Shown one piece after another: positions 1 to 64,000 of a DNA stretch of 64,000 nucleotides. A program made the position numbers and the translations under genes. Position 1 is the first letter of the stretch; each line of letters opens with the position of its first letter. The notes beneath the pieces were generated by a model. That model searched no databases. It was given only the letters and a program-made list of their open reading frames with translations, and had not been told where the DNA came from. Origin of the DNA: Diphasiastrum complanatum (lineage: Eukaryota > Streptophyta > Lycopodiopsida > Lycopodiales > Lycopodiaceae); contig CM055102.1 of NCBI GenBank assembly GCA_029204225.1, positions 23,345,390 through 23,409,389 on the forward strand, given 5' to 3'.

Positions 1-765
1 CTTGAACAAGTTATCAGCAGATAAATTTGGGATACTACATTACAGTTTCTCACAGTGTGTTTTTGCTAAATTCAACGATTATTGACAAATGTGTTGCAAA
101 TGAACACGCTACAAATAAAATCAAAGAACTTCATCACACCACAGGACCGATCCAAACTTGTGCCCGAATCAAACTATCCACAGGCCAGATCTGCAGATGT
201 CATGATGCTTTTGAATAAAGACTCTATACATTGATACATGCATTTGAGGTCATAATCCTTTGATTGTACATGAAGTTTTCAGAAGACTGGTAACTGTATA
301 GCTTCTCTTAACAAGACAATCGTGGTCTGTTAAGGTTATTATATCGACACTTGACTTCAATTTCAAACCAGCAATTTCTAGTTCATTACACAAATCTATA
401 AAGAGTCCTGATTGATTGGTGTTGAGAATAACACCTGACCTTCAATTTCAACGGACAAAAATCGTTGAAAATGGCCATAAGTAATGGTAAAGATCTATGA
501 AGAAAACATAAAGCAGGGAAAACAATGCTTATGTGGTATTGTACTGGATCAAACTAGTATTGAAGCTTTGGAAAGAGGTATCCTACTCGACTTGAAGCAT
601 TTTTTTATCTTTTTAGGGCAGTGCAGCCGTGCAAGCACATGCTTAACCTCCAGAATGAATCACGTCTGTTGCTATTTGAAGCATCTTGCTGCACAGAATG
701 CACTGATGACCTAATGTTGCAGCATCATTGAGACTTCCACAAAATTTCAAAAGAGTGTTTTTCGG
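1..765. other. Intergenic, no gene seen
   Basis: No supportable coding region, RNA gene or repeat. It lies downstream of the minus-strand gene ending at 766, so part of it may be that gene's 3' untranslated region. Confidence 0.5.
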
Positions 766-1446
766 TCAGCCCTGGAAATAATAATGGCGTCTCCGGCGTT
801 CCAGAGACTCTTGCCGCTGCTTCTCCCATTGTTCCCGATTCCTGGAAAGAAATAATTCAATTCTTTCCACGAGATCATCCTTGTAAACCGCGACCTGCTC
901 TTGTTTATTCGAATTCTGCGGCGGAGTTGTTTCAGTACCTGGAGTGGAAATTTCGTCTCGTCCATCCCTGGCCGCAGACAACAAAGGATATGATGCACTT
1001 CTTTTGCCCATGCTAGAACTTCTTGACGGAGCCTTTTTCGTGGTATCTGGAAGTTGTTCTTCTACAGTCGCGGTTTCATGCACCTCGTTTGTGAAATCCG
1101 GATAGGAGCTTGAGGAGGCCCACTGCCTCCTGGAACGACGACTAGGATGGCGACGCGATTGAGTTGGAACTACTTGAATCGCCTGACTAGAAACAGGAGT
1201 AGATCTAACCAATATGGCTAGAACAATGAAGTTGACCAGCACAAATAGCCCTGCTTGTTGTGCCTCTAAAGAATCTTGAAATTGAGATGCTAGTAAAACA
1301 AATAGAAATCGAAGAGATGGAACAACATTTTTGCTAGAAGAAGAGAGCAACGCAGTGAGAATGACAAGGAAAATCGGACTTTTGGACATCTTGTTAAGAA
1401 ACATTTCTACTTTTTTCTTGGAACCAAGTTTGGGGGCAGCTTCCAT
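766..1446 (-). CDS. DUF4408/DUF761-type plant protein
   Basis: A single-exon frame of 226 residues. The N-terminal third has two hydrophobic stretches (about residues 22-55 and 66-85), as in the membrane-anchored DUF4408 region. The middle is basic and Ser-rich (SRRHPSRRSRR near residue 100). The C-terminus (about residues 186-215) carries VYKDDLVERIELFLSRNREQ followed by KQRQESL. This matches the DUF761 box at the end of plant 'cotton fibre' type proteins, where D-L-x-x-R-x-E-x-F-x-x-x...QRQES is typical. Family members are usually 200-350 residues and intronless, so length fits. Function is poorly known; some members respond to stress. The start is the first Met of the frame. No stops or frameshifts are seen, so it may be an expressed gene. 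Confidence 0.75.
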   Translation of the reverse strand: MEAAPKLGSKKKVEMFLNKMSKSPIFLVILTALLSSSSKNVVPSLRFLFVLLASQFQDSLEAQQAGLFVLVNFIVLAILVRSTPVSSQAIQVVPTQSRRHPSRRSRRQWASSSSYPDFTNEVHETATVEEQLPDTTKKAPSRSSSMGKRSASYPLLSAARDGRDEISTPGTETTPPQNSNKQEQVAVYKDDLVERIELFLSRNREQWEKQRQESLERRRRHYYFQG

Positions 1447-1750
1447 GGTGTCTTTTGATCAAGGATCAGACAAAATAAGGGGTGCGTTACAAAGTGTTTC
1501 AGACAAGTTTAAAACAGATTCGAAATAGCTGAAGTTCTGGTAGAATGTCGAAGAGGCGGATTCGCATTAAAATATCAGGAAAAGACGAGAAATTATGTAA
1601 CAACAAGATGTATGAAGTTACTGCAAAAAGATCGCCTGGAAGAAAAGGGTTTAGAATAAAAAGCACCCAATCCGCCACTCAGCAACCAGATCGGATCGAA
1701 CCAATTGCTTTAGCCTACAAACCTGCTGCAACCGAAAGCCGTCCAAATCC

Positions 1751-1920
1751 TTAACAAGCAAAATGTACAAGTTTACACAAACAATATTGATCAAAGTCTA
1801 CGGAAAGTGGGATAAGCGACTCAGAAATGCGGCAAAACGCCAGATAACATGTAGCTTCTCCTAGGTCTGTTATCTTGAAATGTTTATTCACTTCGGTAAC
1901 TAGGTCTTCGCTTCTGCAAC
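1751..1920 (-). pseudogene. Ty1/copia reverse transcriptase fragment
   Basis: About 55 residues, including HFKITDLGEATCYLAF. This resembles the copia RT stretch FKMxDLGxxxYxLGI that follows the catalytic YVDD. It lies at the end of a longer minus-strand frame (1751-2212) whose N-terminal part is not RT-like. No other element parts are adjacent, so it is an isolated remnant upstream of the DUF761 gene. Confidence 0.5.
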
Positions 1921-2214
1921 TGATTGAAGAGTTTGGAGCTTGAAAATCGAGGACAAAGATAATCCGTTGCAGAAGCCTTCGATCTTTTGAACGATTTTGA
2001 GCTGGAAAAAGGAAGAACTGATGAAGTTGCAGCTGATCTGGAGCTGAGTTGGAAAACCGCGTGAGTTGGAGCGACCAGAAACCAAAGACGGGTTCCTTAG
2101 GCAGATGAGCTACTGCATGATACTTCCTAGAAAAGAGCTTTTGAGAGAGAGAGAGACAGAGAAAGAAAGAAAGAAGAGTACAAGCTTTTGAGAGAGAGAC
2201 AGGGAGGGACACAA

Positions 2215-2215
<1 letters not shown>

Positions 2216-2249
<34 letters not shown>
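2216..2249. repeat. (GA)n microsatellite
   Basis: An uninterrupted GA run following a looser GAGAGA-rich stretch from about 2140. Confidence 0.9.
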
Positions 2250-2251
<2 letters not shown>

Positions 2252-2264
2252 ATTTTGTGGAAGT

Positions 2265-2690
2265 ATTCTATGCCTCCATAGGCATAGAATTTAAATTCTT
2301 GAGAGCAACCTTCAAAGTCAAAGGGGGGGGGGGGGGTGAAGGTCCTGCTATGAGGCCCTTCCGCCCGTAGAAGACCATGTGCCCGAGGGCATAGAATTTA
2401 AATTCATACTCCGAGGCCCTTCCGCCTCGGAAGACCGTGTGCCCGAGGGCGGAGTTTCTCCCGTGGAAGACCGTGGGGGGGGGGGGGGGGAAGGTCCTGC
2501 TCCGAGGCCCTTCCCTTCCGTGAATTCCGTTTTTACATTTTTTTTTCTTTTTTGACGTAAATTTTTTTTTACACGGACCTTTCGGGCGGAAGGTGCTTGT
2601 AAAAAACGTAAATTTTTTTATGTGCACCTTCCGGTGTCCGGAAGGTCCCTGTCAAAAAAAATTTGTCAAAAAAAAAATTGCCCCACAGAT
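2265..2690. repeat. GC-rich internally repeated insert
   Basis: A GC-rich block in AT-rich surroundings. The unit 'poly-G, AAGGTCCTGCT, GAGGCCCTTCC' occurs near 2322-2362 and again near 2474-2520. 'CATAGAATTTAAATTC' occurs twice (2281 and 2390), and 'GAAGACCxTGTGCCCGAGGGC' occurs twice. A T-rich/A-rich fold-back region follows (2530-2680). It looks like a small non-coding mobile element or processed repeat. The proline-rich frames across it are low complexity. Confidence 0.5.
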
Positions 2691-2699
2691 TACGTTCTG

Positions 2700-3111
2700 T
2701 GAGGCATCACCATTTTCTTTGTAAAAAATAAAAAACTGATTTTATGTAGGGAGGGCTGCCATGGGGGACCGGGCCTTACAAGGACATCACATGGAAGTGC
2801 CAATGTCTCCTCTCAAGCGCCCAACGAGGAGTCACCATCCTTGAACCAAGTTGGTGCTTCAATTTATTGGGCGTAGAGATAGGATAGGATGACTTTAGTA
2901 ACCTACAATGTGCTTTAAAAGGTAAACTTTAGGGGCCATGTGAATATGAACTCTGTTGGGTTCAATTTTTTGTTCGCTTTTATTTTTTATAAGTGTTGTC
3001 ATCACATATACATCGTTCGCCACAAGTGCCATGTATGCCAAAAGTAGATAACTACTCCAAATCTATGGTCCCTATGGCCAATGCATAAGATTCATGTGGT
3101 TAACCTCCAAC

Positions 3112-3152
<41 letters not shown>

Positions 3153-4099
3153 CTAATGTGCAAACCCAACCATATCTAATAAACTAGGGGTAAATTATAG
3201 AAGTTTAGGTAAAGGGGACACTTGATTGGTCCACGAGGCTAATTTGACTTTTGAATTCACTAAGAATATTTGAGGTTGCCAACGTTTGGTTGATAAATCC
3301 AATGCAACAACCTTAACCTTTGTAAAAGCCTTGATGAATATGATGAGGTAAAAAATTCAAAATTGACTTGTATCTACGAATCACCACTAATTTCTTTTGG
3401 ATAATTTTTGGAGACTATTTGTCATGTATGCTTCGCATTTTTCCTTGCATCTGAAGTGATTTTGTAGGCAATATGTTTTGTATTGAGATTCTAAGGACCA
3501 TTTTAACATCTTAAAGTTTCTACCCTTGGGTTCTACCTCCCATTTGAGTATAATGGCAAGTATCACTCCATGCACATGGACCACCCTTCTTTGAGATTAT
3601 TGTAGTCAATTTGCTAAGGGTCTTAATGATACTTTGGGGTTGCGTCACAAAACTATGCTCTAGTCACCCATATGTGGAGTATATGGTTGCTAGATTATAT
3701 GCCATAAAAAGGGGATTCAAGCTTAGTTTGTAGTTGAGCAAACCATTGCCTAGGAGCAATGTACACCAACCAAATGTGCATGATCTCTTGATATTGCCAT
3801 AGTTTGAAATGAGCATGGATTTGCAAAAAAGATCTCTTGTTTTTTTTTTTTGGAGGGGGTGGAGGTGTTGTTGCAACCAACCTTAAGGGGCTTGAGAGCA
3901 CACTCCTTGAATGAAATGTTTAGCGTCGAGATGTTGAAAGAATGATTCCTACATGATATCATTTAACTTAGGAAATTTGCAACCTAAAGTGATATCATTT
4001 AACTAAAAGGACGTTGGTCCTAGTCATATTCTTAGGATGTCCAAAGATCATGTGAACAATGGTCGTTACTCATCCACTCCACAATGCTCATAAGCCATG

Positions 4100-4154
<55 letters not shown>

Positions 4155-5620
4155 TGCTCCTTTAATGTAAACTTATAATTTTTACTCTTCATAAGTATTA
4201 TCATATAGTTGCTTTTAGGTGGAAGGTCTATTTGACTCGTTCAATGTAAGTAGCTACATTGAACCTTCCTATCTAAATATGATCACTTTTCTTGCACACC
4301 ACCTTGTCTTTGTTTTTAATATGTATTTTATGTATTCTTTGATATTTAGAAATAGTAGTTGGTGTGATGACTCTAACCATTAAGTAGGTAGATGCCAACT
4401 AATTGCTAGAACTTACACATGCAAGTGTATGCACTACCCAATGGGTGTTGCAAACATTAGAAGAGGTGTATGCTTCCCAATACTATTTTGCAATATATCC
4501 AAAAAAGCTATTTTTTGCAAAGGTGGCACAAACTTGGACTTATTCAACTATAGAACTACATACGACAATGAGGGACAATATGCCCAATATAATGGGTCCA
4601 AAGCCTAAAACAACCACGTACATTCTAGCCTTGAAGTAGACAATTGTCACAATCAAAAGTAGAAGAGGGAGTGATATCAATCCAATAAATGTTTTTCTCA
4701 TATTGTTTGAAAAGTGAAGGAAGGTTGGTTTCACATGGAGTGGGAGGTAAGTCCAAAAGGCCCAAATCCTTTACTTTGATTGGTGGAGCCACTCCAAGAG
4801 GCCTTCCCCTTAATCACAAGGGATGAGAGTTTCCCCTAGGTGGCATTGAAAGGTGCCAACCCGAGGTAACTCAACATACCAGAGAAGTACCTTGGGCCTC
4901 AAACTTGGAGTATTGGGGATAAGTGGTGGGCCCTTGCTCTAAGCCCTTGCTCTCCCCTCCAATAGAAAACATAGATTTCTTATTTAATTTTGAATTTAGA
5001 CAACAAATGCTTTGCTCTCCAAATGAAAGGGCTTTAGGGCCTTTCACATGGAAGGACTTGGGTGTAAGTGCAAATTTTGAAATGCCCCTGGACTCTTCCA
5101 TGTGAAACTACCCTAAAGGGAAAATGCATTTCCAAGCAAGAATTCAATCTCAAGCATCTAGCTACCAAATAAAGTGCAAAAGTTTGTATGTATAAGTTCC
5201 ACATGACTTTTAGAGCCCATGAATATTTCTCATGGTTGGTGGTAATTTTTTTGTAGTTTGACAAATTAAATTAATTTGTCATAAAAGATAATTCTATAAG
5301 TTTTTCCAAACACGTCTTTAACTAATGTTTGTAATAAAAAAAAGATTGTAGAAATGTTATTTCCAATTAGCTTACTAGTACTTCAGAATTATGGCAAGCT
5401 ACCACCAATAAAGGACATCGAAAAAGACTACTCAACTATGTAGAATAGATCAAGCTTATTAGTCATGCCACATCGTATTAGATGTGACCCTCAAGTAAGT
5501 CAAAAATAAGTGTGAAAATGACCATCTTTGGTGATTTTTGGGGGATGGATACCTCCAAATCCATAAGGAGATCATTCTGAAAAAAATTTACAGCATGATT
5601 AGCATTCCTTTTTACCATCC
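2700..5620. other. Intergenic, two GA tracts only
   Basis: No supportable gene. (GA)n runs lie at about 3114-3148 and 4102-4151. The remaining short frames show no recognisable domain. Confidence 0.45.
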
Positions 5621-5626
5621 CATCTG

Positions 5627-6160
5627 TTACGGCCATATTCAGTTAATGACATGGAATAGTCCTAATATGGTAGACTGGCTCTCTAGTGTTTGAGATTATC
5701 GGTCACGTCTAGATTTTATTCCACATCGAGGCATGTTGGTGACTAATGACCTTGAGAGGACCCAGACACTCTAATTGAGACATATGGAGTAGTGCTTGTA
5801 CGTGTGACTGATATAGGCAGGAGGTATGCATGTAGAGTTATGATCTATTTATAGTTGACCTGCATGAGGATTGCATGGGTTCATGCACAGGATCCTACTC
5901 TCTATATATTGAGGTAGTGATTATCCCAACGATTATTTGGTCTAGGTTACTACCTGTTGAGCTCTTCTCCTCTTGCTATCACATGGCATGGCTTGGAGGC
6001 TAGATCTAGGAGGATTCTCCGAGAGGGATCTAGGATTGGTTGGGTGGTTTTGCTCCAATGTCTCTCTTGTTGTGTTTTCCTATCCTCATCTTAGGGGTTT
6101 TTCACATGAAACTTTCATAAAAATATTTTGAGAGCTTCTGCTCGTTGTTCCAATATGGTG
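5627..6160 (+). mobile_element. LTR-like segment with possible primer site
   Basis: It begins TGTTACGGCCATATTCAG and ends next to TGGTGTCAAGGCC (about 6152), which resembles the initiator-Met primer site that follows a plant LTR. A stretch near 26814 begins similarly (TGTTATGACCATGATCAG). Both neighbourhoods contain related text around 'CATGCCACATCGTATTAGATGTGACCC'. No second LTR was located, so this is a solo or degraded LTR at best. Confidence 0.35.
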
Positions 6161-6527
6161 TCAAGGCCATCTGTGAGTAGGGCGCTGGTCTCTGGACTGT
6201 GAACCCTCGTTTTGATGGCTCTACTAGAATCCTTTGTCCACCTTATTGAAGAATCCTCTTAGAGTTTAATTTGTGAGTGTTGTAGGGCTGTTGTAGACTT
6301 TAGTGGATGCTGGAACGGAATAGCAATCTGACAAGTGAAATGGATGTAAAGCTGTTTCTGGCCAGATGAGCATTGACCTGTTTTCGTTGTGTTGGAAGGC
6401 GCCATCTAATCTAGATTATGCATGGATTGGCGGTGTAGATCGTTGATGCAAATCAAGATAGTGATGAGAGCTTGGATTTCAACTCTTGAGGCGCACCAGA
6501 GGGCTGAAGAGGGGCGTTACCCACTAC

Positions 6528-8450
<1,923 letters not shown>

Positions 8451-8454
8451 AAAA

Positions 8455-8740
8455 ACAAAGAACTTTCTTGAAGGACAGCATTCAGAAGAAGAAAGAAAAA
8501 CTGTTGGTCAGACACAGAGAAAACACCATCGTCCAAGTGATCAAGGACAAGATTGTGGAGTTGGAGAAGTGTCTGGTTGAGCTGTAGACATGGACTCCTC
8601 CCACTGAAGAGGTGATAAAATAAGTGGATGATGAGCTCAATTTAACCAGGCGCATGATAAAAAAGATGAAAGTGCAAGCGGATGCCCAGTCCCTTGCAAG
8701 TGAGGTTGTAGAGGAGGAGCTAAAATTTTTGGTAGTCTTC
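8455..8740 (+). pseudogene. Coiled-coil-like coding remnant
   Basis: One frame, with at least two in-frame stops, reads as charged helix-like text (for example VIKDKIVELEKCLVEL, then VDDELNLTRRMIKKMKVQAD). This resembles the heptad-rich ORFs found near gypsy-type elements elsewhere in the window (16.2-16.7 kb). No specific family can be named. Confidence 0.3.
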
Positions 8741-8839
8741 TTTTATCTGTTTGGTACTTTTCATTCTTTTGGAACTTATGAACGCGTTGTGGCCATTTTA
8801 ATGAAACCTTTGGAACTTTTAATAATTTTCATGTTGTTT

Positions 8840-9210
8840 TAAACTTTTTTTTACTTTTGGTACTTTGAGATTTGATTTTTGGTGCTTTTGGTTGTCTTGC
8901 ACTTTTATAAAACTCGTTCTTTCGGAACTCTTGCACCTATAGTACTTTTGTAGTTTGGTACTTTTGACACTTTTGTAAGTAATGGTACTTTTGGAGTTTG
9001 GTACTACTGATACTTTTGGGTAATACTGGATTTTTTTAAATTTGGTACTACAGGTACTTTTTGTAATACTGGAATTTTTGCAGTTTGATACTATTCGAAT
9101 CTTTGACAATTTTGACATTGGATTTGAACTTCTAGTTTGTTTTAAACTTTTTAGCTATTATTTGGTACTTTTGAAACTTCTAGATTTGTTTTTGGTGTAC
9201 GGATTGGTAG
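8840..9210. repeat. Degenerate GGTACTTTTG repeat
   Basis: Many imperfect copies of TTTGGTACTTTTG separated by 10-25 bases give a T-rich repeat on the plus strand. Confidence 0.55.
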
Positions 9211-9510
9211 TTTCTACGTGTTGTTTACTAATTTTGGTGGTTTTGCATTCTTCACAAGTTCATTACTTCCGCTACCATCGTGTATTAAAAGCTCTAAAAT
9301 TATTATGTTCTTGTGGTCGCCTACTAAGTCACCAATAGTGAACGCACTGAGAAGAATTGAGCGGACTGATCCTCCCTCTAACTTCTTCTGACACATCGCT
9401 CCAAGATCATGACATGCTAGTGTTTGAAGCAATCTAGCTACTTCAAAAAGACCCTGTCTAGAATGTGAGACTTCCGTGACTACAGGGTTTTGCAAAGACA
9501 AAAACAAGGT

Positions 9511-10415
9511 TCAATGTCTTTGCTTAGCTTGGTATCTACAATTCAATCTTCTACTCCGAGCAGATTTGGATTCTACTTTCGGAGTCCTATATGATGGGTG
9601 ATTATGCACATGCTTGGATGTAACAAACACCGTCTTCATCGAGTCTACCCCCTCCATAACATCAACATTGGAGTTTGAACCCAATGTAACATGCGTAATC
9701 GATCCTACACCCAAATTATCACTCTCTCTTCCAATATCGTCATGGGACCTCAAATGTGTATCCTCTTCCTCTTTCTAAATGGTAAATTGCAAAGCCCTGG
9801 CTTTGCGTTTTGCCATATACCTGCAACGAATCCTCCTCTTTCTCTCACTTTTGGATTCCACTTCAGGAGTCAAATATGAAGGATTACTATGAACATTTTC
9901 TGGTGTAACCAACTCTACCCTCTCCACTGTTACCTCTATCTCAGATGACCTAAACTGGGTGGATGGACTCCTACAGCCTGCTGAAAATGCACTACTTCCA
10001 ACAAACTCTACAGCAAGATGCTGAGGCGATGGTACCATGACATGATGTAATGTCAATGGATGGTACCTATGCGGAGGCATGCCTACAACCAAACCAGTTT
10101 CGCTACTCCCGATATGCTCTACTGCATCACTGCTAAGTGATTATACATTGGCATCTAAAGTCAATGTACCATCGCTACGTAGGGACACACCTGCAGTGCC
10201 TATACTACATACTGACAAAGCCCTATTCTTGGCTTGTCTCCTACGCCCAATGTCTTCCTTTTGGCGGATGTGCTTTCATTTTCTGGAGTTCTATATGAAA
10301 CATTGTTTCGTACAAACTCCGGAGTAGCTACTTGTTGGTTGGGTTTTTCAGACATGATATTCACAACCTTCGTTCGTTTATCCTGCAAGTTAAACATGGA
10401 TTTTGTCAAAATCAA
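9511..10415 (-). pseudogene. Region with a triplicated basic peptide motif
   Basis: Three minus-strand segments, at about 10200-10415, 9775-10092 and 9511-9753, each carry a version of the same motif. Copy 2 reads NPSYLTPEVESKSERKRRIR then CRYMAKRKA. Copy 3 reads HPSYRTPKVESKSARSRRLN then CRYQAKQR. Copy 1 reads VSYRTPENESTSAKRKTLG, then in the next frame RRRQAKNRALS. Copies 2 and 3 end soon after the motif. The motif is strongly basic and could bind nucleic acid, but I recognise no family. A long TC tract lies just upstream on the coding strand. It may represent exons of a repeat protein or tandem duplicated exons; coding status is uncertain. Confidence 0.4.
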
Positions 10416-10428
10416 ACAAACAATAGCG

Positions 10429-13500
<3,072 letters not shown>

Positions 13501-14605
13501 ACAAGGAGTTGGCTCCTTCTTATAGGAAAGTCCAATGCATCCCCTTCACAATGCCATCTTGCCATTCTTCATGTCCTTCAAGCCCTCTTTGCCATTTGTC
13601 CTCAACCATTTAATAGTACACCTAGTGGCCTCCATAAGAGAGTGGTGGAGTGGTGCATTCAAGGCCCTCTTTCAAAACTAGCCAAGATGCCATTTTTGTC
13701 AAAGGCTAGGGAGGCCATTCAAGTTTCCCCTTTTGTACACCCTAGAAGCCCAAAATGTCAATGGCTAGTGGGTGTACCTCCCAATTTTTAGAGCCTCCAA
13801 GGTGTTTTGGCATTTAATATCCAAATTTTGGGTGAGGCCCTTTTTCAACCCCTATTTTTTTGTAGGCGGCCCTCATTTTTCTTTGGGTACCTTCGTTTTT
13901 GGCCTTTCTTCATTTTTTCAAGGGTCGTGCGCATTCTGCTTATTTGTCTGGGTTTTTGGCCTATTGGGTAACCACTTGGCCCACACATTTCATTAATTGT
14001 CTGTAAACTACCCAAACTTTGTTGTTAGGGTTTCAATGACTCCTTGACACTGAATCCATATTTCTCGGTCCCGTTTTTACACTAAACTTTTCTTTCTCGA
14101 TTTTTTCTTTTGTGGTTGACTTTTCCAGCATTCATGACTAGGGCTCCCACAACAACACGGTTTCCTTGAAAAATACACTGAGTGATCATGTATAAGTAAA
14201 AAATGGATTCAGTACATGGTGGGATTTTAGCACGGTCATACCGGCTATTTTTTTACAATTGGCCATTTTTTTGAAAAGTCGTAAAATATTTACCGGCCAT
14301 TTCTAAGGCCGCAAAATTTGCTCTAGCCTCATTTAGGGCGGGCTGGGACCCAATTCTAGGTAGACAGGCACTTTTGGCTCGGTCTTACAAAACTTGACCA
14401 CAAAATATTTTTGACGGTCTTTTCAAAAGTCAGTTTCTTACTTTTATATTGTGTCTAGCCACTTTAGGGGCGGGCTGGGACCCAATTCTAAGGCAAATTT
14501 GTGCCGATTTTTCTTTAATAACCGGGTTTTACATGCCGGTTTTTTCAATTATTGCAAACTTAAACTTCAATATTAGTCCAATTTTTCGTGCGGAAATATT
14601 GGCTA
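13501..14605 (+). mobile_element. Possible gypsy 5' LTR
   Basis: Upstream of a gypsy-type primer site at 14606. It contains a direct repeat, GGGCGGGCTGGGACCCAATTCTA, near 14336 and 14469. The outer LTR end was not found, so extent is a guess. Confidence 0.3.
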
Positions 14606-14625
14606 ACATTGGCGACTACCACTGG
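14606..14625 (+). promoter_or_regulatory. Gypsy (Tat/Athila-like) primer binding site
   Basis: TTGGCGACTACCACTGGGTA resembles the TTGGCGACTCxxCTGGGGA block that follows the 5' LTR of plant Tat/Athila-type Ty3/gypsy elements. The coding remnants to the right (15.7-18.3 kb) are on the opposite strand, so they do not belong to the same intact element. Confidence 0.4.
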
Positions 14626-15752
14626 GTAGTATGGTCCCCATACGGCCCCAGAGTCTTTGGTTTTGCAGACCAGCTCCTGGTGGTGGATCAAGTTTAGTGG
14701 GCTCCGCTCCCTTGCTAGGTGATGCTAACCATAGTGAGTTGGTAGGATGTCTTCAACAACTTCCTACCCAAAGGCCATCGATTTAGCCCTTAGGATCCAT
14801 CTGCAACCGGATTGGATTTAACCACAACATCTTTGAACAATTCGGTGTCTTCATACCTACAAAAACCCACATGTGACCTAAATGGCAAATGCTCCCAGTT
14901 CCATCAGATGTAAGGCAATCCCACTTTCGGACCCATGCATAGAGGGATATGCAAATGCAAATCTCAGGATTGGAGATAGGATGATATGGATGCAAGTCAA
15001 CAGTATTGTGTCTAACACCGTGTCATTGATGTGTCTGTGAATGTATGCACGATGAGGCTTTAATGTCCCAACTCTGAAACCGGTACAGACTGGTGATTAC
15101 CAACTCTTTTTTTTTGTTTAGACATTCAACTTATACTCTCTAAGAACTGATTCAATAGGGAACAACCATCTAGTCTCCTCTCTGTACTGACTCTTCTCTC
15201 AAGCCCTATATTCTGATAGTAGTCCATGTAGGACAACTTACTGTCCTAAGATCCAATACACAAAATGGTAGGAAGTACTAGTTTTCCACTAGTCTATGGA
15301 ATCAATTAGGAAAAGCATCCTCACCTCTTATGGATGTGTGAGGCGTCACTCATCCTCACAAATTGGTTCGAGATCTGATACATACAATTGAAGTCTTTTT
15401 CTTTTTTATCTTTTTTCTCTTACTTTTTTCTCAATCTTCCTTTCTCTCTCTTTTTCTGTTTTTCTTTTTCTTTTTTTATATACATTTTTCTTCTGTGTCT
15501 TGCCCATTGGGCGATGGAATCACTCCCCACTCCGCTTTACTGTTTCAATTCCCACTTTTTCCTTTCTCAACCCCCCCCCCTCAACTATGCGTCTATACAG
15601 TCATTTATGCCCATAAAAATTAGCAAATGTCCAAATGCAGCTCAGAGTTTTTATAGAGATGCAATAAAGATATATGCATAGAAAACTGAGACTTGCAACA
15701 GATGCTCACCATACCGTGTCTAGTGTATGATGCATAATAGTGAGGTGGGTGG
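14626..15752. other. Intergenic, nothing recognised
   Basis: A T-rich low-complexity tract lies at 15390-15490 and a C9-10 run near 15572. No gene. Confidence 0.4.
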
Positions 15753-16147
15753 TTATAGTGCATTCTTGCACATTTCCGTCCGTTGGTTTTTCAACTCCCC
15801 AGTGTAATTGGGGTCTACTTCTGCCACATCCACAGGGGCTGGATCGGCACCTTCCAAGAACTTAAAATAAAACATCTCATTTAGGGTTTTGTGTCCCTTG
15901 GAAGTTTTGTCACGCATCTGCAGGTACAATGCTAGGTCCGCTCCTGACTCCATGGACTCATTGGGGTTGTACCACCATTTGGTAAGGTGAATCCTAGTGG
16001 GTTTAGTCTTAGCACCCCAAGGTTGTAGTAACCAATTCTGCAAGCAGTATGCATAGTGGCCGGCCAATCTAATGATATCATTTTTCTGGTGCGCGGCAAC
16101 AACTGAGAACCTACATAAGCTCTCGCAAGAATCTTTGTAGTTTTCAA
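15753..16147 (-). pseudogene. Gypsy-associated ORF remnant
   Basis: Overlapping minus-strand frames include HLTKWWYNPNESME and EMFYFKFLEGADPAP. No named domain. It lies 3' of the coiled-coil frame and the gypsy RNase H on the same strand, so it probably belongs to the same decayed element. Confidence 0.35.
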
Positions 16148-16222
16148 AACTACCTGGGATGAGTGGCCATGTTAATCAAAGGGCGGAACTCGTGGATGGT
16201 CATAGCTCAAAAACCTGGACAT

Positions 16223-16741
16223 CTAGCGAAAACTCCATGGGCGACTGTCTGACAAAATTTTCTTGCGGTGCATAGGGTAAGCGGGTAAAGGGTTGCGGGA
16301 ACTCTGAGGCCTGATTAGTCCTCTTGCAGCTTCTTTTCTCTGATACTCATGTAACTGCCTAGCTAGCATGGCTACGGTAGTTTCGATTGCAGCTAGTTCC
16401 ACCTCGGTGTTGGCTAGGATCTTTTCCTGCCCTTTATACCCCTCCCTATGGCTTATCTGTCGTTTGTTACTAGCCTCCTTGAGGTCATTGTACCTCTGCT
16501 TCCAGGTATCTCGCTCCTTATTGGCGGTAACCAGCTCGTTAGTGGATCTGATTCGTAGGTTCTTTTGTTTTTTCAATTCTTCTTTTAGACATTGAATTTC
16601 TATGTCGGTCCTCTGTCCTTCCTTAAGTACGAACCTTATCAGTTTTCTATGGCATTTCTCGGGCTGGTTACTGCTCTGTGGGTCTTCCATTCTCTTTTCA
16701 GTAGTAAATTCCATCACCTGTGTTTTAGCATTTATATACAT
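16223..16741 (-). pseudogene. Coiled-coil ORF of a gypsy-type element
   Basis: A 172-residue open frame. Residues about 30-140 are charged and heptad-like (IEIQCLKEELKKQKN, DTWKQRYNDLKEASNK), predicting a long coiled coil; the C-terminus is Pro/Arg-rich. It sits downstream of RNase H and integrase remnants on the same strand. Similar helical frames occur at 28.9-29.2 kb beside another gypsy remnant, so it is probably a structural (gag-like) or accessory element protein. Intact as a frame, but a start inside an element cannot be confirmed. Confidence 0.4.
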
Positions 16742-17094
16742 GAATATACAATGTGTTGAATGTACAAAAAATCTTTAAACCTTTACACCCCTCTCACCTC
16801 CATGTGTATCTGTCAGGTTTGTGCTAGGGCAGGAGTTTTTACTATGTACTTAGGCCGTGTGCATTAACCCATGGGTTATGCTACTATGGTGTGACCTAAA
16901 ATAAGCTCTAGATAGTTCATGGCTCATTAGCTGATGTAATTGGGCTAGGAGTTGGGGATTCTCTAGACCTACTTGGTTTATCAGACTTCTGATCCACCAA
17001 ACTCCATACCATGCCTGGGCTTTCAGGATTGTCCATAGCTCCGCAACAATGGTTATGGGTGAAATGACTACCTCACCTGGCTCACATTGCTAGT

Positions 17095-17524
17095 AATGAT
17101 CGTGGTCGTAGGCTATCACAACTAGACTATCAGCACGTTGGTTATGTGCTTGTGGAATATGCATCCATTCGACGTCGGAAAACTCTCTAGTGTATTCATT
17201 GATGGCAATTGCATAGGCCTATAAGGTCCTACTTTTGAGTCGATATATGCCGGTCATACCTCGGATTAGGAGTTGTGAATCCCCCATAATTCGGAGCTTG
17301 CCTATAGTTTGCGCAACTCGCATGGTCATTTGTAGACCGATTAGAAGGGCTTTGTATTCGATAGTGTTGTTCGTGAATCCTTTCCCTAATAGGACTCCTA
17401 TACTGGCTAGTTCAGTCCCATTGGGATTCTGCAATACTGCTCCTATGGCACCTTCTCTATTCGAATGTCTGCAGGCTCCGTCTACCTTCAATGTGTACGT
17501 CCTAAGTTCTTGGGTGAGTTCCAT
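17095..17524 (-). pseudogene. Plant-type RNase H domain (gypsy-associated)
   Basis: It reads through an RNase H fold with all four acidic positions visible: D in VDGACRHS, E in NNTIEYKALLIGL, D in MGDSQLLI and D in NQRADSL. The last lies beyond an in-frame stop near 17220. The form IEYKALLIGL with HIPQAHNQRADSL is the reverse-transcriptase-associated RVT_3 type common in plant Ty3/gypsy elements, especially Tat/Ogre relatives that carry an extra RNase H. It lies 3' of the integrase remnant, whereas the extra RNase H of Tat elements usually precedes integrase. Confidence 0.7.
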
Positions 17525-17744
17525 ATCACAATCATAATCTTTTTGTATTTTTCTCGATTTTATGAATTTTTGTATGGGTTTTTAGCACCCTTCCGTTCAA
17601 AGTATGTGTACAGGGTCACTAGAGCTACTTTTGATTCTTTGAGTATTCCCAGTATTCGTGATGCTTCTAGGTCGTTCACTCCGATACCTAAAAAGGTGAA
17701 CAGGAAAAGGTGTTACATACTGTATAGGCGACTTCGGCTTCTCT

Positions 17745-18250
17745 TTAACTACGGTAAGCTTTTATCTTATTTATGTTGGTTCGATGCTTAAAAATTTCAC
17801 CGTTCAACTCGGGTAGCTTAACCGTATTATTTTCATACAACTTCACTATTACATATGGACCATTCCAGCGTGGCCCCAACTTTTGAGGCATCGGCTCGTG
17901 TCTAGCATCGTAGAACAACACTAACTGCCCCTGCTTGAACTGGTAATCGCGCGTGTTCCTATCATGAATCTCCTTCATGAGTCTTTTGTGGGTTTCTTGG
18001 TGATTTAAAGCAGCTATCTGGTGCTCGTCCAGGTCTTGTAAAGTGTCCAGTCAGTGCTGTATTGATTCTTTCTCTCCTAGGTCGTGCTTCATGGCAAACC
18101 GCAAGGATGGGAGCTCTATTTCTATTGGCAGTACACATTCTTGGCCATACACTAGAGAAAAGGACGTGTGGTTGGTACTGGTCTTATAGGTGATTATGTA
18201 GCTGTTAGTATATCTTGCAGAGGCAACGGCTTTGAAAAATCTCTGGTTTT
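17745..18250 (-). pseudogene. Ty3/gypsy integrase C-terminal remnant
   Basis: The frame runs from THTSFSLVYG-like text (TSTNHTSFSLVYGQECVLPI) through ALNHQETHKRLMKEIHDRN to LGPRWNGPYVIVKLYENNTV. This is the classic end of a plant gypsy integrase core plus its GPY/F domain. One in-frame TGA interrupts it near 18048. The catalytic DDE part is missing upstream, where the histone-like gene begins (18394), so the element is truncated there. Confidence 0.8.
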
Positions 18251-18393
18251 ATTAGAACAGTCAAGAGATCTCCACTTTTTTGAAACACTCCCACTCTGTA
18301 CCCGAAATACAAGCCGGGTAAGTTGAAATTGCTTCTGCTTCTTCTTTTATACATCTTGTTTTGGAGAAGAGGACAGAACTGGTCTGTAAGTAC

Positions 18394-18773
18394 TCAGCAA
18401 ATTTGCCATTCGTGTCCCGTAGCCTGAACACGGGTGAAATCCTTCGGCATGATGGTCACCCTCTTGGCATGGACAATTGCAACAACACTATCTGAGAAAA
18501 ATTTCATCTGAAAATCCTCATATGCAGTGTGCAGAGCTTCAACTGTCCATCTCACATCTGTAGAGAGACTTTTGTTACATGTCTGATGGATCTCTGTATG
18601 TGAGCTTTCGGAATCAGAAGATTATTGGTCTTCTGAAGCTTTCAGATATCCTTCAGCCATGGTGGATCTCGTGGTCTGCCCCTTGGCCTAGGAGGAGGTG
18701 GTGGATTTTATTGGCCTCCTTGAATAGGGATACCTCCAAGATGGATACGTGTAGTTTGCTTCATGCCCACCAT
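18394..18773 (-). pseudogene. Histone H3-like (CENH3-type) gene copy 2, decayed
   Basis: An intronless copy of about 126 codons. The start MVGMKQTTRIHLGG aligns residue for residue with the H3 tail MARTKQTARKSTGG. Then come a Pro/Arg-rich stretch with GRPRDPPWLKDI (in place of the usual RPGTVALREI), KLQKTNNLLIPKA (helix N/1), VRWTVEALHTAYEDF (helix 2; Trp is typical of plant CENH3 rather than canonical H3), FFSDS, and HAKRVTIMPKDF (helix 3 region). Two in-frame stops (TAA in the tail, TGA where Arg is expected after KDI) and one frameshift before VRWT make it a pseudogene. Its 3' side runs into gypsy integrase, so anything fused downstream is lost. The upstream array ends about 7 nt from the ATG. 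Confidence 0.8.
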
Positions 18774-18780
18774 AAGGACC

Positions 18781-19625
18781 CAATATCAGATTAGCACGCG
18801 CATAGAGATCTCCCAAAATCAGATGGTAGGTCGGACGCGCTGAACTGATATAAGAATGTATATTTTGTGATGAGTTATCGATAGCGGATGGGCGCGCATG
18901 ATTCAGAAAGAGAAGCTGATTAATTTTGACCGGCACGTCGAACCAATATTGTAATCAATATTCTTTAATTAGCTATCGATAGCGGATGGGCACACATGAG
19001 TATGAAAGGAAAGCTGAACAGTTCTTTCGGGCGTGCTGAACCGATACTTCATATGAGTAGTGATGATCACAAACTGAAACAAAAAAAATTTAAGCATCTT
19101 GAAGGGTATTTTATTGTGTCAAAATTCGAAATGATTGTCGTCGTGGTCTCGCAAATATTGAGGCAAAAGTCACAGAAATCAATAGATTCGAAATAAAATC
19201 AAATCAAATATTTAATAAATGTCGTAACAAATGATTAAATGTTAATTCTAATCATGAGATACTTAGTTACCAGTAGTGGACAGGTACAGTTGAAGGGACC
19301 CAGACATTTAATGACATTTAAGAGAACCAGACTGCCATTGATTTCTTGACAAATGTGTGTCTTCATAATTTTCTCAAATATCGACATCCTTTTTTCACTC
19401 CAATAGTGAATCGACGCGCGCCATCCAAATGTAAAATAATCAGTCTTCAATCGGATGTGCTGAACTGTTATCAGGGTGGCCATTGCGGGATATCAACATG
19501 CGTCCTAGTCTGTCCAAATAGTAAATCAATGTGCACCATCCAAATGTTAAATAATCTATCTTCAATCAGGCGCGTCGTACCAATATCAGAGTGGCCATTG
19601 TAGAGAATCGCATCAACTCGCGCCA
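18781..19625. repeat. Array of CGCG/GATAT motifs upstream of H3-like copy 2
   Basis: Five copies of a core like TCGGxCGYGCTGAACCxATA lie at 18831-18850, 18930-18950, 19027-19046, 19451-19474 and 19567-19589. Oppositely oriented partners include ATATCAGATTAGCACGCG (about 18783-18800) and ATCGCATCAACTCGCG (about 19608-19623). Spacing is about 97 bp in the first block and about 115 bp in the second. The core near 19570, GGCGCGTCGTACCAATATCA, matches the 40.3-kb array motif CGCGTCGTAGCGATATCA. TCGATAGCGGATGGGC occurs twice (about 18878 and 18976). Confidence 0.65.
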
Positions 19626-19826
19626 TAGCCCTTCTTGGGACTCAAGAGTGTTAGCTGTCAAAGATTAGTCCACCATGCAGAATAAAGTAATGAAAATATT
19701 ATATCAGAAAGATTCATTGAACGTAAAAAAGAAGCATCGTAGATGAGAGAGATATAACTTCTAAGAAAGTGTTTTTGATCTTCTAGCGAGTATTCCAGAG
19801 GGTTATGATTACGTGACGAATCTAGC

Positions 19827-19830
<4 letters not shown>

Positions 19831-19923
<93 letters not shown>
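19831..19923. repeat. (GA)n microsatellite, about 93 bp
   Basis: Uninterrupted GA dinucleotides. Confidence 0.95.
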
Positions 19924-19925
<2 letters not shown>

Positions 19926-20069
19926 GCCAACCCAAAGCATGAATGCGACGGTCAACGGGCAGCCGAGTGAGAGATAAGAGACCCCAGAGAGAGAGGGAGC
20001 CTACACTGGCAGCAATGAATACGTACGGTAGAGAGGAATGCGGCGGTTGCAAGAGATGCTTTTATAGTG

Positions 20070-20215
20070 AGAGATCTGTAAGGTAAGTAAGGTGTAAGGG
20101 TGTAACATGTAAGTAAGGTGTAATGGTGTTGTAAGGTGTAAGGTGTGTAAGGGTGTTCTAAGGTGTGTAATGTGTAAGTTGTGTAAGGGTGTTCTAAGGC
20201 ATGTAAGGGTGTTGT
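20070..20215. repeat. Degenerate GTAAGGTGT minisatellite
   Basis: Roughly 10-12-bp imperfect units (GTAAGGTGT, GTAAGGGTGTT, CTAAGGTGT). Not the plant telomere repeat TTTAGGG. Confidence 0.6.
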
Positions 20216-20289
20216 TAACCCACCCTACTATTCCTAGGTGTGACATAGGGGAGTAGACTGGGTTAACACCACTCTTATACTCTCTCTCT

Positions 20290-20291
<2 letters not shown>

Positions 20292-20327
<36 letters not shown>

Positions 20328-20336
20328 TATATATAT
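20292..20336. repeat. (AT)n microsatellite
   Basis: AT dinucleotides with one AAAT interruption. Confidence 0.9.
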
Positions 20337-20859
20337 CTCTAATTCTTATCTGCTCTCCCATCTTACTTGAAAAACTATTTAGAAAAACTTGAAAGAAAAG
20401 TTTGCTTATGGGATTAAAAATTTTTACCATATTTTAAGAGCTAGAAAATTTGGAAAAAGAAAGCTTTGAGATAAGAAAGCTTAAAAATTTCAGAAAACAA
20501 AGTAAAGAAGCATCGTTGGGGGGGGGGGGGATTTATTTATGATTTTTTCCTATATTCAAATTTCACAAATGCTTATGGGATAAATGCTATGCCACATGTC
20601 AAGACCATATAAGATTTTCATAATAAAGGTTAAAAGAGAATGAAGAGTATTTTCTGGGGGTCCATTTCAGTAAAATGGAAATTCTTGCCCCCAATTGTTG
20701 AAAAATCAACTAGTTTTAGAGCTACATATAGCTTGAAACGTGTTGATGCTGCACCAAATGCTTATGGGATTATTTGGTGCCTTCAACTGTGCTCTCCTTT
20801 CTACTCATCCCTTCTATGAACTTGACAATACAAAAGTAAGAAAAAAACTTGAAAATAAA

Positions 20860-21960
20860 AGAAACAAAAAAACAAAGCTAGCTAAATTAGTGTAAAAAAC
20901 TTATAAAAAACATTAAAATGTAAAAAAAAATCAAAAAATCAAAAAATAGTGTAAAAAATCCCAAAAAAGTCGAAACAATAATTTTATGTAAAAAATCCCA
21001 AAATAAAACAAAAATAAGCTAAAAAAAATTAAAAAAAGTCAAAAAACAATCAAAATAGTGTAAAAAGTTTCAAAAAAAAATAATTTTATGTAAAAAATTC
21101 CATAAAAAACCAAAAGTAAGCTTAAAGAAATGAAAAAATCTAAAAAAAATGAAAAAATCTAAAAAAATGAAAAAATGAAAAAATCTAAAAAACTCAAAAT
21201 AGTGTAAAAAATCCCAAAAAATTCAAGACAATAATTTTATGTAAAAAGTTCCAAAAATAAACTAAAAATTTAAAAAAATCTAAAACATTCAAAATAGTGT
21301 AAAAAATCTCTTAAGAAATAAAAACCTCAATACAATAATTTATGTAAAAAATCCCCAAGAAAAGCCAAAAATAAGCTAAAAAATAAAAAAATCTAAAAAA
21401 TTAAGATAGTGTGAAAAATCCCCAAAAAAACCAAAAATAAGCTTAAAGAAAAGAAGCAATCTAAAACTATCAAAATAGTGTAAAAAAGTCCAAAAGGAAA
21501 TTGAAAAAAAGAGTTCAAAATTCTAAAAATAAAATCTAACAAAACTAAATATTCAAACGCTAAAAAAAATGGGGACAAATAATACTCCTCTATTGTCCCA
21601 TATTAAGAACATAAAATTGTACCAAAAAATAAAAAAACTCAGAAATGTAACCAAAAAAAAATTAAAAACTATTTAAAAAAATATAAAAAACACTCAAATT
21701 TAAAAAAAATTAAAAAAATGAGTACTAGTAAAAGTGGGCCAAAATCTTTAAAAATTGTAAATGATTAAAAGAAAATTTAAAAATGAGAAAAAAAAACATA
21801 AATACTATTAAAAAATGAGACAAAATCTTTAAAAAATTGTAAAAAAAAAACTTAAAACTTCTAAGAACCCTAAAAAACCTAAAAAAAAAAATTCAAAAAA
21901 ATTAAACTTTAACAAAAAATAAAGCTTACAAAATGGGACATAAAATTAAAAAAAAAATGT
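20860..21960. repeat. A-rich tandem repeat, unit about 100-140 bp
   Basis: The phrase AATAGTGTAAAAAATC recurs near 20945, 21055, 21198, 21294, 21405 and 21474. Each is followed by ACAATAATTTTATGTAAAAA and AATAAGCTAAAAA in most units. From about 21600 it decays into irregular poly-A text. No coding potential. Confidence 0.6.
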
Positions 21961-22203
21961 TTCACACATATTATTAAAATATTAAACTCTAAGTAAATAC
22001 CTATAACCTTAAGAACTATAACAAACCTTGAAACTCTTTTTGTGTTAATGTCATTGTTTATCTTCGCTTTGTTCACATATACACATACACGTGTCGTGTG
22101 TTTTGCTCACACAAATACACCCACACATTGCACTTTACTCATTCACACACATACACACATATATGCTCTTACTCTTTCTTTCTCTCTTAGGTTTTTTAAT
22201 GGA

Positions 22204-22330
22204 CAAACTTTATGTAAATAGATTGGACTTCCATGTGAATGAGTTATTACCCACGCGTGTGAATGGTATCTTGACATGTGTGAGTGATAACTCATTCACA
22301 TGGAAGTCCAATCTATTTACATAAAGTTTG
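22204..22330. repeat. Perfect 44-bp inverted repeat (hairpin)
   Basis: The arms at 22204-22247 and 22287-22330 are exact reverse complements over 44 bases, with a 39-nt loop (22248-22286) containing CCCACGCGTGTGAA. It lies within or next to the 3' LTR of copia element 1. Confidence 0.9.
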
Positions 22331-22533
22331 ACCAATTTGACCTATTTCAAGATTCTACTCAAAGATCAATTTCACACTAGTGTAGATCTAGCTAAAATCA
22401 ATCTAACTTTATAAAAGTGACTTACTTACATTCTTTCACACGTGGGAACAGACTCCACATGTGTGAGATCCTATTAAGATCAATTATCTTAAGATCTACA
22501 AAGTACATCAAGTTGGAAGTGATATTTCTAACA
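22331..22533 (-). mobile_element. Copia element 1, 3' LTR (inner part)
   Basis: On the minus strand a polypurine tract (GTGAGGAGGAG) is followed immediately by TGTTAGAAATATCACTTCC, the usual TG start of a 3' LTR, placing the inner LTR border at 22533. The outer border was not determined; the hairpin at 22204-22330 may lie inside it. Confidence 0.55.
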
Positions 22534-22546
22534 CTCCTCCTCACTT

Positions 22547-23788
22547 CTAACTTGGCAAGTCTAATGTACATCTATCTACAAATCCAAGAGCATCTCTTAA
22601 CTTGAAAAATGGATCTTTAGCCAAAGGTTTGGTTAAGATATCAGCTATGCACTCAGATGATGGCACATGATGAAGTTGAACCTCCTTGCATTGCACGTTC
22701 TCCCTCACAAAGTGATGAGCTATCTCAATATGCTTTGTTCTAGCATGAAAGATCGGATTGGTAGCAATTTGTTGAGAAGCTTGATTGTCACAATAGATGC
22801 AAGGGATCTCCTTGGCCTTTAGCACTTGAAGCTCCACCAAAAGTCTTCTTAGCCATAGGAGTTCTTTGGTTGTTGAAGTCAATGCCTTGTACTCAGCTTC
22901 ACAAGAGGAAAGAGAAATTGTATCTTGCTTTTTGAAAAGCCAAGATATCACTCCTCCACAAAGAAAAGTGACAAATGAACTTATGGATCTTCTATCCATC
23001 TTGTCTCCTACAAAATCTGAATCCGAAAATGCCCTCAAGTACAAGTTAGATCCTTGATAGAGAATGCCAAAAAATCTAGTAGAAGAGACATATTTAAGCA
23101 CTCTCTTGGCACTTTTCCAATGATGCATCAAAGGACCTTGCATATATTGACTTAACTTGCTTACACTATAACTCAAATCCGGTCTGGTGATTGCCAAATA
23201 GATTAAGGAGCCTATTAGCTTCCTAAAGAGTGTGATGTCCTCAAAGGATGCTTCATCACAATCATTAGTAACTTGCTCCATAGGGGTGTCAATCCCCTTA
23301 CAATATTTCATGCCAAACCTTTCAAGAATGGAAGTAGCATACTTTGACTGACTTATAAAAGTAAAATCACTACCTCTAGTAGCTTCTATTCCAAGTATGA
23401 ACTTAAGAAGTCCTAGATCTACCATCTTGAATTCACTAGACAAAGAAGCTTTAACATTTCTTATGCCTTCACCATCATTTCCTATCAATATGATATCATC
23501 AACATAAAGTACTAAAATGATGATCTTTCCATCATTACATTTGATGTACAAATAAGGCCCATAAGAGCTAATCACAAAGCCAAGAGAGTAGAGAAAATCA
23601 TGCAACCTAGAGTACCAAGCTCTAGGCGCTTGCTTCAAGCCATATAGGCTCTTCCTTAAGTGGCAAACCTTGTCCTCCTCACCATCCTTGATGAAGCCCT
23701 CGGGTTGCAACATGTATATTTCTTCCTCTAAGTAGCCATTCAAGAAAGCATTGGTCACATCCATTTGATAGAGATTCCACTTGAACAA
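22547..23788 (-). CDS. Ty1/copia reverse transcriptase and RNase H (element 1)
   Basis: A 413-residue open frame. RT motifs in order: MDVTNAFLNGYLEEEIYM, SLYGLKQAPRAWY, and the catalytic LYVDDIILIG near residue 95. Copia RNase H follows with SDSDFVGD, SSCEAEYKAL and YCDNQASQQI, ending with the HVPSSECIADILTKPL tail. The frame is uninterrupted, but the N-terminal RT part lies in other frames (23789-24300), so the polyprotein as a whole is broken. It copies RNA into cDNA in virus-like particles when the element is intact. Confidence 0.9.
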   Translation of the reverse strand: MFKWNLYQMDVTNAFLNGYLEEEIYMLQPEGFIKDGEEDKVCHLRKSLYGLKQAPRAWYSRLHDFLYSLGFVISSYGPYLYIKCNDGKIIILVLYVDDIILIGNDGEGIRNVKASLSSEFKMVDLGLLKFILGIEATRGSDFTFISQSKYATSILERFGMKYCKGIDTPMEQVTNDCDEASFEDITLFRKLIGSLIYLAITRPDLSYSVSKLSQYMQGPLMHHWKSAKRVLKYVSSTRFFGILYQGSNLYLRAFSDSDFVGDKMDRRSISSFVTFLCGGVISWLFKKQDTISLSSCEAEYKALTSTTKELLWLRRLLVELQVLKAKEIPCIYCDNQASQQIATNPIFHARTKHIEIAHHFVRENVQCKEVQLHHVPSSECIADILTKPLAKDPFFKLRDALGFVDRCTLDLPS

Positions 23789-24991
23789 AGTAGCAATACA
23801 AATGATCGATCTAATAGTTACAAGCTTTGCTACAGAGCAAATGTTTCTTCATAATCTATGCCTTTAGTTTGAAGAAATCTCTTAGCAGCCAATCTAGCTT
23901 TGTACTTACTTATAGATCCATCTTGATTGTACTTTAATTTATAGATCCACTTACATGCAAGTGGTTCTTCCCATACGGAAGGTGTACAAGATTCCAAGTT
24001 TGATTATCTATCAAAGCATCAAACTCTACTTGCATTGCATCTCTCCAAATTTGTGATCTATTTGCATCTTCATAACATGATGGCTCTTCAAGCATTGTCG
24101 TTACAAAAGAATAAGAGGCAGAAGGAGTTGTGTCTTCCCTTTGCTTCCCTTTCTCAAAGTATGTGAGCCTTGAAGGCTCGGCCTTGCTCCTTGTGGATCT
24201 TCCCAGCTCCTTTGGAGCTTGATTTTGATCTTCCAAAAGATCATTTTCAAGAGGCTCCTCCTTGGGTGTTGCAAGATCTTCATCACCTAAAAGATTAGAT
24301 GCATTTGGAGACAGCTTCTAACTTTGAGATTCATCAAATAAGACATCTTTGCTAGCTTTTACTTTGCTTGAAATAGGATCAAATATCCTGTATCCTTTGC
24401 TATTTTCACTATAGCCTACAAATATTCCTTTGAAGGAAGTTGCATCTTCTTGGAATGTGGACATAACATATACATCCAAACACTAAAATCTTTTACATTG
24501 GGCTTATTGCCAAACAAAGCTTGAAATGGTGAATCCCACCAATAGCACTACTAGGATGCCTATTACATAAGTAATTAGCACAAGTTATGGCCTCCCCCTA
24601 AAAAGATATGGGTAGAGATGCATCAAGTCTTAAAGACTTTGCACACACAAAGGCTCCTATTTTTCCTCTCGGCCACCCCATTTTGTTGGGGGGTGTAGGG
24701 ACAAGTGAGCTCTCTCTTAATGCCATTGATCTCACAAAAGTCTCTCATCTTGTTGGAGATATACTCTCCTCCATTATCACATCTTAGAACTTTAATGCAA
24801 GAACTAAGTTGCTTTTCCACTAGAGACTTAAACTTTACAAAATCTTCATATACAAGGCTTTTCTTAGGCAATAATTTAATCCAAGTGTATCTAGTACAAT
24901 CATCTATAAAAGTCACATACATTAAAGCACTTCCATTACTTTCATGAGAAAAAGCATGAACATTCGAATGGATAATATCATGTAGATGCAA
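23789..24991 (-). pseudogene. Copia element 1 integrase and RT N-terminus, broken
   Basis: The integrase core is visible at 24623-24991: HSNVHAFSHESNGSALM, then CDNGGEYISNK with the second Asp, and YTPQQNGVAERKNRSL with the catalytic Glu. Further 3', 23934-24236 reads the linker and RT start (ANRSQIWRDAMQVEFDALID). Several stops and frame changes separate the pieces. The zinc-binding N-terminus of integrase and the protease are absent: the gag frame runs straight into the integrase core at about 24980. Confidence 0.8.
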
Positions 24992-25873
24992 CCATCAAGG
25001 ATGTGTTGAAGCCATCCTCTTCCTCCTCCCCTTGTGCAATATTGCCTTGATCTTCACTCCCTTGTGCATTCTTCTTCTTATAAGATTCGGAAGCAAAGTG
25101 TCTTTTTTTCCCACAAAAGAAACACTTTAGCTTGGCTTTGTTCTTTTGCTTCCCTTTGGAGGTAGATCCTCCATCCTTTGCCTCGGCCTCCTTGCCTTGG
25201 ATCTTCTTGAAAGGATGAGTCTTCTTTTTGCCTTTAGATGTGAAGTTTGCTTTCTCATCACCATTATGTAGTGACAAGGACCCCATTCTTGTTTTGAGGT
25301 GTAGAAGCCTACTCTCCTCGGCCACAAGAACATTATGCAATTTATCAATTGATGGAAGTTGGTCTTGAATAGCAAAAGATTGAACTAGATTAGAGAACTC
25401 ATCTCCTAATCCATTCAAAATTACTTGTATTAGTTCATTGTCTTGGATCGTCTCTCCTATAGATCTTAATTCTTTGTTCAAAGATTTTATCCTTAGGACA
25501 TATTCTTGTCCATTTTTTCCACTTCCCTTCATGCTTTGCAAGATCAAGTTTCTTAGCATAAGCACTCTTGAAATGTTATTGGACTCATAAATGCTCTTTA
25601 GTGAATCCCAAGTTTGATGAGGTACAAGAAGCCACATCCTTCAAGAGGTCATTGCTTGCATTCAACTTTAAGCAATGTAGGGCTAGTCTAACCGTCTTCC
25701 TGTATTTTAGCTATTCTTGGGTAGCTTGAGGCTCTTCCTCAACTCCTAAAACAATATCAAAGAGGTCATGAACCACAAGAAGTGATTCCATCCTCACTTT
25801 CCAAATGGAATAGTTTGTGGAAGTTAGTTTCTCACTAGATTATAACAAATATCCACCCATGGATGACATTGTG
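24978..25873 (-). pseudogene. Copia element 1 gag
   Basis: Gag-type text starts near 25873 (SIWKVRMESLLV), is interrupted by stops near 25700, and continues as a 219-residue frame (25637-24978) with MLRNLILQSMKGSGKNGQEY. The zinc knuckle CFFCGKKRHFASES follows. The last Cys of the CCHC knuckle is Ser here. It ends abruptly at an internal deletion that removed the protease. Confidence 0.8.
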
Positions 25874-26362
25874 AATGAAAGCCTATGAGATGCACAAATA
25901 TCTCTTGATAAAAGTAATCTAAGATAGATTTCTAGCTTTCCAAGAAGCTTCTAATCTTGGCCCAATCAATCCTAATTCAACTTGGATGATGGTATAATAG
26001 ACCTACTTCAAATACCCTAGCAAATCACTCCTCCAAAAAAATCGATTCTAGTACAATTTTGTTTGATATTTCACACACACTTAAGATCTGAACAAATCAG
26101 CCTTATAGATCTGATCAACAAACCTTGAATTTTGGACTAATATGCACATTTTTTAGTCAAAAACACTAAAGGAAGTTAATTTGAAGGTTGTTGTATGGTT
26201 TCACACATGTGGACAGTACTTCAGCATCCCACAAATTGATCTTGACCACAAATAATGATGATATCCCTCTCCTTGAACTCGCCCTCTCAAGTAAAACTCA
26301 AAAACAACACATTGTCAATGATTTCACAAGAACTATTAATCATTTAGATCACTCTTAGACTT

Positions 26363-26375
26363 GGCTCTGATACCA
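26363..26375 (-). promoter_or_regulatory. Copia element 1 primer binding site
   Basis: The minus strand reads TGGTATCAGAGCC, the standard plant copia primer site complementary to initiator tRNA-Met. Only the dinucleotide CA precedes it before gypsy RNase H sequence, so the 5' LTR is missing. Confidence 0.8.
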
Positions 26376-26377
26376 TG

Positions 26378-26815
26378 TCTAGTGATTCTCCCTGTGTTGC
26401 AAGTTTTGTTAATGAGATAGAGCAAGAGTTGATGGTCCGTATAGAAAGCAAAATGTGTGGCCATTAGGTAGTGCCAAAATTTCTTAACCACATAAATCAT
26501 TGCCAATGCTTCCCGCTCTGTGGTTGAATAATTCATTTCTGTATCTATCTGCTTGCAAATCGAATTGGAAAATCCTTTTTGTGTTCTCCTGGCTGGGTTA
26601 AGATTGGTCCAACTGCATACTTTGATGCGTCCATATGCACGTGAAACTCAATGGACCAATTGGGTGGATGTAAGATTGGTGCTGAAACCAATGCATCCTT
26701 AAGCTTTTGGAAAGCCTTTAGGGATTCCTCGTTTCAATGTGGATCTGTTGTGAGTTTGTAAATTGGTCGGGCTAACTCCGCAAAATCAAGAATGAAGATC
26801 CTATAATAGTTAGTG
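26378..26815 (-). pseudogene. Ty3/gypsy RT C-terminus and RNase H fragment
   Basis: Readable motifs: FILDFAELARPIYKLTTD, ESLKAFQKLKDALVSAP, HVHMDASKYAVGPILTQ, MNYSTTEREALAMIY and FYTDHQLLLYLINKT. This is the standard gypsy RT thumb to RNase H passage. Stops and small gaps break it. It is cut on one side by copia element 1 (at about 26377) and on the other by LTR-like sequence starting at 26814. Confidence 0.85.
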
Positions 26816-27420
26816 TTATGACCATGATCAGTACATAGGATACAGTATACTCCTAGTCTTGGATACACGACGGTACTCTAGTGAAACAAGGTGTTAGTTA
26901 TGCCATGTCATACTGGACGTGACCCGAAAGTAATTAATATCCTTGTGAGGCCCAAAACACACTAAGTGGATTATAGACAAGGTAATGAGACAGTGTATGC
27001 ATGTGTAGAGTTATCAACAACAATTCTATGAATAGTTGGTCCATGCGTAGGACTCTATTCTAGGTGAATCTATGTATAAGGAACATAGGGTCACCATCAA
27101 AAGGTGGCTCACTCTAAATTATTTAAGGGGCCCATTTATTTACAATGCCTAGGAAATATTACTAGCTCCTACATGGTCGTTCCTTCTATGGGATACACCA
27201 TGTAGGCTCACATAGATAATTCACTGTCATCCTAGCTAGTCATTTCTCGGCTCTCATGCTCGACTCTCAGCTTCTTCTACTCTCCTCCTTCTGAGACCTC
27301 CTCGGTCATGGGTACGAGATATTCTGTGTCTTCAACTTGGCTCGGCATCTGGGGATTCTCTGAAATCCACTAGCATTATCCACCCCTAATCTGTTGCAGG
27401 ACCCACTGCAACACCAGTGA
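26814..27420 (+). mobile_element. LTR-like segment
   Basis: It begins TGTTATGACCATGATCAG directly against the broken gypsy RT. It is similar in layout and short phrases to 5627-6160. No coding content. Its end and target duplication were not identified. Confidence 0.35.
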
Positions 27421-27705
27421 TGTCGTTCCGTTCGGCATTTGGAAAAGCGTGGATCTTTGTTTGCTTCTATAAAATCAGGTGCTTATTATTTGCAAAACTA
27501 TTTCTCAAAAATGGAAGTCTCCCGAAGGCCACTACATTCCAGCCCTCTTGAGAACCTCTTGCGAGTGTTGGTCGCCTCGCCATCTTGCTGTTTGTTTTTG
27601 CTCGCTCATCTTTTTCACCAAGACTTCAAATACTTGGAAGCAGAGCTTACTTCCGAAGTTGAGTGGCCCCAGGTACTCTCTTATCTTTTCAATAAAGCCC
27701 ATTTC

Positions 27706-28090
27706 CTTCTAGTCTTCCACCATGGTCACATATCGTGATGACATGAAGGCCACTCTGTAGTATAGTTGGGCCATCATCTCATGGTCTTCTTTTGATTTTA
27801 GGGCCATAGTAGGATTGATCTTGATTGGATCTAAGCCTCGATCCCAAAAACATTCTTGCTGCATCAGAAAGGCCATAGATCGGCAGTATTCGGCACTTTC
27901 TTGCATGCATAGGTCGGCACTCGTCTTGTATTTGTGCCCGAAATCAAGTAACTACAGCCTCAGATCATCCAAAAATATTCTCTTTAAAATTCTCGGAATC
28001 ACTGGCCAGTTCACCAACTCCATCAGTGGCTTTTTTGTCGGCCATGGATTTCTGCGTTTGAGCGGCATGTAAAAGAGATCCACTCGCTTC
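27706..28090 (-). pseudogene. Gypsy-associated ORF with YYRxAF motif
   Basis: It reads MPLKRRNPWPTKKPLMELVN, then after one TAG stop ECFWDRGLDPIKIN, MALKSKEDHEMMAQLYYRVAF. The phrase ALxSxx...AxxYYRxAF recurs in the plus-strand frame at 47233-47808. The domain is unnamed to me. It is probably a capsid-like or accessory protein of a plant gypsy lineage, because it lies among gypsy fragments and follows proline-rich and coiled-coil frames on the same strand. Confidence 0.4.
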
Positions 28091-28149
28091 CATGCCGGTG
28101 CCTTCAAGTATTCTTGGAGCTGCCTGCTATCTTTCAGGACTTTGTTTCG

Positions 28150-31003
28150 CTATTCTGGTTGCGGTTGTAATACCGCAATGATCTCGGCCCTGGTGGAATA
28201 TTGGCTTTGATCTATGTCCTCTTTGCCTCCCCTCATGTTGGGAGGATATTTCCTTTTGAACTTCTCTGACTCTCTGGTATCAGCCATTTTACTCCTGGGC
28301 CTGGTAGGAGAAGCTGTCCTACGGGGCTGTGGTGGCCTTGCCAGGTAATCATCCAGGGCCTTTATGCCCGTATCTTTTTCTTTGGTCATCTCCCCCAATG
28401 TTAGGGTTAGTTTCTGGAAGGTTTGGGATGGAGTGATCTGGAGAGAGAGGTGCGGGGATGGCAGGTTTAGGAGGAGGTGGGTTTAACAAGTTATACGCCG
28501 CACTGGGGGAGTGGAGTTGTTGAAGGATCTCATCCCGTCGGGCTTTGTATGTGTCAGTTGGAACTTTTGATGGGCCCATCATTTTGCTAGGAGGTGGTGG
28601 AGAGAGGGAAGATGAAAAAATAGGGTAAGTTGGAATGAATGTTTCGAAAAAATTAAAGGCAGAGTAGGAGGAGGGGTTAAAAGTGGGAGGGGGATGGAGA
28701 AAAGTCCTAGAAGCAGCTTCGACTCTCTGGCCACCCGATCCCGAACTACCATCTAATTGTCAGGTTTGTCCAACCTGATTTCCTACTCGGCCATCTCCTT
28801 CATCGTCCCGTGGCTTCTTTGAATGAGCGCCTGCTTGAGCCTTGCACGTCGTGTCCCATAACTGGTTCACCTTGTCCAAGACTTGCTGCAGGGTCTTCTT
28901 GTGTCTTCTAGCTGCTTATGGAATTCCAGGATGATCTTCTCTTGCTTGGCCACAATATTTTCAAAAAAAAAAATTCGGCTTCCCGTTCTTGGATCAGCCG
29001 CACGTACTTTTCTATCCGGATGGCTGAGGCCTGTGGGACCTGGAATTGTATATCCTCGATCTTGACTAGAGGGGCATCGACTATCATTGCACCTAACGAT
29101 CTATCCTGTACTTGGTTGATCTGGACCATCTGGTGCTTCAATTGCTGCTGGACCTCTTCCAGAGTGGTCTTTTGTCCGGCCATCACAAATTTGATTTCCA
29201 CTGTCTCTTTTCTTTCTCTTTGGCCAGCCTCTAATGATACGTAATTTCTTGGTCTTCATGCTAGACCTTATTCTCAAGCATTTGATACTGGCTTACCAAC
29301 CAATGCATATGGTAGTTCGCTTCGGATAGGCTGATCATTGAGCATTCGGTTGCTTCGGTGAGCTTCTCAGGGTTAGTGAGGGTTGGGTACTGATCAGGAG
29401 TGTGGGATGGTGACGCGAAACCAAAAAATAGACGTTGTGTCAAAACAGAAGATGGAGGTGGAGGGAGTGGAGGGATGATGTTAGTAACAGTGGGGGTTGT
29501 TGTTGTGGTGGTGGTGGTGGTGGTTATTGGAGGGTTCAGACTTCTTCCTAGCTGCTTCACTTTCTCTGGCTCGTCATCACTTATTTCACTTACTTCGCAG
29601 CATCAAAATATTGCGATGTGTCCAATGTGTGGACTTGTTGGGCTTGTGGTTGCTGAGCCACTTCTGTGTCCTGGGGACTCGAACTCCCCAATCCTCCCCC
29701 CCAAAAAAATGTGACATGTGGTGACGTTGGTGCCATGGGTATAGTAACCAATGTGGGTGGGGTGGTGACTTTGTCTGGTTGGGTAGCAAGTTGTGATGTT
29801 GTCGTATCTTGGGCTGCTGTAGATGTCGTTGCTCCATCACCCCCGTCGATGATGTGTGAGGGTGATGAGTGTTGTTGCGAGGCTGTGGATGAGCTTCCAT
29901 CATCGAAAGTTGAACCATCTGATATTGATCCCCCTGGTGATGTCTTCCTAGCCTGAAGCTTTTTTTGCATCCTTTGTTGCCTTATGTCTGGTAACTGGGC
30001 CTTGGAGGTATCGGCCTCGTGAGCTTCGGACGTTGCGGCTGCTTGTGGGTCCGGTTGTGGGCTTCTTTGCTTCTATACCAGAGGGAGAATACTGGTGTTG
30101 ATTCTTTTAGGTTGGGATCCCGATGGTGAAGTAGCCCGTGAGCGTGAACGCTTGGATTGTTTTGATGGTATGGAAATGTCCCATGCCTTGTCTGCAAGCT
30201 ACAGGTGTTCCATTCTGTACTTGTTGAAGAGTGATATTTGTCATAAGATATCCCAATACGGTTATGGGTTGCTTGTTCTTAAGGCACTCATGAAGGCAGT
30301 TCGAAGCAAACTATGCCCAATCATAGAGGTTCTGGGCATGCAGTCGCGAATCTGCCATTATGTGGAACATGGACATGGGTACCCTATGCAGCTTGGTTCT
30401 TGGTCATTGTGTGCACTTGGTCAAGTAGGCACATGCAGCTTGTAGTTGTTGATCATTATTTGCCTCAACTCTGTACTTGTCCTTGTTCTTCCACTTGTCC
30501 ACAGAGGGATCAATGTATTTGAAATATGTTGTCTGCTTGATCTTTTGAAGTGTCCTGGTGACAGCATTTGGTCCTCGCGGGAATCCAAAAGGTTGCAAGT
30601 CGGCCGATGCAAATGATATGTTGTAAACATAGTTCCTCACAGGGGGAAGTATTAGTTGGCACGACCTTGCTGTAGCATTGTAGTTTGCATATATCATATG
30701 CACCAGGTACGGGCTTTGATACCCCGTCAGGACAAGAATATGGAACTCAATTGCTCTAAAGAAGGACTTCGTGTGCTGGTACCAATTTTGCATCTCAGTA
30801 ATATCCAATTTGGACAATTGGATATCAAGCTTATTGGCATCAGGGTCATCAGAATTGGAACCGGGGTTGGTAGACATAATGAAAAAACTAGAAAAACAGG
30901 GTTCTGGAAAAAGGGTGTCGGTTGAGATTTCAGATAGGGTTAAGGGGCGTCGATTGAGATTTGAACGGAGGACGTCGGTTGAGATTTGAGCGGAGGGCAT
31001 CAA
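28150..31003 (-). pseudogene. Broken gypsy-type gag-like ORFs
   Basis: A chain of minus-strand frames with many stops. 31003-30404 is a 199-residue N-terminal domain (LDITEMQNWYQHTKSFFRAI). 29970-29590 is Ser/Thr/Pro/Gln-rich. 29560-29261 has a (T)n run and PPLPPPPSS. 29201-28908 is coiled coil (TTLEEVQQQLKHQMVQINQV). 28582-28150 is Pro/Arg-rich (LARPPQPRRTASPTRPRSKM). The same order of globular, low-complexity and coiled-coil parts suggests one large structural protein of a retroelement, now in pieces. No zinc knuckle or protease was seen. Confidence 0.4.
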
Positions 31004-32121
31004 TCGAGATGTGATGGAAGGCGTCGACTCTAGAACAAGGAGGAGTCCATATTTGAGTGTTCATGCATGGTTGGGATCTTTGTGAATCTCTGTGTCTGAT
31101 TTTTAAAGCTTGGTGAAAAATTCTTGACATAGGTTGTTATCAAATTATTACAAATCCATTCCAAATCTCAAGAGTGAGATTCTTTGGGGATTCCAAAAGG
31201 GGTGATTGGATATTAATGTTAGTGTTTGAATCAAATGTACATGTCAAATTGAGTGATCTAGTGTAGATCCTATGTTTTGTAAAAATTGGTGGTATAGTAT
31301 GTTGTCAAATCAAATCAAATTCATTCTAAATCTCAAGAGTGAGATTATTTAAGTCAAGAGTGAGTCCAAAAGAAGTGATTAAGTTTGATTTTCATGTATT
31401 TGAAACAAAACCCATCTTTTGTTCAAGAATCTCAAGTGTTGAGAAAACTAGTCACGTGAAAAGAAAAATCTAGGTGTCAAATCTTTTCATATCCATTTTA
31501 AGTCTCAAAAGAAAGAGTCATTGGTATTTGTTGAGTCCAATAGGAGTTTGGATCTGATTTCTTTTATGTTTTGATCCAAAGATTGTGTGCTTTTGTCTTA
31601 GTGATCAAAGTAAAATTTCCAAGTGACTAGTCATTAGTGTGAAGATTGATTCTTAGGTTTGTGAGTTAGATCTTTTGTAGATCCTTCTAGATTATTGAAT
31701 ATGTTCAAATCTAGTCTCTTGAGAGTCACAAATTACATTTGTAGAATCATATCACAAGTTTTGTTTCACATGGCATCAATAGGTGGCATCCTATTGAAGG
31801 CAAGTAAGGATCTTAAGTGCAACCTTTGAGGCAAGGAAGGATATTTCTCCTCAAGATGCTACAAACCAATCCATCCAAGGAGAACCAAAGCAAGGGGGCC
31901 GAGGTGAAGGATGGAGCTTCAAGTTCAAAATGCAAATACATCACAATGCATGTCAAAAATTTTGAAATTTTTTATTTGGAAGTGCATTGTTTGGTTCAAG
32001 ATGCAAAGGTAGATGTCACTTTCATGAAAGTAGCTTGGATTTATTTCCCTGAGTGCCCGGGACCTAACACCTGTGGTTAAAGTAAGTCTATTTTGATCTA
32101 ATCGTAGTTAGAGTAACATAT
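31004..32121. other. Intergenic, weak direct repeats
   Basis: No gene. Phrases such as TTCCAAATCTCAAGAGTGAGATT recur (about 31155 and 31323), along with similar 'AAATCAAATC' text. The ORF at 31817-32080 shows no domain. Confidence 0.4.
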
Positions 32122-32128
32122 ATGATTT

Positions 32129-32425
32129 ATGAAATACCGCCAACATTTATTACATATTTGGTTTTTTATTTTCATACTGATTCAACTACATTTTGTTTTA
32201 GACTCTGTTGTTCATCTTCTTTTAGCCTTGCAATGGCTTCCGGAAGCCGTAGACCACGAAGCAATATTGTCTCATTTTCTGTTTGTAATGAAAAAGACTC
32301 TGATGGCTCTTGGATACCACGTATCTATAGAAAATTTCACTGGGTTCTCATGCATCCCTCATCAAGAGGTGTTTTTGGTAAAAAGAGAAAATCAAATATG
32401 GATTATAGGAATTTTTGAAAAGGTA
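32129..32425 (+). CDS. Possible 5' exon of an unidentified gene
   Basis: Two overlapping frames are open here. The one ending GFSCIPHQEVFLVKRENQIW then IIGIFEK meets a GT (about 32421) and looks more protein-like. The other starts MASGSRRPRSN at 32233. Which is real cannot be settled. Placed here because the next exon of the same strand begins at 32650. Confidence 0.3.
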
Positions 32426-32649
32426 GAATTTTAGACTTCAAAGTTTCACTCGGTGGTCGATCCATTTCAGAGGTCTTGATTCAACATGTCTACATGCATA
32501 AGGAAATTAGAGTGGAAGGCGTAAGTTCAAATGATAGACTCAAATGCAATTGTAAGTTTTGGAGAATTTTTTGGTTTGAGCTTTGCATTAATCATTTAGA
32601 CGTGTATCTGAGTATTTAAATGACATATAGTTATATGGATTTGTGCAGA

Positions 32650-32887
32650 TTTGTATCCATCAAGCAGAATCGAATGGCAACCTCTACAATCCCTTGTCGA
32701 CATCATGGACGTTATTCATTCTGATATTGGTTGTCTGCAATACAAGAACCGCTCCACGAGATCACTTTTGGATTCTTGTATTTTCTTCTATGATTCATTT
32801 TACACACCATCCAGTTTAGGTGGAAAATTAGAGGCGATATCATTATCCTCTTTCTCAAGCGAAGAATGGATTCCTCCAGATTCCAAA
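32650..32887 (+). pseudogene. Unidentified gene, exon interrupted by copia element 2
   Basis: After a TTTGTGCAG acceptor the frame reads YPSSRIEWQPLQSLVDIMDV and LLDSCIFFYDSFYTPSSLGG, ending EEWIPPDSK exactly where the copia LTR begins. Coding resumes beyond the element at 38872. I recognise no domain. Joining the two sides directly does not restore one frame, so either an intron border has been lost or the copy was already decayed. Confidence 0.5.
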
Positions 32888-33578
32888 TGTGAAAAGTACA
32901 GTACTAAGGACCATAAATGGATCTTTGAATGATCCACAAGGTGATTGTATGCTTGTTAAACAATCTATCAGAAACTAGTCATCAGAAAACAAGATCTAGT
33001 TTAGCAGCTTGATAGGAAACAAGTAGAGACAATCAAAGCATTGATCAATTAGTATAATCCAACTCCACACGTGTGGAAATAAGGCTGTAGTACGGCCTGT
33101 AGACAGTGTTTACAAATTGCCAAATTTGGGTTTCATTGGAAATCAAGAGTAATCACCATACAATGAGAGGAAACTCGAGTTTCTCCTTGAGGCTCCAAAA
33201 AGTTTCTATCTTCTCAATATGGAGAATGAGAATACATAGTAAAACACACTTCCTTTGCTAAGTTAGGTGAAAATCCAGCATGTAATAAGGAATTAGACTC
33301 CACTTTCTTGCCCTAATGTGAAAACCCTAGCCTAGATCCAAGAGTCATGCTTGGTAGGTGCATGGTAGGTACAAATCTCATCATAAATCATGGTCTAGAT
33401 CCTACAAAGTAGGAATCACTACCAAATGGACACAACCCCTCCTCTTGACTCGTGGTAACCTACTTTAGGTGTGTATGTACAAGTGGCACTTTGGCCATTC
33501 AAGTAACCAGCAAACAATATTGACAAAATGTACAATATTCTACATGGCTAGATTTGCCAATGTAGGCAATTTTTCACA
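32888..33578 (-). repeat. Copia element 2, 3' LTR
   Basis: 691 bp. Contains the perfect palindrome CCACACGTGTGG at 33065-33076. Confidence 0.95.
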
Positions 33579-33653
33579 CTCCTCCTCAAATCTAGCCTTG
33601 GAGATCACAATGCTTTTATCAATAACTCCAATTGAAAATCTAAGCTTGACAAA

Positions 33654-35528
33654 TTAATCTTTAGGTACAGTTTTAGTAAACAAATCAGCCAAGCAACTTG
33701 ATGATGGCACGTGTTGGAGCTTGATCTCTTTAGCTTGCACTTTTTCCCTCACGAAATGATGAGCAATTTCGATGTGTTTGCTCCTTGCATGGAATGTAGG
33801 ATTAGTTGCAAGTGATTGGGCTGATTGGTTGTCACAATAGATGATAGGGATCTCCTCCTCCATGACATGAAGCTCCACCAATAGCCTTTTGAGCCACAAG
33901 ACCTCCTTGCATGTTGATGTCAAGGCCTTGTATTCGAATTATGTGGAAGATAGGGAGATGGTATCTTACTTTTTGGAAAGCCATGATACTACTCCATCAC
34001 ATAGAAAGGTGGCAAAGGCACTTGTTGATCTTCTATCCACTTTGTCACCTGCAAAATCCGAGTCACTATAGGCTCTTAGGCCAAGATTAGTTCCTCTATA
34101 CAAAATGCCAAAATTCTTAGTGGATGAAATGTATCTAAGAACTCTTTTGGCCATCTTCCAATGTGAAACTAGAGGACTTTGCATGAATTGGCTTAGCTTT
34201 CCAACACTATAACTAAGATAAGTTCTAGTTATAGTTAAATAGATCAAGGAGCCAATAAGCCTTCTATATAATGTGATGTCCTCAAATGATGCTTCATCAC
34301 AACCAATAGATGCTTTTACATGTTGCTCCACTGGTGTCTCAATGCCTTTACAATTCTTCATTCCAAATCTATCTAGGATGGATGTAGCATATTTAGATTG
34401 ACAAATGAAGCTAAAATCACATCCTGTAATAACCTCTATTCCAAGAATGAAGCTCAATAGGCCGAGATCTACCATCTTAAACTCTTTTGCTAAAAGAATT
34501 TTTACATCTCTAATTCCATCTAGATCAATACCACTCAAAATAATGTCATCTACATACAAAACAAGAATAATGATCATGCCATCATGAAAACTTATATACA
34601 ATGATGGATCATAGGCACTCATTACAAAATTGATAGAAATGAGAAAAGAGTTTAGCCTAGAGTACCATGCTCTAGGTGCTTGCTTGAGCCCATAAAGGCT
34701 CTTCTTCAAAAAACACACCTTTCCATCATGCTTTGCCTTGATGAAGCCCTCGGGTTGCTTCATGTAGATCTCTTCCTCCAAATAACCATTGAGGAATGCA
34801 TTTGTGAAGTCAAGTTGTAATAGCTCCCAATTGAAAGTTGTAGCAAGACTAATGATCAACCTGATAGTAACAAGCTTAGCCATAGGAGCAAAAGTCTCAT
34901 CATAATCAATGCCTTCGGTTTGTAAAAAACCTTTGGCAACAAGCCTAGCTTTATGCTTGCTTATTGATCCATCTTGATTATACTTCAATCTATATACCCA
35001 CTTGCAATCAAGAGGTCTCTTCCCTTGAGGAAGATCCACAAGATCCCAAGTATGATTCTCAATAAGAGCATCATACTCTACTTGCATAGCATCCATCCAA
35101 CTTTTAGACTTACAAGCATCTTCATAGCATGTTGGCTCATCTAACATTGAAGTAAGAAAGGTGTAAGATGTGAAAGATGATGAGCCTTCTCTTTGATCAC
35201 CTTGACCATCATAGGTGAGCCTCAATGGCTCGGATCTTGCCCTTGTAGATCTTCTTGGAGTTCTTGGAGTTCTTGCATCTTGAGGTGGATTCTCAAGTTC
35301 TTCTTCACTTGGAAGCTCCTCCTCCATCCTAGCATGATCCTTGGCATCAAGATGATTAGTAGCATTATCATCCAAATCACAAGCATGTCCTTCATAAAAA
35401 ATAACATCCCTACTCACTATCACCTTGCTAGTGATGGGATTGAAGACTCTATAACCTTTGCTATTCTCACCATATCCCACAAAGATGCCTTTGATGGATG
35501 TTGCATCATCCTTCCTTCTCTTATCCAA
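33654..35528 (-). pseudogene. Copia element 2 RT and RNase H
   Basis: A 520-residue frame (35528-33966). It has the integrase-RT linker, then LLQLDFTNAFLNGYLEEEI, SLYGLKQAPRAWY, the catalytic LYVDDIILSG, and RNase H SDSDFAGDKVDRRS. A break follows near 33960, and the RNase H tail continues at 33923-33654 (YCDNQSAQSLATNP, HVPSSSCLADLFTK). All RT active-site residues are present. Closely related to element 1. Confidence 0.9.
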
Positions 35529-36486
35529 GGATTGATGTACATAGCAAGTGGGTCCAAAAACTTTGAGATCCTTGAGATTGGGCTTCTCTCCAAATAGAGC
35601 TTCAAATGTTGTGATTCCTCCAATGGCTTGGTTGGCAATCTATTGCACAAATAGTTAGCACAAGTTATTGCTTCACCCCAAAATAATTTGGATAGAGAAG
35701 CATCTAGTATTAAGGCCTTAACACACTCACAAAGAGATCTATTTCTTCTCTCACTCACTCCATGTTGTTGAGGGGTGTATGGACATGACAACTCTCTCTT
35801 TATGCCATTAGAACTACAAAAGTCAATCAACTTATTGGAGATATATTCACCTCCATTATCACTTCTTAATACCTTAATCTTGGTACTAAGTTGATTTTCT
35901 ACCAAAGTCTTGAACTTTACAAAAGAATCAAACACCATTGATTTGCAAGACAAGAGGTACATCCAACAAAATCTAGAATAGTCATCAATGAAGATTAACC
36001 ACCATTAGACTCATGTGAAAAACTATGAACATCCGAATGGATGAGTTCAAGAGGAGAGTTTGATCTTGATGTAGATCTTGAGAAGGGTAGTTTGTGAGTC
36101 TTTGAGAGGCTGCATGCTTCACGTCTCTTCCCACACTTTGACAAATGCTTGGGGAGTCCAACTGCAAGCTCCTTTGCAACCATAGATTCCATGGCTTTGT
36201 AGTTGGGGTGGCCCAACCTTTTGTGCCACAGTTCCACCTTTGATAACTCCACCTTTGCCAAGTTAACACTCTCCACTGCAACATTAGCATCAAGCTTAAA
36301 CAATCTACTTTGCTTAAAGCCTTTGGCTATACATTCATCATTTCTAAGGATGGAACAAACTCCATGCTTAAATTGTACATCTAGGCCATTATCCATTAAC
36401 TGGCCAACACTAAGCAAATTCTTGGTTAACTTAGGAACATAAAGAACATTATCAAGATTTATCCTTTTGGATGATCCCACATACAA
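35420..36486 (-). pseudogene. Copia element 2 integrase
   Basis: The pre-integrase zinc region includes LWHKRLGHPNYKAMESMV; later Cys positions are displaced by frame changes. The core reads IHSDVHSFSHESNG, RSDNGGEYISNK and YTPQQHGVSERRNRSL, supplying the D, D and E positions. A frame break at about 35990 separates the first Asp from the rest. Confidence 0.85.
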
Positions 36487-36543
36487 GGGAATTGTTCCTA
36501 TTCCACTTATCTTACATTCTTGACTACTTGAGGAATAGATTGA

Positions 36544-37548
36544 TCAACGTAAATCATTGTAAGAAAGTAAGGTGGAGAGTATGTCCTTTTGATATGTCAT
36601 GTGGGAACTTGCCCCACTATCAATCCACCAAGAATCATTGGTGTTGCTCTTGGATGATGGTGGTTTGTTGGAAACTATCAAGGATGACTCTTCATCCTCC
36701 TCCTCCTCCTGATGTGCAATGTTGCTTTGTTTGCTCTCTTGTGCCTTCTTCTTCTTGAGACATTCTGATGCAAAATGTCCTTTCTTTCCACAGAAAAAAA
36801 CATTTGTACTTGGACTTGTCTTTGATCTTGCCCTTTGAGCTTGTAGCCTCCTCCTCCTCCTTGGTCTCCTTGAAGTGCTTATTCTTGCCACTGGTCTTCT
36901 TCTTGCTTTTGAATGAGAAATTAGCTTTCTCATCACCATCCTGCAGAGAAATAGCATTCATTCTTGCATTAGTATGCAACATCCTACACTCTTCAGCTAC
37001 TAATACACTGTGTAGCTTTTCTATAGTAGGCAAAGTGTCTTGGATTGCAAAGATTTGGACCAAATTTGTAAAGCCACTCCCTAGACCATTGAGGACAATC
37101 TGAACAAGCTCACTATCTTGAATCTTCTCTCTAATGGAAGCTAACTCTCTATTGAGAGACTTGATTCTTAGCACATAATTTTGTGCAATCTTATCACTCC
37201 TCTTCATGCTTTGTAGAATCTGATTCCTAAGCATGAGAACCCTCGAAGTGTTACTAGACTCATAGATAGATTTTAAAGATTCCCAAGTCTCTTTAGCACT
37301 CTTACATGATGATACTTCCTTAAAAGGTCATTGCTTACATTCATCTTAATACAATGAAGTGCAAGCCTAGACCTCTTCTTGTATCTCACTAATTCCTGTG
37401 CACCTAGAGGTTCATCTTCATCATCTATTAGAAACTCATAAATATCTTGGAGCACCATTAGTGACTCCATCCTCACTTTCCAAATAGCATAATTGGTAGA
37501 ATTTAACCTCTCACTAGCTTCTAGAAGGTAGGCTCCCACTGATCCCAT
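36544..37548 (-). pseudogene. Copia element 2 gag and protease
   Basis: Gag starts MGSVGAYLLEASERLNSTNY at 37548. After frame changes it continues with MLRNQILQSMKRSDKIAQNY. The zinc knuckle CGKKGHFASEC is present, followed by the aspartic protease start WWIDSGASSHMT with the catalytic Asp. At least two frameshifts are needed to read it through. Confidence 0.85.
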
Positions 37549-38167
37549 CTTACTAGCAAGATTCTACACACAAGATATAGATTTGTTTGGACCTGAAACT
37601 CACAAAGGTTTATAACTTGCAGTGTTTCACTCAAATGTTGACTTCTAATCCAATAGATGGATTTTTAATCACAGTTCTATCACTCCCTCACAAAGCTGGA
37701 ATGAAGATAAGATGAGATGAAAACTACTCTCAAGCAAATCTTGCCAATCTTGGCTATTTTTGGACAAAAACTAACTCTATCTCTCTCATTCACTTTGATG
37801 TACTTTCAAGATCTGGTTTCCACTTTAAGAAGGTCTGAAATCAGCCTAGATTAGTTAGTTTTCATGAAACAAATTCAAAACTAATCAATGGCAAGTGATC
37901 TTGGTAGCTTATCCTAGGATTTGCACCAAAAATTACATCAAACTGACACCAGATGAATTTTCTATGATCCAATGAATATGGGTTATTAAATGTTGGTTCA
38001 AAGATGCCCACACGTGTGAACAGTACAGATTTTGATCCTGAAAAAGTTTGGGATCAAATCCCCTCACCAAAACTTGGATACTAGCTTGCCCTTCCAATAC
38101 TAGCTTTTTGCACCAAAACCTGCTAAAACTGGATTAGATTCAAACACAGATGAATGGCCTTGTACTT

Positions 38168-38180
38168 GGCTCCGATACCA
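38168..38180 (-). promoter_or_regulatory. Copia element 2 primer binding site
   Basis: The minus strand reads TGGTATCGGAGCC directly after the 5' LTR. Confidence 0.85.
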
Positions 38181-38871
38181 TGTGAAAAGTACAGTACTAA
38201 GGACCATATATGGATCTTTGAATGATCCACGAGGTGATTGTATGCTTGTTAAACAATCTATCATAAACTAGTCATCAGAAAACAAGATCTAGTTTAGCAG
38301 CTTGATAGGAAACAAGTAGAGACAATCAAAGCATTGATCAATTAGTATAATCCAACTCCACACGTGTGGAAATAAGGCTGTAGTACGGCCTGTAGACAGT
38401 GTTTACAAAGTGCCAAAGCTGGGTTTCATTGGAAATCAAGAGTAATCACCATACAATGAGAGGAAACTCGAGTTTCTCCTTGAGGCTCCAAAAAGTTTCT
38501 ATCTTCTCATTATGGAGAATGGGAATACATAGTAAAACACACTTCCTTTGCTAAGTGAGGTGAAAATCCAGCATGTAATAAGGAAGTAGACTCCACTTTC
38601 TTGCCCTAATGTGAAAACCCTAGCCTAGATCCAAGAGTCATGCTTGGTAGGTGCATGGTAGGTACAAATCTCATCATAAATCATGGTCTAGATCCTACAA
38701 AGTAGGAATCACTACCAAATGGACACAATCACTCCTCTTGACTCGTGGTAACCTACTTTAGGTGTGTATGTACAAGAGGCACTTTGGCCATTCAAGTAAC
38801 CAGCAAACAATATTGACAAAATGTACAATATTCTACATGGCTAGATTTGCCAATGTAGGCAATTTTTCACA
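38181..38871 (-). repeat. Copia element 2, 5' LTR
   Basis: 691 bp. The same CCACACGTGTGG palindrome lies at 38358-38369. Confidence 0.95.
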
Positions 38872-39632
38872 CACCATAGCAGAGAGCTTCCGATCAAGGT
38901 TTTTTATGGACACTCAAAACTATATGAAATGTAGCACAGGTTCAAAAAACAATAGATTGCACTGGTTTTTGCCTTTTGCAATATTTGTAGATTTTTTTGT
39001 CGAATGTAATATTCGTAGAACAGTGACAATGTTTATTTGTAGTGATTTAACAGACAATATGTTATCAAGCCTCCTTGATGATCATTGGGATAAAAAGAGT
39101 AATGGCAATATCGAGTGCATAGTTAATAGATCGTCAATGAAACTTAGATATCTTATAGAAAAACAAGTGCTTTCTTTAACATTTTATTATAGAAGATGGT
39201 TCAAAGTTGGCAATGGATGGAAAGCATTGGATCAGAATTTTACAGTGAATCATCAAGATCAAATAGAAATCCAAGTGAGGCAAAATAATTCTACTGGTAC
39301 AACAATTGAGGTGGAAGAAGATTGGACACTCGATCACATTCGATCAGAGCTTACCTTGTTGCAATATGATATTCCTAAACACTTCTATTTTCGAGTCAAC
39401 AAGAGATTGGTAGGTGTATGTGTATTTATTTCAATACACATTTGAAATGACTTTCAATGATTTTATTTAAACATGTTTCAGTGTTTTTGGTATTGCAATA
39501 TTTCATTTAAAATAATCTCAATGTTGATATTGTTTAACAAGTTTCTTTGATGTACAGGTAAGACCAAGACAAGAAAGTCGCATACAGTGCAAGGACTTAA
39601 ATAGAAGCGTAGAAATTGTTGAAACCGCATAA
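38872..39632 (+). pseudogene. Unidentified gene, 3' exons
   Basis: The exon to 39409 reads RLHWFLPFAIFVDFFVECN, SSMKLRYLIEKQVLSLTFYY and DWTLDHIRSELTLLQYDIPK. A GT at 39410 and a TACAG acceptor give a last exon at 39558-39632 (VRPRQESRIQCKDLNRS), ending in TAA. The splice keeps frame (NKRL|VRPRQE), which supports a real gene structure. The end has the feel of a C-terminal domain with pattern W-x-L-x-x-I-R...FxVNxRxVxxRQE, but I cannot name the family. Upstream coding is severed by copia element 2. Confidence 0.55.
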
Positions 39633-39883
39633 ACGTTGGGATGATAGACGAGCAACAACAATGTACTTTAAAAAAAAAAAAATACAAAGAAGTCTCAAAT
39701 GACTTCAAGATTTCATCGAACAATTTGTATTTAGTATTTTGAAAAATGTACATTGTTTTTAAAATCGATATAATATATTTGTGGCATTCAGTAATAGCCA
39801 ACTTTCTATTTGCCTATCTGTTGTTCTATGCATCATCATGTGATGATATATTTCTGTGTCTGTTGGAACTTATGTGACAATAT

Positions 39884-40310
39884 TTACATTTCAATCAAAG
39901 GTGCCTGAGGCATATCCTCGAGCACTGCAACTTCATCCACAGATCCCCTGGCAAGTTCATCTGAGACACCTTCATGCTTGTAGGGCCTTGCACACGATAG
40001 TAAAATTTCCAACATTTTATGCCGATACTGATGAATCACATTTGTTGATACCTCAGGACATTGGAACTGCAAGATAAAATATTGAGTATGTATGTATTAG
40101 CCAATGTTTTAAAAAATATAAATTTACAAAGTTAACAATATATCATTAGGATACTAGAACTTGAAAAAAATACCTCACGGATACTAGCATCTGGAGGTTG
40201 CACCATACACCAATCCAAGAACAATTTAACATTCCAGATTGAATACCATCCGTAGCTAAAAGCATTGTCTTGTTGCAAAGACTGATTTGCATACGACTTG
40301 CTTTCGTGGT
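39884..40310 (-). pseudogene. Ulp1-like protease C-terminal box, inverted piece
   Basis: Two exons are inferred: about 40310-40174 and 40066-39884 (donor GTATTT, acceptor TTGCAG, frame kept across IRE|FQCPEV). The first reads LQQDNAFSYGWYSIWNVKLF, which fits the Ulp1/C48 box PQQxNxxDCGxY. The Gln pair, Asn, Gly and Tyr remain, but Asp is Ser and the catalytic Cys is Tyr, so it cannot be an active protease. The second exon has QYRHKMLEILL and ends in an acidic tail (SVDEVAVLEDMPQ). It points away from the protease N-terminal half at 41.1-41.9 kb, with the repeat array between, suggesting an inversion of one gene or a second copy. Confidence 0.5.
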
Positions 40311-40550
40311 ATCGCCATCACGCGAGCGACCTCGTCTCTAGGCCTGTTCCTTACACCCTCTCGTGTCGTAGCGATATCAGCCTGACTCTCTTAGTATCGC
40401 CATCACGCGAGCCCCTTCCTCTCCCCGCTTGACTTTGCTACTCTCTCGCGTCGTAGCGATATCACTCTCAGAGTTCCTGGTGTCGCCATCACGCGAGATA
40501 ATCTAGCTTTTTCTTCTGCACTATCTCTGTCCTCGCGTGGTATAGATATC
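40310..40550. repeat. Array of alternating inverted CGCG/GATATC motifs
   Basis: Direct copies of TATCGCCATCACGCGAG lie at 40310-40326, 40395-40411 and 40481-40497 (TGTCGCC... in the third). Inverted partners of the type CTCGCGTCGTAGCGATATC lie at 40360-40378, 40445-40463 and 40532-40550. The period is 85-87 bp, so there are three units, each able to form a stem of 17-19 bases (13 of 17 positions matched in the first unit) around a loop of about 33 nt. The array ends 8 nt before the ATG of the H3-like frame at 40559. Confidence 0.85.
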
Positions 40551-40558
40551 CGGCCTCA

Positions 40559-41910
40559 ATGGCTCGGACGAATTAGCAAACCGCTAGGCTTACCAGCTTT
40601 GTTCAATTGTCTCGTCCCCAGACTTCTGAACCTGTTCGTCCACAAAGATGTGGAAGACCTCGCCGTCCATGGTTGAGGGACATCAGGGCATTGTAGAGGA
40701 GCACCAAACTTCTGATCCCAAAAGCAGCCTTCTACCGGGCTGTCAGGGAGGTTACACAAGATATGACCACTCATCTGCCCTATGCAATGAGGTGGAATAG
40801 CACTGCATTGGAGGCACTCATACTGCATACGAGGACTTCCAGACAAAATTGTTTGAGGATTCGATGTTGTGCTCCATTCCTGGCAAGAGGGTGACACTGA
40901 TGCCCAAGGACATGCTTCTTGTCATGAGGCTTTGAAACACCTATGACAGCATTTTTAACTCTGGCTTCACATAGAGGCAAGTTCCTCTTGAAAGGGGGCC
41001 TGTCCCACCCCGAAAAAAGAGAAAGCAAGCATAGCCCAAGCGTTCACAACCCAAGCCCAGGTCTCCCAGCTCTTCACCCTCACCTCCTCCCATTAGAAAA
41101 GATCTGGATAGTACATCCGCAATTCCATTGGTTGAGAGTTCTCCCCTAACCCTTGATCTTCAACTGCAAGATTCTCCTTCTATACATGTGGATGACCTAA
41201 ATACAGTGGTGGACATGATTGTTTCTGATGTTGATGCAACTGATAAAGAGTTGCACATCAGACTTCCCAATGAACCTAAAGACACATTTTTTGATTCTGA
41301 GAGGTACATTGATTTTGACATGTATATAGCCAAGAAAATAGATGATCTCGGAGGAGAGTTTATGTTTTGTATAGACGATATTAATTTTGCAATGCATATC
41401 AAAGACCCACATTGTAGGGAGCTAAAAGAGAAGACCTCCTATATCTCAGACATAGTTATTGAATCCGCTTGTGCATATTATGTACATAAATACACATATA
41501 CAGTCATGGAGCTTTTTGTTGTATCTCCATTTTTTGGGCATCTGTTGAATAAAGAGAGGAACGCCAGAAGGCTCTTTAGGCACACTAGAAAGGAGGCATC
41601 AATGTTCATCATCCCATACTGTTCAAAGTAATATAATTTCTTCTTGTAATATTTGTTTTCTGCTTTTTGGAAACTCTTATAGATTTTAGTAATTCATTGC
41701 TTGTCATTTTCTAGCAGCAAACATTGGAGTGTGCACGTCATATCCATGAAAGTGGATTCTACTGGAAGCTGCACACCTGTGTGCATGACAATGAATTCTT
41801 TGCATGCCACCCCTTCCATGGTTAAGTCCATGTACAAGAGGATGGGGGAGCTATTGCCCAGGCCGGATGGGCTGATTGTAAATACCAACATAGAGATTGT
41901 TGATGCAAAG
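40559..41910 (+). pseudogene. Histone H3-like (CENH3-type)/Ulp1-protease fusion gene, decayed
   Basis: ATG at 40559. Tail MARTN-stop-QTARLTS resembles H3 MARTKQTARKS. The H3 fold reads CGRPRRPWLRDIRAL, RSTKLLIPKAAFYRAVREVT, MRWNSTALEAL (Trp as in plant CENH3), AYEDFQTKLFEDSMLCSIPG and KRVTLMPKDMLL. One missing base (40817-40830) shifts the frame. From there a single frame continues through PPRKKRKQA-stop-PKRSQPKP (NLS-like) and a Ser/Pro-rich linker into 41128-41627, with KTSYISDIVIESACAYYVHK, a C48-like entry. A GT-AG intron (41628-41714) precedes KHWSVHVIS (catalytic His) and CMTMNSL (Asp replaced by Asn). Five in-frame stops (TAG at 40574, 40694, 40972, 41032; TGA at 40933) make it a pseudogene. 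The stop after MRL could instead be an ancestral end of a separate histone. Confidence 0.7.
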
Positions 41911-41984
41911 GTAAAAAGAATCTTTTTACGTATTTTATTTGCATGATGGCATGGAGTTTAGAATTATATTGAATTATAATTCTG

Positions 41985-42390
41985 GAAAAAAGTTGCCACG
42001 TATGAATACTTGTGACACGTGGCCCAATCAGTAACTGACGTGTGGAACCACATGTCTATATACGCACGTGTGAAACTGCACATCTGGATCAACATATGTG
42101 GAATCCCACATGTGGACACCTGGCCGAATGGATCAGCGACATGTATTCTTGCATGTATAAGCTTGCACGTTTGGGCACATGGCCCAATCAGTACCTGACG
42201 TGTGGAACTACACGTCTGTATCCGCACGTACGAGCAACACATGTGGGACTTGCACGTGTGGCCACGTGGTCGAATGGTTGGTGACGTGTGTTCTAGCACG
42301 TATTAGCTCGCACGTGTGGGCATGTGGCCGAATGGCAGATTGACGTGTATTATAGCACGTGTGGTCTCGCACGTGTGGACGGTTATATTA
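41985..42390. repeat. ACGTG-rich tandem repeat, period about 160 bp
   Basis: GGCCCAATCAGTAMCTGACG at 42021 recurs at 42181, and both continue TGTGGAACYACAYGTCTRTA. A third, weaker unit follows. The block holds more than ten ACGTG cores, many as CACGTGTGG. It begins about 75 bp after the second protease exon. Confidence 0.8.
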
Positions 42391-42462
42391 CGTGTCATAG
42401 ATCTGATTCATTGTTGGATCGACGCGTGTACGGCTTGGATTTTATTGGTGTTAGCTATATAA

Positions 42463-42473
42463 ATGTTGTTTGA
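42463..42473 (+). promoter_or_regulatory. Candidate TATA box
   Basis: CTATATAAATG, lying 75 bp downstream of the ACGTG-rich block and 80 bp upstream of a motif array at 42553. This layout looks like a promoter, G-box cluster then TATA. Confidence 0.45.
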
Positions 42474-42552
42474 TCAGTTAAAACCTTTCGCTAAGTTTTG
42501 GATTTCTACTCCCTGCAGCTCTTGATGTGTCAATGCTACTAGTTCTTTGCAA

Positions 42553-42703
42553 TATCGCTACCATGCGAGAATCTATTTCAGATTCTAGACGATCTTGGAT
42601 CCCTCATGTCGTTCCGATATCGGGTCATTCACAAATATCGCCATCACGCAAGGACTGCCTAATTGTCTTCTAACTCCCTGCCACCCCGCGTTGTAGTGAT
42701 ACT
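42553..42703. repeat. Second CGCG/GATATC inverted-motif array
   Basis: Direct motifs TATCGCTACCATGCGAG (42553-42569) and TATCGCCATCACGCAAG (42636-42652); inverted motifs at 42603-42621 and 42685-42703. The period is 82-83 bp, so there are two units of the same family and orientation as at 40310-40550. Confidence 0.8.
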
Positions 42704-42866
42704 CAACCCTACTGGTCATACTTTCAAGATGGTCATCTCATCTTTTGATACTTTTGATTATGCGTTGCACGCCTTCCTCGTTGAATCCGGTGTTGGTAAC
42801 CACATAGGTAACTATAAGACGTATTTCAATATGTCTTTTGATATTGAGAGGTTTGATTCAGAGTAG
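42663..42866 (+). other. Short ORF after the second array
   Basis: 67 residues (FDYALHAFLVESGVGNHIGN). No domain recognised. It lies where the H3-like frames sit relative to the other arrays, but I see no convincing H3 similarity. Confidence 0.25.
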
Positions 42867-43555
<689 letters not shown>

Positions 43556-43740
43556 AAGCTTTATTAACGTCTTTTCCATGCCAAAAGGCGTATAAGATGA
43601 AAAGGAGTACAACAGAGTAAGTGGAACTCAGACGGGACCATGCCGTCAACACAAAACTAAACTAAAACGTAACGTAAATCGCTATGTAAAAAAGCTCATC
43701 TCTCATGCAAGAGAGGAAATAAATGACCGTAGCTCAAACA

Positions 43741-44655
43741 TCACTCACGTAGGAGAGGGAGAAGAATCTGAAATTTTAAGTCTGCACTTTTAACCAAGAC
43801 CGGGCGTTCGTCTCGAAAGAGAGTCTGAAAACCGTTGGCCTTAGCATCTGCGATAATTTTCTTTCTCTCAGTCCATTGAATGGGTGTCAAGTCTTCATCC
43901 ATAGAAATAGTAGATCCCTTAAGGCAACCTCTTTTACGTAGAACCTTTTGATGAAGCAAAGCAACACCGTGGTGGATTGGAGCTTACCCACCCAAGCAGC
44001 AGATATGACATCCTCTTTGAGACCAAAGGTGGAATGAATGAAAGCATTTGTCTCAGCCACGAGGTCCTTACCCGCAAAAGAAGCTCCCCTAACCTTGACA
44101 TTGAGGGCCTTGAGATCTCGTTTTTGATGTTCTATGATAGATTCAAAAATAACCTGCTTAGATCCCTTGAGCATGTCGGCCCAAGAACTCTTCGATTGTT
44201 GAAATTGCTGCTCCAAGGAGTGAAGCTGCTTTGCCAAAGCTTCTAAATTTGCATTGTCGTTTCCTTCTTCTTCCTCTTCATCTAATTCCAATTCATTCTT
44301 GAGGTAAGTAACGTCAACCTCAAGAATGCCAACTTTGCTCTGGAGGACCAAAAATGTATCCAACTAGACAAAAATTCAGCTAAAAGAGACGGAGACAAGG
44401 AGGATGAAGATGAAGGGGTGAAAGAGAGAGAAGAGGAAGAAAGAGTAGAGGGGGTGAGTAGAGGGGGTAGTGGCAGTAGGAGAAGAGGTAGAGGTTGCAG
44501 GAGTGGAGGGTAGGGGCGAGGGAGAGGAAGCAGGAGAGGGAGGGGGCAAGGTAAAGGGATTTGGAGCCATAGTGGGGATGGCTGAGAAAACAAAGGGAGA
44601 AGGGGGAGGGGTTTTCTTCTTCCCCTTCCGATTCACTGATTCCCAATCAGCCATA
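43741..44655 (-). pseudogene. LINE ORF1-like protein remnant
   Basis: MADWESVNRKGKKKTPPPSP starts near 44655 and is followed by Pro/Ser-rich text. A change of frame leads into a coiled coil (LEALAKQLHSLEQQFQQSKS, 44363-43887). Another frame change gives VLRKRGCLKGSTISMDEDLT and a lysine-rich helix with FRDERPVLVKS. The order coiled coil, then a block ending 'GSxIxxDEDLTPxQxxxRKKxxxxAKxxG...FRxxRxxLxVKS', is typical of nucleic-acid-binding ORF1 proteins of L1-type retrotransposons. No reverse transcriptase is nearby. Confidence 0.45.
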
Positions 44656-44719
44656 ATGGCAGGAAGAAAGGTACAACGATGGGCTAGAAGAGAGAGGGAG
44701 GGACAAGAAAGAGGCAGGG

Positions 44720-44935
44720 ACAACGATGGAGGGTCAGAGGAGGGGACATCGATGGAGGGACATGGTGGAACAGCGATGGAGGGCCAACAAGGTAGAGCAG
44801 CAATGGAGGGCCAACGAGGTAGAGCAACGATGGGGGGACAAGGTAGAGTAGCGATGGAGGGCCAGCAACTCAGGGTGGAGTAGTGATGGAGCCCCAGCAG
44901 GGCAGCGATGGAGGGCCAGTAGCAACAGTGACGGA
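44720..44935. repeat. Minisatellite CGATGGAGGGCCAACAAGGTAG
   Basis: About seven imperfect units of 22-36 bp sharing GCGATGGAGGGCCA and GGTAGAGCA. Confidence 0.75.
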
Positions 44936-44988
44936 GGGTGCCCACATCAGAGCGATGGAGGCATCCACCATCCCTGGCCGCTAGCCAC

Positions 44989-45127
<139 letters not shown>

Positions 45128-45298
45128 TATGCATGTTTTTTTAACGTTGAACGTAGGTAGTAGGTAGTGTGACACAAGGGTACATAGATAGTCTCTCTCT
45201 AAAATGTTTTTAACTATATAGACTGGCAAAGTGTGCCTGTCGATGACGGGTGAAAGATGGTGTGTGTGTGTGTGTGTGCACGCGTGGGGGGCGTGTGT

Positions 45299-47232
<1,934 letters not shown>

Positions 47233-47808
47233 TTGAGTGCTACTATTCAAGGAATGATCCAAAAGCTAAGGGTGAACGCGCATTTCCTGCCATGCACACG
47301 ACGATCCAAATGGGCGGAATGCGGCACTCCTCTGGACAAGATCACCATCCAGAATTGTAATTGGTCGAGAATTCCTTTAGAGCACGGTTGGGATGCGGAT
47401 GTAGATGCCCGAAGGGCTCTCACCCAATTTTCTAGTGAGTATTTCAACTGCCCTGACCCAATAGTCCGTGCGGTAGCCACTTACGCTCGAGACTTAGAGC
47501 ATCTACTGGGGATCGAAACGAAGTGGGACAATTTTCTCCCTCCAATATTCTTTGATCCAAATAAGGCATTAGCCTCAGAAAAAGTGGAAGATCAGCTTCC
47601 AGTAGCTCGAGTTTACTACCGAACCGCATTCCTTGGTGATCCTTGGACGCACAGATTCCAGGCGTGGGTCGACCAAAACTGGCTAACAAGAGTCCACAAG
47701 TCCCTTCACACGCCCAAGGACTTGAAGAAGCTAGACCGAATAAACTTTATGGAAGATGTCACTGGCTACCTGATCCACCAGAGGCGGGCCAAGAAGACTT
47801 TGTACTAA
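47233..47808 (+). CDS. Unknown protein, YYRxAF motif, retroelement-like
   Basis: A 191-codon open frame; the first ATG is at 47254. Readable text includes IPLEHGWDADVDARRALTQF, FFDPNKALASEK, ARVYYRTAFLGDPWTHRF and LDRINFMEDVTGYLIHQRR. The ALxSE...ARVYYRTAF phrase parallels ALKSK...AQLYYRVAF in the gypsy-associated frame at 27.7-28.1 kb. It is uninterrupted, unlike most frames here. LTR-like DNA follows at 47854. A retroelement structural or accessory protein is most likely, but no family is recognised. Confidence 0.4.
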   Translation: MSATIQGMIQKLRVNAHFLPCTRRSKWAECGTPLDKITIQNCNWSRIPLEHGWDADVDARRALTQFSSEYFNCPDPIVRAVATYARDLEHLLGIETKWDNFLPPIFFDPNKALASEKVEDQLPVARVYYRTAFLGDPWTHRFQAWVDQNWLTRVHKSLHTPKDLKKLDRINFMEDVTGYLIHQRRAKKTLY

Positions 47809-47853
47809 ACCGGCAGAGTGCCGAGGGACCAACACTACTTTAGGTCATGGGTC

Positions 47854-48650
47854 CTGTTGGGGGTATTCCCAACATATTGTAAATAAATAATATCAGCTGA
47901 TAAAATATGTTGCGAGGGCATGGCATCTTATGCGTATAAGCCCATGGCCCAATGAGCATGCAAGTTGAGTTGTAAATAGAATAATAGACTTGGGCCCCTT
48001 TGTAATTAAAATAAAACTTGAGGCCCAAAGTCATTTTAAACTTAGAAGTCTATTATTTTAGAGTTGGGTCCAAATGGAGACTCACATGGATCATGTGAAA
48101 TCTAATGTACTTTTTTAAGACCTTTGGATCAAGTTGGGTCCAAGATGAATGGATAGGATTAGTGTACATATTAGCGAATAGTATTTTGGGGCAAGGGCCT
48201 TCCCCATTTATAAAAAGGCACCTCATGTACTCTATTTTTCATGCTTAATGAGAAGGAGGAAACTCTACCAACTTGGAGAGCCAAGCATCCTCATTTGCTA
48301 AGTACTCATGCTAATGCTTTTGTTGTGTGTTTCTATTTGTTTCCATTTCTATGTTGTTGTTTTAATAGTTATGGTTTCTCCATTAGCATGCATCTTGAGC
48401 TTTTGAGCTAACCTCCCTCTCCACTCTATCTCTCTCTTTCTCTCTTCTTCTCTCTATCTCTTCTATTCTTCTCTTCTCTTTTACACAAAATCATGATGAA
48501 TGCTAGTGTAGGGGAGTAGAGTTAACGGTGGGTAGTGTTAGTGGTGAGTAGAGTTAAATGAAAAAGTCGAGAACTAACTAGAAGTAGAATCTATCCATAG
48601 TTAGGCACCTATCCAATGTTCTAACCCTTGTTGATAGGCGGGAGGGCTAT
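47854..48650 (+). mobile_element. LTR-like segment with TATA box
   Basis: It starts TGTTGGGGGTATTCCCAACA, a short inverted repeat typical of LTR starts. TTTATAAAAAGGCAC (about 48207-48221) is a good TATA box. Copia RT sequence follows on the plus strand. The end was not determined. Confidence 0.4.
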
Positions 48651-48679
48651 ACTACACAAGATCTTCGACCCTTGGATGA

Positions 48680-49512
48680 GGCAAAGATCAAGGAACTCAT
48701 GCAGGATCTACAATCATCAATCTTGATATTGTTCAAGAAGTGGTGAGGCCAAGTCTTGAGGAAGAGCAAATTCAAGCACCTACACCAAGAAGATCCACAA
48801 GAGAAAGGTCCGAGCCAAGAAGGCTCACTTATGATGAGGAAGGAAGGCAAGTGGAAGGTGAAACTTCCTACCATGCATTTTTCATATCAGATGAAGAGCC
48901 TAAAGATGTCCAAGAAGCACTTCAATCCAAGAGATGGGTTGAAGCAATGACCCTTGAGTTTGAAGCCTTGATGTCAAACAACACATGGGAGCTTGTGGAG
49001 CCACCAAACAACATGCATGTCATTGGATGTAAGTGGGTATTCAAGATCAAGCACAACAATGATGGATCCATCAACAAATTCAAAGCAAGACTTTGTGCCA
49101 AAGGCTACTCTCAAATCAAAGGTCTTGACTATGAAGATACTTTTGCACCTGTTGCAAAAATGGTAACTATAAGAATTCTCATTTCTCTTGCATGTTATCA
49201 CAATTGGAGGATGTTTCAGCTTGATGTTTCTAATGCAACTAAACATGCACTTGGTAGTGAATTTAAGATGCAAGATCTAGGAGTTCTTCACTACATTTTA
49301 GGCCTAGAAATTGACTTTTGGAAAGATCATGCTTTCATAAGTCAAAGTAGATATGCACTTTCCATGCTTAAGAAATTCCAAATGGAAAACTGTAAAGTCA
49401 TAGATACACCAATGGAGCACATTCTAAAAGTTCTTATAAAAGATGATGAAAGATCCTTCGAGGACATCACTATTTATAGGAGTCTTATTGGCTCACTTAT
49501 ATGGTTAATATG
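48680..49512 (+). pseudogene. Copia element 3 RT, internally deleted
   Basis: Linker text (EEEQIQAPTPRRSTRERSEP) is followed by RT start EAMTLEFEALMSNNTWELVE and DVSNATKHALGSEFKMQDLG. Between DVSNA and HALGSEFKM the FLNG to YVDD segment is missing, so the catalytic site is deleted. The frame ends at an inversion junction near 49505. Confidence 0.8.
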
Positions 49513-51298
49513 TGAGCCTACTTGGCTCAGATCTTGCTCGTGTAAATCTTCTTGGTGTGGTAGCTTGAATTTGCTCCTCCTCAAGCCTTGGCCTCACCTC
49601 TTCTTGAATAGCATCAAGATTGATGATTGATCTTGCATGAGACTCATTGACCTGTGCATCATCCAAGTTAAACTTCTGATCTTCATGGAAGATCACATCT
49701 CTACTAACAACATTCTTGTTAGTAGAGGGTAAATAAATTTTGTATGCCTTTTTGGTAGATGCATATCCTACAAAAATTCCTCTTACAACACTAGGATCTT
49801 CCTTCTTTCTGGTTTCTAGAGGTACATGCACAAAGCATACACAGCCAAAAATCCTAAGATGATCTACCTAAGGCTTTTTCTTATACAACATCTCAAATGG
49901 TGTCTTTCCTCCTATTGCAAGATTTGAAAACCTATTACAAAGATAGTTTGCACATGCAACTGCCTCTCCCCAAAATTCTTTAGACAGAGAAGCTTCTAGC
50001 CTAATGGCTTTTGCACATTCACACAAAGTTCTATTTTTTCTCTTAGCAACTCCATTTTGCTGAGGAGTATATGAACAAGAAAACTCTTTTTGAATACCCT
50101 CTCTCTCACAAAAGTCTTTAAACTTATTGGAAGTGTATTCTCCTCCACTATCGCTTCTCAAAGCTTTCAACTTGAAAGGAAACTACTTTTCTAGATAAGC
50201 TTTGAAATTAAGGAAAACATCATAAACCATGGCTTTTGAAGACAACATATAGATCCAATAATATCTTGTATAATCATCTACAAAAGAGACAAAGCAGTTG
50301 GCTCCTCCTTTGCTCTTAGTTGATGAGAAATGAACATCAGAGTGTACAAGTTCAAATGGTTGCTTTGTCTTGATACTTGATCTAGGAAAAGGCCTTCTGT
50401 GTGACTTTGCCAGCACACAAGCTTCACAAGGTAGAAGCTCCTTTGACAGTGTCTTTGGTAGACCAACAACTTTTCCTTATTTGACCATATATTGCATGGC
50501 TTTGAAATTGGGATGACCCAATCTCTTGTGCCACAGATCCTCCTGTAGAACCTTGGTCTCATAAGCAATATCTGAAATGTTAGCGCTCTCCCTAGAATCT
50601 AGTTTGTACAACTTACCAATTCTAGATCCTCTAGCAATAACTTCATTTTCTCTTGAGATTATACACTTGTCAACTTGAAACTTGACATCCAATCCACTAT
50701 CAAACAACTGTCCTACACTAATGAGATTCTTGGTTAATCTAGGTACATACAATACATCATGTAAGCAAAAAGATTTTGATGATGATACATGCAATGGAAT
50801 ACTACCTACTCCTTCAATTCTACACTCTACATCATTAGCAGTATAGATTGATCTTTTTGCACCTAGATATGGCATGAGATTAGTGAAAGAGTTCCTAGAA
50901 CTAGACTTATGGGAACTAGCCCCACTATCTATCCACCAGACTTCTTCATTCTTAAAATGAAAAGATGAAAAAGTAGACATCATTAATGAATCCTCTCTTT
51001 CACTCTCTACACCCTCACACTCATCCTCATTAGTAAGGTTAGCTTGCTTAGATTGGTTCTTCTTCTTGAAACAGTTTGATGCATAGTGTCCTTTCTTGCC
51101 ACGAAAAAAACACTTGATCTTTGACGACTTATTCTTGCCACTGGATGTTGCAGCTTGTGAGGACTGATCCTCACCACCTTCTTTGGCTTTGTCCTTCTTG
51201 AAGTGTTGTTGTCCTTTGCCCTTGCCTCTTGACTTGAAAGTGTGGGACAGTTAAAAGTTCTTGAGTAGATTCAAATTTGAATGTTGGGTACATTGAAT
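49505..51298 (-). pseudogene. Copia element 3 gag-protease-integrase part, opposite strand
   Basis: On the minus strand: zinc knuckle CFFRGKKGHYASNC (second Cys replaced by Arg, about 51100), protease start WWIDSGASSHKSSS, LWHKRLGHPNFKAMQYM, integrase core HSDVHFSSTKSKGGA, RSDSGGEYTSNK and YTPQQNGVAKRKNRTL, then VRGIFVGYASTKKAYKIYLP and the linker again. Stops and frame changes break it. 51246-51298 matches LTR sequence found at 55315-55370. Confidence 0.85.
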
Positions 51299-51307
51299 CT
51301 GGAAGGG

Positions 51308-52560
51308 TCACCATAGGTGCATGTCGGTATAGGCCAAATGCCTCCTAGATATTTGTGAATTTCTCATCGAGTAATCTCGACATGGATGATTAACTCCGAA
51401 TTGTAAAGACGAGGGACCAAATGTTGATGGATCCCCTCGATGTGGACATTCAGCACAATGGTGTTTTCCTCCCCATTCATAGGACCTAACTGAGTGTAGT
51501 ATGCCATCACCTCTAAGTTGATAGGCATATACCGGTAACAGATTCCTCTTAGGATCTTCCACAAAATAGATTGGTAGGTTGTTATGGTCCTTCATTGACA
51601 TGCAAGAGGATATAACCAAAACTTCTACCTTGCCACTAGTTGTTGAAGAAGCTCGTGATTTAGATGGGTTTATTTGACATCCATCCTTCGGATGAGCTCC
51701 TTGTTGGCTTGATTCTGCTTTTGACCGTTGAACTGCTGGATCTGGCTGTCGGGCCTTCTGCTCCACCTTTGGTCCATGTCGAAGATTCTTGATTGGACAT
51801 CTTGCACTCGGATGATTTCCAAAGCAGTATGTACATTCATCCTTCTCAAGAAAATTGACCGTGCGAGTATCAACTTGAGGACGACCTGAACTTGAAGTGC
51901 AAGGTTCTTGGTCTTCTGCTGCACTTGATCTGTTTGACTTTGTTGCACTCAGTTGTCTTTCATAGGGTTCCATTCTTGCCGATCATTGCTCATTGATGGC
52001 TTTTATTCCTCTAATTCTTATTTGATGATTCAGTAGAGCAATAGGGAAAATCCTTCATCATGTGTGAGATTTCTATCATGGCAGCATCCTTACAGAGTTG
52101 TGCAAGTGACACATAAGATGCTAATTTTGCCATACCAGATCTTATCCTTTGGACAGTCTAGCATAGTATTTTTCCATGATGATCTGTTCAGGAATTGGAC
52201 AATCCTTCACTAGATGGAAGATCCGATAGGTGTAGTCTCGGATTGTTTCATCAGGGAACTTCTAAAGTTTAGATAATCCTGCAAGAGCGGTCTCCATAGT
52301 TCAGCACTAGAATGTGGCAAAGTAGCTGGTTGGTGGATTGCTTCAGTGATGGTGCAATGGTGAAGATGTTCCAACTTCTTCTTCTTTTGAGTGAGAAGAA
52401 AAAGAGAAAAGAGTAAGTAAAAAGATTGATCAGTAAGGATTGAAAAGTAAAATAGAAATGAATTTAACAGATGAGAGAGCGGATGGAAGATTGAATGGAG
52501 ATGGACAAGAAAAATGAAAATGAAAAATGGATGGTAACGGATATGGAGGCCACTCACACA
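51308..52560 (-). pseudogene. Gypsy-type gag with zinc knuckle
   Basis: In various frames from high to low coordinates: KFPDETIRDYTYRIFHLVKD and EQIIMEKYYARLSKG (retrotransposon gag helices, about 52270-52150). Then comes a 221-residue frame (51973-51308) with knuckle CTYCFGNHPSARC and PIYFVEDPKRNLLPVY. The knuckle is CX2CX3HX4C, one residue short of the usual CX2CX4HX4C. Confidence 0.55.
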
Positions 52561-53559
52561 AGAGGCTTGGGATAAAATTAAAATTATTGTTTTTTAATGG
52601 TCTTTTTTTTGTTTCAAATTTTACGATTTTTTTTTTATATATAGATTGTACGGTCTTTTTTTTCACTTTTTTTTTAGTGAGAATACTCACAAAAAAAAAA
52701 TAAATCGGAAAAGAACCTAGCCTCGCTGGTGAGTGACTCTATCTTTCAGATAGCCTCCTCCCACAACTACAACGGTTCCATTTCCTAAAAACTCTAAAAA
52801 TTGAAAAAAGAACCTAAGCCTCGCTGGTGACCGACTCTATCTTTCAGATAGTCTCCTCTCACAACTATGACGGTTCTATTCTCTTAAAAAAATAAAAAAT
52901 AAAAATTGAAAGAAAAACCTGAGCGTGGTGAGCCTTCTCTATCTTTTAGATAGTGTCATCCCATGACTTTGATGGTTCTATCCCCCCCCCCAAAAAAAAA
53001 AAAAAAAAAAAAAAAACTGTAAGAAGAAAAAAAATCATACCATTTATAAGGCACCACAGAGTTGGCTACAAACACCTGGCAGGATTCAACAATGAGATGA
53101 AGCAGGAATGAAGAAATGTGCTCCTTGCGCAAATCTCCTACCGCAAGGGATTGATTCAAAAGATGCGCTGCAGCTCTAATGAAGGGATCTTGGATGGCAT
53201 CCATGAGGTAGCAATCATGTATCCTTGTCTCTGTGAGATGAAACTTTAGGAGTCTTTGGGAGAGTTACTCAAAGTCTGTACAAGCAAAAAAAAAATCCAC
53301 AAAAATGGCAAAATCTCGAAAAAAAAAACAGCAAATCTGATACTAAACACACCTAAACTAACTTTAACAACTTAAAAACTTGATTTTTTGGGTGAAAAAG
53401 AGAGAGAAAGAAGAGAGAAGAGAGGAAAGAGAAGAAAGACGACTATGCGGCGAGACGAGTGTGTGGCGCTCCCCGGCAACGGCTCCACTATTGTGTCATC
53501 TTTGTAGCATAGGGTCCGAACACTGGGAGCGTCAACCCCACCTCTATTCGGTCGCTACT

Positions 53560-53560
<1 letters not shown>
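52561..53560. other. Intergenic, short tandem segment
   Basis: 'AGAACCTAxGCCTCGCTGGTGA..GACTCTATCTTTCAGATAG' occurs at about 52709 and 52812, with a third weak copy near 52916. A-rich runs lie at 52990-53020. No gene. Confidence 0.45.

Positions 53561-53561
<1 letters not shown>

Positions 53562-53613
<52 letters not shown>
53562..53613. repeat. (GA)n microsatellite
   Basis: First of three GA tracts separated by similar spacers (GGxTTxGGGAGxCTCGAGCxCCT near 53638 and 53823), showing a duplicated unit. Confidence 0.9.
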
Positions 53614-53617
<4 letters not shown>

Positions 53618-53686
53618 AAAAAAACCTTGGTTAAGAAAGGTTTGGGAGGCTCGAGCACCTTTTTCAAACTATTCGGTCCTAACCAA

Positions 53687-53807
<121 letters not shown>

Positions 53808-53868
53808 TCCTAGATTGAGAAAGGCTTTGGGAGCTCGAGCGCCTACCCAAAGCTATTATATCCCAACC

Positions 53869-53870
<2 letters not shown>

Positions 53871-53944
<74 letters not shown>
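53871..53944. repeat. (GA)n microsatellite, about 74 bp
   Basis: Third tract of the trio. Confidence 0.95.
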
Positions 53945-53947
<3 letters not shown>

Positions 53948-54968
53948 GAAAAAACCAAGATAGTTTTATTATGAAAAAGATGGAAGATGATATAATACAA
54001 AGGAAATGGCTCTCTCTTAGGTGAGCCTCCTTCACTCTTATTGGCCACTTCATTGGGACAAGGATTTTAATCCAAGCCTTTCAAATAATGGTGCTAAGAA
54101 ATGATTCATGTGAGTTCTAATTTGGGCCCTTTTAGTTTTTTTATTTGCAACTTGACTTAGGGCCTCTAATGTCATTTTAGAGTTTTAAGGCCCTAGTCTC
54201 TTATTCCTAGGAACTACAACTTGCTACTTGTGCTCATTGGTGGTTGGGCTTATACATGCAGGATGCCAAGTGTCTCGCACTTATTATTCTATTGTACACT
54301 GTACTATGACGGGGCCCACTAGGGAAGGCTTGGCCAATAGTATTTTAAGTGGTGGGACCCACGTGTTTATTATTGTGCAAGATTTTCTACTTTACTTGTT
54401 CTATCTCATGTTTGAGCATTTTCATGTGGATGTGTGCAAATTGTCAAGATATGGTAAAACTAGCTACATTGGTGAGCATCATTTTGATGTTGGATTTGTA
54501 CTAGAATTCTTGGCTGGTTTTGATGATGGAAATGAAGCTATTGGAGGTTCATTATATCACTCATCCATGATCAAGTTCTCAAGTGTTGAGGTACTTGATG
54601 CCAATGTTTGGAGATTGTCAATTTTTGGTAAATTCATGGTCATTTTCTTGTGTCAAGTAGATTTTGAAGATGGACTAGTAAAACTTGCTTGGTTTATGGA
54701 GTCATGTGGTGCTAGATTTGCATCATTTATGTACTCACTTACTCATTAATTTCCAAGGTTTGATGGTTTCTTGTGGCAAGATGGAAATGGAGGCTCATTC
54801 ATGGAGTTTCATGGTGAATACATGGCAACAAAGGACAAATAGGGAGGAAATATGCAAGCAAATGTTGATCACTCACATTTATTGTTTGTTTGCTATAGTT
54901 TTTCAGAGAGTTCAAAGTTGATAGCATGGAGGAATCATTTCATTTACATCCTATGTGATTCTTCATGT
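53945..54968. other. Copia-flanking non-coding sequence
   Basis: The 173-codon frame 54228-54749 has no recognisable domain. 54852-54960 shares text with 47010-46910 on the other strand, so this is element-derived. Confidence 0.35.
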
Positions 54969-55166
54969 CACATTGAAGTAATATGTCAACATTTTGTGAG
55001 GGAGCAAGTCATTGCAAAGGAGGTGGATCTTCAACATGTGCCTTCAAGGGAATGTCTAGCTGATATCTTCACCAAACCATTAGGAAAGGACTTGTTCATC
55101 AAGCATAGGACATCACTTGGAGTGTTATCAAAGTCCATGCTAAAACTAGTTGAAGAGAGAGTGTGA
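54969..55166 (+). pseudogene. Copia RNase H tail
   Basis: HIEVICQHFVREQVIAKEVD and HVPSRECLADIFTKPLGKDL are the C-terminal end of copia RNase H. It stops at TGA inside the first bases of the LTR at 55162. Confidence 0.8.
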
Positions 55167-56179
55167 AAGATTCAACTAGTTTAGTCATATTTGCTACATT
55201 TGTTTATATGGTAAATTGAGTCCAACTTTATATAAGACTTAGAGTTTGACTTTTCAAAGTTAACTAGTCTAAATTTCATTTGAATAAACACTTTTTGAAA
55301 GTGTGGGAAAGTTAGAAGTCGAGTTTGAGTAGATTCAAATTTGAATGTTGGGTACATTGAATCTAGTCCCAAAAATAGTAGAGTTTACATTTTGGAAGGA
55401 AAGCAAAGTGGCCAAATAGGATTGGACTTGTTATAAAAGGATGTAACTCATGGAGAAGTAGATCTTCTCTCTTCTCTATCTCATTTCATGCTTATACATG
55501 GTTCTCGTGGGTTCTACTATCCATTGGTGCACTATACTTGTGATTGCTTGCAATTCTATGTGTTGAATGATCAATATTTGCTATTTTTAGATCCGCACAT
55601 GTGAAATATAGTAGCTTGCTGTTTTTGTATTTGAACAAATGTCAGTTGCTAACTAGATGGCTCCCCTTGTTGCGCGACAAGGATATCTTCGATTGTTAGT
55701 TGATTGAGATACATTGAAACCAATCGAATAAAACTAGGTTATTTGGTAAGTACTTGGAAACTACCAATTAGGGCGCTATTTGGCAAGTGGTCAAATGAAA
55801 TTTTTCTATTATATATAGCAATACCAGCATGGAGAAACTTATTAGATGTTCTCATTATCTCTGGAAAGTTTTATTCTTCTATCCTCTTGTCTTCTTATAT
55901 CTCTTCTCTCTTGATATTGGTGATTTTAGTGTGTAGAATGCATCTAAACTTGTATGGAATAATTTCACACATGTGAGGACTATTGTACAACTATAGTAGT
56001 ATAGAAAAATGTATAGTAGAAAATTGAATTTTATCATTCAATGTGTACTTTTCATAATTTTACCTAAACTAGAATGCTAGAATGGAGATTTTCTACATTG
56101 TTGATATTGTATGATGTGCACCCAATTTAGCCAAATATCATGGATCCATTTATGTCATCATTGGATCTGATGTTTCACA
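55162..56179 (+). repeat. Copia LTR, about 1018 bp, shared by two element parts
   Basis: It starts TGTGAAAG after a purine tract (GAAGAGAGAG) and ends TTTCACA before a primer-like TGGTATTAAAGT at 56180. A TATA box, TTATAAAAGG, lies at 55431-55440. Confidence 0.7.
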
Positions 56180-56732
56180 TGGTATTAAAGTAAATTATAG
56201 GGTGAAATTGGAGTTTGTGGCAAATATATTGCTAAATTTAAGGGCGGCTTGATCAAATCTAGAAAATTCATGTGTAGAAAGTGGATCTTTGTGATCATTA
56301 GCATGTTTTAGGTCAAATTGGTCGAAAATAGCCTATTTTCAATTCTTGTGGTTGGATCATTGATACACAAGTTCCATTTTTGGTGAATAGATCATTCATC
56401 TAGAATCTAAATTAAGAATTCTAACTTTTGGATATAGATTTTGAATTTTTATCAATAGTATGAATGTGTATGAATTCTCAAAGTTTGAATAGGTCTCTTG
56501 TGGCAAAATGTTCTTAACCTTTCAAGAGTGTTTTAAAGACCTTTGAGGTTCATGATTCATTCTATTGTGGTGTGATCATTTGTTGATCAAAGTTTATCAG
56601 TTTCTATGTGTTGTTGACTAGTATGAGATAAGAGAGACATTCGTGCACTTCCAAATATTTGTGATTTCATCTTTATTTCATTTGTTGAAGATTCAAGTGA
56701 GTGCTAAGTGCAATGGAACAGGCTGAAGAAGT

Positions 56733-57690
56733 TTGATCATCATGGAAAATCAAGGAGGGTTCTTGTTGGAGAGCAATGATAGGCTTGTCTCAAGCAACTA
56801 CTCAATACGGAAGGTAAGGATGAAATCCTTGCTAACTATGAATGATATGATGGATACTGTGTTAGGTATTAAAGAAGAACCTGATATTATCCAAGATCAA
56901 ATCATTTATCTAAGGATGGCCAAGAGGTCTTTACACATCATCAAGATGAATATTTCAAATGAGCTTCTCAAGAGGTAGGAGCTTGTACTTCATCTTATGA
57001 GGCATGGAGGAATCTTCAAAGTCCACATCTAGGGTGCTCACTCTAAGAATGCAAATTCTTCAAAGCTATCAAAAGGAAGGTGAAAGTGCTAACTCTTATG
57101 CGATTAGGGCTAAATCTCTTAATGGTGATTTAGCATGTGTTGGTGATGCTATTGTTAACATTTCTTAATGGCTTACGAGAGGGTTATGCTAATATTGTTC
57201 AAAGTTTTAATACTCAAAATAATTATCCATCTATTGAAAAATTGTAAGAGGTGTTGGTGGCCGAAGAGGATAGGGTTGCCAATATCACAGGTCAAGAAGT
57301 GAACCTACTTTTACCAATGTTGGAGATGAAGAGGCACTCTGCACCAAAGGCAATGGCAAAGGAGGAGGCAAGTGGAATAAAAAGAGTACCATGGATCGAG
57401 AGCAAGGTGCGGAAACATCCTCTTATGGTGGTAAGAAGAATAATTCTAAACTCAAGTGCTTAGTATTGTGACAAAAGGGTCATTTTGCTAATGAATGCTA
57501 TAAATTTAAGAAAAGAGAGCAATTGGAAGATAACAAGCAAAGCAACTTTTCTAATGATAAAGATGTTAGTAATGAAGTTGATACGCTTATGATGTCTTCA
57601 AGTCTTATCTCAAGAGAAAGTGACAAAGAGTCATGGTGGATTGATAGTGGAGCTAGTTCTCATATGACTAGATCTTTTATTCCTTAGTCA
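56733..57690 (+). pseudogene. Copia gag and protease start
   Basis: MENQGGFLLESNDRLVSSNY and MKSLLTMNDMMDTVLGI are copia gag. Later come LMVAEE-type text (MLVAEEDRVANI), a knuckle remnant (QKGHFANECYKF; first Cys pair damaged) and WWIDSGASSHMT with the protease Asp. Stops and frameshifts are present. The rest of pol is missing after 57690. Confidence 0.8.
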
Positions 57691-58359
57691 CTCTTTATGA
57701 GGTGTTGTGATTGCACAAGAATGATCAATGAACAGATTATTTGAAAAATCCAAGGCAAGAGCACAATGGCATACAACAGACTGAAAAAATTAACTCCTTA
57801 CTATGAGAGATGGATATCAGAAAATATTCTAAGTGCTCACTATGGAAAAAATAGCCTGCTCTCAAGTAGAGAGAGAAAATCAACACCAAAAACTTGGGTA
57901 GGGAGAGAATGAGCCCAAAACACCAAAATCTCACTATTCACAATATGGCAAGACAAGCCAAAATTTTCCTCCATCAATGAGGCTCGAGTTTCTATAGTGG
58001 AGTTGCATGGAAAGTCCACTTCATTCAGTTAACTCAACTATTATAGATCCACATGTAAAACTGCATGCATGGATATTGCATGTACTGCATGTCAGCTCTC
58101 AAAATTACCTAGACATGTGTAGATCATGTAAACTACTTTGCATGTTGCATGCACTGATTGCATGTTGCTTGCATGCACTCTGAATGACTATGCATGTTAC
58201 CTAACATTTTGCATGACATCATAAATGATCCTATCTATATCTCAAACTTCACCTATTCTGATTATGTGCTCAATTCACATACCTTTATGTACAATAAACT
58301 ATATACAAGAAATAAGGTGAGCATAGCCCCCAAAGTCAAGATAGGACTCCTTGCATGGA

Positions 58360-58390
<31 letters not shown>

Positions 58391-61300
58391 TGAGTCTTCA
58401 AGTTTTTCCTGCTCTTCGCTTTCATAAGCTATCTGCTTGCTGAGTTCTATTGTTTCTAATATTTGGTAAGTCTTGACTTGTCGGATGTGCCTGTGTTTGA
58501 TAACTCTGGTCAGACAATTCTTTTGTCGTGATACTGTTGTAAGTGCGCAACTGTATTCATTGATGAAGATTGTCTTAAAACTCATTGGTTGTCTGATTGC
58601 ATGTGTAATTGAACTAATCAATTGTTCAAAACTTAACTATGATAATGACATTCAGAATTACTATTTCATTTGCACTGACGAACATTCGTACTTACACATC
58701 CTAAAGTATACTATGTGTTGTTGCGATACTCAGAATCTTGCTTATGGATACTTGTGCAATCTAGACTTCTGGTTGATCGTTAAATGCACTCAAAAAGGAT
58801 TTATTGTTTAACATTCGAAAGTGAGTCCACTAGAGCTGAAGAGACTATGCGGGCCCATCATTAATAGGGACGCCTAGGTCACTTTTTTTGTACCACCAAA
58901 CCATGCTTTTAGCCATTCAAGCTATTTAAGCTTTAACAAAAAGTTGTGAATTGCCTTTTTGTTTATCCAAGACAATCTATCACTCTTTAAGGAAAGCTCT
59001 ATTTATTACCCACAATGAGAGTTCAACTATCAGATTTAATATGAACATCTAAGGAACATCACTAATTTACATGCCCTACCTAATTTACATCGCTAATTTA
59101 CATGCCCTACCTAAAAAATGGTATTTCCATGTATTTTTTTACATCCCATCTAAGCTGTAAAGTTGTTGTTTAGCCAACCATTGTTCACGATCAAATGCGC
59201 AAACTTACAAGTTCAAAGTCGCTAAGTTGTTTAGGCCGCCACTATTCACGATCAATTGCAATGCCTTAATAATAAAACAATTTCTAGATTTACTCCACAA
59301 GGCCTCACTGTATCTATGGTCCACTTCAAGATCAAGAGTGTAGTCTTTGCCAGAAAATTTATCCAAATAGTTTTGAAGAATTCAGCAATTAGCTTTCTAT
59401 TCAAGTGGTGGATGGATGGATGGATCTATCAAAGCAAATAAATCATTGAACCTGGTGGGTGGATAGATGGATGTATAGGAGTGGAGGAAGGTGAGCTCCT
59501 GGATGAGGTCCATAGTTCAAGATTACGAGAAAGGTTGAAAAAATAGACCAGCAAAAGCTAGAATTGAATGATATGGCGAACAATGAGCTGTTTGGATCTT
59601 TTAGTAAACTTGAAATATTGATTCTAAATCAAATAGAAGTGAGATTTGATGTTGCCTTCTTTGAACATAAAGTGAACATTGGTATGCTTCTAATTTCTTG
59701 GCTTTGTCTTCCTGCATGGATCATAGTTAAATGGGCTTTTATGAAATTTTATGCAAATTGATAGAAAAGTACTAAGAAGTGCTAGCAAATCTGGAATGCA
59801 CCATTCATATACTAATTAGTAGCTTAGGGCCAACAAATGCTTCCAAGGACAACAATCTGCTATTTTTTTTTTTAGTTCTTTTTTTACTTAAAATTGATCA
59901 ATAATGATGGCTGGCCATCCTCAGACACTAGTATATGTTCTTGGAAACTTTTTGGCACTTTTCTCTTATAGCAATAAGGTCCTTACTTATTCTTGCATGC
60001 AAAGGTTTAGTTTTTCCATCCGCTTCATAATCGACCTTTTTAGAAATAAATCAATCAGCATGAATTGTGGTTCTGAACCAGGTCCCTTCCAAAAGAATTG
60101 GAAAGAATTAGCATTTTTTTTATTTTGCATTTTTTAGATATAATGCTAAAAAAATATCGTGTAACATATATGTATAATGTCTACAATGTGTCTAAAATCT
60201 TATAGATGTTAGATTGCTATTGATAACATACATTTCAAAGTTCACTATTCCTAGTAGAACGCTGAAGCCTGAAACCATATTATAATTTAGCGTTCACAAA
60301 ATCACAAGTGCACATGACAATGTCTAATGGACACATTCAATGTTTCACTGAAACACATTTTATTATTGAAACTTCAAACTGAAAAGTTGATTTCAAATGG
60401 ACCATTTGAAAAAATGGATTGTAAAACTAGAGAGAGGGGGGGTGGGGAGGTGTGGCGGGGCGGGGGAGAACTTGTAATGTGTGTGTGTGGAAGTTTGGCA
60501 TATAAAACTTTAGTTGGAACTCAATAGGGAATAGTAGAATTATGAATACCTTGTGCATGTGCATTGTGTGATGTATCTCAATGTCTCATTGAGTCCTTAG
60601 TCATCTTAGTGTTGATTACCAATTGTTTACATTGTCATTGTATAGAGCCTTAAACACTGTCAGACACTTAAACAACAATTGGTTTTCCTTTAACAAAAGG
60701 CTAGGAATAAAACCAACCAAAAAAAAAAAACCTAATTTCTAAAAATGTTTCAATGTTTCTTTCTCGACAAATCAGATTCTTTCCCTTTTCAAATGTGCTT
60801 CAAATGCATTGCAAAAAGGCTTTGGAAAAGGTCCACAAAATATTGGTCACACATTCAAACTTCACAAACTAGATTGCATGCGCCAACTTCCACTTAACAT
60901 TGTAATTTATGACTTATTCATGATCCATCATCAAACATTTGAATACAAATTAGAACATTGGAAAGCCGAAACAAAGAATCTTTAATGTCACAATCAAAGA
61001 AACGATTTTTTTTTTGGGTTCAATTGTTTCCGATTCAAATTGGACCCGGTCGATTCTTTGATGAATCACGGTTCGGTCACCAACGAACGACAGTGGGTGG
61101 AAACACTACAAATGTTTTAGCAATGATGATGGAAAATTTCTTGGAGTTTTTAAGGTTAGCTCTATGTATGTGAGAGAAGTGCTTTATATCTTTGCGATTT
61201 GATATCAAAAATTCTTTGAGAACACATTTTTAGTACTTAGGCTTGAACACAATGAGGGATATAACCTCTAAGAGATGATCCATGTTCTTTGCCGAGTGTA

Positions 61301-62512
61301 GATGTTCCAAAATGAGTTGTCATTTGGAAATAACTATTGATAGTAAACTTGTTTGCTGGATCTTAGGATGCACTTTACCTTTGTAGAAAATGGCTTTAGC
61401 AAGTGGCCAATCTTTAGATGTACTTATGATCATTTCACATTAAGATGAATTCAACAATCAACTACATGCTGTATATCTATTGAATTGTTTTTGAACATGT
61501 CAAATAGACTACCTTTGGGGAGGTTTATGGATGGGGATATAATGACATGTGATTAGCATCAAATCTTTAACACAGTAAACTCGTAGTTCAGTTGGAAAAA
61601 ATTTCAAAAAAGCATAGAGTGAAGGAGATTGTTTTTTATGAGACATGGTGAGTAGATGGCCGTAGTGGGAGGAGATGTTTGACACTCCATTTGTTCATTT
61701 ATACAATTGACTGATAATAAATGATGAATATAATATAACCTACTTAGCTAAATTAGTATGAAGTTATGATCATAAAGTGAATGCGGGGAGTCTGGTTGAA
61801 ATCAAAATCACCATGTTAATCACGTTATATACAGAAATCTCATACACACAGTTGCGTTGACACCAATTGACATCATGTGTATCCTTTTTATTCTACCCGC
61901 TTGTTAATTTATAGCAGTTTTGTCCTTTTTAAGATAGGAATCACAACGCGCTGGACATCTTTAACTGTAGAATACAACAGCTGCAGAATCCAAATTTCCA
62001 AGAATAACTTTTCAATTTTCAGTATGATATCGACCAAGCAAAAATGGAAAGGAAACTGAAAGCTCTGTAATTAATGAGCTCAAAGGAAGTTATCATGGCA
62101 GATTTACAAGTTTTAAGTACTTTTACCTTATGCGCTTATCGGATCAGCCATCACATCGGCAATTCGTTCATAATACAAGAATCATGAGAGAGACCAACAT
62201 GGCTTAATCTGTTTATTTTCTTTCTCTGCAGGTAAAGACACCATGCGGCTGGGGTCTGAAATATGACTGCATGCTTGCATGTGCCTAAGCTTTGCAGGCT
62301 AACAACAAAAATTGCAGTGAGCTGCTTTTGACATGCTGAAAATAATAATCTTCTCTCCGTAAGCTGGAAGTCTTTATAGGGGATATGTCCTAAGGCAAAC
62401 TTGCCTCGTGGGGGTTACGAGTAATTAGTACTTATCAAACTTCAACTCTACAGGTACAAGTCAAAATCAGCTTCCTGACGAAGTTACATACAACTAGTGC
62501 TCCGAGTCAAAA
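57691..62512. other. Intergenic, nothing recognised
   Basis: No supportable gene. A (CA)n run lies at 58360-58386. CTAATTTACATGCCCTACCTA is duplicated near 59070 and 59093. 'ACTATTCACGATCAAxTGC' is near-duplicated at about 59183 and 59242. Some of the right end may hold the 3' region of the amine oxidase gene. Confidence 0.45.
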
Positions 62513-64000
62513 TCACAATTTTGATGCAGCCACAGGTCTGATGTTCGGAGTTTGAAGGCTTGCTTTGCTGCTGACATCATTCTCTCTCTCATCCACTTGG
62601 TGCTCACTTGGAGGAACATCGATTGCAGGAGAACAACTGAAAAACCCATCAGGCTGTACACACGGTAGTTAGTCGACAGCAACCTTGAGTGCTCAGACGA
62701 ATATAAATTAGATGCAAACATTATCTACAGTGAAAGGTAAGCAAGGACCTACCACTAGTGAGAAACCAATATGCTCTACAGGCATCACTGGCCAGTCTTC
62801 CAGCCTTGGTACATGGGTCACACCAAAGACGTACCTGCACACAGTATTAGAGTAAGCAGCTGAATTTTTTACGCTTTGATGTCAGACTCCAGTGACAAGT
62901 TCATAGATAAACTTGCATGTTTAAAACCTTGAGCTTTGTGACAATTATGCTATTTTACGGTCAGGTGAGAGACTACGATGATGACTTATCACAAACAAGA
63001 TAGCAGCAATAAACACTTCCAAAATGCAAGGGAGTTAACGAGCACCAGAGAACAATATCGGCTTCATCTAAGTTTCTATTCTGCTTGACCCAGGTAGGTA
63101 ACCCTTCTCCTACACGCGGACTTTGATTTGGGAATTCTCCTCCTGGGAACTGCTCATTTGGATTGTACTGTGTAACCCACAGATTGTACTTCAGAAATTC
63201 AGCACGTCGGAGAATCATTGCATCAGGACCTACTAGCGGCAAACAATTAGGCCCTGGAGCAAGTTTATAGCCCGTCAAACGGCCCACTCGATTAACAGTC
63301 TTCGTGTTACGTATCTGCAGCATGCCAACTAAAATCTCGTCATCATGTAGAAATTTCATGCTAAGAACTATATTGCTGTTGCTGACGCCTTAAATCCAGG
63401 AGAGTAGCACAAGATTTTGCTTTTATATAAAAGAATTTTCGTTCAACCTCAGACAAGACAGACAAGAGGGGAGCCAGCTTCTAATGGTGAGTAGTAGAGT
63501 ACTTACCAACCAATGCCGAGCAGAAAGGGGACTGCAGTCTCTCCTCGCTTGCATCTCCGAACGCAACACAGATTCCTTAGCATAGAATGCATTGTGATTT
63601 GGATTCTCAGGGCCAGGTCCTTCGGGTATCACATCCACTTCCACAATCTGTAGTTCCAGAAACTAGTTCAAAATATCCTCTTTCTAGGACAATGATATTT
63701 TAAGTTGAGTTCGCACATAGCGGTGAGATTTTTCTTAAATGAATGACACCAAGCTCTGTGTGAATATCTCAAAAGTAAGTTCCTTCAACAAGGTATACAT
63801 CACTACATCAACTACTAATTTTTATGCAGAGTGCCTAATATTGAATTTCACCTGGTTGGCAGCTTCTCCAGGTCTGCAATCCACTGCCATGTTCATCCGG
63901 GCAACAAAGAAATGCTGATGAACTGGCGCGTAAAGACCAGGCGCTATCACTGTCCCATGTCTCCTGATCTCGCCTGCCTTAAGGGCTCCTAAGCTAAGAA
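62513..64000 (-). CDS. CuAO: Copper amine oxidase, peroxisomal type, 3' half
   Basis: Five exons on the minus strand: 64000-63852 (open at the window edge), 63647-63507, 63314-63046, 62834-62753 and 62653-62513, all with GT-AG introns of 99-211 bp and frame kept. Text includes [20 protein letters not shown] (the His-x-His copper ligands), [69 protein letters not shown] (third copper His) and [13 protein letters not shown]. The protein ends AASKL-stop, a canonical PTS1, so it should act in peroxisomes, oxidising primary amines such as putrescine to aldehyde, ammonia and H2O2. The Tyr that becomes topaquinone lies upstream, outside the window. No stops or frameshifts: a likely functional gene. 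Confidence 0.95.

Follow-up and report, generated by a model that had tools for sequence, protein, structure and literature searches.

The question raised by positions 40559-41910 of a 64,000-nucleotide stretch of the Diphasiastrum complanatum genome (GenBank assembly GCA_029204225.1, contig CM055102.1, positions 23,345,390 to 23,409,389 of the forward strand; the whole stretch is referred to here as the window) is whether a histone H3 domain and a Ulp1-type (C48) protease were once parts of a single protein and, if so, what carried the gene and what the protein might have done. At these positions an H3-like frame meets a 1-nt frame break and is followed by a second stretch that closes in the motifs KHW and MNSL. 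A sequence-only reading had proposed an ancestral in-frame fusion, encoding a Ulp1-like protease targeted to chromatin, possibly borne by a transposon and not known from the literature. The copy at 40559-41910 belongs to a DNA transposon family of high copy number; it is broken and in part inverted, and it is from its better preserved relatives that the structure of the gene can be read.

The window copy and the intact four-exon gene

The H3-like frame, the single 1-nt frame break and five in-frame stops (40574, 40694, 40933, 40972 and 41032) are all present in the sequence, as had been described, the stops and the 1-nt deletion lying within exon 1 of the window copy. All five stops had been said to be one substitution away from sense codons; this is correct for four, which are C-to-T changes in codons for which the other copies mostly have CAG or CGA, but the stop at 40574 was made by a 3-nt insertion relative to other copies. 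On either side of the frame break, the 36-aa piece that follows it alone matches Pfam Histone at 3.2e-9, and the 45-aa piece that precedes it does so at 2.1e-4, under the cut-off; the two C48 pieces of the window copy gave no match in the Pfam scan.

The interval first described ends at 41910 with the exon-2 donor, and two more exons follow at 40281-40174 and 40066-39884 (Table 1). Their minus-strand position results from an inversion of the block 40287-41981 in the window copy, an arrangement that is also found on contigs C3909 and C4516 (99% identical). In exon 3 of the window copy the Cys of the C48-like region has become Tyr. The motif of the TATCGCCATCACGCGAG type that recurs directly upstream of the gene has four matches in the window, the fourth at 42636, with a chance mean of 0.00. 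The corresponding 85-bp repeat is present in 1.9 copies in another locus, L034; at 40310-40497 in the window it was not called by Tandem Repeats Finder.

Table 1. Parts of the fusion gene and of its transposon in the window (window coordinates)
Feature	Position	Strand	Basis or remark
Fusion gene, exon 1: N-tail and fold of the H3-like part, then the basic Pro/Ser linker and the first C48-like half	40559..41627	+	
H3-like domain, its frame interrupted near 40816-40825 where 1 nt is deleted	40559..40932	+	Pfam Histone 1.2e-20, joined segment with X at its two stops
Linker with PPRKKRKQ-type basic stretch, right bound approximate	40933..41200	+	Stops at 40933 (TGA), 40972 and 41032 (both TAG)
Intron 1, GT-AG	41628..41717	+	Sequence; corresponding sites in L051
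Exon 2, with the C48-like motifs KHW (His) and MNSL (Asn where Asp is expected)	41718..41910	+	
Exon 3: QQDNAFSYGW, on the opposite strand via the inversion	40174..40281	-	
Exon 4 and stop codon (FQCPEVSTN...PLIEM*)	39884..40066	-	
Block lying in opposite orientation to the remainder of the element	40287..41981	.	Likewise on contigs C3909 and C4516
Three TATCGCCATCACGCGAG-type motifs about 85 bp apart, directly upstream of the gene	40310..40497	+	
Upstream non-coding part of the element	41968..42862	-	Includes a 59-bp repeat, 2.2 copies (42252-42378)
Exons 3-4 and the sequence that follows them, downstream in the element	38874..40285	-	
Further 3' part of the element, past the inserted Copia-type element	32045..32884	-	

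Searches of the whole genome (1.74 Gb) revealed that the window copy has numerous relatives. With window positions 40540-41910 as a DNA query, the best 40 of 1093 candidates match near full length with identities of 91-100%; a protein query taken from a first exon that is intact gave at least 117 matches at no fewer than 114 loci (9280 candidates), with identities down to 72%, these counts being lower bounds in that only the best candidates were scored and including some loci that are near-identical duplicates. At least 78 of the 114 scored loci align over both the H3 and the C48 parts in one frame (query start at or before 50, query end at or after 320), many of them holding stops, and 54 of these 78 align from residue 1 or 2 to 357. 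The whole exon-1 query is stop-free at 10 of the 114, all of them among these 54. Stops were found at 24 positions over 27 distinct copies, 17 of them in CAG, CAA, CGA, CGG or TGG codons, i.e. those that C-to-T or G-to-A changes turn into stops, with the other seven outside these codons.

At one locus, L051, the gene is complete, its four exons being separated by GT-AG introns and adding up to 517 codons; it is the sole fully open row among the 32, near-duplicates included, that were aligned to its coordinates. Its exon 2 bears KHW and MNSL, and its exon 3 reads QQDDAFNCGW, which supplies the Gln and Cys that a C48 protease should have. The finding of paralogs with an intact fused frame, L051 among them, upholds the proposal of an ancestral fusion. 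As read from the sequence, the gene comprises four exons that encode a single predicted protein, in which a basic linker joins the H3-like histone domain to the C48-like region.

The H3-like and C48-like parts of the protein

The N-terminal part is, as judged by its sequence, certainly H3-like. In L051 it matches Pfam Histone at 2.6e-23, above the cut-off, which rules out chance similarity, and H3 chains in the PDB from 1.6e-22. It shares with H3 the histone fold and an ARTKQTAR-type start, and with plant CENH3 a Trp closing a lengthened loop 1 and the sequence SMLC..RVTLM. For L051, identity to the H3.1 and Arabidopsis CENH3 sequences is about equal (45/90 and 45/91, respectively), and the local scores are 207 and 201, H3.1 scoring slightly higher in three of the four copies compared. 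The part differs in having Leu at the position of Lys9, a loop 1 that is 4 residues longer than that of H3.1 and, in L051, about 390 residues of open frame following the histone fold, whereas H3 ends shortly past helix 3.

Lys4 is retained and Lys9 is replaced by Leu in all 27 aligned copies, a count for which the 3-nt insertion that splits the Lys4 codon of the window copy was set aside; the tail is consequently not a canonical one with both lysines. Among the positions at which H3 touches DNA or the second H3, R72, R83, H113, K115, R116, T118 and D123 are retained in 25-27 of the 27 copies, R69 in 19 and R63 in one. Because of the state of R69 and R63 and the four additional residues in loop 1, the H3 part may not enter the nucleosome.

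A genome search with a CENH3 query, in which the best 150 of 5403 candidates were considered, returned 13 matches at about 108 bits, which we take for canonical H3, and 137 non-canonical H3-like loci at 63-77 bits, of which 18 are in our list of fusion loci and 119 are outside it. A C48 match lies 0.5-0.6 kb downstream on the same strand at 18 of the 137 loci; 14 of these 18 are in the fusion list and in frame, the other four being out of frame. Several of the 119 H3-like loci outside the list stand in open frames of 330-527 aa.

The C-terminal part reads as a diverged C48-like domain with putative activity. It has the order of C48 motifs, i.e. His, Asn in place of Asp, Gln and Cys, and among the copies having each site the residue is present in 25/26 (His), 26/26 (Asn), 21/23 (Gln) and 18/23 (Cys); the spacing from Gln to Cys equals that of yeast Ulp1. 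Pfam C48 (PF02902) did not match the full 517-aa protein at E values up to 10 with the HMMER filters on, and a genome search with PF02902 (best 150 of 520 candidates) gave three matches, none at a locus of the fusion list. A PDB search with the C48 part returned one match, at E 0.33, which we take as chance. A home-made profile of 21 rows gave 8.6 bits (E 0.1) for a NEDP1-like protein of the host and 7.2 bits (E 0.26) for SENP8, which took the top two ranks among 2002 targets (2000 being shuffled sequences), the next shuffled one standing at E 0.76; the alignments of this profile to known proteases cover the Gln/Cys part and what follows it only. With hhalign, 205 columns were aligned at a probability of 49.6. 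In the light of the missing Pfam C48 match, the protease label rests on the motif order and the weak signal of the home-made profile. The C48-like region that had been proposed is thus supported by motif order and by that weak signal, but not by Pfam; a missing C48 profile match, named beforehand as counting against the proposal, did occur for Pfam, while the home-made profile retains its weak signal.

The transposon that carries the gene

The element has imperfect 30-bp inverted ends and a size of about 8-10 kb. When read inwards, the right end is ATTAGAGGAGTTTTGAGCACCAAAAGGGCC; it agrees at 24 of 30 bases with the left end, ATTAGAGGAGTTCCAAGGCCCAAAAGGGCT. Exact left ends number 81 in the genome and exact right ends 66, with none for the reversed-pattern controls. 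An exact facing right end lies 2.75-3.9 kb downstream of 20 of the 114 fusion loci (wrong-way control, two) and an exact left end upstream of 10 (wrong-way control, none). Two exact left/right pairs were found, one of 9,969 bp with a fusion match inside (C2) and one of 6,100 bp with a C48 match inside (C7), and a further copy, L038, measures 8,450 bp from end to end. An element of 308 bp whose inverted ends are almost identical to these was seen inside a Copia-type reading frame (L036:791-1098); when its borders were inspected by eye (target TAT/GAA), no target site duplication was seen.

Upstream of the fusion gene is a repeated exon, in or near which are the motifs KLDESEV, HLAGDLK...CLYC and QGMEKSH, and which presumably belongs to a DDE-type transposase; by motifs and linkage, we regard it as part of a putative transposase-like gene. 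A match to this exon lies within 12 kb of 27 of the 114 fusion loci, on the same strand in 26 and at 2.4-4.1 kb in 23, for a chance expectation of about 0.002 per locus; the other 87 loci have no such match among the 144 matches listed. Of these 144, an exact left end lies 1.6-2.2 kb upstream of 12 (wrong-way, one), and a facing right end is located 3.2-8.0 kb downstream of 12 (wrong-way, none). Among the 119 H3-like loci outside the fusion list, five have a transposase-exon match within 12 kb; in three of these cases the match shares the strand and lies about 3.6-3.7 kb away. The suggestion that the fusion was possibly transposon-borne agrees with the position of the gene, between inverted ends and downstream of the repeated transposase-like exon.

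The scanned exons, from three copies, match no Pfam transposase, MULE included, and no Pfam integrase or recombinase; their weak Pfam matches are to unrelated families at E 0.07-0.22, below the cut-off. An identity as MULE or CACTA was dropped on this ground. No close relative of exon 1 or of the transposase-like exon turned up in two scans of viral contigs. Further frames common to copies lie inside the transposon on the minus strand (L041:4282-3151 and L041:8411-7788), for which Pfam gave nothing above the cut-off.

In the window, the 3' part of the transposon is split by a Copia-type element, identified by eye, at 32885-38873, the transposon match stopping at 38874 and resuming at 32884. 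The insert has a 300-nt direct repeat of 98% identity (32887-33186 and 38180-38479), and it is the younger of the two, since it sits inside the transposon remnant. More Copia-type reading frames, likewise named by eye, occupy 22547-25640 and 48680-51250. Elsewhere in the window, 2 kb at 20001-22000 have 25% G+C and a strong skew of A over T, unlike the remainder, and long CT/GA microsatellites at 6517-6945, 10200-10565, 44981-45608 and 53488-54066 give (SL)n or (RE)n frames.

Constraint and possible roles of the fusion protein

Changes from the majority codon were counted over the 27 distinct copies. Singleton changes have an omega of 1.04, with stops arising at 1.03 of the neutral rate, and shared changes an omega of 0.49 (two or more copies) or 0.33 (four or more). 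For changes in four or more copies, omega is 0.31 in the H3 part, 0.44 in the linker, 0.33 in the C48 part and 0.27 in the tail (five changes); singletons differ from this class by Fisher's test overall (p 3e-7), in H3 (p 0.004) and in C48 (p 0.0003). In H3 the comparison of singletons with changes in two or more copies gives p 0.10, and the linker alone, with 10 replacement and 10 silent changes, p 0.12. Because recurrent deamination could mimic shared changes, the counts were repeated without C-to-T and G-to-A changes, giving omega values of 0.91 for singletons, 0.35 for two or more copies and 0.13 for four or more (9 replacement and 21 silent changes). Four stop positions are common to four or more copies, each of them requiring three to five changes on a tree that is star-like and has no support values, a pattern such as recurrent deamination would give. 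From the neutrality of singletons and the constraint on shared changes it follows that single copies decay freely, whereas the parent lineages kept the protein; the codon patterns show the predicted H3 and C48 parts to have been under selection while the transposon family spread.

These results bear on two other readings. A pack-type transduplication, in which the element merely captured an H3 pseudogene and a C48 fragment of the host without function, would fit the broken state of most scored copies and the neutrality of singleton changes, but is disfavoured by the constraint on shared changes in both parts, which is stronger when deamination-type changes are removed, and by the alignment of at least 78 of 114 loci over both parts, to 72% protein identity, many of them with stops; we consider it very improbable. 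We give equally little credence to a pair of genes, of which the H3-like one would stop near the TGA at 40933 and the C48-like part would be a gene of its own. Five of the 27 distinct copies do have TGA at this site, two of them being sisters, and the linker by itself lacks significant constraint; however, CGA, which is a CpG codon, stands there in 19 copies (CAA in two, CCA in one), the five TGA copies require four changes on the same star-like, unsupported tree, an indel is found in the linker of just one of the 27 copies and is 3 bp long, and the L051 frame is open across the site. Separate H3 and C48 genes were rejected on L051, the codon counts and the tree changes, and paralogs with an H3 frame ending at 40933, the outcome that would have told against a fusion, were not borne out.

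As to what the protein did, we tentatively favour the reading that the window holds a dead, rearranged copy of a transposon gene whose protein would counter silencing via its H3 part and its C48-like arm. The H3 part would enter nucleosomes, or H3-H4 dimers, at the element; it retains an H3K4-type tail, and its position 9, which could not be methylated, would bear no H3K9me mark. It would also bring the C48-like arm to chromatin, where the arm would take off, or simply bind, SUMO or a different ubiquitin-like tag, and the protein would in this way oppose silencing by the host. We infer chromatin entry, protease activity and anti-silencing as the most economical reading. The main rival, which we hold to be rather unlikely, is a selected fusion gene that serves the choice of integration sites or the assembly of the transposition complex, the H3 part docking the element on chromatin bearing H4 or its chaperones and the C48-like part editing SUMO on transposase or repair factors. 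Gene structure, linkage and constraint fit it equally well, and a role in transposition has been proposed for the Ulp1 domains of Ginger and Mutator elements (PMC2836005), but this rival offers no ready place for the Lys9 loss seen in the aligned copies. Less probable still is a transposon histone with a binding module, i.e. a C-terminal half that lost, or never had, C48 activity. The Asn found in place of the catalytic Asp in all 26 copies having the site, the missing Pfam match and the weak profile scores would suit such a module; the retention of His (25/26) and Cys (18/23), the Ulp1-like spacing of Gln and Cys and the top two ranks of the NEDP1-like protein and SENP8 among the 2002 targets speak against it.

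Compared with known systems, the element is not the first plant DNA transposon with a Ulp1/C48-type gene. Such genes occur in Kaonashi/KIU of Arabidopsis and in MULEs of melon, rice and grapevine (PMC13317346, PMC2528002). No H3 domain is described for the Ulp1-bearing MULEs in the passages compared, whereas this element carries an H3-like one; KIU are described as MULEs of the non-TIR type, in contrast to the inverted ends found here, and the scanned exons show no Pfam MULE transposase. Ginger1 and Crypton are likewise DNA transposons with a Ulp1-type domain (PMC2836005, PMC3212892), but in Ginger1 the domain lies inside the transposase, and the scanned exons here have no Pfam integrase or recombinase match. 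VANC, an Arabidopsis transposon protein, is reported to strip methylation from its own family, with targets that are often tandem repeats (PMC5735166), and some related elements are described as bearing Ulp1 domains with no assigned function (PMC13317346). The proposed function and the short tandem repeats in non-coding parts are what VANC of VANDAL and this element have in common; VANC binds short DNA motifs, whereas the fusion protein has a histone fold. The two are likened by proposed function, not by family, and the anti-silencing role is suggested by analogy. The statement that the fusion was not known from the literature held in our search of open-licence PMC papers, which, by the titles and abstract starts of the papers listed, found neither a transposon-borne H3 nor an H3-Ulp1 fusion.

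While Ulp1-type genes in transposons are already known, a transposon-borne histone was not found in the literature searched. A possible, though on balance unlikely, extension of the anti-silencing reading is that of a DNA transposon, perhaps of a superfamily outside Pfam, that would supply its own K9-less H3 with a deSUMOylase-like arm and so make its own chromatin resist silencing; if true, this would make the histone a transposon weapon, diversified into many non-canonical H3-like loci in one genome. On a practical level, surveys of plant genomes for CENH3 or for H3 variants may collect many transposon copies. If the H3 part does enter chromatin, the element would be a selfish one that alters the nucleosome itself, and it would provide a natural Lys9-less H3 with which to gauge the need for H3K9 methylation in plant transposon silencing, as well as a handle on the unsettled role of transposon Ulp1 domains.
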